A DNA stretch of 48,923 nucleotides from a virus. Positions 1-48,923 of the stretch are shown here, piece by piece. Positions within the stretch are counted from its first letter, which is position 1. Every line of letters starts with the position of its first letter. The position numbers and the translations under genes were made by a program. The stretch spans positions 1 to 48,923 of IMG/VR virus record IMGVR_UViG_3300023184_000194; one strand, written 5' to 3'. A model generated the notes under the pieces. It had not been told where the DNA came from and made no database searches. It saw nothing but the letters and a program-made list of their open reading frames with translations.

Positions 1-2632
1 CGATAGTGACTGTGGCACCTGTTCCGGCAATGATACTGATGGCAGTTCCGATCGGGAATGCAACTGAGCTGTTGGCAGGAATAGTCACTGTGCTGGTTGC
101 TGTGACATATATGTGTCGACCAGCATCGCCTATCAATATTCCATAATTGGCACCTTGTGTGTTCTGTGGTATACCCAGATAGCCCACGCTGTATGCTCTA
201 TTGCTGAGTGAACTGATGTTCACGTTGGCCACTAGGTTTCCACCTATGTTCAAGTTACCGCCGACGCCAGCACCACCTGTGATGATCACTGCACCACTCA
301 CAGTGTTTGCACTTATGGTACTGTTTGAAACAGTGAGTTGTCCTGTTTGGAATATGTTACCAGCAATGCCCATGCCACCTGTAATTTGTACTGCACCACT
401 TACAGCACTGGTAGCAGGTGTGGTGTTTGAAACAGTGAGTTGTCCTGTTTGGAATATGTTACCAGCAATGCCCATGCCACCCGGTGACACAATCAATGCA
501 CCACTTACAGCACTGGTAGCAGGTGTACCGTTTGATATGGTATGTTGTCCAGTTTGGAATATGTTGCCGGTGACACCAATACCACCCGACACAATCAATG
601 CACCACTTACAGCACTAGTAGCAGGTGTACCGTTTGATATGGTATGTTGTCCTGTTTGGAATATGTTACCAGCAATGCCCATGCCACCTGTGATTTGTAC
701 TGCGCCTGTGGTTGCTGTGGTGGCAGGAGTGGTGCCGGATACAATAACATTGGCTATGGTTGTGATATTGCCAGTTGTGAATATTGTACTGACTATGTTG
801 CTGGACAACAAGGCATTGGCTTGTGTGTTACCATATATACTACCTGACAATATGTTTACACCATTGGCAAACAAATAGTTTGGAGCAATAACATTGGCTA
901 TGGTGGTGATGTTGCCAGTGGTTGATATTGTGGTCACTGTGTTTGCAGACAGCAATGCTGTGACATTGGTATTGCTGTAGGTCAATGTGTTGGCTGCTGT
1001 GACGTTGGCACGTAGAGCATTGATCTCTGTTTGTTGTGTACCTGCATTGGCCACTGTGCTGAATGTTAGGTTACCATATGTTTGGTAAGCACCAATATTA
1101 GCACTGATGTTTGTGATATTTGTAGTGGCAGTACCAAGATTACCATCAAGAGTGGTAATACGTCCATTAGCCCAGGTCTGGTAAGCACCAATATTGGCAC
1201 TGATGTTTGTGATATTTGTAGTGGCAGTACCAAGATTACCATCAAGAGTGGTAATACGTCCATTAGCCCAGGTCTGGTAAGCACCTAGGTTGGCCGTGAT
1301 TGTCTGCATTGCAGAATTGGCCGCTGTGACGTTGGCATTGACAGATACAATACTGTTTGCCTGTGTGGCCGCATTACTAAACAAGGTCGTGATGTTGGTT
1401 GTGGCTGTGCCTAGGTTGGCATCTAATGTGTTGATACTTGTGGCTTGTGCGGCCGCATTACTCACACTGCTGAATGTTAGATTGGCATAAGCTTCATATG
1501 CACCAACGTTGCTTTCTAGTGTGATCAGTCGAGAGAGATTTGTGGAGATGCTGGTATTGGCCGCTGACAAGTTTGCATTGATAGTGTTGAGCAACGATGC
1601 TTGTGTTGCTGAATTAGAAGTCAGTGTGGTAACCTGTGCATCAACATAGCTCTTCATGCCTGTGTTGGCAGTGGTAACATTGCTGTTGGTGTTTGTTATG
1701 CTGGTCAGTATACTGGCAATGGCACCACCTGAGCTGGCCAAGTTGGCTGCGATTTCACCCAGTGTGTCCAAGGTGCCAGGTGCTGAATTGATCAAGTTGT
1801 TGATGGCTGTGCTGATGGCTGTGTCAGTGTAGCTCTTCAAGCTGGTATTGGCAGTGACAATGGCCGCATTTGCTGCCGCTATGTTTGCATTGATTGGAAT
1901 CAATAATGTGTAGTCCACTGTGCCTGTTGCGCCAACATTGCCCTGTATGCCTTGTGGTCCCTGTGGCCCTGCATTTCCTTGAATGCCCTGTGGCCCTTGT
2001 GCGCCTGTATTGCCCTGTATGCCTTGTGGTCCCTGTGCGCCTGCATTGCCCTGTATGCCTTGGATACCCTGTGCGCCTGCATTACCTTGGATACCCTGTG
2101 CGCCTGCATTACCTTGTGGTCCAACTATTGGGCCAACGTTGTTCCATGATGTGGTAATGGTGTTCCAAATAAAGAGATTGCCTGTGCTGTTTACGATATA
2201 ACCTTGTCCAGCTGACCCAGATCCTGGTAAAGCCGCAGGATTGGCCACGTTGCCAACCAAGGTCACGCTGGTGCCTTGTGCGCCTGTATTGCCCTGGATT
2301 CCCTGGATTCCCTGTACGCCTTGTGGGCCGGCATTGCCTTGTATGCCCTGTACGCCTTGTGGGCCGGTATTGCCCTGGATGCCTTGTGGTCCTGCCACCG
2401 TGCTGGCATTGCCTTGTATGCCTTGTGGTCCCTGTGCGCCTGCATTGCCCTGCAGTCCACGGATGCCTTGTGCTATTGGAAATCCACCTGGTGTAGCACC
2501 GTCCTGGATGCGTATGGTATTGAGTCCTGTGTCAATCACAATGGTACCAACAGGGCCTGTGTAGTTTGCCGCGGCTGATGTGTTACCACGCTTGAATAAC
2601 ACTTCTCTAATTTGTATATTTGCTGTGGTCAT
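1..2632 (-). CDS. Collagen-like long tail fibre protein, C-terminus outside window
   Basis: The minus-strand frame starts at an ATG at 2632 and stays open to base 1, so at least 877 residues are present and the C-terminal end is missing. The start overlaps the stop of the upstream gene by one base. After a short N-terminal region come two blocks of Gly-X-Y triplets ([10 protein letters not shown] type) encoded at about 2275-2475 and 1920-2125. They are separated by a short beta-type segment and followed by a long Ala/Thr/Asn-rich region with repeated NITT and ANVTA motifs. Two tandem repeat arrays lie at 319-731 and 1080-1285. Collagen triplets and coiled or beta-repeats are typical of trimeric phage fibres that contact the host surface. 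The [15 protein letters not shown] segment near the left edge is a fibre-type domain. The receptor is unknown. Confidence 0.8.
319..731 (-). repeat. Four tandem 102-105 bp modules inside fibre gene
   Basis: Plus-strand phrases such as tcctgtttggaatatgtt recur at about 341, 443, 548 and 650, with spacings of 102, 105 and 102 bp (34-35 codons). Copies differ by a few substitutions and a 3 bp indel, so the reading frame is kept. This is typical of fibre shaft modules that expand and shrink by recombination. Confidence 0.85.
1080..1285 (-). repeat. 96-bp tandem repeat, two copies plus a partial, in fibre gene
   Basis: The phrase beginning g-t-y-t-g-g-t-a-a-g-c at 1080 recurs at 1176 and again at 1272, a period of 96 bp (32 codons). 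The first two copies are nearly identical. The third decays after a few codons. The repeat is in frame with the fibre coding sequence. Confidence 0.85.
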
Positions 2633-3129
2633 TATCCGATGACTCCTGAATCTATGATGCCATCGTTTAGCACTAGGTCTTGTGATACACTTTGGTAGTA
2701 TGCTGGCAATACTTGCAGTGTTAGTCGTACTTCATGATTGTCATCAATATAAAGTGGTTGTAGCGCATTGGTAGCGGTGTTGACCAGTCTGGCAGTGAGC
2801 CAGTAAAATTCTTGATCCAGCGCATTTACCGTTTCTACTGGAATGGTAAACTGCCCTAGTCCTCGATTCCATGTAAATGCAGACACAGCAAAAACCGAAA
2901 CAGTCAGCTCATTTATAAGGTCCTGGATGGCAATTTCCATGGTGTAGCCTGTGAGATCAACTGATTTTTGATCTTGATTTTTAGCCACAATGTGGATAGG
3001 GTTGTCAATACCCTGGTAGATTTTTATAGGTCTGCTGTACACAATCCTGTTCCTTGTGGTGAAGATGGCAGGATCCTGCACCTGGACTTCCAGGATATTT
3101 TTATACCAAAAAACGTCGATTGTTTGCAT
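2632..3129 (-). CDS. Probable virion/fibre-associated protein (165 aa)
   Basis: The gene starts at ATG 3129, downstream of a late-type TAAATA element, and ends one base into the fibre gene start, so the two are translationally coupled. The sequence looks like a beta-rich N-terminal domain (IKIYQGIDNPIHIVAKNQD, then DLTGYTMEIAIQD), a pattern seen in baseplate- or fibre-associated phage proteins. I see no catalytic motif, signal peptide or membrane segment. Its position directly ahead of the fibre suggests a structural or attachment role. This is inference from context and no exact family is recognised. Confidence 0.65.
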   Translation of the reverse strand: MQTIDVFWYKNILEVQVQDPAIFTTRNRIVYSRPIKIYQGIDNPIHIVAKNQDQKSVDLTGYTMEIAIQDLINELTVSVFAVSAFTWNRGLGQFTIPVETVNALDQEFYWLTARLVNTATNALQPLYIDDNHEVRLTLQVLPAYYQSVSQDLVLNDGIIDSGVIG

Positions 3130-3152
3130 AGGATACCATCATCTGTATCCAG

Positions 3153-3160
3153 TATTTATG
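3153..3160 (-). promoter_or_regulatory. T4-type late promoter element (CATAAATA)
   Basis: Read on the minus strand this gives CATAAATAC, 23 bases ahead of the ATG of the 165-residue virion protein. It matches the TATAAATA late promoter of T4-like phages apart from the first two bases. Confidence 0.6.
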
Positions 3161-3200
3161 GAAAACTGCAATACCCCGTAGCAGGCAATTAAATAAGTGT

Positions 3201-3842
3201 ATGGATAAACTTGAACAACTTGAAAGTAGCTGGAAAGGGCATCGTGCGTTTGCTGAATGGCTAACACAGCGTTTGCAACCCAAAATAACAGTAGAATTAG
3301 GCGTGGATTACGGCTACAGCTTGTTTTGCCTAGCAAACAAAAACCCAGGGCGTGTGATTGGCATTGACCTATTTGAAGGTGATGCACATGCAGGCACACG
3401 TGAAAAAAATCAACACGAAACAGTGCAACAGTTTGCAACAGACAACGAGTACACCAATGTACAGTTGATCAAAGGCGACTTCACTGAGCTTGCACAGTAT
3501 TGGGTAGCACCAATTGATATCTTGCACATTGACGGGCTACACACATATGAAGCTTGTTTGATGGACTTTGTGAACTGGGGTCCGCACGTGAGCGCCACAG
3601 GAGTGGTACTCATGCACGATATCACATCCTACCCAGATGTTACTCGAGTATTTCTAGAAGTAGGTGCTCAAGCCAAAGTGGCATTTTTGCATTCCGCAGG
3701 ACTGGGCGTGGTCTGCAGAGATCTTGCGCTGGCTCAAGAGATACTAGATCGGTACCCTGACGCAGTTAGCGGCCAGGCACTAGCAGAAGAAATGGTCAAG
3801 CTGAAACAAGACGCCCAGCGGTTCCGTGTTAATACCCCTTAA
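3201..3842 (+). CDS. Class I SAM-dependent methyltransferase (Methyltransf_24-like)
   Basis: This 213-residue protein has the Rossmann methyltransferase order. An ELGVDYGYSLFCLA segment (residues about 33-46) is the SAM-binding motif I, VIGIDLFEG follows as motif II with an acidic residue, and DILHIDGLHTYEACLMDF lies at the motif IV position. The DIxHIDGxHxYE pattern is characteristic of the small FkbM/Methyltransf_24-type group, which often modifies sugars or acts near glycosyltransferases. The gene is on the plus strand, opposite to both neighbours, and its 3' end overlaps the convergent gene by four bases. The substrate is unknown. A role in glycan or surface modification is inference from family habit and the nearby heptose operon. 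Confidence 0.75.
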   Translation: MDKLEQLESSWKGHRAFAEWLTQRLQPKITVELGVDYGYSLFCLANKNPGRVIGIDLFEGDAHAGTREKNQHETVQQFATDNEYTNVQLIKGDFTELAQYWVAPIDILHIDGLHTYEACLMDFVNWGPHVSATGVVLMHDITSYPDVTRVFLEVGAQAKVAFLHSAGLGVVCRDLALAQEILDRYPDAVSGQALAEEMVKLKQDAQRFRVNTP

Positions 3843-4396
3843 ACAGTATAACGGTAGTTGACCATGATTCCCCAGCTTTCGCCCTGGCGAATATCGCTGG
3901 AATCTGCATCAAAGTTTACTGCGTGTAGGCTAGCACCGTTGCCCAGATGGAACTTGGCCACAGGATCTTTACGCTCTGCAATGAATTCACGCACCTGTTC
4001 TTCTGTAGGAGGTGCGTCAAAGTGCTTGCTCAGACTTGGAATAGGACTCAGTGTGTAAAAGTTTTTCACACCTTGTGCGCTGAAATGGCTCACAGCTTCT
4101 TTCAGTGCTCTGGCACCCACACCCATCAGTGCATCAGGCAAGCGAAAGATGGTGTAGAACATGGCAGTGAGTCCTTCGTCTTTGCTGTCCACGAAGATAT
4201 CTTTCATGCTTCGCACCAGGTCGTCACTTATCTTTGTGCAAATCATGCACTGATTTTGATCTTGTTCCTCGTACATCAATACTGTACGTGTGCCCAGGGT
4301 ACGAGATTCTTTAGCAATAGTTGGATGAACAGGGTCGTGGCTGATGAGCTCGAGCCATTGCTTGTCAAATTTTTCAGAGTTGGATGGGATGATCAT
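3839..4396 (-). CDS. Malonyl-CoA decarboxylase C-terminal (GNAT-fold)-like protein
   Basis: The 185-residue product matches, as I recall the family, the C-terminal catalytic domain of malonyl-CoA decarboxylase. Residues 80-127 contain MFYTIFRLPDALMGVGARALKEA followed by YTLSPIPSLSKHF, and residues 145-183 contain DPVAKFHLGNGASLHAVNF then GIMVNYRY. In the enzyme the Ser of SLSPIP and the His of FHLxNGA are the catalytic pair. Here these are Ser117 and His150, so both are present. Full-length bacterial enzymes are about 450 residues with an extra helical N-terminal domain, which is absent here. The reaction would be malonyl-CoA to acetyl-CoA and CO2, or an acetyl transfer by the same fold. The gene has its own late promoter at 4424-4431. 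I know of no standard phage gene of this type. Confidence 0.7.
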   Translation of the reverse strand: MIIPSNSEKFDKQWLELISHDPVHPTIAKESRTLGTRTVLMYEEQDQNQCMICTKISDDLVRSMKDIFVDSKDEGLTAMFYTIFRLPDALMGVGARALKEAVSHFSAQGVKNFYTLSPIPSLSKHFDAPPTEEQVREFIAERKDPVAKFHLGNGASLHAVNFDADSSDIRQGESWGIMVNYRYTV

Positions 4397-4423
4397 GGAA
4401 ATTTCCTGGTTGAGTTATGTGCG

Positions 4424-4431
4424 TATTTATA
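4424..4431 (-). promoter_or_regulatory. Late promoter, exact TATAAATA
   Basis: The minus strand reads TATAAATAC, the exact T4 late promoter octamer, 28 bases before the ATG of the malonyl-CoA-decarboxylase-like gene. An AGGAA ribosome site lies between them. Confidence 0.75.
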
Positions 4432-4455
4432 CTGTGGTGCAAAAACAGAGGTCAA

Positions 4456-4502
4456 AAGAAAAACCCTGACGTGCATGGATGATCAATCCGCAGAGGTCAG
4501 GG
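4456..4502 (-). terminator. Intrinsic terminator after tRNA-Ser and the heptose operon
   Basis: On the minus strand CCCTGAC and GTCAGGG arms (4496-4502 and 4464-4470) enclose a loop of about 25 bases and are followed by TTTTTCTTTT. It lies just after tRNA-Ser and before the late promoter of the next gene. Confidence 0.65.
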
Positions 4503-4511
4503 CCGTGTTAT

Positions 4512-4601
4512 TGGCGGAAGTGGTAGGATTCGAACCCACGGTGCCTTTCGACACTTCAGTTTTCAAGACTGCTGCCTTAAGCCATGCTCAGCCACACTTC
4601 C
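4512..4601 (-). tRNA. tRNA-Ser (UGA)
   Basis: Acceptor GGAAGTG pairs with CACTTCC and the CCA end is encoded. The anticodon loop is CTTGAAA and a long variable arm marks it as class II serine. It lies only one base after the stop of the asparagine-synthetase-like gene, so it is probably cut out of that operon transcript. Confidence 0.93.
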
Positions 4602-4602
4602 A

Positions 4603-5772
4603 TTATCTTGATAGGAACTCGTACAGTTTGTATATTGCTGTGCGGTCCATGTTTTTATGCTTGACTAGATAGCCAAGTAACTCAGGCTCATTGCGAGCTA
4701 TGAGTAATTTTTGTATTTTGGCATCAACGATAGATTCAATTATATGTTGTTGGTCGTCCATACTGAGTATTAGCTTGAGTATGCCAATGTCCTTGAACGG
4801 AGTAAACGTTAGTGTTTGCCCAAGGTGCCAGTGCTGGTGATCGTTAATGCACATCCGCAGAATATAGTCCGCAGTTGTTTCTCTACTTTGTATTGCCTTT
4901 TGTATTTGTTCGTCCTGTACTTGTCGCTTGTACAGGGCTGATTTCTCTATGCCCCGAAAGTACTGGTAGTGATAATGATCAGGGGTTAACACCTGCTCCA
5001 TGCTCTTGCCCAAGTGCATGAGCATGATATTTGCTGTTGCTGGTCCACGCAAAAAATATTCATCTCCGCAAGCACCAGTCACAAGCATGGTAGGCTCACG
5101 GTAGTGATGAATCTGTGTATAGCCCCAATGGGCTTTTAGTTCGTTGTCAAACTCGCATGTGAACTGATCATAGTCATAATGTTCTCCACACACAAGTTCA
5201 AATGGTATTTCTAATGCTCGCAAGTAACTGATGCATGTTAGCGTATCAATTCCGCCCGAAAAGAACACTCGGATATTGTCTGTGTTGAGTGCCAACCACT
5301 GAAAACGAGCAGTTAACATATTATGTATTTCGTCCAACACGCTGTAGATTGACTGTGGGTCTATGCCAGGCACAGCACCCCAGCGATGTTCAAGTATTGT
5401 GCTGGTCATGACAACCCAGGCATCTGCCCAGACATTCTGACCTGTCACACCCATGTTGCCTAGTTCAAACTTGTCATCGTTACGCCACAGTGGTGTAGCT
5501 CTTGATGTATCGTTTGTGACCACAACTGCACCGTCGTTCTTGGCCAGCACCGCAACAAAGCTACCTGTGTAACAGGGCTCAGGGTCCTGCATGAGCTTGG
5601 TAGCAAAATACTGGCTAAGTCCATGTTCATGACAGTAGCCTTTGATGTAAGCAAAGCCATGCTCTGTCCAGATCTCTGTCCATCCTGTATCGCAGTTCAA
5701 CCACAGATTATCTCTAAGCAGAAACTGCACAGGAAATCGCATGTCCTGCTCTGGTGCTATGCGAAAGAACAT
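4603..5772 (-). CDS. Asparagine-synthetase-like PP-loop amidotransferase
   Basis: In this 389-residue protein the PP-loop ATP-pyrophosphatase motif FFSGGIDTLTC sits near residue 170. It is preceded by a weak beta-rich N-terminal half (GSFVAVLAKNDGAVVVTNDTSRATPLW) like the glutaminase-type domain of AsnB. The sequence starts MFFRIAP and lacks the Cys2 nucleophile of a working class II glutaminase, so it may use free ammonia or only adenylate its substrate. VTGACGDEYFLRGP resembles the second AsnB synthetase motif. It is the last protein gene of the HldE-cupin operon, overlapping the cupin stop by one base. The substrate is unknown. Amidation of a sugar-linked acid or an amino acid is inference. 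Confidence 0.7.
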   Translation of the reverse strand: MFFRIAPEQDMRFPVQFLLRDNLWLNCDTGWTEIWTEHGFAYIKGYCHEHGLSQYFATKLMQDPEPCYTGSFVAVLAKNDGAVVVTNDTSRATPLWRNDDKFELGNMGVTGQNVWADAWVVMTSTILEHRWGAVPGIDPQSIYSVLDEIHNMLTARFQWLALNTDNIRVFFSGGIDTLTCISYLRALEIPFELVCGEHYDYDQFTCEFDNELKAHWGYTQIHHYREPTMLVTGACGDEYFLRGPATANIMLMHLGKSMEQVLTPDHYHYQYFRGIEKSALYKRQVQDEQIQKAIQSRETTADYILRMCINDHQHWHLGQTLTFTPFKDIGILKLILSMDDQQHIIESIVDAKIQKLLIARNEPELLGYLVKHKNMDRTAIYKLYEFLSR

Positions 5773-6131
5773 TACGTTTGACTGTCGCCTTTGCCCACTC
5801 TGTAGTTGTCTTCCACTGAGTCTGGTGTGCTGACCTCAATTACTGTGCCTGCTTCAAGACATTCCAACTGATGTGGCTTGCAGGGTTCGTTGTGCCATAC
5901 TGCACCATCACGCAGTTCTTTTTCATGGTGTTCAGCAGTGGCAGTGTCAATCCAGCGCACAATAAACCGTCCTGATTGTACATACCAGGTTTCTTCTTTG
6001 AACTGATGAAAGTGCATACTGAACTTTGCACCTGCATTGAAGTTCATGAACTTGCCGCAGTACTTGTCATTGGTGGCCCAGATAAACTCTGAACCCCACC
6101 CCTTGGGTACTAGTCCTTTTAACTGTGTCAT
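5772..6131 (-). CDS. Single-domain cupin, sugar-isomerase type
   Basis: This 119-residue protein carries the cupin pattern. KGWGSEFIW lies near the N-terminus, the metal-binding FSMHFHQFKEETWYVQSGRF near residues 36-55, and HQLECLEAGTVIEVSTP near 90-106. The opening resembles the cupin domain of type II mannose-6-phosphate isomerases and related sugar-binding cupins. Its start overlaps the stop of the HldE kinase gene (ATGA), and its stop touches the asparagine-synthetase-like gene, so it belongs to the sugar-activation operon. It may bind or isomerise a sugar phosphate. The exact reaction is not readable. Confidence 0.72.
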   Translation of the reverse strand: MTQLKGLVPKGWGSEFIWATNDKYCGKFMNFNAGAKFSMHFHQFKEETWYVQSGRFIVRWIDTATAEHHEKELRDGAVWHNEPCKPHQLECLEAGTVIEVSTPDSVEDNYRVGKGDSQT

Positions 6132-6877
6132 TTGATTTCCTCTAATCGGGGTGCGTACACACCTGTGTGTTGTACAGTGACGGCGCTGGCCCGAATAGCA
6201 AATTGAATTGCTTGGCTCATGTCACCGTCTGTATTTAGATATTCATATGCCAGTGCGGCAAGGAATGTATCACCGGCTCCACACACGTCAGTAACGTCTA
6301 TTTCAGGCGCCGGATACATGACAAAATTGTGCAAAGCGCCTGCTTTGCCCAGCGTTACAATCATGTCAGTACAATCGCTGTGTCTTGCCTTGTATTCAAC
6401 TTCGTTGATCTTTACAATGCAACCTTCAAATCGTTTTAGGTCCTGCTTCTTGGTGTCAATGAAAATAGGACCTGGAAATTCTCTACGTAGTTCTTCTACC
6501 AGTTCGTATGTGATCAAGCCTTTGTTGTAGTCGCTGATCACAATGGCATGATACACTTGTGGTATTGCTGTTTCAAACACTAGCGGATCGTTTTTGACAT
6601 CAGCATCAATGCGAACAATCTGTTGCTTGCTACGACTGTCAATCAGTCTGGTCTTTGTGCCTTCTTGCCCTGTGATAAAATTTGCAGTCAGCCCAAGTGC
6701 TTTGAGATTTTCATATACATTGGACGCCATGCCCGGACGGGTTTCTTCATGTGCAGGCACAAACACAGGAACAGGAGCTTCTGGACTCATGCGATCAACT
6801 GTGCCGTATTGATAAACGTCTAAACAACTGTCACCTAGTAACAATATGTTGAATTGCTTTTGTACTGGAGTACTCAT
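6128..6877 (-). CDS. hldE: HldE kinase-domain homologue (PfkB family)
   Basis: The gene encodes 249 residues from the ATG at 6877. A TTG twelve bases upstream is a weaker start. PfkB-family features are seen: LLLGDSCLDVYQYGTVDRMSPEAPVPV near the N-terminus, VISDYNKGLI in the middle, and the C-terminal DVCGAGDTFLAALA with the catalytic Asp of the GAGD motif. DRMSPEAPVPVF is the signature of the heptose-7-phosphate kinase domain of HldE. The known reaction is phosphorylation of heptose-7-phosphate to the 1,7-bisphosphate, a step toward ADP-heptose for lipopolysaccharide. The family is usually about 310 residues for this domain, so this copy is compact. It overlaps the nucleotidyltransferase gene by 47 bases. 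Confidence 0.82.
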   Translation of the reverse strand: MSTPVQKQFNILLLGDSCLDVYQYGTVDRMSPEAPVPVFVPAHEETRPGMASNVYENLKALGLTANFITGQEGTKTRLIDSRSKQQIVRIDADVKNDPLVFETAIPQVYHAIVISDYNKGLITYELVEELRREFPGPIFIDTKKQDLKRFEGCIVKINEVEYKARHSDCTDMIVTLGKAGALHNFVMYPAPEIDVTDVCGAGDTFLAALAYEYLNTDGDMSQAIQFAIRASAVTVQHTGVYAPRLEEIK

Positions 6878-7226
6878 CAAGTCTTTCAAAAAATTCTATG
6901 TGTGGCACGTGCTCTTCTCCAATGATTGGACGCCCACGGTAATCACTGCCTTTGACCATGATGTCTGGTTCGCTGGTTTGAATAAGGTATTCTAGTTCTT
7001 GATCTGTGTCAAAGGTACATACCTTGCTCACATACTTTAGACCTTGTAGCATTAGTCGGCGTTCGTCTTGATTAAAGAACGGACGACCTGCGCCTTTCAG
7101 CTGGCGTACCCGACGGTCTGTGTCAATGGCAACTGTGACTTGACCAAGACTGGCCGCATACTGCAACAACATCACATGGCCTGGATGCAGGATATCAAAC
7201 GTACCATTAACAAAAACTCTATTCAT
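6831..7226 (-). CDS. hldE: HldE nucleotidyltransferase-domain homologue
   Basis: The product is 131 residues from the second of two adjacent ATGs (7226). The first is at 7229. It has VFVNGTFDILHPGHVMLLQ with the HxGH nucleotide-binding motif, and DIMVKGSDYRGRPIIGEE, as in the heptose-1-phosphate adenylyltransferase half of HldE. In bacteria the two halves are normally fused, kinase first. Here they are separate genes in reversed order. Together they would convert heptose-7-phosphate toward ADP-heptose, with GmhA, GmhB and HldD steps coming from the host. The promoter at 7233-7261 puts the predicted transcript start on the ATG. Confidence 0.82.
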   Translation of the reverse strand: MNRVFVNGTFDILHPGHVMLLQYAASLGQVTVAIDTDRRVRQLKGAGRPFFNQDERRLMLQGLKYVSKVCTFDTDQELEYLIQTSEPDIMVKGSDYRGRPIIGEEHVPHIEFFERLDEYSSTKAIQHIVTR

Positions 7227-7232
7227 CATAAC

Positions 7233-7261
7233 AGTATATAGTACTGCACAAAGCTAGTCAA
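7233..7261 (-). promoter_or_regulatory. sigma70 promoter of the heptose operon, leaderless start
   Basis: On the minus strand TTGACT (7261-7256), a 17-base spacer and TATACT (7238-7233) are present. Six bases further the second ATG of the nucleotidyltransferase gene begins, so the expected +1 is its A. Confidence 0.7.
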
Positions 7262-7267
7262 CAATAT

Positions 7268-7341
7268 TGGTGCTCAAGTACAGAATCGAACTGTCGATTG
7301 CTCCTTACCATGGAGCCGTTATGCCACTTAACTACAAGAGC
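7268..7341 (-). tRNA. tRNA-Thr (GGU)
   Basis: The anticodon loop is ATGGTAA, giving GGU, and the CCA is encoded. The acceptor has two T-T mismatches in the middle and the T-stem has one mismatch, so it is a slightly degraded fold. Confidence 0.82.
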
Positions 7342-7342
7342 G

Positions 7343-7420
7343 TGGTACCCCCGCTCGGAGTCGAACCGAGAGAATTTCTCCTTTTGAGAGAGACGACTTT
7401 GCCAATTTGTCCACAGGGGC
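7343..7420 (-). tRNA. tRNA with Leu anticodon (CAA) but short variable loop
   Basis: Acceptor GCCCCTG pairs with CGGGGGT, the T-arm is CTCGG/CCGAG with loop TTCGACT, and CCA is encoded. The anticodon loop CTCAAAA gives CAA (Leu), yet only about six bases separate the anticodon stem from the T-stem. Bacterial leucine tRNAs normally have a long variable arm, and the two other Leu tRNAs of this window do. Confidence 0.75.
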
Positions 7421-7584
7421 GTTATAGGTTTTCCAAGTGCCCAACTATCCGGGTGGCCCGGCCTTGCTGGATTGTCTCGTAAGGGCAAGTCTTTGCTGAC
7501 CACAAATAGCCATCTTGCGTTGTCACCGAGCAGCCACTCGGCTAGACTAAGTGGGACTCAAACCCTACGTCTATCTCAGAAACT
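7421..7584 (-). other. Non-coding stretch with stable hairpins between tRNAs
   Basis: There is no tRNA or credible ORF in these 164 bases. On the minus strand a T-arm-like GGGTTTGAGTCCC, a perfect CCGAG/CTCGG hairpin and a CCGGG-CCA-CCCGG hairpin are visible. It may be a tRNA remnant or a processed structured RNA. Confidence 0.4.
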
Positions 7585-7660
7585 TGGTGGATGTAGTTGG
7601 ACTCGAACCAACGATCTTTTCCGTATGAAGGAACTGCATTAGCCACTATGCTATACATCC
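7585..7660 (-). tRNA. tRNA-Met (CAU), elongator type
   Basis: Acceptor GGATGTA pairs perfectly with TACATCC, the anticodon loop is TTCATAC, and CCA is encoded. With G1-C72 paired it is not an initiator. A CAU anticodon modified to read isoleucine AUA cannot be excluded. Confidence 0.88.
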
Positions 7661-7664
7661 AAAT

Positions 7665-7741
7665 TGGCGACCCCGAATGGATTTGAACCACTGACATTTG
7701 GTTTTGGAGACCAACGTTCTGCCGGACTGAACTACGGAGCC
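7665..7741 (-). tRNA. tRNA-Trp (CCA)
   Basis: Anticodon stem TTGGT/ACCAA encloses loop CTCCAAA (anticodon CCA). The discriminator is G and CCA is encoded. Confidence 0.93.
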
Positions 7742-7746
7742 ATGTA

Positions 7747-7860
7747 TGGTGCTTTCTGCGGCGCTTGAATCCACGGTAGCCCTACTCTTCATGGCCGGTC
7801 CTTGTACATGGTCGACATTGACAAGTATTTCGGTGTTCCATTGTAGCTACTACAGAAAGC
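7747..7860 (-). ncRNA. tRNA-like element with intact acceptor stem and enlarged centre
   Basis: GCTTTCT at 7860-7854 and AGAAAGC at 7757-7751 form a perfect seven-pair acceptor followed by A and an encoded CCA. A T-arm-like GTGGA-TTCAAGC-GCCGC precedes the 3' strand. The region between is about 37 bases longer than in a tRNA, with a CTTGT/ACAAG stem closing a 15-base loop and no clear anticodon. It is either a decayed tRNA or a tRNA-shaped small RNA. Confidence 0.45.
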
Positions 7861-7865
7861 ATAAC

Positions 7866-7939
7866 TGGTTGCGGGAGGCGGAATCGAACCACCATCTGAA
7901 GCTTATGAGACTTCTGAATTACCGTTACTCTATCCCGCG
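7866..7939 (-). tRNA. Initiator-type tRNA-fMet (CAU)
   Basis: The 5' C1 faces A72 unpaired, and the D-stem has A11 opposite U24. Both are bacterial initiator hallmarks. The anticodon loop is CTCATAA and CCA is encoded. The anticodon stem GAAGT/GCTTC lacks the three consecutive G-C pairs normally found at 29-31/39-41 of initiators. Confidence 0.85.
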
Positions 7940-7946
7940 ATAATCT

Positions 7947-8038
7947 TGGCGGAAACGGAGAGATTCGAACTCTCGGTGCCAATTACTTGACACGACAGGT
8001 TAGCAACCTGCTGCCTTAGACCACTCGGCCACGTTTCC
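7947..8038 (-). tRNA. tRNA-Ser (GCU)
   Basis: Class II tRNA with long variable arm. The anticodon stem GCAGG/CCTGT has loop TTGCTAA, the acceptor is GGAAACG/CGTTTCC, and CCA is encoded. It is the first gene after the sigma70 promoter at 8049-8077. Confidence 0.93.
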
Positions 8039-8048
8039 AGTTGTTTGT

Positions 8049-8077
8049 ATTATATATTGATACTACATTGATGTCAA
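8049..8077 (-). promoter_or_regulatory. Perfect sigma70 promoter inside the tRNA array
   Basis: The minus strand has TTGACA (8077-8072), a 17-base spacer and TATAAT (8054-8049), a full consensus. It points at tRNA-Ser(GCU) and the tRNAs beyond it. Confidence 0.88.
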
Positions 8078-8086
8078 TGTTTATTT

Positions 8087-8162
8087 TGGTAGTTCCTAGC
8101 GGGTTTGAACCACTGACCTTTACGATGTCAACGTAACGCTCTACCAACTGAGCTAAGGAACT
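8087..8162 (-). tRNA. tRNA-Val (GAC)
   Basis: Anticodon stem TTACG/CGTAA with loop TTGACAT gives GAC. Acceptor AGTTCCT pairs with AGGAACT, and CCA is encoded. Confidence 0.92.
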
Positions 8163-8164
8163 GT

Positions 8165-8239
8165 TGGTACCGCTAGGAGGAATCGAACCTCCGTCTTAAC
8201 CTTAGGAGTGTTTTGTTCTATCCACTGAACTATAGCGAT
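8165..8239 (-). tRNA. tRNA-Arg (CCU)
   Basis: Loop CTCCTAA gives anticodon CCU. The acceptor is ATCGCTA/TAGCGGT and the T-arm GGAGG/CCTCC. The anticodon stem has mismatches at both ends (A-A, A-G), so the fold is somewhat weak. Confidence 0.82.
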
Positions 8240-8241
8240 GT

Positions 8242-8316
8242 TGGCGCCTCTTGCAGGAATCGAACCCACACCCTTTGTTTCGAAGACAAAGATGATATCC
8301 ATTTCACCAAAGAGGC
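8242..8316 (-). tRNA. tRNA-Arg (UCG)
   Basis: Anticodon stem TTTGT/ACAAA with loop CTTCGAA gives UCG. The acceptor is GCCTCTT/AAGAGGC, and CCA is encoded. Confidence 0.93.
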
Positions 8317-8319
8317 ATA

Positions 8320-8395
8320 TGGTACCAAGAGTTGGACTCGAACCAACCACACCTAGTGCTTCAAACTAGTGCTCTACCTGATGAGCTATCTTGGC
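8320..8395 (-). tRNA. tRNA-Phe (GAA)
   Basis: Anticodon stem CTAGT/ACTAG with loop TTGAAGC gives GAA. Acceptor GCCAAGA pairs with TCTTGGT, and CCA is encoded. Confidence 0.92.
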
Positions 8396-8402
8396 ATTGT
8401 AT

Positions 8403-8477
8403 TGGGTTGAGGTACGAGGATCGAACTCGTGATAGCGGAATCACAACCCGCGGTTTTACCACTAAACTAACCTCAAC
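8403..8477 (-). tRNA. tRNA-His (GUG)
   Basis: The loop TTGTGAT gives GUG. The gene encodes the extra 5' G(-1) opposite C73, which is the histidine identity pair, and CCA is encoded. Confidence 0.93.
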
Positions 8478-8484
8478 ATAAAAC

Positions 8485-8558
8485 TGGTGCCCCGTGACAG
8501 AATCGAACTGCCAACTACTGATTACAAAACAGTTGTTATACCACTTAACTAACAGGGC
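8485..8558 (-). tRNA. tRNA-Thr (UGU)
   Basis: The loop TTTGTAA gives UGU. The acceptor GCCCTGT pairs with ACGGGGC through wobbles, and CCA is encoded. It is the second threonine isoacceptor of the array. Confidence 0.9.
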
Positions 8559-8564
8559 TTGTAT

Positions 8565-8641
8565 TGGTGCGACCGGAGAGACTCGAACTCCCGACACCTG
8601 ACTTCGTAGGCCAGTACTCTATCCAACTGAGCTACGGTCGC
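8565..8641 (-). tRNA. tRNA-Arg (ACG)
   Basis: Anticodon loop CTACGAA gives ACG, which needs deamination of A34 to inosine to read CGU/CGC/CGA. Acceptor GCGACCG/CGGTCGC is perfect. Confidence 0.93.
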
Positions 8642-8649
8642 ATTGTATT

Positions 8650-8725
8650 TGGCAGGGGAGATGAGATTCGAACTCATGATGACGATTTCAAAGACCGTTG
8701 CCTTAGGCCACTAGGCGACACCCCA
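8650..8725 (-). tRNA. tRNA-Gln (UUG)
   Basis: The loop CTTTGAA gives UUG. The acceptor begins TGGGG and has a U1-U72 mismatch, consistent with glutamine tRNAs, which keep the first pair weak. CCA is encoded. Confidence 0.9.
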
Positions 8726-8731
8726 ACAGAA

Positions 8732-9541
8732 CTATTCTGATAGCATATTGCCAATGCCAACATTTTTATGTGTTTGATTGCAGTATGCTACGTGTATTGC
8801 TTTTGTAGGCAATAGATTTAGATCATTGCATATCTTGTGATGCAACTCTCCGTATGTGTTCCACGCATGGTCACGTGGAATGTTTTGCATCATGTACACG
8901 CCGCAACTCATCAAACTTAGATTTACGCGACCACGGTAAAGATGATTAAACATTGTAATGGAATCAATATAACGTTTTCTTGCCCAGCGCAATCCTATGC
9001 GATTCCATTCCAGCGAGTACTTGCTCATGCTCATTGCAAAGCTCTGTATCCTGGGATGATCAAAATTAAGTGTTATATCTCTAGAACAGGTTAGCCAAGC
9101 ACAGTCAATGTGTATGTCAATGTTCTTGGCTTCACACTCTGCTAGTACATCTGGCCAGTCCGGCCTTACATCTGTATAACTATGATTAGGCAACGACAGC
9201 ATCAGCGGCACACCTGGGCGAAGCTGTCCTGGCTGTGTTGGAGCCATGCCCATTTTGCTATAGTAAGAATATTCGTCTGGCAGAATCTGGATATTGTTCC
9301 AACCATGTTTGCCGGCCACAGACTCAATGAAATGAGTACAACCCATGGTTGAATCCACACAAGGAAAAGCGTCCCATCCAGTTAAATTGTTAAGTCGAGT
9401 AGATCGAAACCATTCCTGTGCAACTGCAATGTATTCATCTTTGGATACTTCGCGTTGCGGATCCTGAAACCATTGCTGTCTTAATCTTTGAAACAAAGCG
9501 TCATTGAGTGGATACAATGTATCAGTTGGTTTGTTTTGCAT
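8732..9541 (-). CDS. Divergent PLP-dependent aminotransferase-like protein in tRNA array
   Basis: This 269-residue protein shows the order of fold-type I PLP enzymes. LMLSLPNHSYTDVRPDW (about 113-129) resembles the NPNNPTG strand-turn. DIHIDCAWL has Asp146 at the place that binds the pyridine nitrogen, SFAMSMSKYS has Lys174 at the Schiff-base lysine, and NRIGLRWAR has Arg186 at the phosphate-binding or substrate arginine. It is shorter than the usual 350-400 residues and lacks the usual C-terminal domain. The gene sits between tRNA-Gln and tRNA-Val with a TAAATA element six bases ahead of its ATG. The substrate is unknown. The family call rests on motif order only. Confidence 0.5.
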   Translation of the reverse strand: MQNKPTDTLYPLNDALFQRLRQQWFQDPQREVSKDEYIAVAQEWFRSTRLNNLTGWDAFPCVDSTMGCTHFIESVAGKHGWNNIQILPDEYSYYSKMGMAPTQPGQLRPGVPLMLSLPNHSYTDVRPDWPDVLAECEAKNIDIHIDCAWLTCSRDITLNFDHPRIQSFAMSMSKYSLEWNRIGLRWARKRYIDSITMFNHLYRGRVNLSLMSCGVYMMQNIPRDHAWNTYGELHHKICNDLNLLPTKAIHVAYCNQTHKNVGIGNMLSE

Positions 9542-9547
9542 AGTTAA

Positions 9548-9553
9548 TATTTA
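9548..9553 (-). promoter_or_regulatory. Late-type TAAATA six bases before an ATG
   Basis: The minus strand reads TTAAATATTAACT then ATG of the PLP-like gene. With T4 late spacing the transcript would start at or beside the start codon. Confidence 0.5.
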
Positions 9554-9578
9554 ATCACTTGTGCTTGCTGATAAAAAT

Positions 9579-9653
9579 TGGTACATCCTCACGGTTTCGA
9601 ACCGCGGACCCTTTCCGTGTAAAGGAAACGCTCTACCCCTGAGCTAAGGATGC
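9579..9653 (-). tRNA. tRNA-Val (UAC)
   Basis: Anticodon stem TTTCC/GGAAA with loop TTTACAC gives UAC. The acceptor is GCATCCT/AGGATGT, and CCA is encoded. Confidence 0.93.
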
Positions 9654-9662
9654 AAACTAACA

Positions 9663-9739
9663 TGGTCGGAGTACAAGGATTCGAACCTTGGACCCCCTGG
9701 TCCCAAACCAGGTGCGCTACCGGACTGCGCCACACTCCG
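9663..9739 (-). tRNA. tRNA-Pro (UGG)
   Basis: Anticodon stem CCTGG/CCAGG with loop TTTGGGA gives UGG. The first pair is C1-G72 as usual for proline, and CCA is encoded. Confidence 0.93.
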
Positions 9740-9746
9740 AATAAAT

Positions 9747-9822
9747 TGGTGGAGGATACAGGGATCGAACCTGCGACCTATTGCTTGCAAAGCAACCGCT
9801 CTCCCAACTGAGCTAATCCCCC
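9747..9822 (-). tRNA. tRNA-Ala (UGC)
   Basis: Anticodon stem GTTGC/GCAAT with loop TTTGCAA gives UGC. The acceptor is GGGGGAT paired with ATCCTCC (G3-U70 present), and CCA is encoded. Confidence 0.93.
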
Positions 9823-9828
9823 AAATAC

Positions 9829-9904
9829 TGGCTCCACAGGGTGGGCTCGAACCACCGACCAAATGATTAACAGTCATCTACTCTACCGACTGAGCTACTG
9901 CGGA
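9829..9904 (-). tRNA. tRNA-Asn (GUU)
   Basis: Anticodon stem GATGA/TCATT with loop CTGTTAA gives GUU. The acceptor is TCCGCAG/CTGTGGA, the discriminator G, and CCA is encoded. Confidence 0.92.
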
Positions 9905-9925
9905 ATATATTTTGTTTGAAATGTA

Positions 9926-10001
9926 TGGAGCGGGAAAGGAGGCTCGAACTCCCGACCTATACCTTGGCAAGGTATCGCTCTACCAACTGAGCTATTCCCG
10001 C
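9926..10001 (-). tRNA. tRNA-Gly (GCC)
   Basis: Anticodon stem ATACC/GGTAT with loop TTGCCAA gives GCC. Acceptor GCGGGAA/TTCCCGC is perfect, the discriminator is U, and CCA is encoded. Confidence 0.93.
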
Positions 10002-10045
10002 ATACACTTCTACTTATCAATGCAATATTGCTATTACAAAATTTT

Positions 10046-10120
10046 TGGTTGCCTATCTTGGGAACGATCCAAGGACCCCCGCCTTATCAAGACGGTGCTC
10101 TACCACTGAGCTAATAGGCA
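10046..10120 (-). tRNA. tRNA-Ile (GAU) with altered T-loop
   Basis: The anticodon stem CCGTC/GGCGG has loop TTGATAA (GAU) and the acceptor is TGCCTAT/ATAGGCA. The T-loop reads ATCGTTC instead of TTCGATC, so positions 54 and 58 are swapped from U-A to A-U. Confidence 0.88.
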
Positions 10121-10197
10121 ATAATACCATATAGAAACACACTATCCTCTCAAGTTCCTTGGGACGGGCTGTTCACCGTGCGTAGTATGTTTTTATA

Positions 10198-10273
10198 TGG
10201 TAGAAGCAGTGGGACTCGAACCCACAACTATCCGGTTAAAAGCCGGGTACTCTAGCCATTGAGTTATGCTTCC
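10198..10273 (-). tRNA. tRNA-Lys (UUU)
   Basis: The loop CTTTTAA gives UUU. The acceptor GGAAGCA pairs with TGCTTCT with a G1-U72 wobble, the T-arm GTGGG/CCCAC is perfect, and CCA is encoded. Confidence 0.92.
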
Positions 10274-10276
10274 ATA

Positions 10277-10352
10277 TGGTCCCTGCGGTCAGGCTCGAAC
10301 TGACGACCAGCGGATTAAGAGTCCGTTGCGCTACCAACTGCGCCACACAGGG
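10277..10352 (-). tRNA. tRNA-Lys (CUU)
   Basis: The loop CTCTTAA gives CUU, the acceptor is CCCTGTG/CGCAGGG, and CCA is encoded. It is a second lysine tRNA with a different body from the UUU gene, so it is not a recent duplicate. Confidence 0.9.
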
Positions 10353-10672
10353 TTGTACGTATCGTTTGATTTTACGTGCCAACCCTAGACCATACGGATG
10401 CCTAGAGTGACACTAGAGTTTACCTCGTTTCATGTCATTCTCCAATGTTAAATTAAAAATGCTCGGCGACCCCGGTGGTAATTATACCGCATCAGAAATT
10501 TGGTCAGGTTGCCCCAATTAGTCTTTCATCACGCACGGCCTCCACCCACTTCCCGACAGGTTCCGTTCTCGCATTGCCAGCGGCCTTTTGGTAAGAAGAC
10601 TACCACCCTTGGCTATCACACCACTTCTCATCGTGCGGGTCACACTATCTGCTGATTAGGGCAGAACGTTCT
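10353..10672 (-). ncRNA. Candidate structured non-coding RNA segment, 320 bp
   Basis: There is no credible ORF or tRNA between tRNA-Lys and tRNA-Cys. The minus strand shows short hairpins (CTGCCCTAATCAGCAG, GGTA/TACC pairs, a GGCC/GGCC pairing across about 50 bases) and a purine-rich stretch. The stretch is too long for a plain tRNA spacer and may be part of a large RNA read with the tRNAs. Confidence 0.35.
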
Positions 10673-10750
10673 TGGAGCAACGGACAGGATTTGAACCTGT
10701 GGTTTTCAGGATTTGCAATCCCGTGCATTGGGCCGCTCTGCCACCGTTGC
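10673..10750 (-). tRNA. tRNA-Cys (GCA)
   Basis: Loop TTGCAAA gives GCA. Acceptor GCAACGG/CCGTTGC is perfect, and the discriminator U73 is the cysteine identity base. CCA is encoded. Confidence 0.93.
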
Positions 10751-11069
10751 GTTGCTATACTGAAACACACTGGCTGTTGCTTGTCATTGTCTTTAACTAC
10801 CTCTCGGTGGCGGTAGACCAATGTATGTAAGGGTGAGATTGAATTTGAGAGCCTACGCCGCTTTTATCGTAGATTTATTCAGGACTTACCGGCCGCCTAG
10901 CCTGACCTCGAGCACGATGGATATCACTTGGGTACCTGTCCAGTTAGCAACCATCTGCGCCGATCCCATTCAAGCGATCGGCCGGGAGTTGAACCCGTCC
11001 CCTTTTACTAACTTGGTCCTTCGAAGAAACCTCATTAGCGTGACTGTACTTGCTGACACTCTCAAAACT
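10751..11069 (-). ncRNA. Candidate structured RNA with tRNA-like half and serial hairpins
   Basis: On the minus strand, from 11069 downward, there is an anticodon-arm-like GGTTT-CTTCGAA-GGACC and a T-arm-like ACGGG-TTCAACT-CCCGG. Immediately after comes a perfect GCCGATC/GATCGGC hairpin with a 10-base loop, which has the geometry of a permuted acceptor stem. Further hairpins are TCAGG/CCTGA, CTACG/CGTAG and CTACC/GGTAG. No long ORF has coding character. It could be a permuted tRNA or tmRNA-like relic, or part of a larger ornate RNA. Confidence 0.4.
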
Positions 11070-11145
11070 TGGCGCCTCGTAGGGGTTTCGATCCCCTTAC
11101 CTCGACAGTGACAGTGTCGCGCTCTCCCAATTGAGCTAACGAAGC
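11070..11145 (-). tRNA. tRNA-Asp (GUC)
   Basis: Anticodon stem CGACA/TGTCG with loop CTGTCAC gives GUC. Acceptor GCTTCGT/ACGAGGC, discriminator G. The T-loop is ATCGAAA, lacking the conserved U54. Confidence 0.9.
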
Positions 11146-11149
11146 ATAA

Positions 11150-11225
11150 TGGTACACGGTACGGGAATCGAACCCGTCTTACTAACGTGAAAGGCTAGTG
11201 TCCTAAACCGATAGACGAACCGTGC
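11150..11225 (-). tRNA. tRNA-Glu (UUC)
   Basis: Anticodon stem CTAGC/GTTAG with loop CTTTCAC gives UUC. The acceptor is GCACGGT/ACCGTGT, and CCA is encoded. Confidence 0.93.
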
Positions 11226-11231
11226 ATTAAA

Positions 11232-11317
11232 TGGTGGAGATGGATGGATTCGAACCACCGCGCTTTTTAGGGGACAGATTTACAGTCTGTTGCAATCAAC
11301 CACTCTGCCACATCTCC
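11232..11317 (-). tRNA. tRNA-Tyr (GUA)
   Basis: Anticodon stem ACAGA/TCTGT with loop CTGTAAA gives GUA. A long variable arm as in bacterial tyrosine tRNAs is present. Acceptor GGAGATG/CATCTCC is perfect. Confidence 0.93.
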
Positions 11318-11524
11318 ATATTAAAACATACTACAGGAACTCCACTTACCTCACAGGACCGTCTCCTGCTACTTCCGCTTCGTCATTACAGTTCAGCATA
11401 CTCCACCGTGTCATACTTGGGTTTCCCCTCAACTTTCATGTGCGTTGCACAGAGCCAGCCCGTCAGCTAGTTATCCTCAGTGCAAGCACCTAGCGGTGCT
11501 GACAACCTCTAATACATTTTAATA
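11318..11524 (-). ncRNA. Structured non-coding spacer, 207 bp
   Basis: The minus strand carries GCACC/GGTGC, a TGCAC/GTGCA stem closing about 30 bases with an inner AGC/GCT pairing, and CAGGA-GACGG-TCCTG. No ORF or tRNA is seen. The density of short GC-rich stems suggests a folded RNA co-transcribed with the tRNAs. Confidence 0.35.
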
Positions 11525-11609
11525 TGGTGCCCCAAAGGAGACTTGAACTCCTACGCCTCTCGGCACTGGCTTCTAAGACCAGCGTGTCTACCAATTCCAC
11601 CATCGGGGC
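11525..11609 (-). tRNA. tRNA-Leu (UAG)
   Basis: Anticodon stem CTGGT/GCCAG with loop CTTAGAA gives UAG. A normal long variable arm is present, and the acceptor GCCCCGA pairs with TTGGGGC. CCA is encoded. Confidence 0.93.
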
Positions 11610-12028
11610 AATTTGTCACAACAGATTGTTAATGAACTGTATTCGTCTGCATGAGTATGCAGTTGTTCTAGCAACACGATGTTTGCTACAGTTCCACAAG
11701 TATAACATCTTTTGCGAAAACGTCAACCTCTGTTTTTATAACCCTACAAGCTGTAAGGTCTTTGTTTTTACTGCACTGGTTGTTGCGTCCACAACCTGCC
11801 GCCTGCCGATTCACAGTCGGTTAGGCTTGGCCATCCAATGCAGGTATTAAAGCACTCTACATGGATGAACCCACTTGTCCCCTCGCGGGTAGAGAATGCT
11901 TTAATACGTTACCATTTTACCATCTGCGTTTCCACCACAGACTTCTCATCCGGTAAGCCGCCCTCATTATAGCCGATGTTTATAGTGCCAGCAGGGTCGC
12001 GTTCCCTATACACACTTTTCATGATCCT
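11610..12028 (-). ncRNA. Non-coding region with a long stem-loop (11845-11906)
   Basis: No ORF with coding character is seen. TATTAAAGCA plus CTCTAC at 11845-11860 pairs with GTAGAG plus TGCTTTAATA at 11889-11906, 16 pairs with a two-base bulge. An anticodon-arm-like CCGA-CTGTGAA-TCGG (about 11800-11820) and a GGTTGT/ACAACC hairpin follow on the minus strand. It lies upstream of the promoter at 11699-11726. It is either a leader or a separate structured RNA. Confidence 0.4.
11699..11726 (-). promoter_or_regulatory. sigma70 promoter ahead of tRNA-Leu (UAG)
   Basis: TTGACG (11726-11721), 16-base spacer, TATACT (11704-11699) on the minus strand. The same GAGGTTGAC context occurs at the promoter 12287-12315. 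It would drive the Leu-Tyr-Glu-Asp-Cys tRNA block. Confidence 0.65.
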
Positions 12029-12055
12029 AAAAACAAAAAACCCCAGGGTTTTTAA
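12029..12055 (-). terminator. Terminator-like hairpin with T-rich flanks on both strands
   Basis: AAAAACC-CTGG-GGTTTTT on the minus strand is followed by TTGTTTTT. The symmetric A/T flanks would also work on the plus strand. It closes the short unit started by the promoter at 12287-12315. Confidence 0.5.
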
Positions 12056-12091
12056 GCCTAGGGTCCTTGGAGTTTGCTGAGTTAATTTGTG

Positions 12092-12232
12092 TTAACTATG
12101 CGAATCTCCTGGACCCTTGGTGCCTGGTAGTGTGCGATCATTACTAATCTCAGTCGCAGACCACAAGGCCACCGGCATAAATGAATATGCTTGGCTATGC
12201 TGTTTGCAGTTGAGAACGAATGTCGATTTCAT
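12092..12232 (-). CDS. Possible 46-residue peptide with its own promoter
   Basis: The ORF starts at ATG 12232 with AAGGAA about 12 bases upstream, encodes MKSTFVLNCKQ...GDSHS and ends at TAA 12094-12092. A near-consensus sigma70 promoter lies 55 bases upstream and a terminator-like hairpin 40 bases downstream, so the unit looks like an isolated small gene. No signal, membrane segment or known motif is seen. Inverted repeats (AGGGTCC/GGACCCT, GTTAA/TTAAC) overlap its 3' half, so the transcript may instead act as an RNA. Confidence 0.35.
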   Translation of the reverse strand: MKSTFVLNCKQHSQAYSFMPVALWSATEISNDRTLPGTKGPGDSHS

Positions 12233-12286
12233 TTTGTTTCTTTTTCCTTTTGATACCTAGCGTACTATACGCTGTGTATGTCTTGT

Positions 12287-12315
12287 ATTGTAGAGATATT
12301 TAGCAATGCTGTCAA
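12287..12315 (-). promoter_or_regulatory. Strong sigma70 promoter for small gene or RNA
   Basis: TTGACA (12315-12310), 17-base spacer and TACAAT (12292-12287) on the minus strand. Confidence 0.8.
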
Positions 12316-12358
12316 CCTCTATTGTGTTTTATTTAGTCAAATGGCAAAAAATTGCAAA

Positions 12359-13234
12359 TTAACTAATTTTACTTAGATCGCAGTTGGCAAAGTCAAATGT
12401 TGTACGGTGTAGCACACGATCAGGCATGCCATCGAACTTCCAACGCTTGTGTATTCCCAACCACTGTTCCGAGATCACTACATCCCCATCCTTCCAGTCA
12501 TGATGGTAAATGTATTTGTCTTGCAACACATGATCGCGTAAGTCTTGTATTATGCGCTTGCTCATGCTTTCTGTCAACCCCACAAAGTTACGAAATTGCA
12601 AAAACGGAAAAAATAGTCCTGTCTTGCGTCCAATGTTGGTATGCACAAGATTTGGTGTGTAGTGTTCGTTGAAGTCTTCTTGCCGACCTTGTTTGGCACC
12701 ACCAAAGTCAAACTCGCTGTAGCTGTAGCGTTTCCAACCACACACCATACGAAAGTCCGCAAAAGTTTGCTTTTCTTCTTCGCTCAAATCATCGTAGGCC
12801 AGGATGTTGTTGGTCCAACTGGTCCTGCTACCTTCGGTACCACGCACACCCAACAACCAAACTAGTGGCTTGCGCTGAGGATCACCTGGCTGATTGCAAT
12901 GCCAATCAAGATCACTCACGTGACCAAACAAGCCAGGCAGTCCGTGTTCATCTAGTTCACCGGTCACCCGTTCCATTTTGTTACCACTACCTGGTACCAA
13001 GATATGATTGTAAGGTGGCACATCTGCCACTGCTGATAAATCTTCTACTGTGCCAAACATTTGTGCCACATGCACTTCGTCTTGTACTGTGAGATGATTT
13101 TGGTCGTGAGCAACTACAAGGGTATTGGTTGCTAACAAACAACCAATTTCATTGATATCTTCTTGTGTGGCTGTGGCAAAGTCAAAATCATCCAGGATCA
13201 CAGTCCAGCCGTTTTCATGCAAGTGATAGTTCAT
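12359..13234 (-). CDS. TauD/TfdA-like Fe(II)/2-oxoglutarate dioxygenase
   Basis: This 291-residue protein has the TauD layout. DLDWHCNQPGDPQRKPLVWLLG (about 108-130) occupies the first metal site. DGDVVISEQWLGIHKRWKFDG followed by RVLHRTTFDF near the C-terminus carries the distal His and the 2-oxoglutarate-binding Arg. The family would catalyse an iron-dependent oxidation of a small molecule using 2-oxoglutarate and O2. The usual HxD pair reads His-Cys-Asn, so the carboxylate ligand is replaced, which could alter metal binding. The start overlaps the stop of the DUF2061 membrane-protein gene (ATGA), so the two are coupled. The substrate is unknown. Confidence 0.72.
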   Translation of the reverse strand: MNYHLHENGWTVILDDFDFATATQEDINEIGCLLATNTLVVAHDQNHLTVQDEVHVAQMFGTVEDLSAVADVPPYNHILVPGSGNKMERVTGELDEHGLPGLFGHVSDLDWHCNQPGDPQRKPLVWLLGVRGTEGSRTSWTNNILAYDDLSEEEKQTFADFRMVCGWKRYSYSEFDFGGAKQGRQEDFNEHYTPNLVHTNIGRKTGLFFPFLQFRNFVGLTESMSKRIIQDLRDHVLQDKYIYHHDWKDGDVVISEQWLGIHKRWKFDGMPDRVLHRTTFDFANCDLSKIS

Positions 13235-13407
13235 AGTTTTCCCCAGTGTATTTTGAGCCAGGCACGTTCCATGGCATAATGCAATGTTGCTAGAACTATA
13301 TGGATCACTATTGCATCACCTAGTCCAGTCCAAATTGCTGTGATCAGCAGGGCTGTTATTCTATAACTTACTGTACGGACGATTGTACGGGCATGTGTCT
13401 CTGACAT
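13231..13407 (-). CDS. DUF2061-type small membrane protein (58 aa)
   Basis: The ORF starts at ATG 13407 and encodes MSETHARTIVRTVSYRIT followed by ALLITAIWTGLGDAIVIHIVLATLHYAMERAW. The R-T-V-S-Y/W-R-x-T opening, two short hydrophobic segments and the closing YxxERxWxxIxW pattern match the DUF2061 family of small inner-membrane proteins as I remember it. The stop codon overlaps the ATG of the TauD-like gene. Function is unknown in the family. Coupling to a dioxygenase suggests a membrane-associated partner. Confidence 0.75.
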   Translation of the reverse strand: MSETHARTIVRTVSYRITALLITAIWTGLGDAIVIHIVLATLHYAMERAWLKIHWGKL

Positions 13408-13450
13408 TAAATTACTTATATCGTCGGACTAGGATACAAAATATTATAGT

Positions 13451-13535
13451 TGGTACGAGTAACCGGAGTCGAACCGGTACGCCTAACGGCGGCGGATTTT
13501 AAGTCCGCTGGGTCTACCAATTCCCCCATACTCGC
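13451..13535 (-). tRNA. tRNA-Leu (UAA)
   Basis: Anticodon stem GCGGA/TCCGC with loop CTTAAAA gives UAA. A normal long variable arm is present, the acceptor is GCGAGTA/TACTCGT, and CCA is encoded. Confidence 0.93.
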
Positions 13536-13543
13536 AGTAGTTT

Positions 13544-14011
13544 TTATTCAATTTCTAACCAGGTATGGTCACCCATGTACTTTACTTGTGCCTGGTATTC
13601 ATAGTCTTCAGGTGCAGAGCTTGACCAGTCATTTGGCCCCATTGGTGTTAAAATATTCTGTTGCTTTCGTTTATCCCAAGCCAACCAGTACACATTGCCC
13701 ATCACAGGCTGGAATTGATATACTGCGGCATGCACTGCATCAGTGATATCTAATCTACGCTTGATGGCTTGTGCTTGTTTTTCCAGCACAACTACCAGTT
13801 CCATGATCCTGTCATACTCTTGCTGGGCATACATCCTGGCATGGTTGATCATGAGATCTTTTTGCTGTGTCACAGGCACAAGGTCAAACTTAGGACCACC
13901 TGCTTCTGTTGGGTAAGGTGTGACGTTTCGATTGAAAAACGGAATCATTGCGCCTGTGCTAGTAGAATCATAACTGTCTCTACCCTTGGCAAGGTTTGAT
14001 TTTTGTTCCAT
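13544..14011 (-). CDS. DUF2452-like conserved protein
   Basis: The 155-residue product has the order I associate with DUF2452: an N-terminal PYPTEAGGPKFDLVPV, a central charged helical stretch with likely coiled-coil character (YDRIMELVVVLEKQAQAIKRRLDI), then FQPVMGNVYWLAWDKRKQQNILTPMGPNDW and a C-terminal YMGDHTWLEIE. The family is found in bacteria and phages without a known function. The gene lies between two tRNA blocks. No catalytic residues stand out. Confidence 0.6.
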   Translation of the reverse strand: MEQKSNLAKGRDSYDSTSTGAMIPFFNRNVTPYPTEAGGPKFDLVPVTQQKDLMINHARMYAQQEYDRIMELVVVLEKQAQAIKRRLDITDAVHAAVYQFQPVMGNVYWLAWDKRKQQNILTPMGPNDWSSSAPEDYEYQAQVKYMGDHTWLEIE

Positions 14012-14027
14012 GCATTTACTTATGTCT

Positions 14028-14102
14028 TGGTCCGGCGCACAGGAATCGAACCCGTATTCGTAAGGTAGAAGCTTACTGTATTATCCGTTATACTAACGCC
14101 AG
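14028..14102 (-). tRNA. tRNA-Arg (UCU)
   Basis: Anticodon stem GTAAG/CTTAC with loop CTTCTAC gives UCU. The acceptor CTGGCGT pairs with GCGCCGG through two wobbles, and CCA is encoded. It is the fourth arginine tRNA of the window. Confidence 0.92.
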
Positions 14103-14107
14103 GTGTT

Positions 14108-14184
14108 TGGTGGGCCGACTGGGATTCTAACCCAGGATCAATGGCTTATGAGGCCACTGCTTTAGGACACTAAGCTATCGGCCC
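14108..14184 (-). tRNA. tRNA with CAU anticodon (Met or lysidine-Ile)
   Basis: Acceptor GGGCCGA/TCGGCCC is perfect, the anticodon stem is GTGGC/GCCAT and the loop CTCATAA. It could be elongator Met or, after lysidine modification, Ile(AUA). The T-loop reads TTAGAAT, with A in place of the conserved C56. Confidence 0.88.
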
Positions 14185-14192
14185 GAGTGTGT

Positions 14193-14221
14193 ATTATATG
14201 CTAGGGTTGACTTAGTGTCAA
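14193..14221 (-). promoter_or_regulatory. Perfect sigma70 promoter for tRNA-Met/Arg block
   Basis: TTGACA (14221-14216), 17-base spacer, TATAAT (14198-14193) on the minus strand. The -35 overlaps the stop codon of the upstream gene and the tRNA starts nine bases after the -10. Confidence 0.88.
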
Positions 14222-15774
14222 CCGCCAGGTCTGGGTGTTGGGAATTGCGGTCTGGTTGTGGCCGCTATGGGCTGTTGTGGTGTCGTGGGTTGTATCGGCT
14301 CTGCAGGTTCAGCTGGAACTTCTGCGGCTGCTTTACTTTGTGTTAGCAAAGAGTTGATCATTGATTTGATCTTGGCAGTGGGTACACCTTGTACAATAAG
14401 ATCTACTGCTTGCATTGTGGCAGCATCAATTGCGTCCTGATCAAAGATACCCTTGGCTGTGGCCACGTTTGTAACAAATTCAGATACCTTGGCTTCGATC
14501 TGTTGTTTCTTGGTGCCATCGAGACTAGGAACATCAACTGGGTTTGCTTTGGCTGTTTTGATTGCTTGCTTCTGTGCATCTTTTTCAGCTTTGGCTTTGG
14601 CATTTGCACCAAAGGTTGTGGGAATAACACTCAACTGCGGGTATGCACCGCGGTTGGCATCTTTGGCACTTAGATAAATTGTGTCTGTATTCAAACGCAT
14701 TTTGGCTTTCTTGAGATCATTTGCATCAGAATAAAACACAAAAGCCTTGCTGTTCAGGTTGATACTTAGTACACCAGCATCATCCTTTTTGCTCATGTAG
14801 TAGTTGAAACTTGCTTGCGAATACAACTGTAGCACTTCATTGGCATTATTGGCCTTGAAGTTTGACATGATATTTTTAACCATTTTAGCATCTGCTTTTT
14901 TGCCGCCAAAGATCAGTGTGACCAGATTTTGAACTTGAGACAGTAGCTTTTCGCCATACTCGCCGTCTTTCATCAATTGATACATGGCCATTGCTTTGTT
15001 CATGTTTACACCGTAGGCAGGAACACCTTTAGGAAACAATTCTTTGAACCAGGATTGCTTGCTGAATCCAACTACAAAACGGTTGAGTGCAGTGGCAGCG
15101 GCTTCGTAGCCTTCTGCCGGACGTACTTCTTGATCTGAGAAACGTGCGGCGCCGCCGTGTGTTGTTTTAACTTCAACTTTGATCCACTTGTTGTCCAGTT
15201 TGACCAACAAGTCGCCTTTGGCTTCTTCTTTGTCGCCATCGCCGTCAACATCAGTTGTTTGGTTCTGTACAAAGTTCCCGGGCTTACTCACGCTCTTGCT
15301 TAGTACGTTTAGACCAAACTCGCCCTTGCCTTGGCCCAGGGCTTGTTCTTCCATCACATCATCCACAAGCTCTTTGATGGCAGGATTACTGTCATAACCA
15401 TTGAAGATGTCACTGAAGGTGTGTGAGTTTTTACTCAATAGTTTATCAATGTTTACAAGTTTGTCTGCGGCCCACAGGCTGAACAACTCATCGCGATCTT
15501 TGGGCGACACTTCCATGCTGGCCAAATACTGTGCCAGTTTCTTTTGGCTTGCCATCACAGCAGGATCATTGATCTTTTGTAAACGCCCTTTGATCATGCC
15601 CATGCGTCCTCCAGCATTCACGTGCTGTAGTAGTTCTTCAATTTCACGCAGAGTTTTTGCAGTAGCATCATCATCTGGCAACAACTTAATTTTGCCAGCA
15701 ATGATGCTTTTCATTGAGTCCAACTCTGGAGTGGTTAGCTGATCTAGGTTTTCAAATAGTTCTAAGTATCGCAT
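14218..15774 (-). CDS. Large phage protein with PD-(D/E)XK-like core
   Basis: The protein is 518 residues, opening MRYLELFENLDQLT, an opening style common in auxiliary proteins of marine T4-like phages. Around residues 150-215 there is GKGEFGLNVL, then AKGDLLVKLDNKWIKVEVKTTHGG. The E, D and ExK spacing fits the PD-(D/E)XK nuclease fold. The C-terminal tail is Ala/Pro/Thr-rich and looks disordered. It has a late promoter and no signal peptide, so it may be a capsid-borne or late nuclease-like protein. The function beyond the fold hint is inference. Confidence 0.5.
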   Translation of the reverse strand: MRYLELFENLDQLTTPELDSMKSIIAGKIKLLPDDDATAKTLREIEELLQHVNAGGRMGMIKGRLQKINDPAVMASQKKLAQYLASMEVSPKDRDELFSLWAADKLVNIDKLLSKNSHTFSDIFNGYDSNPAIKELVDDVMEEQALGQGKGEFGLNVLSKSVSKPGNFVQNQTTDVDGDGDKEEAKGDLLVKLDNKWIKVEVKTTHGGAARFSDQEVRPAEGYEAAATALNRFVVGFSKQSWFKELFPKGVPAYGVNMNKAMAMYQLMKDGEYGEKLLSQVQNLVTLIFGGKKADAKMVKNIMSNFKANNANEVLQLYSQASFNYYMSKKDDAGVLSINLNSKAFVFYSDANDLKKAKMRLNTDTIYLSAKDANRGAYPQLSVIPTTFGANAKAKAEKDAQKQAIKTAKANPVDVPSLDGTKKQQIEAKVSEFVTNVATAKGIFDQDAIDAATMQAVDLIVQGVPTAKIKSMINSLLTQSKAAAEVPAEPAEPIQPTTPQQPIAATTRPQFPTPRPGG

Positions 15775-15792
15775 GTTTACTCGTAATAAGAG

Positions 15793-15800
15793 TATTTATG
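15793..15800 (-). promoter_or_regulatory. Late promoter element (CATAAATA)
   Basis: The minus strand reads GCATAAATACT, 18 bases before the ATG at 15774. Confidence 0.6.
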
Positions 15801-15802
15801 CA

Positions 15803-16585
15803 TCAGTGATCAATCCGGTACAGAGCTTTGTCCAGCCAGGTATACAGTGCATCTTGTTGGCGCACAAGGCCAAATTGCCGTATGCTTTGCACCAGGCTGT
15901 CGTGCAATAGCCCACGATCTGCCAGTTCAAACCAGCTGGTTGTGGCAGGGTCTAGCAATTCATCGCTGACCTTGAACACAGCGGCATGTAACCACGGATC
16001 ATCTATTGCTTTGCGGAAATACGCATCTTTGACATCAAATCCATTGATGGCCAGCATGTACACCAGGTTAAGAAACGTGTGGTTATAGTACTGATAATTC
16101 TGTGCCACACTTTGCCATTTACCGTACACATGATGTGTGAGCACAGGAATACCCAGGTACAACATGCCGTTGGTGTTCATCTGTTGGTTGAACACTCCTA
16201 GGGTTTTGAGTGGGTTGATTGCATATTGAAACGCATCGTGACACCAGATAACATCCACGGGTGTTGGCAAGCATGGCTTTTCAAAGTCACGCTGTATATA
16301 GGTAAAGTTCTTGGGCGGCTCAAAGTCTATTGTGAGTGGCAGTCGATCCACAGCATAACACTTTAGATCAAGTGATTCACGTGGTTCATCACGTGTGGTA
16401 GCATTGGCCCACCATAGTGTGTCCAAGCATTGTCCTGCGCCCATGTCGGCCACAGAGCTGATACTTTCCATGAATGTATCATGCTCTCTAAGCAATCCGA
16501 GCACATACATACTATGGTCATGACTTTGATGTGCGTTGTTAAACTGAGACATCTTCCATTCCGGCTGTGCGTAGTCGTACCACAT
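15803..16585 (-). CDS. Class I SAM-dependent methyltransferase
   Basis: In this 260-residue protein SVADMGAGQCLDTLWWA (about residues 44-60) is motif I with the D-x-G-x-G signature. CYAVDRLPL supplies the acidic motif II residue, and PVDVIWCHDAFQYAINPLKTL is motif IV. The 5' end overlaps uvsY by 47 bases in another frame, so it is co-transcribed with the recombination genes. The target is unknown. A small-molecule or protein methyltransferase is more likely than a DNA one, since DPPY/NPPY motifs are absent. Confidence 0.75.
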   Translation of the reverse strand: MWYDYAQPEWKMSQFNNAHQSHDHSMYVLGLLREHDTFMESISSVADMGAGQCLDTLWWANATTRDEPRESLDLKCYAVDRLPLTIDFEPPKNFTYIQRDFEKPCLPTPVDVIWCHDAFQYAINPLKTLGVFNQQMNTNGMLYLGIPVLTHHVYGKWQSVAQNYQYYNHTFLNLVYMLAINGFDVKDAYFRKAIDDPWLHAAVFKVSDELLDPATTSWFELADRGLLHDSLVQSIRQFGLVRQQDALYTWLDKALYRIDH

Positions 16586-16991
16586 GACCCAGCATGAAGT
16601 TTTTGCTTTCTAGCCCTTTTAAGATACCTAGCCAACGATTGCGTAGCAGTGCCACTTCGTTGATGATGGTTTCAAAGTCAATCACTTCGTCTTCTCCATC
16701 CACATACTTTTCAGCATCACGTGATGTCAGCGCACGAGCATAGGTTTCTAGATATTTTTGAAAGTGTTTTCTACGTATTTTCCGCAACTGAATATTGAGG
16801 AATTCCAGCACCGCTTCAATCTCTTGTAGCTGATTGAAACGATGCTCGGTTAGTCCGGGCAAATCCGTTAGGCTACGTTCAACTCTACCATGCACAGACA
16901 CATCTTTTTTTGCAATAAAAAGTTCTGCTTCGTAGTAGTCGATAAATCCTGGAATGTTGCTTAAATCTTGGACTACCTTGTTATACCACAT
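16539..16991 (-). CDS. uvsY: UvsY-like recombination mediator
   Basis: This 150-residue protein is mostly helical and matches my memory of UvsY from marine T4-like phages, especially KIRRKHFQKYLETYARALTSRDAEKYVDGE and LLRNRWLGILKGLESKNF. UvsY loads UvsX onto gp32-coated single-stranded DNA. All three proteins are encoded within 3.7 kb here (uvsY, uvsX, gp32), which supports the call. T4 UvsY is 137 residues. Its start directly follows the stop of the small acidic gene. Confidence 0.78.
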   Translation of the reverse strand: MWYNKVVQDLSNIPGFIDYYEAELFIAKKDVSVHGRVERSLTDLPGLTEHRFNQLQEIEAVLEFLNIQLRKIRRKHFQKYLETYARALTSRDAEKYVDGEDEVIDFETIINEVALLRNRWLGILKGLESKNFMLGHVVRLRTAGMEDVSV

Positions 16992-17234
16992 TTAGTCTTC
17001 TTCGCCGTCGTCAAAGTTATCCTCGTCCACTTCTTCGTCGTCCTCGAAGTAGTCGGCACAGGCTCGTTGTAGATAGCTATCGCACCCTGCAAAGACTTTG
17101 AGATCTTTTTCAGAGATGCCATCGCTATCACTCAAAATACTAAACACATGGTCAGCAACTGCCTGACGATCTTTTGAGCTAATGTATTCTTTCATTACCC
17201 CATAGGTTTCGCATAAAACTTCTACATCAATCAT
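16992..17234 (-). CDS. Small acidic protein between uvsX and uvsY
   Basis: The product is 80 residues with a helical N-terminal part and a very acidic tail (YFEDDEEVDEDNFDDGEED). The ATG overlaps the stop of uvsX (ATGA), so translation is coupled. The acidic tail resembles DNA-mimic or protein-binding tails. A role in tuning UvsX or gp32 is conjecture from position only. Confidence 0.7.
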   Translation of the reverse strand: MIDVEVLCETYGVMKEYISSKDRQAVADHVFSILSDSDGISEKDLKVFAGCDSYLQRACADYFEDDEEVDEDNFDDGEED

Positions 17235-18301
17235 TCTACTGGTTCCTCTTCAGTTGGTTGGGCAGTGGCTACTACATGATGAGGATTGTCAACAAAGTCT
17301 TTCATTACTTTGTCCAAACACTCGTCATCGTTGCGTTCCCAGGCTTTACGGAACTTCTTGATCACTGTTCCATCAGCTAGTGTATATAGCAAACTGTTGC
17401 CTTCCTTCTTAAGAAGTTCCTTGCCTTCCAACATGTCTGTCATGCCTGAATATGGGCTCATGCCTGACTCATACGGAATCTTGACTTGTACTGATTCAAA
17501 AGGTTTGGCATAGCGAGTCTTCATGACCTTGCAAGCGGCACGAATACCTTTTACTTCTGAAATCTTGTTGCCGTCTTCATCTTCTTTCAGTTTCAATTTA
17601 CGCATGGCAACCACGATTGAGCTGGCGTAGATAAAGCCTTGACCGCCTGAGATCTTGTCATCAGGGTCAAACATGTCCTGGCTTGCATAGGTGTGTGCTG
17701 TACATACCAGGCCTAGATTCAAGTTACCAAACATGTTCACGCAATTACGAACCAATGCGGCCAGTGCTTTGGGTTTACGACCCATGTCGCCTTTCATGTC
17801 GCCTGCTTCAAACTGGTTGACGTCTGTGGGTGTGAGCAACATGCCCAATGAGTCAACCACAAACAGGACCTTGGGACGTTCTGCCTCTGGCATGGTTTTG
17901 TATTCTTTGACAAATTCGCTAACCATCTTGGCCACATCATCAATCATGGCCATGTTCAATTTGAGAAGTTTATCTTCACTTGTGTCTACACCAAGTGCGT
18001 GTAACCATTTCTCGTCGAGAGCATTTTCGCTATCAATGAGGATTGGATAGATACCTTGTTTTTGTGCATTGGCAATCAAGTTGCCCGAACAGATAAAACT
18101 TTTACCTGCGCCCGATTCACCTGCAAACACAGTGACCTTGCCCATCGGAATGCCTTTATCAAATGCACCCGAGATAAGATAGTTTAATGTGTAGTTGCCT
18201 GTTGAGATCCATGTGTCCGGATCATGGAAGCCGACAGAGATACCGTCAATGCTTTTTGTAATGCTTTTTCTAAATTTGCTTAGGTCAAATGGTTTTGCCA
18301 T
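17231..18301 (-). CDS. uvsX: UvsX, RecA-like strand-exchange ATPase
   Basis: This 356-residue protein has the Walker A GESGAGKS at residues 61-68 and ILIDSENALDEKWL downstream. VLFVVDSLGML is the Walker B strand, and KGDMGRKPKALAALVRN and GLVCTAHTYASQD follow as in T4 UvsX. It forms filaments on single-stranded DNA and drives recombination-dependent replication. The ribosome site AAAGGAAAC and its spacing are the same as at the gp32 gene, suggesting matched expression. A sigma70 promoter lies at 18320-18348. Confidence 0.93.
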   Translation of the reverse strand: MAKPFDLSKFRKSITKSIDGISVGFHDPDTWISTGNYTLNYLISGAFDKGIPMGKVTVFAGESGAGKSFICSGNLIANAQKQGIYPILIDSENALDEKWLHALGVDTSEDKLLKLNMAMIDDVAKMVSEFVKEYKTMPEAERPKVLFVVDSLGMLLTPTDVNQFEAGDMKGDMGRKPKALAALVRNCVNMFGNLNLGLVCTAHTYASQDMFDPDDKISGGQGFIYASSIVVAMRKLKLKEDEDGNKISEVKGIRAACKVMKTRYAKPFESVQVKIPYESGMSPYSGMTDMLEGKELLKKEGNSLLYTLADGTVIKKFRKAWERNDDECLDKVMKDFVDNPHHVVATAQPTEEEPVE

Positions 18302-18319
18302 GATAGTTTCCTTTGTTGT

Positions 18320-18348
18320 ATTATGTTACATTGCGATGTGCATGTCAA
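18320..18348 (-). promoter_or_regulatory. sigma70 promoter of uvsX
   Basis: TTGACA (18348-18343), 17-base spacer, CATAAT (18325-18320) on the minus strand, inside the 3' end of the upstream gene. Confidence 0.7.
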
Positions 18349-19102
18349 CTGATCTGTTTCTCGTAAGTACGAGTCGATAGTGTTCTAGCTTTGACTCAAG
18401 GTCACGAATGTTTCCCAAGTTTAACCAACGCCCGGGCGGTTGGTCTAATCCTTGTTGCTTGCACCAATCAACATAGTGATTGGGTGCTGTGTAGTTGATT
18501 GGACGCTTGAGGCTGATTTCAATTTCAACTGGTAGATTAACAAAGTCGTTGGTGTCTGCTGGATCTAGATTATCATCAAAGTACAACCATTTGTTAAACG
18601 TGTTGCGGCCCAGGTCATTGAACACTATTTGTACATTTGCAATGTCATGCGTGAGAGCATTGATAAAAGGGTTTGGTACCTGGTGTACTTCCCCGTTGTC
18701 TGTGCTGGCCCAAACTTGATGAAACATCTGCTCAATGCTGTGCAGTATCTGGTTAATGCCGCGAAATTGATTGATCAAGTCAGGCTGTTTGGCTCTCAAT
18801 AACTGTATGATCTTTGGTGTGGATATGTGAAACTTTACCCAGGCACGATGCAGTTCATTCAGGTATTGTTGATCGTACGGATTGCCTACTGCAAATGCAG
18901 GTGCAATTTTATGTTCTGTGACAAATCGATTGATATCTTCTAGCGCCCATATCAGTCTTGTGGCTTTTTCTGTTTCAATTGCAGACTCTGTACAAACAAA
19001 ATTGTTGTACGGAGCAATAGCATCTACATAGTATTCAGCAAGTTCTTGATTGGAAGGCGTGACTTCAATTTCATCACCACTTGATAACCAAATTAGTTTC
19101 AT
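18326..19102 (-). CDS. Unknown phage protein (258 aa)
   Basis: No family is recognised. The protein starts MKLIWLSSGDEIEVTPSNQELAEYYVDAI and has a long helical middle with many Trp, His and Gln residues. It ends in VDMHIAM. No P-loop, zinc motif, signal or membrane segment is seen. It is sandwiched between gp32 and uvsX. Its ATG directly abuts the T-run of the terminator that follows gp32. A role in replication is suggested only by the neighbours. Confidence 0.75.
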   Translation of the reverse strand: MKLIWLSSGDEIEVTPSNQELAEYYVDAIAPYNNFVCTESAIETEKATRLIWALEDINRFVTEHKIAPAFAVGNPYDQQYLNELHRAWVKFHISTPKIIQLLRAKQPDLINQFRGINQILHSIEQMFHQVWASTDNGEVHQVPNPFINALTHDIANVQIVFNDLGRNTFNKWLYFDDNLDPADTNDFVNLPVEIEISLKRPINYTAPNHYVDWCKQQGLDQPPGRWLNLGNIRDLESKLEHYRLVLTRNRSVDMHIAM

Positions 19103-19166
19103 AAAAAGATGTGGGCGAGTGAGCCTACCAGTTTATCGATCTGGCGCTCGATATCTTCTCGCCCAC
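19103..19166 (-). terminator. Terminator after gp32
   Basis: On the minus strand GTGGGCGAG (19166-19158) pairs perfectly with CTCGCCCAC (19119-19111) across about 38 bases that contain an inner ATCGA/TCGAT stem, followed by ATCTTTTT. The T-run touches the ATG of the next gene. Confidence 0.65.
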
Positions 19167-19174
19167 GGTTCCGT

Positions 19175-20164
19175 TTAAGACTTCTGACGGTTACGGATCA
19201 TGGCCAGGATATCCTCTGCGCGAGCATTGGATGGCTTGGCCGCAACTGGTGCCGTTGCTTCAGCTGGCTCATCCACGTCAAATGGAGGAGTATCGTCAAC
19301 TGGAGCAGGTGCTGCCTTGGCAACCGGAGCTGCCTTAGGAGCATCGTCGTGACCTGCGGCAGGTGCATTACCACCTGTGAAGCCGCTAGGCTTGAAGTAA
19401 GCACTCCAACGATCTGGATCATAGGCTTGGCCATCAACAGATGCTTCAAACATCTCTTTAATAACCTTTAACTCTACATCACTTGGCTTCTTGGGCAAGA
19501 AGTCGCTCAAGTTAAACAAACCATGTGCATCAACTGCGGCTTGTTCTTCACTGGTAAGTGAAGATTCTTTACGTGCCCAGTTGCTGGTGCTGTAGTCAGC
19601 ATAACCACCTTTGCTGGTTCTCTTAACTGTGAAGTCAAGACCAGCTGTGTAGTCAGTTGGCATGGATTCCATGTCTGGATCCATTAGCGCATTACGAACC
19701 AGGTTAAAGATCTGTGGAGAGATCACAAAACGACGGATTGGATTCTCTGGAGTCTTGTCATCACCAAGTGGGTTCTCACGAACGAAACCTTGGAACAAAT
19801 AACTCTTCTTCTTCCAGTACTTACGACCCATTTCCTCAAGGCTCTTGTCCTTGAACCATGTACGAACTTCTGCTAGCACAGGGCAAGCATCGCCATACAT
19901 TTCCACGCAAGGTACTTGCACAATAACAGGCTTGCTGTCTGCTTGGCCTTTTACGCCAGCAAATGGCAAACGAATCATTAGTCGCTCGACCCAGAAAAAG
20001 TCATTTTTGGAATTACCGTCTGGTAGAAAACGGATTTTTGCTGTGGAACCTTCTGCAATGTTCCAGTGTGGATAGATAGCGTTGTCGCCACCTTGTGATT
20101 GACCGCCTTTGCGGTTTTCTTGCGCTTGTAGTTTAGCGCGGATGTCTGCGAGAGATGTAGCCAT
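19175..20164 (-). CDS. 32: gp32-type single-stranded DNA-binding protein
   Basis: The protein is 329 residues. The N-terminal MATSLADIRAKLQAQENRK is the cooperative-binding segment with basic residues. The core has YPHWNIAEGSTAKIRFLPDG, FVRENPLGDD and RFVISPQIFNLVRNAL, as in T4 gp32 relatives. The C-terminal quarter is Ala/Pro/Asp-rich and acidic, matching the protein-interaction tail. T4 gp32 (301 residues) binds zinc through one His and three Cys. Here only CVEMYGDAC is visible, so the zinc site looks reduced. The ribosome site is AAAGGAAAC. Confidence 0.9.
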   Translation of the reverse strand: MATSLADIRAKLQAQENRKGGQSQGGDNAIYPHWNIAEGSTAKIRFLPDGNSKNDFFWVERLMIRLPFAGVKGQADSKPVIVQVPCVEMYGDACPVLAEVRTWFKDKSLEEMGRKYWKKKSYLFQGFVRENPLGDDKTPENPIRRFVISPQIFNLVRNALMDPDMESMPTDYTAGLDFTVKRTSKGGYADYSTSNWARKESSLTSEEQAAVDAHGLFNLSDFLPKKPSDVELKVIKEMFEASVDGQAYDPDRWSAYFKPSGFTGGNAPAAGHDDAPKAAPVAKAAPAPVDDTPPFDVDEPAEATAPVAAKPSNARAEDILAMIRNRQKS

Positions 20165-20228
20165 GATAGTTTCCTTTATAAGTTTAAGATGGTCTTTAAT
20201 GTGCCTAGATATTTACTAGCACCCTGCT

Positions 20229-20258
20229 AGTATATAACAAATTTATTTATCAATGCAA
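20229..20258 (-). promoter_or_regulatory. Probable sigma70 promoter of gp32
   Basis: TTGCAT (20258-20253), 18-base spacer, TATACT (20234-20229) on the minus strand, about 65 bases before the gp32 ATG. Confidence 0.5.
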
Positions 20259-20261
20259 GAG

Positions 20262-20285
20262 AAAAGGCGCAAAAAAAGCGCCTTT
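20262..20285 (-). terminator. Intrinsic terminator after the 593-residue protein gene
   Basis: AAAGGCGC-TTTTTTT-GCGCCTTTT on the minus strand, followed by a T/C-rich tract. It lies 22 bases after the stop at 20307 and directly ahead of the gp32 promoter. Confidence 0.85.
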
Positions 20286-20306
20286 GGATGATTTAGTTCG
20301 AATTGC

Positions 20307-22088
20307 TTACTTTATGAGCAAGCCTGCGATTCGAAGCATCTGTACCAGCTCTGCGTCTTCACTTACCACGCCACCACTGGCTTGTCCAGCAGGCTGATCG
20401 GCTGCTGTGGGCATTGGTGCAGGAGCAGGAGGCATTTGTGGTTGTGCAGGTGGTGCGTCCAATTCTTCGTTGCCAAATCCTAACTGTTGATAAATGCCGG
20501 GCCAGTTGTCTTTGAGCCATTCTTTGATGGCTGGAACAGCATCTGCTTCTTCACCCAGGTCGTCAGCCAAGGCGCTCAACGTATCAAACAATTCATCATC
20601 AGCGAGAATCTCACCCAGCGTAGCAGTTACATTGGTACCGTCCATGCCAAACGGAATTGGTTGCGACAACATTTGTTGTAGTGCTTGCAGTTCTTCTGGA
20701 GTCTTGGGTATTGCGCCTGTACCTTCGTCAATGAGATCTGAACCTGCATCCAGTTCTTCATTGACGTGGTATTCTGATTCAATACGTAAGTTTGAGTTTT
20801 CTCTTATGTTGCGTAGGTCGCGAATGTAGTGTGTGGCAAGCTGTATCGCTATTGTTCTATTTTGTTCTTGACTGTCGTCTTCGGTAATGGTATCGTAGTT
20901 TTTTGCCCAGTATGATGCGAATTGTGCAACCTCTGGCATGGTAACAGCACGGCTAGCAATATCTTCTAGTACTGTCTTAACCAAGCTGTTTGTATCTTGG
21001 AATCTGAGCATTTTCATGTATTCGTCCATGCCTTCATTGACTGCTAGTGTTAGATCAGCTTGTCCTTCCAGGATGTTACTTACAATTTCAATTTGTTTTT
21101 GTTTGCTTTGCTCTTGTAGCTTGTATGCCTTGTACACATGCGGCAGTGCCGCTGTCATACGGTCATCAAAAATTTTCTTGACAAAACGTTCTTTGAGATC
21201 GTTCATGTCCATTTCATCTAGTTGTGTTGTTTGTGGTTCAAATGATTCCACAAACTGATTGTATGTTCTTGCACCCTTCAAGGAATTCAACTGGTGGTGC
21301 ATTTGATTGTAGTGTGCTGCCGCGGCTTCAACCATGGTCTTGGTCATGTTGTCTTCGAACACCCTGCGGCGCATGCCACGTACAAATGTACCCAGTTCAG
21401 CCATTTCACGCACCATCTCATTGATGTGTGCGCCAACTTGATCGTAAGGGTTACCACCTTCGGCAATGTGGCGTGCCATTGCTCTGGCGCCGCCCAGCTT
21501 GTTGTGTTCCAGCTTGAAACGTTCACCTTGTGCATTTTCAACATAGATAGCATTGATATGTCTGGCACGTGAACCACGAACTTCTGAGTTGATGCTTTCG
21601 GTATGTATAATGCGAATACGTGCTGTGCCAATGTTTTCAAAACTTGTTTTGGGTGTGCCGTACAAGCGACTTTCTGTCACTGCCACGTCATTTGAGTTGT
21701 ATGTAGAATCTGCTTTGCTCACTTGCTGTATGTCCTTGAGGTTTAGGTTACTGCGACTGATGTCGCGAGTGTCAAAGCTCATCAAGTTACGACGAGCAAA
21801 TTTACGCATTTCGTATAAGAATTGGTACCACTCTTTGAGTTGTTCTGGATCTAGCTTTTCGCTGATGTTTTTGCTAAAGTAGATCTTGAGACTGTCAGCA
21901 TCAATTATGCTGATGGTGATGTTGCCAAAACTTTCGCCATCTGAGCTTTTGTAGTCAAAGTTGAAAAAACGTGCATCTTCGGGTTTTACTGTGGATTCGG
22001 CTTTGTCGTCACCCAGGCTCACATCCTCAAATCTGCTACGGATTTTTTCAAATAGTGCGTCTGCTACTTTGTTAATTTCTTGTGCCAT
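20307..22088 (-). CDS. Large unknown late protein next to terminase (593 aa)
   Basis: The start chosen is ATG 22088 (MAQEINKVADALFEKIRSRF), five bases after a TAAATA element. An ATG ten codons upstream is less likely. The protein is mostly helical and highly charged (ENAQGERFKLEHNKLGGARAMARHIAEGG in the middle) and ends with a Pro/Ala-rich linker and a short hydrophobic helix, MLRIAGLLIK. No enzyme motif is seen. The late promoter and position suggest a virion, scaffold or internal head protein. This is inference. Confidence 0.72.
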   Translation of the reverse strand: MAQEINKVADALFEKIRSRFEDVSLGDDKAESTVKPEDARFFNFDYKSSDGESFGNITISIIDADSLKIYFSKNISEKLDPEQLKEWYQFLYEMRKFARRNLMSFDTRDISRSNLNLKDIQQVSKADSTYNSNDVAVTESRLYGTPKTSFENIGTARIRIIHTESINSEVRGSRARHINAIYVENAQGERFKLEHNKLGGARAMARHIAEGGNPYDQVGAHINEMVREMAELGTFVRGMRRRVFEDNMTKTMVEAAAAHYNQMHHQLNSLKGARTYNQFVESFEPQTTQLDEMDMNDLKERFVKKIFDDRMTAALPHVYKAYKLQEQSKQKQIEIVSNILEGQADLTLAVNEGMDEYMKMLRFQDTNSLVKTVLEDIASRAVTMPEVAQFASYWAKNYDTITEDDSQEQNRTIAIQLATHYIRDLRNIRENSNLRIESEYHVNEELDAGSDLIDEGTGAIPKTPEELQALQQMLSQPIPFGMDGTNVTATLGEILADDELFDTLSALADDLGEEADAVPAIKEWLKDNWPGIYQQLGFGNEELDAPPAQPQMPPAPAPMPTAADQPAGQASGGVVSEDAELVQMLRIAGLLIK

Positions 22089-22093
22089 GTGTG

Positions 22094-22099
22094 TATTTA
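22094..22099 (-). promoter_or_regulatory. Late TAAATA overlapping a stop codon, leaderless start
   Basis: TAAATA begins with the TAA stop of the 2OG-oxygenase gene and is followed by exactly five bases and then the ATG at 22088. T4 late spacing would put +1 on that A. Confidence 0.55.
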
Positions 22100-22618
22100 G
22101 CTTTTTGGTGTTAACCAAGTATATGTGCTGTAGCGAGTTTTTTGCACGGGCTGGGGAAAGCCGTGGCGTTGGCCGCTGTTTACCAATAGGTATCCGCTGT
22201 TTTTTCTATAGGGCACAGTAAAAATCAACTTTGAATGGTTACTGTAAAACTGTGTGCCAAGTCCTTCTGCTGTGTCTAAGTACACTTGCAAGCTGGCAAA
22301 AACGCCTGGATCATCTTGATGTATACCTGTAATAAATCCTGGCAGATCAATCCAATGCACAGTATCTAGTGCCTGGCGTTTGTAGTAACCCAATTGATGT
22401 ATTAGAGTGTAGTCAACTGACTGCTGTAGCTGATTCCAGCAACTTTGTTTAGGGAACAGTTTGTAATTTTTGCGAAACGCCCAATGTTCTTGCAATGCCA
22501 CACTTTTGGTCGGCACATGCGACAAATCTTCTGCCAAGAACTGGCCCAGCAATTCTATGTCATACACTTGGTCTACCAGGTATAACCCAGGCACTTCAGT
22601 AACTGGAGTAATTGTCAT
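22097..22618 (-). CDS. 2OG-Fe(II) oxygenase, prolyl-hydroxylase-like
   Basis: In this 173-residue protein the core GIHQDDPGVFASLQVYLDT holds the HxD metal pair. TQFYSNHSKLIFTVPYRKNSGYLLVNSGQRHGFPQPV holds the distal His, and KTRYSTYTWL the 2-oxoglutarate-binding Arg. This is the double-stranded beta-helix order of small P4H-type oxygenases that are frequent in T4-like phages of aquatic bacteria. The target could be a virion protein or a host protein and is not readable. Its start overlaps the terminase stop. Confidence 0.78.
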   Translation of the reverse strand: MTITPVTEVPGLYLVDQVYDIELLGQFLAEDLSHVPTKSVALQEHWAFRKNYKLFPKQSCWNQLQQSVDYTLIHQLGYYKRQALDTVHWIDLPGFITGIHQDDPGVFASLQVYLDTAEGLGTQFYSNHSKLIFTVPYRKNSGYLLVNSGQRHGFPQPVQKTRYSTYTWLTPKS

Positions 22619-24177
22619 ATCATAATAAAGGGCATGGGTTCAACAAAGTCGTCCAGAGTGTCTCGTACAGACTTGTCCAGGTTGGCATCAAACTCTTTAA
22701 GTAACTGTAGCATACGCACCGCTAACAGCATACTCATGACCAAATCATCAGTCTCACCCTGTTTTGCCGCATAACTTACACCATGGGCAACAAAGGTTTT
22801 CATTTCAGATATCAAGTTCTTGCTGGCTACTTTGAGCTTTTTGGTTTCAATCAACTGCTTGAACTTGGCGCAGGCAGCGAGCTTGGTTTTGTTGCTGGTG
22901 TTAAAGCCCTTGCGATAGATATTGCTTGAGCCGGCCCGGCGCGGCTCACTGAGGAAAATGCCCGGAATATTTTCTTCTCCAACTTCAGCAATGGCAACCA
23001 GTGCGGCTTCGCCCAGTGTGTTATTTTCTACAGAATAGTACACATCGTTGTTGTTACCAATGACATCCACGATGTATGTGGTAATTTCGCGCAGGATACG
23101 TACTTGTGCTTGCACAGGTGTTTTGTTGTGCTGCCATTCTCCTACCTGCATCAGGCTAGGAAGTTCAATGATTTGAATCGCACTTGGATCTCCGCCTGTG
23201 CCTAGACTGGGATCCAGTGCCACAATGTAGGTGCAGTCTTTTTGTGGCTTTTTGTACCAACGCACTTGCCCTTGCTTTTCCAATGGCTCAATGCCGGCCA
23301 TTTCTAATAGATGAATAGAGTTGATCAAGGTTTCGTCAAAGATCAAGAATTCGCATTCCATCTCGCGGCGGAAACGTTCTTCGCCCAGCTGGCTACGCAT
23401 GCCGATGGCCCAAGCATCATCACGATCCGGATGCTCTTGCCATGCACTACGATAGCTCTTGAATCCGTTTGTGCCCACTTCGGTTTCGTTGCCAAACTCG
23501 TCCACACACTTGTTGGCCTGGCGCCAGATTTGGGCAAATTGATCCTCGTCCGAATTAGGAGTTGATGTTATAATACACTTACCACCTGTAGATAATGTAG
23601 GTGCAATGGCTGTCCAGAACTCTGTTGCAATGCTGGGCCTAACGAATGCAAATTCGTCCATGTACAACAGTGAAATACTCATACCACGACCAGTATTTTC
23701 TGTAGTAGTTTGCGCCACAATGCGGCTTCCGTTGTCAAAATCAATTGAGCCCTTGTTGTAACTGACTACTCCGGCACGTATGAAGTCAGGACAATTTTCG
23801 TAAGCATATCGCACACGTTGCATGATTTCTTGGGCACCCAGATATTTGTGAGCCGCTACTAGGATAGTACTATCGGGCATGAACATTGCGTACCACAATA
23901 AATATCCTGCGGCACTGGTACTTTTGCCTGTTTGTCGTGGCATTAAACTAATGCTGTATCTATAATTGTGGTAAGTATCAATGAGACGCTTTTGATAGTC
24001 CCAGGGATGATATTGCATACTGCCCTTGGTTGGGTGCTGTATGTAAAAGTAGTTGTCCATGAAATATTGCGGACCTGTCACGGGATGGGCGCACTTGGCT
24101 ATTTCAAGGATTTGCTGTTCGGTAAAGCTCTCTTGTTGGTGAGCTTTTTTTACAATAACTGATTCTAGTGTCGACAT
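22615..24177 (-). CDS. 17: Terminase large subunit (gp17)
   Basis: The protein is 520 residues. The ATPase domain has Walker A PRQTGKST at residues 80-87 and Walker B LLYMDEFAF near 176-184, with the motif III sequence IITSTPNS after it. The C-terminal nuclease domain begins with YIVALDPSLGTGGDPSAI and carries further acidic residues, DDLVMSML, near the end. It powers packaging and cuts concatemeric DNA at the portal. T4 gp17 has 610 residues. The ATG lies six bases after a TAAATA element, and only 14 bases separate it from the divergent HNH gene. Confidence 0.93.
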   Translation of the reverse strand: MSTLESVIVKKAHQQESFTEQQILEIAKCAHPVTGPQYFMDNYFYIQHPTKGSMQYHPWDYQKRLIDTYHNYRYSISLMPRQTGKSTSAAGYLLWYAMFMPDSTILVAAHKYLGAQEIMQRVRYAYENCPDFIRAGVVSYNKGSIDFDNGSRIVAQTTTENTGRGMSISLLYMDEFAFVRPSIATEFWTAIAPTLSTGGKCIITSTPNSDEDQFAQIWRQANKCVDEFGNETEVGTNGFKSYRSAWQEHPDRDDAWAIGMRSQLGEERFRREMECEFLIFDETLINSIHLLEMAGIEPLEKQGQVRWYKKPQKDCTYIVALDPSLGTGGDPSAIQIIELPSLMQVGEWQHNKTPVQAQVRILREITTYIVDVIGNNNDVYYSVENNTLGEAALVAIAEVGEENIPGIFLSEPRRAGSSNIYRKGFNTSNKTKLAACAKFKQLIETKKLKVASKNLISEMKTFVAHGVSYAAKQGETDDLVMSMLLAVRMLQLLKEFDANLDKSVRDTLDDFVEPMPFIMI

Positions 24178-24183
24178 AATAAG

Positions 24184-24189
24184 TATTTA
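24184..24189 (-). promoter_or_regulatory. Late TAAATA of the terminase gene, near-leaderless
   Basis: The minus strand reads TTAAATACTTATT then ATG at 24177. Six bases separate the element from the start codon. Confidence 0.55.
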
Positions 24190-24191
24190 AC

Positions 24192-24725
24192 ATGAACTGC
24201 CTTCTTCTAAACTCTAATTACGAGCCTATTTCAATCCTTCCATTGAGCATCATCAACTGGCAACATGCTATCAAGCTGATGTTTTTGGATAGAATTACTG
24301 TGCTTGAAGAATACGAGAACCACGTTGCTCGTAGTGCCAGCTTGACTATTCATTACCCTGCGGTTGCTGTGACCAAAAACTACTTCAACAACAAGAAGGG
24401 TGTGCGTTTTAGCCGTGCTAACTTGTACCTACGTGACTTGTACCAGTGCCAATACTGCGGTGACACATTTGACAACAACGAGCTGACTATCGACCACATG
24501 ATCCCAAAAGCATCAGGTGGTAAGGTCAACTGGGAAAATGCTGTTACTGCTTGCAAGACATGCAATCATAAAAAAGGCACCAAGCTATGGAAGCCTATGA
24601 ACATGCCCTACAAGCCTGACTACTACCAATTGGTCAACAAGTGGAAGGGTCGTCCTGTGCATATCCAGCATTCAAGTTGGTACCAGTATCTAGGCATTGA
24701 GGACAAGCAACAGGCCATGGGATGA
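24192..24725 (+). CDS. HNH endonuclease-family protein
   Basis: The protein is 177 residues. The N-terminal LLLNSNYEPISILPLSIINWQHAIKLMF is typical of one HNH subfamily. The HNH core is CQYCGDTFDNNELTIDHMIPK followed by NAVTACKTCNHKKG, with two CxxC zinc pairs and the DH catalytic pair. HNH proteins of this kind sit next to terminases in many tailed phages and can assist DNA cutting during packaging. A homing role is also possible. The gene is divergent from the large terminase gene. Confidence 0.85.
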   Translation: MNCLLLNSNYEPISILPLSIINWQHAIKLMFLDRITVLEEYENHVARSASLTIHYPAVAVTKNYFNNKKGVRFSRANLYLRDLYQCQYCGDTFDNNELTIDHMIPKASGGKVNWENAVTACKTCNHKKGTKLWKPMNMPYKPDYYQLVNKWKGRPVHIQHSSWYQYLGIEDKQQAMG

Positions 24726-24728
24726 TCA

Positions 24729-26396
24729 ATGACTAAAAAAATAATGGTTTTTATACCAACCACTATTTCATCGGAAATTCATACGCCAGTTATTCAGTAC
24801 ATGTTTCAACTGGCGTATGATATAGAAGGCAAATACCCTGACAAACTTGAATGGTTGCCAGCATACATATGGCAACCTAACAAAACACAAATTTGGCAGG
24901 CATTTGTAGATTCAAAACCAGACATCGTATGTCTAAGTATGTACCTATGGTCGGCCGAAATCCTGCACTATCTAGCAAAACGTATTCGTGAAGAATCGCC
25001 CGAGACTGTTATACTACTAGGCGGACCAGAGGTTGACTGGAAGGATCCAACAGGATTTTCTAACAAATATCCGTACTATGACTACATCTGTTATGGTGAC
25101 GGTGAGCAAACATTTATTGATCTAATAGATGCTATATTTGATAACAAGACTACCACGCTAGACTTGTTGAATATTAAAAATTTAATCTTCAAAGACACAA
25201 AAGGAAAAGTGCATAATACGCCTCACCAATTGTACAAGGGCAAAGTATACACACACCACAGCCCTTGGATCCATTGCAAGGAAACATTTGTAAGAGATTG
25301 CAACGAAATAAAAGCCAGGACCGGCAATGCACCGATTGTGGCATGGGAAAGTGATAGAGGATGTCCTTATGATTGTAGCTTCTGTGACTGGGAGTCAGGC
25401 TTGCACCATAAGGTAATTGCAAAAAAATATGACCACCATGATGAAATTGAACTATTTGCTGAGCAAAGTTGTAAAATTTCATTTAATAATGCCAACTTTG
25501 GAATTTACGAAAAAGACTTAAAAAGCATTGAGCATATTTGGAAATTGCAAAAAGCCGGAAGAATCCCACGAGCTACAGAACCAAGCTGGGCAAAATTACA
25601 TAAAGATAGAGTACACGCAATTTATCGCATGAGGGGAGATATATTCGGAGAGATAGAATGCAAGGTACCGTTACAATCAATAACTCCCCAAGTGTTGGAG
25701 AACATTGATCGACCAGCGATTCCTTGGACCGAATATAAAAAAATGTTAATAGATCTAAAGAAAGATTATACATTAAAATTCCTTCCTGTACTAATGACAG
25801 GCTTGCCAGGCGAAACTAGAGAATCGTGGGATCAAATGTTAATTGAGTTCACAGACCTAGCTCCACTTTGGAGCATGAATGCTTCACCGTGGCACATGCT
25901 ACCAACATCTCCTGGTGCGGATGCAGAGTATATTAAGAAGCACAAAATAAAAGTCACCCCAACTATTTTCCCAATGTACGATACAAGCGTCAGGCCTGAC
26001 TTAGACTGGACTGGGTATACTGATGAGATGATTACAGAACGAATGTTACACTCAATCGAAAACGATGAGTTACCAATATCTTATCGTAGTGATGTTATCT
26101 GGGAGCACTACTCAGCTGGGTTAGAGGAAAATTTGTACATGCAATATGCCGTACTAGCACTAACAAGCCTAACTAGAGTTCGTAACGAAACTAAGTTTTT
26201 GAAAAAAAATTATAATTCTCTTAGGCCTCACATGTGGGATCGAGCCCAGCGTGATGGTGAGAAATTTAGAAAGTTACTAGACAAATATGGTGTAATGCCC
26301 TTTTATGTGCTAGCCGACAACAAACTTTACAATTCAACAACACTTGTAAACACAATTAAGATTCGTGACTTTATAAACTTATCGGCCAAACCATAA
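24729..26396 (+). CDS. B12-binding-domain radical-SAM enzyme
   Basis: The protein is 555 residues. An N-terminal Rossmann-like domain (IVCLSMYLWSAEILHYLAKRI and VILLGGPEVDW, then YDYICYGDGEQTF) matches cobalamin-binding domains. The radical-SAM cluster motif CPYDCSFC follows near residue 215, as ESDRGCPYDCSFCDWESG. Later LPVLMTGLPGETRESW is typical of B12-type radical-SAM methylthiotransferase or methylase families. The sequence is more AT-rich than the flanking genes, with more ATA and AAA codons, which hints at recent acquisition. The substrate is unknown. Confidence 0.82.
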   Translation: MTKKIMVFIPTTISSEIHTPVIQYMFQLAYDIEGKYPDKLEWLPAYIWQPNKTQIWQAFVDSKPDIVCLSMYLWSAEILHYLAKRIREESPETVILLGGPEVDWKDPTGFSNKYPYYDYICYGDGEQTFIDLIDAIFDNKTTTLDLLNIKNLIFKDTKGKVHNTPHQLYKGKVYTHHSPWIHCKETFVRDCNEIKARTGNAPIVAWESDRGCPYDCSFCDWESGLHHKVIAKKYDHHDEIELFAEQSCKISFNNANFGIYEKDLKSIEHIWKLQKAGRIPRATEPSWAKLHKDRVHAIYRMRGDIFGEIECKVPLQSITPQVLENIDRPAIPWTEYKKMLIDLKKDYTLKFLPVLMTGLPGETRESWDQMLIEFTDLAPLWSMNASPWHMLPTSPGADAEYIKKHKIKVTPTIFPMYDTSVRPDLDWTGYTDEMITERMLHSIENDELPISYRSDVIWEHYSAGLEENLYMQYAVLALTSLTRVRNETKFLKKNYNSLRPHMWDRAQRDGEKFRKLLDKYGVMPFYVLADNKLYNSTTLVNTIKIRDFINLSAKP

Positions 26397-26627
26397 AGCA
26401 AACCACGCAGGGGTACCTGGTTTGATATTATTCTCTTTCATGTAAAGAGCTTTGTTATTTTGTGGATTATCTTTTTGCCATGCCACTAGCTGTGAGTAGT
26501 CACGTTTGGGTTCTTCGCCTCGCGCAATTTGGAAAATAGGATCATTAGGATCCAGCACAGCATCCTCTTCACCTGTTTCGTTTTCAGATAAGCCAAAGTC
26601 TGACCTAGTAAAAACACGTTGCTTCAT
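26379..26627 (-). CDS. Small unknown protein (82 aa)
   Basis: The protein opens MKQRVFTRSDFGLSENETGEEDAVLDPNDPIFQIARGEE and ends in PGTPAWFALWFGR. Its 3' end overlaps the radical-SAM gene by 18 bases on the opposite strand. No domain is recognised. It forms a tight group with the 64-residue gene and the secreted nuclease. Confidence 0.6.
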   Translation of the reverse strand: MKQRVFTRSDFGLSENETGEEDAVLDPNDPIFQIARGEEPKRDYSQLVAWQKDNPQNNKALYMKENNIKPGTPAWFALWFGR

Positions 26628-26821
26628 TAGTGTTGTCCGTAAGGATTTACAGGAAGATCATATCCAGTTGGTTCAGGATATACCAAGTACTTTTCTTCCT
26701 TGCCTAAAAACTTTGATTCTTTAGATAAAGGCTCTGGGCGCTTACGAGCGTCAGGCAATGGGCCGCATCCTAGGCGATCCCATTCACTTTCAGCATAGTA
26801 GTAAAAGTCCGGCTTGTTCAT
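26627..26821 (-). CDS. Small unknown protein (64 aa)
   Basis: This is an N-terminally aromatic, Pro-rich short protein (MNKPDFYYYAESEWDRLGCG). It shares one base with the next gene and overlaps the stop of the nuclease gene. The tight packing supports a real gene. No function is recognised. Confidence 0.6.
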   Translation of the reverse strand: MNKPDFYYYAESEWDRLGCGPLPDARKRPEPLSKESKFLGKEEKYLVYPEPTGYDLPVNPYGQH

Positions 26822-27636
26822 TCAGCGGTGCCTTTGCACTTGGCACGTTTGGCATTGGTCAATGCACCGTAGTCCACAGGCCAAATTTGACCGCCTGGTA
26901 CTTCTTTGGCGTTGGCAGGGAATGCAAATGCCACACCTGATGCTTTTTCAACAGCGTCTAAACTAACACGCATGGGGACTAGATCGTTGCCTTGACCACC
27001 TTCGTGCTTGAAAGCAAAAGCCATGACTTCACCTGTGACAGTGTCTGTTACAATTTTATAAAACATGTGCGGTACTACAACTTTGTTATCGCCAATGGTT
27101 TTGTCACCAGCGCCATATATAGCTCCAACGTACACCACAAGGGTGTGTCCGCGTTGTACTGCCCATCCACGGGTTGCAGTCTCCAGTAACTTCCAAATGC
27201 CACGATTGAAACCAGGAAGTTGTGGGTACATGTTTGTTAACAAAAAACTTTCTTTCTCCGCACGGTCATCGAAACTCATGTCGCCGTTAGGAGCCACGTG
27301 ACCAATGTCATAACCTGACTTGGCATAGTCGCTCAACTCAGCACGTTGCCCTTTAGGAATGCTTTGGTCTGGTGCAAAACCATTTGAACGTGCCACGCAA
27401 CCTAGTGCGTTTTGTGGTGTTAGTGTGTAACTGACCCAGACTGGAATACGTGCAGCCGGATCATTTAGTGTGAGGTAAGCATGGCGGCAGATTGCCACGC
27501 CAGGCTTTTTGGTTTGTGGGAAACCGTAGGGTGCTTGTGCTTGACACTGAGCAGGTGCTTTTGGCGGCCATTGTTCCCAGGCTTGGGCCGCGGTCGCGAA
27601 TAATGTGATTGCTAAAATCGATAGTAACTTCTTCAT
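26818..27636 (-). CDS. Secreted DNA/RNA non-specific endonuclease (NUC family)
   Basis: The 272-residue protein starts with a clear signal peptide (MKKLLSILAITLFATAAQAW), so it should be exported. The NUC core has GYDIGHVAPNGDMSF, a variant of the DRGH motif with the catalytic His kept and Arg replaced by Ile. TNMYPQLPGFNRGIWKLLE follows and contains the metal-binding Asn. Several Cys suggest disulfides. The family cuts DNA and RNA without sequence preference. A periplasmic nuclease could recycle DNA or block competing phage DNA. Confidence 0.82.
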   Translation of the reverse strand: MKKLLSILAITLFATAAQAWEQWPPKAPAQCQAQAPYGFPQTKKPGVAICRHAYLTLNDPAARIPVWVSYTLTPQNALGCVARSNGFAPDQSIPKGQRAELSDYAKSGYDIGHVAPNGDMSFDDRAEKESFLLTNMYPQLPGFNRGIWKLLETATRGWAVQRGHTLVVYVGAIYGAGDKTIGDNKVVVPHMFYKIVTDTVTGEVMAFAFKHEGGQGNDLVPMRVSLDAVEKASGVAFAFPANAKEVPGGQIWPVDYGALTNAKRAKCKGTAE

Positions 27637-27655
27637 TGAAACTCTCCGTTATCGA

Positions 27656-28552
27656 TTATTTAGCCTTGATTTGTGCTTCAATCCATTTTGATTTAGGTAA
27701 AATTTTAACCACACTTGGATCGTTGTGCATCATTGTTCCGGACTCTGGGCACATACTGCACACTGATTCAGCTCGTGTTACGTTATAGAAAAACTTAGTA
27801 AGGTCGTCAGTTGGTCGGTAAGGAACATACTCTGGCCATTTGGTTGTAAAGTCTGACTCAGTGTCTTTGAGATTTGGGTAAGGTATGCACTTCCATAACA
27901 GATTTTTGTATATAAACACCAGCTCAGGACTCACACAACGTTTTTGTGCTTTGACTGGGTCGCTGGCAAAAGGTGCTTTGTTTCCGTATTCATCAAATGT
28001 ATAAGGAACGATATATTCTTCGTTTTGACTAACTGCAATACTAAGTCCAGAGTCGTGTATAAAATTAAACTTAAATTCAATTCCTTCTCCGGGTTGTAAT
28101 CCTGCTTCTCCTATAGGGCGAGTGTTTGGTTTCCACCCAGTATACATTTCCATAAAGTCTGAGATCAACCCTTTGAAAAATCGTCCTTCTTTGTCGTCCT
28201 TGTGCAGGCTCACTCGCACTTCCAATGGCTGTACTTCTGTTATCCAATCTGTATCCATTATACGGCGTAGCAATAGTCCATTGGTAGGAATACTAATACG
28301 TGCGTTAGGCCAGTGCTTGCGAACTTGTCTAGTGATGTCTTTGATACGCGGGTGCATGAGTGGTTCACCGCCAAATATCATTACCCATTCTGGCTCGAGT
28401 ACTTTGCTCCATTCTTCAATTGACTGTACTACTTCGTCATAGTCCTGTACACCGTCGCGTGGAATGTCGCTCACAGTCACACAGCCCTTGCAACTCATGT
28501 TGCAACTGTATGATACCTGTAGTAACATTTTGAAAAATTGATAACGTTTCAT
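27656..28552 (-). CDS. Radical-SAM protein with C-terminal cysteine cluster
   Basis: In this 298-residue protein VSYSCNMSCKGC gives the CxxxCxxC cluster near residue 18. MIFGGEPLMHP is the GGEP motif and SIPTNGLLL follows. Cysteines at KRCVSPE, KCIPYP and VCSMCPE suggest an auxiliary SPASM-like cluster, which is common in enzymes that modify peptides. There is no obvious precursor peptide nearby. It lies just after a terminator, and its ATG touches that terminator's T-run. The substrate is unknown. Confidence 0.8.
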   Translation of the reverse strand: MKRYQFFKMLLQVSYSCNMSCKGCVTVSDIPRDGVQDYDEVVQSIEEWSKVLEPEWVMIFGGEPLMHPRIKDITRQVRKHWPNARISIPTNGLLLRRIMDTDWITEVQPLEVRVSLHKDDKEGRFFKGLISDFMEMYTGWKPNTRPIGEAGLQPGEGIEFKFNFIHDSGLSIAVSQNEEYIVPYTFDEYGNKAPFASDPVKAQKRCVSPELVFIYKNLLWKCIPYPNLKDTESDFTTKWPEYVPYRPTDDLTKFFYNVTRAESVCSMCPESGTMMHNDPSVVKILPKSKWIEAQIKAK

Positions 28553-28555
28553 GAA

Positions 28556-28588
28556 AAAGCCCTTGAGTAATTACTTATCAAGGGCTTT
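28556..28588 (-). terminator. Intrinsic terminator abutting a start codon
   Basis: AAAGCCCTTGA / TCAAGGGCTTT (28588-28578 and 28566-28556) with an 11-base loop, then a T-run and C, then the ATG at 28552. It ends the 875-residue protein gene. The AAGGG in the 3' arm could serve as ribosome site. Confidence 0.8.
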
Positions 28589-28607
28589 GTTTGGCAGTAG
28601 TTTTGAA

Positions 28608-31235
28608 TTACCTGGATTTCATTGCATCATATAATTTGAACAACTTGTCTTCTTTCATTGACATTGGATTGTCGCCACCTCTGTAGTTGTGCTTGTACAT
28701 GGACTTTGGTTTGTTCAAGTCATTGCCTTGTTGCATGATAGCACGAGTTGATCCGTTTTGAACATTAGGTTCATTGGCATATTCTTCGTCAACTTCTTGG
28801 CCACCTGGGCGACCAATAACCACATCAATGTGTTTCTGCTGTGGTTGAGACTGTGCGCCACCCATACCAGCCATGCGTAGCATAGATGCTAGTTCTTCGG
28901 CAGCTTCACCATCGGCTGTTACAGTAACAGTCTTACGACCAGTCTTGGTATCCATGCTAGTATTGATGCTCATTCCAGACTCTGCTTCTTCAGTGCCCAC
29001 CATACCGCCCATTGGGGGCATGCCACATTCTTCAAGTTCTTCTTTTTTGTTACTAACTGGATTCTTTTTCTTGAAGGACGGATAAGGTGCTGTCTGCGTG
29101 AATGCGTTGGAGGTTTTAGCTGGCTTCCACTTGTCGCCAATGGCTTTTTTCATTGGCTCTTCTTTATCATCGTCTTTGTCAACATCCAAGAAGTCTGGCT
29201 TTTCTTCGCCTTCATACATCATGCCGCCGCATTCAACCATGCCGTGTTCCGGACACATTTGGCCTTCTGCTGTCATGTTGCAACTTGATTCCATTTGTTG
29301 TTTGCCACCGATACCTGCCAATGCGGCAAGTTCGTCTAGATCTTTATGACCTACTTTTGTTTCGTTGATTTCTACGTCGCCACTTTGAATAGCGTCATGG
29401 AAGTGATCAGCCACCCATTCATATGGATCTCCGTCACGTGCTTTCTTCACACCATATGGCATGTCATCAAAGTAGTAGTCATACAATGCTTCAAACAGGT
29501 CTTGATCAAAATCGCCACCTTCTGCAAACTCACGTACTTCTTTACCAAACTTACGCACAATAGATTGTAATGTGCTTTCAGTTAACACTGCTTCTTCTAA
29601 CTGTCCGGCCTTTTTCATTTTCTGAAATTGTGCGCCGGCGATTCGTTGGCCCTTTTCACCGCCGCCCGCTTTTTTTGCGAGTGCCTTGAATCCTGTGGTA
29701 GCATTGTTGTGCTTGCCCATATCTTTTTCGATAATGAACAATGCTTCAATTTCTGCCATGGTATCTTCTACGTATGTTTCTAGATTGATTGCTTCTGTTA
29801 CACGGGCACCTTTGTGTTTCCATGCTTTGCTTGTTGTACGCTCTGGTGCTTTGGCTTTAGCAGGACGACCTTTTTTCTTAGGACCGTCGCTTGTGCTTTT
29901 TTCTTCGCCATCATCGTCACCACTGTCAAATGTTTCTGGCTTGCGTGTGTAGCGTGTGCCTGTTGATGTTTTTTGTACATCAAACTTACCTGTGCCTTGT
30001 TCAGAACGGTCTTTGACAGACTTCATCATGTCGTCCCACCCTTCGTCAACAATTCCGCCATGATGCTTGCGGCAGGTGCAAGCTGCCATCTTGACATCAT
30101 CAGTTAGTGTGTCGTCGTGTGTAGCGTCAAGATTGTCAATGATATATTTCATTGCTGGTTTGAATTCTGACTTTGGATCCCAACCACGCTTACGCATCCA
30201 CTTACGAACTGTGTGTGCGGCTGCATCATACTCACTGTGCTCTTCATCAGATACCCGACGTGTGCCCGGTAATGATGAATGTGCATTATTCTCGTCGTAC
30301 TGTTCTTCACGCATTCCGCCTTCGCCAAACTGCACACTATCGCCTGCAGAGAATTGAATACCAGCCAGACGCTTTGGCAACTTACCTTTGGCAATAATAA
30401 AATCCAATTCTTTATCAGTTGGACCTGCTTGCTCAAGCTCTTGGGCTAGATCTTGCATGGCATCATTTTCCCACATGTCTTCACCATACAACGCGGCAAT
30501 AGCATCTAATACTTTATCAAAATCAATTGCCTCATTCATACCTAGTCGTGCTTTGGCTTTGGCCAAACCTGCGGCACCGGTTGGGCTCTTGCTGGCTTCG
30601 TCGTCTAGGTCTTGTTGTGATGTCTTCCAGCTGTCGTCGCCAGGAGCGGCTTTGGCTTTGCGTTGGAAAGCAGGAACATCACTCTTGTTAGGGCCGTCTT
30701 GGTATTCACCTTCGTTGACGTCGTCTTTGTATTTGTTGTACTTGTCTCTGACCTTGTCAAGGTCTTTGCCTTCTTTACCTGCCTTAGCTAATGCTTGCAT
30801 GCCTTCTTTGCCATACTTTTCATAACCTTTGGCAGCACGACTCATTGTGTGCTCTTCAGCTTCTTTAACAGGATAAGTTTTACCATCAACACTAAAACTG
30901 TCTTTGTGCTGAGCTTTGGCTTTGGCTAATTCACCTGAGAATTCGTTGCCTTCTTTTTCTTTGGTTTTGCCGGCACGTAGTGCGGCTAGGTCATTGGCAT
31001 CAATCTTGCCATTGTCATTTTTGTCCAGCTTTTTCTGTTTAGGAGCCAGCATGTCTTCGTCGACTTCTTTTGTTTCAGCCAGCTTTTGTGCCAGGCGGTC
31101 TTTCAGTGAAAGTGGATTGGTGGCAACAACTGCGCTTTCGTTCAGTTGTTTGAGAATATTCTGTTGCTTGGGAGGCTGTGGTTCCAGCGAGGCTAACTTG
31201 CCAAGAATACTGTAAATGTTGTCATGCTTACTCAT
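28608..31235 (-). CDS. Large modular late protein with EF-hand-like loop (875 aa)
   Basis: It is highly charged with many Lys/Glu-rich linkers. Residues 71-82, DKNDNGKIDAND, have calcium-loop spacing. DFLDVDKDDDKEEPMKKA recurs as an acidic segment later. A middle part (KYGKEGMQALAKAGKEGKDLDKVRDKYNKYKDD) resembles proteins I recall from marine T4-like phages. The C-terminus contains PYGVKKARDGDPYEWVADHF-like and Gly/Gln-rich stretches. There is no enzyme motif. Position among packaging and tail genes suggests a virion or prohead protein, which is inference. Confidence 0.7.
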   Translation of the reverse strand: MSKHDNIYSILGKLASLEPQPPKQQNILKQLNESAVVATNPLSLKDRLAQKLAETKEVDEDMLAPKQKKLDKNDNGKIDANDLAALRAGKTKEKEGNEFSGELAKAKAQHKDSFSVDGKTYPVKEAEEHTMSRAAKGYEKYGKEGMQALAKAGKEGKDLDKVRDKYNKYKDDVNEGEYQDGPNKSDVPAFQRKAKAAPGDDSWKTSQQDLDDEASKSPTGAAGLAKAKARLGMNEAIDFDKVLDAIAALYGEDMWENDAMQDLAQELEQAGPTDKELDFIIAKGKLPKRLAGIQFSAGDSVQFGEGGMREEQYDENNAHSSLPGTRRVSDEEHSEYDAAAHTVRKWMRKRGWDPKSEFKPAMKYIIDNLDATHDDTLTDDVKMAACTCRKHHGGIVDEGWDDMMKSVKDRSEQGTGKFDVQKTSTGTRYTRKPETFDSGDDDGEEKSTSDGPKKKGRPAKAKAPERTTSKAWKHKGARVTEAINLETYVEDTMAEIEALFIIEKDMGKHNNATTGFKALAKKAGGGEKGQRIAGAQFQKMKKAGQLEEAVLTESTLQSIVRKFGKEVREFAEGGDFDQDLFEALYDYYFDDMPYGVKKARDGDPYEWVADHFHDAIQSGDVEINETKVGHKDLDELAALAGIGGKQQMESSCNMTAEGQMCPEHGMVECGGMMYEGEEKPDFLDVDKDDDKEEPMKKAIGDKWKPAKTSNAFTQTAPYPSFKKKNPVSNKKEELEECGMPPMGGMVGTEEAESGMSINTSMDTKTGRKTVTVTADGEAAEELASMLRMAGMGGAQSQPQQKHIDVVIGRPGGQEVDEEYANEPNVQNGSTRAIMQQGNDLNKPKSMYKHNYRGGDNPMSMKEDKLFKLYDAMKSR

Positions 31236-31237
31236 GT

Positions 31238-31843
31238 TTATTTTCCTCGTGGGTTTATCTTGTGTTTGGGCTTGCTCACAGGACTAGTATTGTTTTGTGT
31301 AGCATCAGCTTTGGGGGCTGTCTCTTTGTGCAGAGACTTGGCCAGGATTTGGTCATTCACGCCAGTTTGTTGTGTTGGCTCTGTGCGGTCAGCAATCAAT
31401 TGCTTTAGCAAACTTTCTTTGCGCTTGGTGCCAACATGTTCCTGGGCGCCTGGTTGATCTTTTAATTCGTCGTTGCCAATGTTAACTGACATATCGCCGC
31501 TGGTCTCGTCAGTGACCATATCGTCTTCCATCACTCCACGCACTACAATCTGCTGTTCAGGAATACCACTACAACGATGTATGCAAGAACGTACACCTTC
31601 ATTGGTAGTTGGGTAATTTAGTTTGATTTCAAACTGTTCTCGTGCAACCGGACCTAGCGCCGCAAATTCATTGCAGTGAGTCACTGGTTGACTTTTTGGC
31701 TTCGTGATATCAGCTAGATCAAATGCTTTGAGTCCAAGCTCAATTTTGTCTAGTAAATCTGAAGTCAAATCGCAGTTGGCTATACGCACACGAAAATCGT
31801 ATGTGCGCTTGCTTTCTGTAAGATATGCCTTAAATGCTTTCAT
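31238..31843 (-). CDS. Conserved phage protein of unknown role (201 aa)
   Basis: The protein opens MKAFKAYLTESKRTYDFRVRIANCDL, followed by a compact domain to about residue 110 and a polar Gln/Thr/Lys-rich tail ending PKHKINPRGK. It has a late promoter at 31862-31869 and an AGGATCC ribosome site identical in style to that of gp14. It lies in the virion gene block between the 875-residue protein and the small terminase-like gene. The function is not recognised. Confidence 0.72.
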   Translation of the reverse strand: MKAFKAYLTESKRTYDFRVRIANCDLTSDLLDKIELGLKAFDLADITKPKSQPVTHCNEFAALGPVAREQFEIKLNYPTTNEGVRSCIHRCSGIPEQQIVVRGVMEDDMVTDETSGDMSVNIGNDELKDQPGAQEHVGTKRKESLLKQLIADRTEPTQQTGVNDQILAKSLHKETAPKADATQNNTSPVSKPKHKINPRGK

Positions 31844-31861
31844 GTCCGGATCCTATTGCAG

Positions 31862-31869
31862 TATTTATT
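31862..31869 (-). promoter_or_regulatory. Late promoter element (AATAAATA)
   Basis: The minus strand reads GAATAAATACTG, 18 bases before the ATG at 31843. Confidence 0.6.
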
Positions 31870-32356
31870 CGTTTGCAGGTTTTTTAGCCTGCCCTTGGAG
31901 TATCTCTCGTAGCAGGGTATTGCGGTCCACAACCACACCTTGCCCGTCTACAGGAACTTCAGCAGTGCCTTCTTTGCGTGATACTTGATCAATCCGTAGC
32001 TTTTTAAGCTGTAGATCTACCATGCGTAGTTTTTTGTCTAGCTTTGCCTGTTTGGCTGTAATAGCATGTCCTAGCAACACGCCGGCAGTTTGGAAAATAG
32101 CACCGGCATAACGAGCTTCTACATTCATGCCCAAATCCATTAGGTCATTGAACTTGTCTGTGGCCATGGTTGCTAGTTCGTCCATTTCGCCATCTGCAAC
32201 TTCTAGATCACGCACACCAGGCAAAGCCGCATCAATCTTGTCAATTGCATCATTGATATCGTTTATATGCTCCATGTGAGAATGTATATCTTCCTGATTG
32301 TCAGGTGTTATCTCCAGAGAGGGCAGATCAAACAGTTGTTCTAATTTCTTAGTCAT
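31865..32356 (-). CDS. 16: Probable terminase small subunit (gp16-like)
   Basis: The 163-residue protein is almost the same length as T4 gp16 (164). The layout matches: an N-terminal LEQLFDLPSL segment, a central helical pair (YAGAIFQTAGVLLGHAITAKQAKLDKKLRMVDLQLKKLRID) suited to coiled-coil oligomerisation, and a C-terminal VVVDRNTLLREIL strand-helix. gp16 recognises DNA and stimulates gp17. The assignment rests on architecture, length and place among head genes. The ATG follows a TAAATA element by five bases. Confidence 0.62.
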   Translation of the reverse strand: MTKKLEQLFDLPSLEITPDNQEDIHSHMEHINDINDAIDKIDAALPGVRDLEVADGEMDELATMATDKFNDLMDLGMNVEARYAGAIFQTAGVLLGHAITAKQAKLDKKLRMVDLQLKKLRIDQVSRKEGTAEVPVDGQGVVVDRNTLLREILQGQAKKPANE

Positions 32357-32361
32357 GCTGA

Positions 32362-32367
32362 TATTTA
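32362..32367 (-). promoter_or_regulatory. Late TAAATA five bases before an ATG
   Basis: The minus strand reads GTAAATATCAGC then ATG 32356, so +1 is expected on the start codon. Confidence 0.55.
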
Positions 32368-32802
32368 CCGCTTTTTACCTTGGTGGAAAATCTCATTCTC
32401 CGTAACCACTCGAAATTTTAATCCTTGGTTGCGGCACCATGCTGTGGCGGCCTGCCATTTGGCCATATTGAGTGCCACGTATGCTCTGTCACGTGGACTA
32501 CGTGCGGCTTCAAGAGTTGTTTCAGTTGACGGCTTGACTTCAATTACTTCAGCCAGCTTTTGGCCTTTGTTGTTTACATAAATGATCAAGAAGTCTGGAA
32601 CATACACTGTGTTTTTGCCTGTGAACGGATTACGATAGGGAATGTTAATTGCTTCACTGGCCCATTGCAGGATGGACGGATTGTTATCGCAAAATTGCAT
32701 GAACGAAAATTCCCAGCCAGATCGATATGTGGGAGCACCTTTGCCTATATACTTGCCCGGGTTTTTGACCTGAAACTTGCCCTGTGCATAGTTACGTGCC
32801 AT
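32365..32802 (-). CDS. 4: Head completion nuclease-like protein (gp4 type)
   Basis: The start is taken at ATG 32802 (MARNYAQGKFQ), one base after the upstream stop, giving 145 residues, close to T4 gp4 (150). TYRSGWEFSFMQFCDNNPSILQWASEAINIPY, VYVPDFLIIY and EVIEVKP give the E, PDF and ExK residues of the PD-(D/E)XK/TnsA-like nuclease fold. T4 gp4 acts on filled heads before tail joining. An ATG nine codons upstream would overlap the previous gene and is less likely. Confidence 0.78.
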   Translation of the reverse strand: MARNYAQGKFQVKNPGKYIGKGAPTYRSGWEFSFMQFCDNNPSILQWASEAINIPYRNPFTGKNTVYVPDFLIIYVNNKGQKLAEVIEVKPSTETTLEAARSPRDRAYVALNMAKWQAATAWCRNQGLKFRVVTENEIFHQGKKR

Positions 32803-32803
32803 T

Positions 32804-33187
32804 TTATGCCAGTACGCTTCTTTGTACAAAGATGTTGATGCCAGGAGTGCTAATCACTCCCAACAGGCTAGAGTTGACTCGACTAAAATTAAGAAAGGTC
32901 GCTAGATACAAATCTAATTCGCCTTGATTTATTTTTTTGAAATCCGCCAGCACAGTCATTGGATTTATATTTTGACTTAGTGCTGTGTAAATCACAGACG
33001 TTGTCAATAGCCTTGCACTTTCTTTGTCATTGGTTACCCCTTCAAAGTATGTTTGTAATGCTGCCGCTTGATCAGGACTTGCATTGAATAAAGGCTTGTA
33101 AACATTACTAAAGTATGTGTCAGTATCCTGTCTTTCTGTAGATGTCCGTGTTAGTTCAGGGGTTGATAGGTTGTTGGTATAGCTCAT
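32804..33187 (-). CDS. Conserved small virion-block protein (127 aa)
   Basis: The protein is helical. TYFEGVTNDKESARLLTTSVIYTALSQNINPMTVLADFKK and LATFLNFSRVNSSLLG form a pattern I recall from T4-like aquatic phages, without an assigned role. The start overlaps the stop of the tube-fold gene (ATGA). Position suggests a tail or head assembly function. Confidence 0.7.
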   Translation of the reverse strand: MSYTNNLSTPELTRTSTERQDTDTYFSNVYKPLFNASPDQAAALQTYFEGVTNDKESARLLTTSVIYTALSQNINPMTVLADFKKINQGELDLYLATFLNFSRVNSSLLGVISTPGINIFVQRSVLA

Positions 33188-35127
33188 GAGGTAATCCAGT
33201 AATTCTTGATATCAAAACTAATTGCAGTTGCCGCGTCACCGTTGGCAATACTTGCTATGTCATTTGACAATGCCACCATATCTATTAGATTTTTATAGGC
33301 CGAGCGTATGGCTAAAGTTTTTCCAAATGTTGATAGTTCTTCTAGCAATCCTTTTAGTGTAGTTTTGTCTCCGGCATCGGCGGCTGCTTGTAATTTTAAT
33401 TTAAGTTGTGTCCACTCTGCTACAATATTTTGAGTGTCTGGCGTGCCAAGCTGTTCCAGTTTTGTTAGCAATGTTTCTTTTATGGCCAACCAAGCTTCTT
33501 CACTGCCATAAGTTGATGCGCCAATGCCAGGTGTAAAAGCATTTTGTACCAGTATATCAGCGGCTCTTTTATTTTCTCGATCATTTGCCAACAATTTTTG
33601 TACCGAAGAGCCTGACATTAGTCGTTGAAGTTGTGCATTACATTTTGCAATACGAGCAGTATCAGTTGCTCCATCAATTTCGTCTAGTGTTGCTGGTATA
33701 GTCAATCCAATTACTGCTGGATCAGTATCTGCCAGCGTTGGCATTTTAGGAGGTACTTGTATTGCAGGAGTGCCTTGTTTAGATCCACTTATCACTGTGC
33801 TAGATTTATTCAAGTTGATATTCTGACTTGCTACTTCTGATGCAGTTACATTAGATATTGCTGTGGACCTTACTCCATTTCTAACTGTTGGCACAATAGT
33901 AGGTAGCAGAGGAAACTGTGGCTTTTGTTGTACTGGTCTATATGCTTGTGTAACATACTGCCCGCCAGACACAGCCCGATAGTCGGCCGACGGACTGGCT
34001 TGATCAATCCTTGCTGGCGTACTTCTTGCTATAGTTATTTGTGGTCCAATATTATTTTGTTGGCCGGTGGTCGATGTTTGTGCCACTCCGCCCGCGGCAT
34101 ATGCAATCAATCCAAGGCCTAGCGAACTTGAACCTCCAATGTAAGGTGCATTGACTGTACTCAATGGATTGGTTCCACGTTGCATGGCTCGATTCAGTAG
34201 GTTATCGGCACTTTCGGCACGAAGTACTTCTTCAAGATTTGCTCCTTTGAATGTTTGAGTAGCACGATTTATCTTCAAGAACGCTGCCGCATAGTTACCA
34301 TTGGCCAAGTCTTGGAAAGTACTATCAATCGTTCCAACCAAACCACCTGCTCCAAAAATGCTCCTGGTGCTGCCTGCACTCAATGAGCTAGGAGCACGAT
34401 CATACAACAATAACATGCTATCACCAAATATGTCTGAAGACACATATCCAACTGCATACTTGACTGCTTCATACTGCACAGTCATTTCGTGTTCCAACAA
34501 ACCAGAACCCTCGTTTGTGTGCTCTCCGTGTCGGAACGAAGTAATGGTAGGATTGATCAACATATACTCACTGAAACGCTTTCTATAGAAACTATAGATA
34601 CGAATGGCTTTCAATGGTTTGTAAGCGTTAGCTTTGGGTGGTGCGCCATCTTGTTGTGTACGCAGGCCGTAGCCCCAAGTATCTTTTTGTCTATCAGAAT
34701 ATTTGTGCTCTTGGTTATAAATCGGTGTTTGATAATCGCTGTCTCTGTAGTAAAAGCTCATGTAATCATACCAAAACTCTCGAATGATATCATCGCTATC
34801 GTCGTGGAACTTCAAATTGATAGGTTCATATTTGATACGTTTCTGTGTGATGTTCTGTCTATTGTAGGCATTGTTGGTCTGCGTCTCTATGGTAAACTTA
34901 GGTAGCTGTGCAGACTTACACAGTGCGCCTATTTGTACTGCGCGACTCGCAGGAGTAGCTAATCCATTTTCCGAATCATCGTAGTCAAAAATTACATAAA
35001 ACAGGAATGCATATTTTGGACTACGCAACAGATTGCTGTCCACAAATATGCGGGTAGCATGTTGATACGTTTTAACATTGTCTGTAGAGGCAAGCCCCTG
35101 CAGAATGGTATCCATTATACCGGCCAT
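33184..35127 (-). CDS. Baseplate or tail protein with tail-tube-like N-terminal domain
   Basis: The protein is 647 residues. The first 220 residues (RSPKYAFLFYVIFDYD, AVQIGALCKSAQLPKFTIETQTNNAYNRQ, then FREFWYDYMSFYYRD-like text and HEMTVQYEAVKYAVGYV) have the strand order of T4-like tube/gp54 proteins. The rest is Ser/Thr/Gln-rich linker followed by a helical C-terminal domain. A tube-fold protein with extra domains fits a tube-baseplate adaptor. It follows gp19 in the same direction with a late promoter and an AAAGGAA ribosome site. Confidence 0.62.
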   Translation of the reverse strand: MAGIMDTILQGLASTDNVKTYQHATRIFVDSNLLRSPKYAFLFYVIFDYDDSENGLATPASRAVQIGALCKSAQLPKFTIETQTNNAYNRQNITQKRIKYEPINLKFHDDSDDIIREFWYDYMSFYYRDSDYQTPIYNQEHKYSDRQKDTWGYGLRTQQDGAPPKANAYKPLKAIRIYSFYRKRFSEYMLINPTITSFRHGEHTNEGSGLLEHEMTVQYEAVKYAVGYVSSDIFGDSMLLLYDRAPSSLSAGSTRSIFGAGGLVGTIDSTFQDLANGNYAAAFLKINRATQTFKGANLEEVLRAESADNLLNRAMQRGTNPLSTVNAPYIGGSSSLGLGLIAYAAGGVAQTSTTGQQNNIGPQITIARSTPARIDQASPSADYRAVSGGQYVTQAYRPVQQKPQFPLLPTIVPTVRNGVRSTAISNVTASEVASQNINLNKSSTVISGSKQGTPAIQVPPKMPTLADTDPAVIGLTIPATLDEIDGATDTARIAKCNAQLQRLMSGSSVQKLLANDRENKRAADILVQNAFTPGIGASTYGSEEAWLAIKETLLTKLEQLGTPDTQNIVAEWTQLKLKLQAAADAGDKTTLKGLLEELSTFGKTLAIRSAYKNLIDMVALSNDIASIANGDAATAISFDIKNYWITS

Positions 35128-35147
35128 AACAATTCCTTTATATCAAC

Positions 35148-35155
35148 TATTTATG
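35148..35155 (-). promoter_or_regulatory. Late promoter element (CATAAATA)
   Basis: The minus strand reads TCATAAATAG, 20 bases before the ATG at 35127. Confidence 0.6.
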
Positions 35156-35160
35156 AACAA

Positions 35161-35188
35161 AAAAAAGCCTGGTATTTCCAGGCTTTTT
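35161..35188 (-). terminator. Intrinsic terminator after tail tube gene
   Basis: AAAAAGCCTGG-AAATA-CCAGGCTTTTTTTT on the minus strand, 23 bases after the gp19 stop. Confidence 0.9.
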
Positions 35189-35210
35189 GAGTTTTTCATC
35201 TAAGCAACAA

Positions 35211-35825
35211 TTAGTTGATTGTTGTACCTAGTGATCGGCCAATTGCCGCTCCAATACCAGCAACACCCTGTGTCTGGATAGCATTGTCGTACTTCAATGT
35301 TAAAGCAATTTTAACCGGATCGTTTGTTGTGTAGTTCATTTCACCGTAGTTAACTGCACTCAACAAGCAACCATAAATTTCCCATGTTTCAAGAACGTTA
35401 GGTGTGTTGGCACCATTGCCACCGTCTAGCATTTCACAAATTGTGATAAATTTGTAATCAATACCAGAAGCAGCCGAAGCTTGTTCCATGAAGTCAAATT
35501 GTTTCTGAAGTTGTTCGCCTACGAGTCTGCTCACATTGCCCGGTGCGTCGTCACGCAAGTTAATTGTGATGTCTTGCCAAGCTGGCTTACCAATTAACTT
35601 AACGCGGCTGTTATAAGCATCAACTGTGATTTCATCAAACTGTACTTGTGGACGAGTGAAGTCCATTATTTGTTTGGTTAATTCAGTTTTTGGATTGCTT
35701 ACACCAAAACCATTAAATGTGATACGGAATCTATAGGCCAGTTTTGGCATCAACAGACCTTGTGCTGACGCACTTTGGTTAGTGGCCAACGGTACTGTGA
35801 ATTTTGATAATGATGCAACAGCCAT
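35211..35825 (-). CDS. 19: Tail tube protein (gp19)
   Basis: This 204-residue protein has the T4 tube-monomer pattern. KLAYRFRITFNGFG opens the barrel, followed by MDFTRPQVQFDEITVDAYNSRVKLIGKPAWQDITINLRDD, YKFITICEMLDGG with ETWEIYGCLLSAVNYG, and DPVKIALTLKYDNA at the end. It polymerises into the inner tube through which DNA passes. T4 gp19 has 163 residues, so this one carries short extensions. A strong terminator behind it and an AGGAG site in front suit high expression. Confidence 0.88.
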   Translation of the reverse strand: MAVASLSKFTVPLATNQSASAQGLLMPKLAYRFRITFNGFGVSNPKTELTKQIMDFTRPQVQFDEITVDAYNSRVKLIGKPAWQDITINLRDDAPGNVSRLVGEQLQKQFDFMEQASAASGIDYKFITICEMLDGGNGANTPNVLETWEIYGCLLSAVNYGEMNYTTNDPVKIALTLKYDNAIQTQGVAGIGAAIGRSLGTTIN

Positions 35826-35847
35826 TTTAATAATCTCCTATTACTCT

Positions 35848-35853
35848 TATTTA
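35848..35853 (-). promoter_or_regulatory. Late promoter element before gp19
   Basis: The minus strand reads GGTAAATAAG, 22 bases before the gp19 ATG, with AGGAG between. Confidence 0.5.
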
Positions 35854-35906
35854 CCTTGTTTTGGGTAGTTAATGGAACACACCAGGTGTTCCATTATGTA
35901 CCACTA

Positions 35907-38900
35907 TTACTTACCGCCCGTTGCGATTTCACCTGGGTTCTTCAAGCGAATTGGGATGTAAATAAATTCAACATCTTTCATTGGCTCAATAGCAATGTCA
36001 ACATACAACTCGTTACGAGCAATTCGAGCGCTTGTGTTGTTGCTAGTATCACATACCACCAGGTAGTCATAGATACCACGCTTGGCAATCAAATCATTCA
36101 TTGCACCTTCAATTGCAGTTTTGATTTGATCACGTGTGCTCTTGTCGTTTGGTTCAAACAAATAAGCATTGCTGATACTTGTTAGGATTGTACGAATGTA
36201 GTTGGTCAAACGGCTTACGTTCACACGGTCTGTACTTTGAGCGATTGAGCTACGTGTCTTGTTACCGTATACTGTTAGGCCAGAACCTGGTAACAAGCTG
36301 ATTGGGTTGATACGCAATGTATACAGCGAGTCACGCTGGCCTTGTGTGATACCAGTGCGTACAAACGTACCAGTTGTGTAGTTCACATAACCAATTGCTG
36401 TGGCATTGTCAACAATACCGCGGCGTGTGCCAGCAGGTGCAAACCAAGGATAGCTGATGTTATCGCTATAGATGAATGTACGCAATGCCATGTGGCTTGG
36501 TGGTACAACAATTTCGTTGCCGTTTACATCATTTGTCAATCCTGATGGGTAGTACACACCAGCATAGACACTTGCGCTGGTTTCGACTGTGTTGCTCCAC
36601 TCAGTTAGTGCAGTGGTAGTTGGTTGCAAGTCAAGTGGTGTATCTCCAATGATAAATGCTGTTTCATTGCGATCATTGTTCAGTGAAACCATGTTAGGAA
36701 TCAACTCTGGATAACCAGGGCACACAATCAAATTAAAGTTGTATTGGTCTTCACGAACGTCTGTGTTACTGTCAACTGCACTGCGTAGTGCCTTGACAAC
36801 CATTTGACGTTGTGCTTTATGGCCATGGTATGGTGTGCCATTGCTTTGCACACCACTTGCATTGCTCCAAGTACTTGCATAAGTTGGAATTGTGCCTACT
36901 ATGTTACTACCATCATCTATTGCATCTGGATAAGCGGTTGCTGTAAACTTGTCAGCCACATACTCTTTAACGTTCATGCCGTTACGGCGTGTGTTCCATA
37001 GCAATGTACCACGTGGATACAAGCGATAATCTGGGCAATCAAGATCGATATAATTGCTTGTTAACATTGTTTCAATGTCTGGCAAGTCACCACTGATTGG
37101 ATCAACAATGCCGCCGACACTGGCGCCAGTGCCATCCAAGCTGGCATCCCATCGTGCATCTGCAAATACGATACCATTTTGGCTGACTTTGTCAGTCTTG
37201 TCAATCACTGTCCATGTAGTGCCACTGTAACGATACAATAATGGAAAGTTTTCTAAGTCACCTGTGTCAACCCACAAATCACCTGCTGCCAAACTTGTGC
37301 CGTCACTTTGTAGTGTTGGTTGTGTTGGACTAAAGATTGGACCCATTGGGTCTGAGTTGCTTAGGTTGTAACCACGTGCATCGCTGGTTACGTTACGATA
37401 ACCTTTCCAGCCATTGCTACCACAGACCATCACGTCAGCTTCAGTTGCATTACCGTAGTACCATAATGTGCCGGCTGGTGGAGCGATGTAAGGAGTTTCA
37501 ATGCTGAATGTCAGCGCAGTGCCAAGTGCTGTCCACTTGCTGGCACGTAGGCTACCAGTGTATGTACCAGCGTACTCGTATTCAATACCGGTTGTGTTGG
37601 TTGTGATACCTGCTGTGGCAACTGGATTGCCTGAACCTACTGTGGTGTCAATCAACACAATCTCGCCGCCTGAACGATGAATAAAGCTAATTGCACCAGT
37701 TGATTCTTTTACGGCATAAACATCTGGAATGTTGCGTGAAAGAACCAAACTAACAAAGCTGTCTACGCTGGTACCGGCCACAGCATAAGAACCACTGAAT
37801 GTGTAAGCTGTCAGTGTACTGCTGCCTGCGGCAGATACTGCTAGTGTGAATGTGTGACCAACTGTAAAGTTGGAACTAGGTACAGCACCAGTTACTTTAG
37901 TTTGGCCTGAACCGTTACGTTCAAACACTTTGAACGTTGCTGGATAACCATCTAATGAACTGTACTGAACAAATACTGCACCATCAGCAATTCCTGATCC
38001 ACCATTTAGGCTGTCTAGGCCGTAAATGGCTTCTTGTGTGCTGGCATACAAAGGTGCTGCCAGTTTGGTCCAACTATCGGTTGTGCTGTTGTATTTTTTA
38101 ACAGCCCAGCTTGCTCCAGAGCCAGTTGCACTTGTCTTGATCCAGATAGAACCACTTGGTGCTGGAGTAGCTTCGCCAGTTGCATATGTCGGAACATCTG
38201 TATATGAACCAAAGTCCAACATTGGTGCGTAGTATGTGGCTGCTGTTAGGCCAAGTGACGCGGCGCCGGAACTGGCAGTAATAGTTACTTTGCCGTCCAC
38301 TGTTGAGCCATTGCTCTTGGCGGCACTGGTGGCACGAATTACCAAACGACCGTTGGTGTCAATTTCTGCGCGAATACCATCACCATATGAGGCTGCAAAG
38401 GCAGAGTTAATGCTAGTAACAACTTCTGCTCCAGTGGCATTTGTGCTGGCGCCAGTGATAGAAATTGCAGTACCGTTGATTGTTAATGTTACGCTACCGT
38501 TAGCAAGTACTTCGTTACCAGCATAGGTAGAGTATGTACTTTGTACAGTTGTCCAGGCTTTTTGCCAGTCAGTTGTACCAACCGGTACCCATGTGTTGCT
38601 GGCATTTTTGTAGAACAAAGGATTGTTTACGTTATATGCTACCACTGCGTATGTGCCAACTTGACCAACTGTGGTCTTTGGTGTGTTTAGAGCATCTGTC
38701 AAAACATCACCGGAACTTGTGATAATGGTAGGAGTAATCTTTGTGTAGGACTGTGTGGCACTGCTCCATTGGAATACTCCATAATCAGTCTTGGCTAGAT
38801 CCAACCATAAGAAGCCATTGCTAACTTCTCCTTTTGGACGTACTGTAGTTGAAGTCAATTGATCTAGGTCAATATCAGCACGGATAACATACAATTGATT

Positions 38901-39212
38901 GCCCAAACCCAGTGCTGAATAAGCCGCTTGTAGACCATATTCATTACGCTCGTCGCCATGCAACGATGCGCCGCCGCTGGTGCGGAAACTTGGATAACCT
39001 AGCGAGTTGATCAATTCGCGCTGGCTTGTGAATGATAGAAGCTTACCGGCATTGGTAGTGGTAGTACCGGCCGCGGTAGTACCAGTTGCAGGACTGGTTT
39101 TGTTTGTTTGTGTGGCCAACAGAATTAGAGGAACTGTGCCGTTACCTGCTGGTACGTACTGACTTTCGTCTGTTACTGTGATGCTTACACCTGGTGAAGT
39201 TAGGATTGCCAT
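35907..39212 (-). CDS. 18: Tail sheath protein (gp18), unusually long
   Basis: The start is placed at ATG 39212 (MAILTSPGVSITVTDES, a typical sheath opening) behind an AAAGGAA site, giving 1101 residues against 659 in T4. The C-terminal third has the conserved sheath core (NYTTGTFVRTGITQGQRDSLYTLRINPIS, then SRLTNYIRTILTSISNAYLFEPND). The middle 600 residues are inserted domains with repeated units of the form LWxxx...YxxxxxxW (GFLWLDLAK, GSIWIKTSA, GTLWYYGNA, GDLWVDTGD). These should be exposed on the tail surface. The sheath contracts to drive the tube through the host envelope. Confidence 0.88.
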   Translation of the reverse strand: MAILTSPGVSITVTDESQYVPAGNGTVPLILLATQTNKTSPATGTTAAGTTTTNAGKLLSFTSQRELINSLGYPSFRTSGGASLHGDERNEYGLQAAYSALGLGNQLYVIRADIDLDQLTSTTVRPKGEVSNGFLWLDLAKTDYGVFQWSSATQSYTKITPTIITSSGDVLTDALNTPKTTVGQVGTYAVVAYNVNNPLFYKNASNTWVPVGTTDWQKAWTTVQSTYSTYAGNEVLANGSVTLTINGTAISITGASTNATGAEVVTSINSAFAASYGDGIRAEIDTNGRLVIRATSAAKSNGSTVDGKVTITASSGAASLGLTAATYYAPMLDFGSYTDVPTYATGEATPAPSGSIWIKTSATGSGASWAVKKYNSTTDSWTKLAAPLYASTQEAIYGLDSLNGGSGIADGAVFVQYSSLDGYPATFKVFERNGSGQTKVTGAVPSSNFTVGHTFTLAVSAAGSSTLTAYTFSGSYAVAGTSVDSFVSLVLSRNIPDVYAVKESTGAISFIHRSGGEIVLIDTTVGSGNPVATAGITTNTTGIEYEYAGTYTGSLRASKWTALGTALTFSIETPYIAPPAGTLWYYGNATEADVMVCGSNGWKGYRNVTSDARGYNLSNSDPMGPIFSPTQPTLQSDGTSLAAGDLWVDTGDLENFPLLYRYSGTTWTVIDKTDKVSQNGIVFADARWDASLDGTGASVGGIVDPISGDLPDIETMLTSNYIDLDCPDYRLYPRGTLLWNTRRNGMNVKEYVADKFTATAYPDAIDDGSNIVGTIPTYASTWSNASGVQSNGTPYHGHKAQRQMVVKALRSAVDSNTDVREDQYNFNLIVCPGYPELIPNMVSLNNDRNETAFIIGDTPLDLQPTTTALTEWSNTVETSASVYAGVYYPSGLTNDVNGNEIVVPPSHMALRTFIYSDNISYPWFAPAGTRRGIVDNATAIGYVNYTTGTFVRTGITQGQRDSLYTLRINPISLLPGSGLTVYGNKTRSSIAQSTDRVNVSRLTNYIRTILTSISNAYLFEPNDKSTRDQIKTAIEGAMNDLIAKRGIYDYLVVCDTSNNTSARIARNELYVDIAIEPMKDVEFIYIPIRLKNPGEIATGGK

Positions 39213-39243
39213 GTCGTCTTTTTCCTTTATATGACGTTTTAGA

Positions 39244-39249
39244 TATTTA
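39244..39249 (-). promoter_or_regulatory. Late promoter element before sheath gene
   Basis: The minus strand reads AATAAATATC, 31 bases before the sheath ATG at 39212. Confidence 0.55.
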
Positions 39250-39301
39250 TTTGGTTTTGGCAAAAGAACCTCGTTACAGGTGCCTTTGGAAAGGTCTGGA
39301 G

Positions 39302-39307
39302 TAAATA
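39302..39307 (+). promoter_or_regulatory. Late TAAATA five bases before an ATG
   Basis: GTAAATAGCTGT precedes the ATG at 39313 with exactly five bases between, the same spacing as at 22088 and 32356. Confidence 0.55.
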
Positions 39308-39312
39308 GCTGT

Positions 39313-39663
39313 ATGAGTGAACGTAAACTATGCCCTGTGTGCAATAAAAACCCTGTTGCTATTAACTATATACGCAACGGAAAGACCCACTATCGTAATG
39401 TGTGTGGATCATGTGCCCGAAAAGGCAAGAAGGTCAAAGTAAAGCCGCCAGCATGGTATCAAAGCGGATATAGAAAAAAACCCACATGTGATCGCTGTGG
39501 GTTCAAATCTGAAGCAGAAGCTCAGTTGTTAGTGTACCATGTGGATGGTAGTCTAAACAACAACGATCGATTGAATCTCAAGACTGTGTGCTTAAACTGT
39601 CGACCAATGATAACGAAATCACGTCTTCCTTGGAAGCCTGCGGGGATTGTACCAGATTTTTAA
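39313..39663 (+). CDS. Zinc-ribbon / HNH-like protein with four CxxC pairs
   Basis: The protein is 116 residues from ATG 39313 (MSERKLCPVCNKNPVAINY). An in-frame ATG eleven codons upstream lacks support. Cys pairs are CPVC, CGSC, CDRC and CLNC. Between the last two, LLVYHVDGSLNNNDRLNLKTVC has the spacing of an HNH treble clef, with HVDG in place of the usual DHI. The first pair unit is a separate zinc ribbon. Similar small proteins occur in T4-like marine phages near sheath genes. The 3' end overlaps the convergent dNMP kinase gene by 86 bases. Confidence 0.72.
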   Translation: MSERKLCPVCNKNPVAINYIRNGKTHYRNVCGSCARKGKKVKVKPPAWYQSGYRKKPTCDRCGFKSEAEAQLLVYHVDGSLNNNDRLNLKTVCLNCRPMITKSRLPWKPAGIVPDF

Positions 39664-40258
39664 TTTGATTGTATAGATCTTCGATGCTACGGTTATTATC
39701 AATTACTTCATCAAAGTCTGTGCCAACCCAGCTGGTTTCGCTGGCATGAACTCCTAGCTCTTTGAGTTTGGTTTGTGCGTACAAATCTCCAGCATTTGCT
39801 TTAGCGGCCATAATATGCCAACTGGGTAATGCACCACGTTGTATCCATACAATCTTACCACCTTGTTCTTTGATAGCTTTGATCTCGTTTGGAAAACGTA
39901 CATCACTAATCACAGTGTGATCACTGCGTCTTGCAAGACGTGCCTGCAATGCGGCAATCCAAATATCGTCATGGAAGTGTTGGCGGCACACCTCAGTACC
40001 CCAGTGTTGTAAAATCCAGCGAGGCGTCAAGTGTGGCATTTGCAATCTTTCTGCCCACCAAGTGTCCACTTGCTCGCGCCAGGCACGAGCTTCTGGTGTG
40101 CGTCCTTCAATCAGTTCTCGGTCCCAGCCGAACACTGCCGCTACGGCATCTTTAAGAGTGCCAGCAAAGCTGTCGCGTCTAAAGCCATGAAAACCTACCA
40201 AGTAGTCTGCGGCTGTGTCTTTGCCGCTGCCAATGAAACCGCAAATGCCTATGATCAT
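39578..40258 (-). CDS. 1: Deoxynucleoside monophosphate kinase (gp1-like)
   Basis: This 226-residue protein has the P-loop GFIGSGKDT at residues 7-15. DSFAGTLKDAVAAVFGWDRE, TPRWILQHWGTEVCRQHFHDDIW and HTVISDVRFPNEIKAIKEQGG are the T4 gp1-type pattern. The enzyme phosphorylates dNMPs for phage DNA synthesis. It has its own sigma70 promoter at 40285-40313. The transcript would begin with a terminator-like hairpin running into the ATG. The C-terminal 28 codons overlap the antisense zinc protein. Confidence 0.88.
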   Translation of the reverse strand: MIIGICGFIGSGKDTAADYLVGFHGFRRDSFAGTLKDAVAAVFGWDRELIEGRTPEARAWREQVDTWWAERLQMPHLTPRWILQHWGTEVCRQHFHDDIWIAALQARLARRSDHTVISDVRFPNEIKAIKEQGGKIVWIQRGALPSWHIMAAKANAGDLYAQTKLKELGVHASETSWVGTDFDEVIDNNRSIEDLYNQIKNLVQSPQASKEDVISLSLVDSLSTQS

Positions 40259-40284
40259 AAAAAAGCCCCTAGTGTATAGAGGCT
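40259..40284 (-). terminator. Terminator hairpin between promoter and dNMP kinase ATG
   Basis: AGCCTCTA / TAGGGGCT (one G-U pair) with a short loop, then TTTTTT and the ATG at 40258. It can end the upstream 125-residue gene, and at the same time forms the 5' leader of the kinase mRNA, with GGGG as possible ribosome site. Confidence 0.75.
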
Positions 40285-40313
40285 AGTTTACACAATTAAA
40301 TGGTAAATGTCAA
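40285..40313 (-). promoter_or_regulatory. sigma70 promoter of dNMP kinase
   Basis: TTGACA (40313-40308), 17-base spacer, TAAACT (40290-40285) on the minus strand. The -35 overlaps the upstream gene's stop. Confidence 0.72.
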
Positions 40314-40687
40314 ACGCCGTATTTGTTCTTTTTCTTGGCAGGATGCGGGCTAACTTTGTGTGTGTCCTTGGGCTCTTGGCTTCGCAGGTTGCCTTTGTTC
40401 AAATCACTATGGCTAGCACCAACCATCTTGTAGCTTTGCTTTAGCATGTCTGATTCTTCTTGTGTGTATGGATGTGCTGTGTGTTTTTTGCCATAAAACG
40501 TTTTTGGATCCATGTCAATTTTGCCTTTACCGTCAGAACAGGCCAGTGCTAGACCCAGGCGATAGTGTGCATAATCAGAGTTCATTTTTTCACTGTCGCC
40601 AAAGGTATGCAGTCCGGTGCTGGCTTCTTTGTAGCCATCGGGCACCTTGCCAGCTTTGATCTCCATGATGATTTCGTTAATTTTCAT
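40310..40687 (-). CDS. Small conserved phage protein (125 aa)
   Basis: The protein opens MKINEIIMEIKAGKVPDGYKEASTGLHTFGDSEKMNSDYAHYRLGLALACSDG and ends in a basic tail, PAKKKNKYGV. The amphipathic opening resembles those of neighbouring genes (MKVTEIVVEEK). There is no enzyme motif. It starts two bases from the stop of the preceding gene. Its role is unknown. Such proteins are frequent in T4-like phages of aquatic bacteria. Confidence 0.68.
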   Translation of the reverse strand: MKINEIIMEIKAGKVPDGYKEASTGLHTFGDSEKMNSDYAHYRLGLALACSDGKGKIDMDPKTFYGKKHTAHPYTQEESDMLKQSYKMVGASHSDLNKGNLRSQEPKDTHKVSPHPAKKKNKYGV

Positions 40688-41500
40688 TTAGCAGTTCCAT
40701 TTTCTTAGTGCTAGAGCTTTGCGAGTTGGTTTGCCATTGGGTTTCTTCATAGGTCCTTTTACTCCGCCCATTCTAGCACAGAAACTCTTGCGGCGCTTGG
40801 CGGCTTTACTACCTGGCTTGAGTTTGCTAGGTTTGGTAGTCACTGCCATTTGCAGTTTTGAACCTGGGTTCTCTCTGCGGTAACTTGCTACACCTTTGGC
40901 ATTGAGGCCGCCCTTTTTGCTCTTGCCCGCACTACGTCTCCAGGCCGCTGTTTCAAACAGAGCATGGTCATCCATGGCTTCAAATGTTTCCCACACTGCA
41001 TCAACACTAGTTCGTGTGTTGGTTGCAACTTCCTCAGCAAACATTTCCATTGCTTCGTACATTTCTGCAATCTCTGGATCTTCATTGCCTTCTTCGGATG
41101 CCATATAGTCCCACACAGTGACCAACATTGATTTTGCCACTGCAATCTTTTCTTGGCACCACTCAGGTAAGTTATCGCCAGAGTGTATCAGTCCATCTAG
41201 TCCATCCACAGCACGTTTCATTGTTTCAATGTTGTTGTCTGCCATGCCTGCTTCGTCATCGTATTCGGGATTAAATCCTTCATCAACTTTTTTTGGCTTC
41301 TTGCCTGCCTTTTTCATGTTCACAGCAATAGCGGCTCGTTGTGCGGCATTGGCAGCTTCTTCTACTGACTCAGCGGGCACACAGTTATTCACTCGTACTC
41401 CACCCTTCATTTTTGTTTTGGGGTTGCCAATTTTTTTGCCTGTCCAGCACTTGGGGTCTAGACGGACTTTTTCTTCTACAACAATTTCAGTTACTTTCAT
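40688..41500 (-). CDS. Conserved phage protein with basic C-terminus (270 aa)
   Basis: The start is taken at ATG 41500 (MKVTEIVVEEKVRLDPKCWTGKKIGNPKTKMKGGVRVNNCVPAE), just after the gp13 stop. Upstream in-frame starts would lie inside gp13. A helical middle (DGLDGLIHSGDNLPEWCQEKIAVAKSML) is followed by a very basic end (KPGSKAAKRRKSFCARMGGVKGPMKKPNGKPTRKALALRKWNC). The SFCARMxGxxGxM end motif recurs in many phage proteins. The role is unknown. A nucleic-acid-binding tail is inference. Confidence 0.68.
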   Translation of the reverse strand: MKVTEIVVEEKVRLDPKCWTGKKIGNPKTKMKGGVRVNNCVPAESVEEAANAAQRAAIAVNMKKAGKKPKKVDEGFNPEYDDEAGMADNNIETMKRAVDGLDGLIHSGDNLPEWCQEKIAVAKSMLVTVWDYMASEEGNEDPEIAEMYEAMEMFAEEVATNTRTSVDAVWETFEAMDDHALFETAAWRRSAGKSKKGGLNAKGVASYRRENPGSKLQMAVTTKPSKLKPGSKAAKRRKSFCARMGGVKGPMKKPNGKPTRKALALRKWNC

Positions 41501-41504
41501 TTTT

Positions 41505-42638
41505 CTATCCTGTAATCCAAGTATAAGGCTGGCTACCATCAATGAATCGTTTGAGCTCTTCTTCAAGTGCTTCCATTTCAGCCTTGGCCTCTGATTTGAG
41601 TGCGGCACCATTCAGTTGTGTGCCACCTTGTGGGCCTGCAATTTGTGCAAACTTTTCACGTGCCTGGCCCAACATTTCTTTGGCCAGTGCCAAGGCATAG
41701 TCCTGCAACCACGGATATATCCTGTCATCATTGAACAACATGCTGTCTGGTTTTTTGTTATAAAGCCATAACAATACTGTTTCAGCAGGATCATCATTGC
41801 CTGCACTATAAATGTTACACTTGGACAGTTCAAATCCTGTTACACTTGTGGCGCCAAGGGTACCAGCTGATAACATAGTAAAAGTCCTACCGTCATTGCT
41901 CTTGGTCAATAGTGTGTAGTAATTGTTGTAGCCAGCGGTGGGGCAATTGATAATGCTGACAGAACTACCAGGTACAACTGCATCCCATGGATCACTCAAG
42001 GTGAATGTAATTGTACTGCCTGCGGCCAATCCTGACGCACTTAGACTTTGCATACGTTTGTAACTGTGACCGGCATCGGGCACTTTTCTGACCAAGACCA
42101 ATCTTTTGCTCACTGGATTGAATGTAAAATTAAGGTACCCACCAAACATGGTCATTGCCAGTTTCTGGTAAGAAGCAAACAATTCGTAGTTGGCTAGTCC
42201 ACCAACTCGGCCTGCTTGTAACATATAGGTGTTGAGGTATCCGCTGGCAAATGGTTCAAATTGGCTTGCTGTTGTGCCTGTCACACTACCAATACCTCTG
42301 CGGAACACTTGCCTAACAGTCATGATTTCACTTGGCAATATGTATTCTTGGGTTTCGGGCAGTAGTTCAAGAAACGCATAGCTTTCTTCTTCTGCACTGC
42401 CTGCACGTTGACGATATCGATTTAGTGCATTATCAATTGCCACATGATAGTGGGCAGGATCTAGTTCAACATCAACCATGCCATCACCTAGTCGTAGGCG
42501 AATATAGTCTTGGATATCTTTTCGTTTTTTGGCATTGGAATCAACAACATCTTCGTCGTAGGCAATTGGGCCCGGACCGCCTAAGCTGTCTACTGTGATT
42601 GCTTGCCTGTTGTTTAACCCTGGCTTGAGTGTGGCCAT
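41505..42638 (-). CDS. 13: Neck protein gp13-like
   Basis: The protein is 377 residues. DIQDYIRLRLGDGMVDVELDPAHYHVAIDNALNRYRQRAG and the closing part ALALAKEMLGQAREKFAQIAGPQGG follow the pattern of gp13 from T4-like marine phages as I recall it. gp13 helps close the filled head and join the tail. A beta-rich insert (about residues 205-275, with TFTLSDPWDAVVPGSSV) seems added, since T4 gp13 has 309 residues. The GGGG ribosome site lies in a terminator stem eight bases before the ATG. Confidence 0.72.
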   Translation of the reverse strand: MATLKPGLNNRQAITVDSLGGPGPIAYDEDVVDSNAKKRKDIQDYIRLRLGDGMVDVELDPAHYHVAIDNALNRYRQRAGSAEEESYAFLELLPETQEYILPSEIMTVRQVFRRGIGSVTGTTASQFEPFASGYLNTYMLQAGRVGGLANYELFASYQKLAMTMFGGYLNFTFNPVSKRLVLVRKVPDAGHSYKRMQSLSASGLAAGSTITFTLSDPWDAVVPGSSVSIINCPTAGYNNYYTLLTKSNDGRTFTMLSAGTLGATSVTGFELSKCNIYSAGNDDPAETVLLWLYNKKPDSMLFNDDRIYPWLQDYALALAKEMLGQAREKFAQIAGPQGGTQLNGAALKSEAKAEMEALEEELKRFIDGSQPYTWITG

Positions 42639-42675
42639 AAAAAAATCCCCGTTGCTGTATTTAGCACACGGGGAT
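42639..42675 (-). terminator. Terminator with late promoter in its loop
   Basis: ATCCCCGT (42675-42668) pairs with ACGGGGAT (42652-42645) on the minus strand, followed by seven Ts and the ATG of gp13. The loop contains TAAATA. It ends the 410-residue gene transcript. Confidence 0.82.
42658..42663 (-). promoter_or_regulatory. Late TAAATA of gp13, inside terminator loop
   Basis: GCTAAATACAG on the minus strand lies between the arms of the terminator 42639-42675. A transcript from here would contain only the 3' arm and so keep GGGG free as a ribosome site. Confidence 0.6.
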
Positions 42676-42689
42676 CGGACTAGGGTCTG

Positions 42690-43922
42690 TTACAGTACAC
42701 GCAACAACAATGTATCCTCATTGCAACGTCCGTTTAATTTGGTTTCTGTTGTTTTGATACTTTCCATGTGCTTGCGTATTTGCACTTTGGTTGTTTTCAT
42801 AAACTCAGCCAGTTGCTGTTCGGGCTTGCGAAGTGTTTTTTGCACACTTTTACTTTCGTCAAAGTCCAGAATACTTGTGCCTTTCACGCTCAATCCAGTT
42901 TTGTACGCACCCGGAACATACTTGCCCAATTTACGTGTTTTTGTGTTGTACACCCAAAGCTCTGTTGCACCCACAATATCCTGCGGGTTTATACTCATCA
43001 ATTTGGACGCAGGATCCTGCTTGAGGTACTTGAGCTTGGCAACCAATTTTTCTTTGGTTGGACTCTTTTTAACTCTAGCTTTCTTAGTGGCTTTCTTCAC
43101 GCCACGATACTGATCCACTGCTTTTTGCAACTCATCAAACCAAGCATAGATGCGTTTGTAGTCAGCGGCTTTGAAGTGTTTGTATCCTTCAACCAACTGC
43201 TCATCTTCCCGAGCTTGAGCTGACTCAAATTCAGCACGAGTCTTTACAAATGCCGTTTCAATTTTACCTAGCTGTCCTTGTGGAACGTTTTGTGCAACCA
43301 AGAAGTCGTAGGGCTTGAAGCCTGTGCCAGCGTTGGTTACTGCATCGTCAAAGTAACCTTCTAGCTCACCAATGGTGGCTGACGTTTTTTCGTTGAGCCG
43401 ATCCTGGATAGTAGGCTGTCTAACAATGGGCTTGTCTTCTGCCACAACAGGCTGATCATCTTCCTCGTTGTACTCAGTGTATTTTTCAACCACATCACGA
43501 GTGGCTGTTTCAAGATACTGCAATGCACGAGGCTTGAGTGGCATGCCCTTGCCATGTGCGGCAATGATGCTACATGCTGTGATAGGAACCCAACGGCTTT
43601 TGATAACCTTGCTGAGATCGGATTTAGTGACCACAAAGTGTTTTTGCTCTTGGAGCCAAGAAATAAAGTCCGGCTTCAAATCTTTGACTGAGAAGTGATA
43701 GTTGTAGTAATAGAAACTACGGCGCAGGTTGTGATCAAAATCAGCGTCACTCATTGCAAGTGCTCGTTCTGTGTCCCACTGTGGCTCACCGCCTGTGTAC
43801 TTTTCATCTGCAAGGTGCGCCCTGCGTACAGTCACTTTCTTTTTGGCAATTTTAACGCCTGCAACTGTTTTGCCTGTGTTGGCTTTTTTAGGTGCAGATT
43901 TTGCGGGTGTTTTTGTGGCCAT
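42690..43922 (-). CDS. Basic phage protein of unknown role (410 aa)
   Basis: It has a Lys/Ala-rich N-terminal tail (MATKTPAKSAPKKANTGKTV), reminiscent of nucleic-acid-binding tails. Next comes a folded part with SFYYYNYHFSVKDLKPDFISWLQEQ, then a long helical charged region and a Lys-rich stretch (KKATKKARVKKSP), and a C-terminal AELWVYNTKTRKLGKYVPG-like segment (ELWVYNTKTRKLGKYVPG). There is no catalytic motif. A perfect sigma70 promoter and an AAGGAG site point to early or middle expression, unlike its late neighbours. Confidence 0.75.
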   Translation of the reverse strand: MATKTPAKSAPKKANTGKTVAGVKIAKKKVTVRRAHLADEKYTGGEPQWDTERALAMSDADFDHNLRRSFYYYNYHFSVKDLKPDFISWLQEQKHFVVTKSDLSKVIKSRWVPITACSIIAAHGKGMPLKPRALQYLETATRDVVEKYTEYNEEDDQPVVAEDKPIVRQPTIQDRLNEKTSATIGELEGYFDDAVTNAGTGFKPYDFLVAQNVPQGQLGKIETAFVKTRAEFESAQAREDEQLVEGYKHFKAADYKRIYAWFDELQKAVDQYRGVKKATKKARVKKSPTKEKLVAKLKYLKQDPASKLMSINPQDIVGATELWVYNTKTRKLGKYVPGAYKTGLSVKGTSILDFDESKSVQKTLRKPEQQLAEFMKTTKVQIRKHMESIKTTETKLNGRCNEDTLLLRVL

Positions 43923-43953
43923 GTTTGCTCCTTGGATTATTGATTACCTAGTA

Positions 43954-43982
43954 ATTATACAATAAAACGGACAAGCTGTCAA
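43954..43982 (-). promoter_or_regulatory. Perfect sigma70 promoter
   Basis: TTGACA (43982-43977), 17-base spacer, TATAAT (43959-43954) on the minus strand, ahead of the 410-residue basic protein. Confidence 0.88.
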
Positions 43983-44248
43983 CCGTGTTGTAAATGGGCT
44001 AACATTAGCCATTTTTCGTACTCTATAATACTTTGGTTTATACGAGCCAGCAACTCTTGTTGCCGCAGGCTTGATTCTTTTCGGTTGCGTCTCAGCTCAA
44101 CTTCTTCACTGCCCAGCTTATGCACTAGATTTTCGACGCCGCCTATCATTCGGGCTAGATCTTTTCGGCAATTGGTTGGCGCTACTTGCATTTGGTCACG
44201 CAACTCTGAACTAACAGGTGCCCAGTCTAAGGAAGTTTTTATACGCAT
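43979..44248 (-). CDS. Small coiled-coil protein, leaderless (89 aa)
   Basis: The protein opens MRIKTSLDWAPVSSELRDQMQVAP. Residues 30-80 are a long charged helix (EEVELRRNRKESSLRQQELLARINQS) with heptad-like spacing. The ATG lies exactly six bases after a perfect -10, so the mRNA should begin at the A of ATG. No family is recognised. The stop lies within the next promoter region. Confidence 0.65.
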   Translation of the reverse strand: MRIKTSLDWAPVSSELRDQMQVAPTNCRKDLARMIGGVENLVHKLGSEEVELRRNRKESSLRQQELLARINQSIIEYEKWLMLAHLQHG

Positions 44249-44254
44249 AGGAGT

Positions 44255-44283
44255 ATTATAGCACCGTTTGGGCAGTCTGTCAA
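44255..44283 (-). promoter_or_regulatory. Perfect sigma70 promoter, leaderless start
   Basis: TTGACA (44283-44278), 17-base spacer, TATAAT (44260-44255) on the minus strand, then six bases and the ATG at 44248. Confidence 0.88.
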
Positions 44284-44289
44284 TCTAGG

Positions 44290-44295
44290 TAAATA
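44290..44295 (+). promoter_or_regulatory. Late promoter element of gp14
   Basis: GGTAAATACTG is followed 19 bases later by the ATG at 44315, with GAGGATCC as ribosome site. It overlaps the divergent sigma70 region. Confidence 0.6.
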
Positions 44296-44314
44296 CTGCA
44301 AAGAGGATCCAAAA

Positions 44315-45505
44315 ATGCCCCGTTTGAGTTTATGGCGTGAAAAACACGGTAGCGACTATAAGTTTATCGATCGACGTATAAGCGAAATGTTCACCATTGG
44401 CGGAACTGGTGTTTTGGTCCATAAGTACCTGGGCGTGGATACAAGTGCAAATGATGGTACGGATGCTACCAAGCCTGCATACCAAAACCAAAGTGAGATG
44501 AACATCCAAGACTTGTTGTTTTTAGAAAACCGTGATCGCAAGTACGATACTGATGTGTATTCCATGCGTGGCATCTACCAGGTAGCAGACCAAGATTTTG
44601 ACTTGCGTCAATTTGGTATTTTCCTAGCCCAGGGCACAACATTCATGACGTTTCATTTGAATGACATGATACAGTTGTTGGGTCGAAAAATTGTTGCCGG
44701 CGATGTAGTTGAACTCATGCACCTACGTGACTACGATTCATTGGATGACAGCGTGCCATTTGCATTACAAAGATTTTACACCATTACTGAAGCAACTCGT
44801 GCCGCAGAAGGGTTCAGTGCCACATGGTACCCACATTTATGGCGTTGCAAATTGCAACCCTTGGTGGACAGTCAAGAATACAAAGATATCCTGGACAAGT
44901 TGGGTGCCAACCCTGATCCGTTTGCAGGCAATGTGGGAAGTGCTGATAATCCAAGCATTGGATCTATTGTCAGTACCTACCAAAAATACCTGGATATCAA
45001 TGAAGCTGTTATTGCACAAGCCGAGATTGAAGTTCCTAAATCTGGATACGATACCAGCAAGTTTTATACTGTGCCACTGAACACTGACGGATCACTTGCT
45101 GATCCCAATGGTACCAATGTTGCCGACGATGTAACAGTTGCTACGGATACCTTGACAGCGGATGGCGGCATTGCTGCCCCTACTAAAAAGATACAAGGTT
45201 ACTTGACAGGCGACGGACTTGCTCCTAATGGATTAGACGTAGGCATGGGCATTGCGTATCCACTAGGATCAGTAGCAGGTGATTATTTCCTACGCTTGGA
45301 CTATGTGCCAAATCGTTTGTTCCGTTACGATGGTCGTCGTTGGGTCAAGGTCGAGGACAGTGTACGCACTAACTTGACTCCAGGTGCTGTGGACAATAAC
45401 ACACAATTAAGTACTTTTGTAAATAACACAGGCAACATCACTACCACACAAGGCAATGTGTCTTCGCGCACAGGTCTAAGTAAAGCATTAAGGGCTGACA
45501 ACTAA
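44315..45505 (+). CDS. 14: Neck protein gp14-like
   Basis: The protein is 396 residues. MPRLSLWREKHGSDYKFIDRRISEMFTIGGTGVLVHKYLG, QDLLFLENRDRKYDTDVYSMRGIYQVADQDFDLRQFGIFL and LGRKIVAGDVVELMHLRDYD fit the neck protein 14 of T4-like phages (T4 gp14 256 residues). A C-terminal extension carries YFLRLDYVPNRLFRYDGRRWVKVED, the same W-type motif that recurs in the sheath and in gp15. Its stop overlaps the ATG of gp15. Together with gp13 it forms the head-tail connector ring. Confidence 0.7.
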   Translation: MPRLSLWREKHGSDYKFIDRRISEMFTIGGTGVLVHKYLGVDTSANDGTDATKPAYQNQSEMNIQDLLFLENRDRKYDTDVYSMRGIYQVADQDFDLRQFGIFLAQGTTFMTFHLNDMIQLLGRKIVAGDVVELMHLRDYDSLDDSVPFALQRFYTITEATRAAEGFSATWYPHLWRCKLQPLVDSQEYKDILDKLGANPDPFAGNVGSADNPSIGSIVSTYQKYLDINEAVIAQAEIEVPKSGYDTSKFYTVPLNTDGSLADPNGTNVADDVTVATDTLTADGGIAAPTKKIQGYLTGDGLAPNGLDVGMGIAYPLGSVAGDYFLRLDYVPNRLFRYDGRRWVKVEDSVRTNLTPGAVDNNTQLSTFVNNTGNITTTQGNVSSRTGLSKALRADN

Positions 45506-46917
45506 TGGCTGTTCAATTTTTCTACGATCAACAAATACGCCGCTTCCTATTACAGTTTAGTCGTATGGTCAGTAACTTTCAAGTTCAGTTCAGTAAGACT
45601 GATACTGCCACCGGGCAGTTGGCATTGCAAACTGTTCCGGTATTTTACGGTGACGCCAGCAGACAGGCCGCCGCTATCCTTAACAACAACAGCGAAAATA
45701 GTTTGCAAAGTGTGCCTGCAATGGCGTTTTATATTTCTGCCATGCAGTACGATCGTCAACGTATGCAAGATCCTACGTTTGTTGGCAAGGTAAACATTCG
45801 TGAACGCCTGTATGACCCAACCACTGGCATGCAAACACACGAGCAAGGTGACACGTATACTGTTGAGCGTCTGATGCCTGTGCCATACTTGTTGACTCTT
45901 AAACTAGATATTTGGACCAGCAATACAGAGCAAAAGATGCAACTGATTGAACAGATTGTTACACTGTTTAATCCTAGCTTGGAAATACAAAGCACAGACA
46001 ACTATGTTGATTGGACCAGCTTGAGTGCTGTGTTACTAACAGACATGACCTGGAGCAGTCGTAGTGTGCCTGTTGGCACAGAGGATCCAATTGACATTGC
46101 TAGTCTAACATTTGAGCTACCAATTTGGATCAGTCCGCCGGCCAAGATCACGCAAATGGGTGTTATACAACGTATTGTTGCCAGCGTGTACGACGGAGAT
46201 GGTAACATTGACAAGAACATTTTTGATCCAGGTAAGCTGTTGATTCGACGCAGTTTAACCATCATGAACTACGGTGTGGTGTTGATTGGTAATAAAATTA
46301 GTTTGCTCAAATATCAAGAGGCAGTCAAGAGCAATGACATCAGCTCTCCGGATGTGGAACTATACGAGCAGGGCAAAGATGTATGGCGTAGTTTGATCAA
46401 TGAGTACGGCGTTTTACAAAATGGTACCAGCCAACTACGTTTAGAAATGGAAGATGGTGCCGAAATTGTTGGTACTGTGGCATATGATCCAACCGATGAT
46501 ACAAAACTGTTATTCAGCACAATCAGCGACACCACCCCAGTCAACACCATAAGTCCAGTGGATGCTGTGATTGATCCACACAAGAACACAGTAATTGATT
46601 TGTTATACAACAACAACGGCAACTACATTGCATTGGCCGGCACGCGATTCCTGATACTTGATGATATAGACTCTATAGAAAATACAGATTTCTCCAAAGC
46701 ATGGAATCCCAATGGTTTTCCTCTTGTGGCCAAGGCCAATGATATAGTACAATACGATGGCACACGCTGGACAGTGGTATTTGCCAGTCAAACAATCACT
46801 AGCATTAAATATCTAACCAATACCGCAACTGGTGTCCAGCTGAAATGGACAGGCAGTGAGTGGGTCAAGAGCTACGAAGGGTTATACAGGGAAGGCCAAT
46901 GGAGACTAGTACTTTAG
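45505..46917 (+). CDS. 15: Tail terminator / sheath stabiliser gp15-like
   Basis: The N-terminal half (FFYDQQIRRFLLQFSRMVSNFQVQF, RLMPVPYLLTLKLDIWTSNTEQKMQLIEQIV, then SLTFELPIWISPPAKI) parallels T4 gp15 (272 residues), which caps the tail tube and sheath. The 470-residue length comes from a C-terminal extension with three short W-motifs (NDIVQYDGTRWTVV, LKWTGSEWVKS, YREGQWRLVL). It directly follows gp14 with a one-base overlap, matching the T4 gene order 13-14-15. Confidence 0.78.
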   Translation: MAVQFFYDQQIRRFLLQFSRMVSNFQVQFSKTDTATGQLALQTVPVFYGDASRQAAAILNNNSENSLQSVPAMAFYISAMQYDRQRMQDPTFVGKVNIRERLYDPTTGMQTHEQGDTYTVERLMPVPYLLTLKLDIWTSNTEQKMQLIEQIVTLFNPSLEIQSTDNYVDWTSLSAVLLTDMTWSSRSVPVGTEDPIDIASLTFELPIWISPPAKITQMGVIQRIVASVYDGDGNIDKNIFDPGKLLIRRSLTIMNYGVVLIGNKISLLKYQEAVKSNDISSPDVELYEQGKDVWRSLINEYGVLQNGTSQLRLEMEDGAEIVGTVAYDPTDDTKLLFSTISDTTPVNTISPVDAVIDPHKNTVIDLLYNNNGNYIALAGTRFLILDDIDSIENTDFSKAWNPNGFPLVAKANDIVQYDGTRWTVVFASQTITSIKYLTNTATGVQLKWTGSEWVKSYEGLYREGQWRLVL

Positions 46918-47327
46918 AAGGATGCGGTGCGTTGATTTATTGCAAAAACACCCATCGGTATCTTTTTCTATTACGCAATTCAAATCGTTATCGAAACAGC
47001 TGGGGCCTAGCAGGCGGTAAAGTAGAAAAAGGCGAAACTGTCACCCAAGCTCTGCACAGAGAAATCCTGGAAGAACTAGGTGGTGAAATTGCTAACGCCA
47101 AGATACGCCCAATTGAAAAATTTACCAGCGACAACAAAAACTTTGTTTACCACACGTTTCATATCGTAGTTGACCATGAGTTCATTCCTGAACTCAATCA
47201 CGAGCACGATGGATACTGCTGGGTGCCGTTAGAAAAATATCCAAAGCCATTGCATCCTGGCGTTTGGCGCACATTCAAATTTGAAGCTGTGGTTAATAAA
47301 ATTAAAACTCTAGAGCAAGTGATTTAA
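46899..47327 (+). CDS. Nudix hydrolase
   Basis: The start is taken at ATG 46899 (METSTLEGCGALIY) with GGAAGG upstream, overlapping gp15 by 19 bases, giving 142 residues. The Nudix box GKVEKGETVTQALHREILEELGG fits Gx5Ex7REUxEExGU exactly. Such enzymes cleave nucleoside diphosphates linked to another moiety. ADP-sugars or mutagenic nucleotides are plausible substrates. The heptose operon makes ADP-sugars an interesting option, which is inference. The 3' end overlaps the convergent gene by four bases. Confidence 0.88.
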   Translation: METSTLEGCGALIYCKNTHRYLFLLRNSNRYRNSWGLAGGKVEKGETVTQALHREILEELGGEIANAKIRPIEKFTSDNKNFVYHTFHIVVDHEFIPELNHEHDGYCWVPLEKYPKPLHPGVWRTFKFEAVVNKIKTLEQVI

Positions 47328-48070
47328 CACACACCTAGGTCTGCTTCAATAATATAATCATTGAAACTGATCTGTCTAAAGTTTGACAGACGTTGCCAAG
47401 TTGGCGGACATGAGTAGCTGGGCGTGGATGTTACACGTACAAACTCTACTTCGCTGTAGGTTGTCATTATATGTTCCATGGACATGATCCAATAGTCATC
47501 GCTGTAGTTTTGATGCAGGCCAGCATATCCATTGGTGTCAGCATACATGTTATTATTGTAGTATTCACCTGCGCCGTTATCAAAACCTAGCAAATAGATT
47601 TTTTCATGGCCATCAAAACAAGCTAGATATGTGGCAACACTACCTGCATTGCTCACATAGTCCTGCGGAACTAGATAAAAAGTATTTGGATATTTTAAGA
47701 TCTTGTCGCTATTGGCATATACAATGTTCCTATCGCAATAGCCACTACCTGCTATTTCATCGCATATGTCGTTGCCGACTGCTACTAAGAAAGTAGGAGT
47801 AATGTCGCGATAGGCGGCATTACAAGCGTAGGTCTGCATACTTTTAGCACCTAGCCGGCCGGCCAAGTGCGTCATGAGTAATTTAGTTGGAAATGTTTTT
47901 CTTGAGCTACCATTGCCGATGATTGTGGCAATTTTAGAGAGTTGGTTATTGGCTACTGCGGTAGGCACCCACTCGGTCTTGTAAAGCCATTCAGATCCTT
48001 GAAAAGCGGCCTCGGTGGTGATACGCTCACCACCGTAATTGGCCCTATAGATCTTGTTTAGCTTTTGCAA
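47324..48070 (-). CDS. MptE/DUF115-like Rossmann-fold protein in fibre cluster
   Basis: This 248-residue protein starts with TTG at 48070, two bases after the previous stop. No ATG lies nearby. ATIIGNGSSRKTFP, YACNAAYRDITPTFLVAVGNDICDEI and SVATYLACFDGHEKIYLLGFDN follow the pattern of MptE-like/DUF115 phage proteins, some of which are related to sialyl- or other sugar transferases. Its place between fibre genes and the Nudix gene suggests glycan-related work on fibres or the host surface. The activity is unknown. Confidence 0.55.
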   Translation of the reverse strand: MQKLNKIYRANYGGERITTEAAFQGSEWLYKTEWVPTAVANNQLSKIATIIGNGSSRKTFPTKLLMTHLAGRLGAKSMQTYACNAAYRDITPTFLVAVGNDICDEIAGSGYCDRNIVYANSDKILKYPNTFYLVPQDYVSNAGSVATYLACFDGHEKIYLLGFDNGAGEYYNNNMYADTNGYAGLHQNYSDDYWIMSMEHIMTTYSEVEFVRVTSTPSYSCPPTWQRLSNFRQISFNDYIIEADLGVC

Positions 48071-48072
48071 CT

Positions 48073-48411
48073 TTAGACACCGAAGATAATCCCAACTGAG
48101 TCAACATAGCTCTTCGGAACAATGCTGTTTGCTGTAAACGCACTAGTTGGTGCGTTTGCGTAGCTCAGTGTGCCACTAACTGTAAAGTTCTGAACAGTCA
48201 TGCTACCTGTGAATGTAGGACTAGTCAATGTCTTGTTGGTCAAAGTCTGTGTACCATTAAGGCTAACCATCTCGCCAATACCACCAGCTGTTGAGCCGTC
48301 ATGAACGATTAGAGTTTGTTTTGTTGTGTCGAGAGTTACTTCACCAACTGCACCTGTAAATGTGCTGTGTTGTACTGTGGTACCTCTGCGAAATTGTACT
48401 TGTGCTGGCAT
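48073..48411 (-). CDS. Short tail-fibre module protein (112 aa)
   Basis: It begins with QVQFRRGTTVQHSTFTGAVGEVTLDTTKQTLIVHDGST, the beta-rich N-terminal module common in tail fibres and the Mtd-type tropism proteins of phages. LTNKTLTSPTFTGSM repeats and a short tail ending DSVGIIFGV follow. The length suggests a single-module fibre tip or adaptor. A GGGAG site lies upstream. Confidence 0.75.
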   Translation of the reverse strand: MPAQVQFRRGTTVQHSTFTGAVGEVTLDTTKQTLIVHDGSTAGGIGEMVSLNGTQTLTNKTLTSPTFTGSMTVQNFTVSGTLSYANAPTSAFTANSIVPKSYVDSVGIIFGV

Positions 48412-48412
48412 T

Positions 48413-48923
48413 TTATGCTATACTCCCGTAATCTTGTTGGTAATTTGGTGCTTGGGTAATTAACCCATAATCAGCCGAGAAATTATTTGTGGTAACTGGC
48501 GCACCGTTAATAGTGATAATCCCTTTGAAATCCCAATTGTCTGGGCTTACCCACTGGCCGTCATAGACACTAATGTTACCATAGGCGCCATTGGGTCCAA
48601 CGCTAATACCACTGCCTCGTGCGGCTGTTGCATTGACCGCATTGTTTGCTACTGTGATATTTTTATCATTGGTCGAAATTGTGTTTGTGCCAACTGTGGT
48701 AGTATTACCTGCAACATAAATGTTACCGATAACGTACATATCGCCCAAAGCACTAACTAACCCGCCTACGTTTAGTCGTCCAACCACACCAGCACCGCCC
48801 GTAACAACCAAAGCACCTGTAGTAGGGCTAATACTGGATGCACCAGCGATAGTTACGTTGGAAATCTGGGTAGCTTGACGTGTCCAAGTACCGTAGGTGG
48901 AGTTGTAGGTGTACAGAATGTTA
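48413..48923 (-). CDS. Tail-fibre-type protein, N-terminus outside window
   Basis: The frame is open to the right edge, so only the C-terminal 169 residues are seen. TGALVVTGGAGVVGRLNVGGLVSALGDMYVIGNIYVAGNTTTVGTNTIST and DKNITVANNAVNATAARGSGI are the repeated beta-structure patterns of large phage fibres. They resemble motifs in the partial fibre gene at the left edge. It ends in QAPNYQQDYGSIA. Confidence 0.75.
   Translation of the reverse strand, partial: NILYTYNSTYGTWTRQATQISNVTIAGASSISPTTGALVVTGGAGVVGRLNVGGLVSALGDMYVIGNIYVAGNTTTVGTNTISTNDKNITVANNAVNATAARGSGISVGPNGAYGNISVYDGQWVSPDNWDFKGIITINGAPVTTNNFSADYGLITQAPNYQQDYGSIA

Follow-up and report, generated by a model that had tools for sequence, protein, structure and literature searches.

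Malonyl-CoA decarboxylase (MCD; EC 4.1.1.9; PF05292), known from human MLYCD, bacterial MatA and the crystal structures 2ygw, 4f0x, 4ks9, 4ksa and 4ksf, is the described system closest to the phage protein reported here; it breaks down malonyl-CoA, from which fatty acids are built, to acetyl-CoA and CO2. The active site of the human enzyme is built on a dyad of Ser329 and His423, with Tyr456 holding the histidine and Phe288 lying under the malonyl carboxylate; MCDs also conserve an Asp at the position of Arg404 in the related domain of CurA, and two positions before the histidine they carry a residue for the 3'-phosphate of CoA that varies but is often basic (PMC3701320). This site sits in the catalytic domain and the other monomers add little to it, while an insert between strands beta5 and beta6 blocks GNAT-style dimerisation through the beta strands (PMC3701320). 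An N-terminal helical oligomerisation domain, not in the active site, belongs to the architecture of all solved MCDs; the helical insert between beta5 and beta6 is poorly conserved even among them. GNAT decarboxylase domains without the MCD helical domain occur in the CurA GNAT-like loading domain and in GphF and SxtA, which are modules of natural-product synthesis. In Rhizobium, MatA, MatB and MatC form a malonate cluster (An and Kim 1998, as cited in PMC12303837). An analogous reaction on a malonyl thioester is carried out by the malonyl-ACP decarboxylase MadA/MadB, but its active domain is an unrelated hot-dog domain with a catalytic Asn, and the GNAT half of MadA is without decarboxylase activity; its product, acetyl-ACP, is useful to bacteria (PMC8666670).

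A short homologue of malonyl-CoA decarboxylase in a T4-like phage

The window, i.e., the whole stretch of 48,923 nucleotides that was analysed, is a virus record encoding a T4-type terminase, tail sheath, tube and gp15-like, RecA/UvsX-like and gp32-like proteins; its terminase is closest to those of PA5oct-type jumbo Pseudomonas phages (54% identity). An earlier note, made from the sequence alone, had pointed to a 185-residue protein with an MCD-like catalytic domain, a serine in an SLSPIP-type motif, a histidine in an FHLxNG motif and no N-terminal helical domain. The open reading frame is indeed present, on the minus strand (the note gave none), and is called sMCD (short malonyl-CoA decarboxylase) hereafter (Table 1). 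The motif YTLSPIPS places the serine at position 117, FHLGNG places the histidine at position 150, both in agreement with the note, and the frame begins directly at the catalytic domain. What had been overlooked is that the alpha5-alpha7 helical insert between beta5 and beta6 is missing as well: only 33 residues separate Ser117 and His150, against 48-95 in the full-length bacterial MCDs of our genome scan, which mostly measure 400-550 amino acids. Seven phage pairs of short MCDs gave dN/dS values of 0.04-0.10, and the sMCD frame is under strong purifying selection.

Table 1. Positions in the window of the sMCD gene, its active-site codons and its promoter element
Feature	Position	Strand	Remarks
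sMCD (short malonyl-CoA decarboxylase) ORF	3839..4396	(-)	185 aa, ATG start, GNAT-fold catalytic domain only
Phe80 codon	4157..4159	(-)	Equivalent to human Phe288; invariant (38/38 short, 59/59 full-length)
Ser117 codon	4046..4048	(-)	Equivalent to human Ser329, dyad; invariant (38/38 short, 59/59 full-length)
His150 codon	3947..3949	(-)	Equivalent to human His423, dyad; invariant (38/38 short, 59/59 full-length)
Tyr183 codon	3848..3850	(-)	Equivalent to human Tyr456, holds catalytic His; invariant (38/38 short, 59/59 full-length)
TATAAATA, late promoter element of the T4 type, upstream of sMCD	4424..4431	(-)	Supported by ATAAATA position and by conservation in other phages

The 185-residue product is confirmed as a true homologue of the MCD catalytic domain. 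It matches PF05292 with 72.3 bits (cut-off 23.2; E=6.2e-20), as do six other short members (E of 1.7e-21 or better), and no GNAT profile is listed by the Pfam search even at E<=10. The top PDB sequence matches are MCD crystal structures (4ksf, E=5e-12), and a family profile of the relatives retrieves only MCDs from the PDB, with 4ks9 as the best (E=2.7e-27). In a Foldseek search with an AlphaFold2 model built from 33 relatives (mean pLDDT 94.7, pTM 0.90), MCD chains occupy ranks 1-17 (TMq 0.73-0.80) and are followed by the CurA decarboxylase domain, the GphF GNAT-like decarboxylase and then acetyltransferases, with the decarboxylase SxtA ranked among these; identity to CurA, GphF and SxtA is 12-16%. 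In both structure models every MCD chain, and after these the MCD-like decarboxylase CurA, ranks above the canonical acetyltransferases. Pfam, PDB and structural rankings thus agree with the earlier assignment, and no unrelated GNAT family, named in the earlier note as the finding that would speak against it, scored better. Because this high-confidence model aligns so well with MCDs, Ser117 and His150 are likely to lie in one pocket.

To count the residues of the MCD active site, 38 short proteins were aligned together with 59 full-length ones (Table 1). In addition to the four invariant positions, the MCD-type Asp165, at the position of CurA Arg404, is found in 38/38 short and 53/59 full-length proteins, and position 148, which corresponds to the site for the CoA 3'-phosphate and is Lys148 in the phage protein, carries Lys or Arg in all 38 short members. 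Two differences are fixed in the short clade: Asp21, where each of the 59 full-length MCDs has Glu, and Arg or Lys at position 85, where these have Asn or Ser. The protein does not resemble a canonical GNAT N-acetyltransferase, a type with a general-acid Tyr and a general-base Glu, as it has no GNAT profile match and carries His150 in the place of that Tyr (PMC3701320), nor a CurA-type decarboxylase/S-acetyltransferase, as it has Ser117 instead of the dyad Thr and Asp165 instead of Arg404. Compared with the described MCDs it shares the GNAT-type catalytic fold, the Ser/His dyad, the Phe under the carboxylate, the His-holding Tyr and the MCD-type Asp, and differs in its size, in lacking both helical elements, in the residues at 21 and 85, and in being phage-borne with a late-type promoter. 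The N-terminal helical domain is absent from all phage and Bacteroidota short members. As the active site resides in the catalytic domain (PMC3701320), this absence argues for a separate subfamily and is no argument against the predicted chemistry. With the insert that blocks beta-strand dimerisation gone, and with other monomers adding little (PMC3701320), a short MCD could be a monomer or a GNAT-style dimer.

Late-type promoter and occurrence among phages

The earlier note had also reported an exact late promoter. TATAAATA is the late promoter of T4 and NATAAATA that of T4-like cyanophages (PMC2984593), and an element of the corresponding form, (N/T)ATAAATA, lies just upstream of the sMCD start codon, the first base of its ATAAATA core being 34 bp before the ATG. 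The exact octamer occurs once in the window against 1.4 expected, which is chance level, and its count was dropped as promoter evidence in favour of position and conservation. Both support the claim. ATAAATA lies 20-45 bp upstream of same-strand gene starts in five of eight cases in the window, whereas permuted 7-mers do so in only 4 of 192 (Fisher p=2.6e-6); one of these placed copies precedes the tail-tube gene. Furthermore, it stands 27-38 bp before the sMCD start in 24 of 25 phage loci (the window and 23 of the 24 others, some of which are near-copies and hence amount to fewer independent cases), often as ATAAATACGCATAT. Upstream of the 13 Bacteroidota loci discussed below it was found in none. 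A sigma-70 promoter scan gave nothing above shuffled sequences and no minus-strand site. Since ATAAATA is non-randomly placed and is conserved before the orthologues, late expression of sMCD appears well supported. Another ATAAATA, at 39250, falls just inside the listed TTG start of the tail sheath gene (35907-39344, minus strand; up to 1145 aa), the true start of which is probably further downstream.

Three scans of IMG/VR were made for relatives, the widest of which gave 30 loci, many of them on contigs of 50-360 kb and some being near-copies from related samples. The short-MCD subfamily (183-216 aa) is spread over no fewer than four metagenomic phage groups with differing gene neighbourhoods, and many of these phages are large; the nearest orthologues of the window protein, in other virus contigs, are 91% and 89% identical. 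Among 50,697 GenBank phages neither the window protein nor the short relative L044 found a match, and a further short relative (L008) found only a weak one in a Pelagibacter phage, which proved to be a remote relative. No PHROGs profile matches sMCD, and no report of a phage malonyl-CoA decarboxylase was found in the open-access literature. The earlier remark that this is not a standard phage gene consequently holds for GenBank phages and PHROGs; in metagenomic phages the gene is recurrent. The neighbours that recur in some phage groups are a metallophosphoesterase (13 loci) and an endonuclease, and no lipid genes were seen among the neighbour families that were profiled, which are a minority. 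A malonyl-CoA synthetase partner was considered and rejected: PF00501 (AMP-forming ligase) is found in only two of 17 phage records, neither time in a recognisable malonate cassette, and the matches adjoin an SDR-like gene and a hexapeptide-transferase-like gene. In one phage record (G011), several kb separate sMCD from an AMP-forming acyl ligase (L126, 69304-70248), behind which lies an SDR-like gene.

The remote relative is QOI69107.1 of Pelagibacter phage Mosig (MT647606.1:110161-110646), which aligns to sMCD with an hhalign probability of 97% (E=6e-11) and has the DPVxP, TLSP and FHIRNGA motifs in common with it. It differs in its length of 161 aa, in a Ser-His spacing of only about a dozen residues, in an Ala at the position of Phe80 and in a canonical GNAT phosphate loop, and it gives no Pfam MCD match. 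This GNAT-like family is abundant (the Ser and His motifs persist in at least 178 IMG/VR stretches), carries a TLSPLTPMATHFHIRNGA motif and is annotated as hypothetical; none of 80 IMG/VR relatives of this type has an upstream ATAAATA. In phage Mosig the gene lies between thyX and a gp59-like gene. From these sequence comparisons we regard the Mosig-type protein as related to sMCD and do not treat it as an MCD.

Short decarboxylases of Bacteroidota

Thirteen short relatives, matching over nearly their whole length with 42-47% identity, came from a scan of 84,980 genomes of bacteria and archaea; nearly all of the 13 are labelled Bacteroidota. Their loci look chromosomal, as sequence inspection found rplK/rplA-like, era-like and pdxA-like genes among the neighbours. 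Plasmid matches all cover less than 80% of the query and, where named, are annotated as MCD. The short form is rare, being present in one of 395 genomes taken phylum-wide (the centre itself) and in five of 197 genomes of one family. Two near-identical contigs (L047 and L049) stem from metagenome-assembled genomes, one labelled as Rhizobium and the other as Chitinophaga pinensis, which cannot both be right (a binning error).

One Bacteroidota subclade has the gene order transporter (Major Facilitator Superfamily, MFS), ligase, short MCD; in a Chitinophagaceae subclade the ligase lies at a greater distance upstream, separated from the short MCD by the transporter and one more gene. The ligase scores 475 and 500 bits against the malonyl-CoA synthase model NF005702, below its cut-off of 558, and in the PDB it is closest to malonyl-CoA synthetase 4fuq (4e-104; next family 2e-68). 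The assignment is weaker for the Chitinophagaceae ligase (362 bits, with a general acyl-CoA synthetase family close behind at 360). In the nine Bacteroidota genomes tested the short MCD is the sole MCD. Together with its place close to the MFS transporter and to a ligase resembling malonyl-CoA synthetase, this makes a good genomic case for the short fold as a working MCD, and the carriers appear to use malonate. The arrangement resembles the Rhizobium mat operon in having a MatB-like ligase and a transporter close by, and differs from it in having an MFS-type transporter and a decarboxylase of the short form; no such partners accompany the phage copy.

In the phylogenetic tree, short and full-length MCDs are separated with 100/100 support and the short ones are monophyletic. 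The Bacteroidota sequences form one clade (97/86) inside a clade (100/98) shared with the group of the window and a second phage group, and monophyly of the phage short MCDs was rejected by the AU test (p-AU 0.013). This suggests a single phage-to-Bacteroidota transfer as the simplest history, with the deeper branching of the phage groups weakly ordered; alternatively, the gene may have arisen in bacteria and passed into phages several times. The nested position of the Bacteroidota clade points to a bacterial catabolic pathway whose enzyme was probably acquired from phages.

Proposed function and alternative explanations

We think it probable that the gene encodes a minimal, stand-alone malonyl-CoA decarboxylase made late by a T4-like phage; its catalysis is a well-supported inference from the computed results, and its purpose a hypothesis. 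The phage protein most likely has the activity of its Bacteroidota relatives, since these seem to be the decarboxylase of a malonate pathway, and the late-type promoter together with the lack of a constant partner gene suggests that it acts alone. The GNAT-fold domain would bind malonyl-CoA with the pantetheine along beta4 and the 3'-phosphate near Lys148; Ser117 and His150, the latter held by Tyr183, would polarise the thioester carbonyl, the carboxylate would leave as CO2 over Phe80, and Ser117 would protonate the enolate to give acetyl-CoA. The net effect would be to undo the work of acetyl-CoA carboxylase and to drain malonyl-CoA, so that host fatty-acid, phospholipid and LPS synthesis would be throttled and acetyl-CoA returned at a time when the phage needs no more new membrane. 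The likely role would be to remove malonyl-CoA in the late phase of infection, which would stop fatty-acid synthesis and release acetyl-CoA. Two points count against this reading: the fixed residues at 21 and 85 could mean another acyl substrate, and the phage genes have no conserved metabolic partner, their neighbours being varied.

The former point leads to a variant that we hold to be rather unlikely, namely that sMCD is an MCD-fold decarboxylase with a shifted substrate, such as malonyl-ACP, methylmalonyl-CoA or another dicarboxylic thioester, and would for instance make acetyl-ACP in order to re-prime fatty-acid synthesis rather than stop it. The loss of the helical insert, evident from the short Ser-His spacing, alters the face beside the active site, and MadA/MadB provide a precedent for useful acetyl-ACP production (PMC8666670); yet the basic residue at the site that in CurA binds the CoA-specific 3'-phosphate is kept throughout the short clade, and a malonyl-CoA-synthetase-like ligase accompanies the closest relatives in bacteria. 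Somewhat less probable again is an acyltransferase that uses an MCD-like pocket to move an acyl group to a virion protein, a tRNA, a host protein or a carrier. The GNAT fold found by Foldseek would permit this, CurA is both decarboxylase and S-acetyltransferase (PMC3701320), and the Mosig relative combines the Ser/His motifs with a Phe-to-Ala change and a canonical GNAT phosphate loop. All MCD residues are kept in sMCD, however, including Asp165 in place of the CurA Arg404 thought to be important for S-transfer (PMC3701320), canonical GNAT families stay below threshold, and MCDs outrank all acetyltransferases in the structure models.

That the protein is catalytically dead or purely binding, e.g., a sponge for CoA thioesters or a regulator, might be imagined from the loss of both the insert and the N-terminal domain, but every catalytic residue is identical in 38 members over at least four phage groups with low dN/dS, and the Bacteroidota form is the sole MCD beside a malonyl-CoA-synthetase-like gene; we judge it improbable. 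A chance reading frame or host contamination of the virus record is hardly credible: a 241-aa frame does overlap on the opposite strand (3947-4672), but strong homology and purifying selection attach to the sMCD frame, and the phage structural genes and close orthologues in other virus contigs speak against contamination.

With a stand-alone malonyl-CoA decarboxylase as the preferred reading, a wider picture may tentatively be drawn, which we put at somewhat under an even chance: large phages use a minimal MCD as a late weapon against host lipid synthesis, and Bacteroidota adopted the phage enzyme for a malonate-utilisation operon. If true, the Bacteroidota malonate decarboxylase is a catabolic enzyme of viral descent. 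sMCD would extend the means by which phages redirect host metabolism to the removal of a lipid precursor, and the evidence hints strongly at late timing. Its 185-residue single domain would be, to our knowledge, the smallest MCD known, and predicts that catalysis needs neither the helical domain nor the large insert.

Some other genes of the window deserve mention. Adjoining sMCD, a cassette at 4603-7229 (minus strand) encodes a 389-aa protein, a cupin, a PfkB kinase and a cytidylyltransferase-like protein, and looks like a nucleotide-sugar or heptose-type pathway; the 389-aa protein has no Pfam, PHROG or PDB match and shows, by eye, an SGGID motif resembling that of PP-loop ATPases. Thirty-one tRNA genes of many specificities (4512-14184, minus strand) are interspersed with protein genes, and a TauD-family dioxygenase is encoded at 12359-13234 (minus strand). 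Between the terminase and the structural genes, on the opposite strand, an HNH endonuclease is followed by a B12-binding/radical-SAM-like protein (24192-26396, plus strand).
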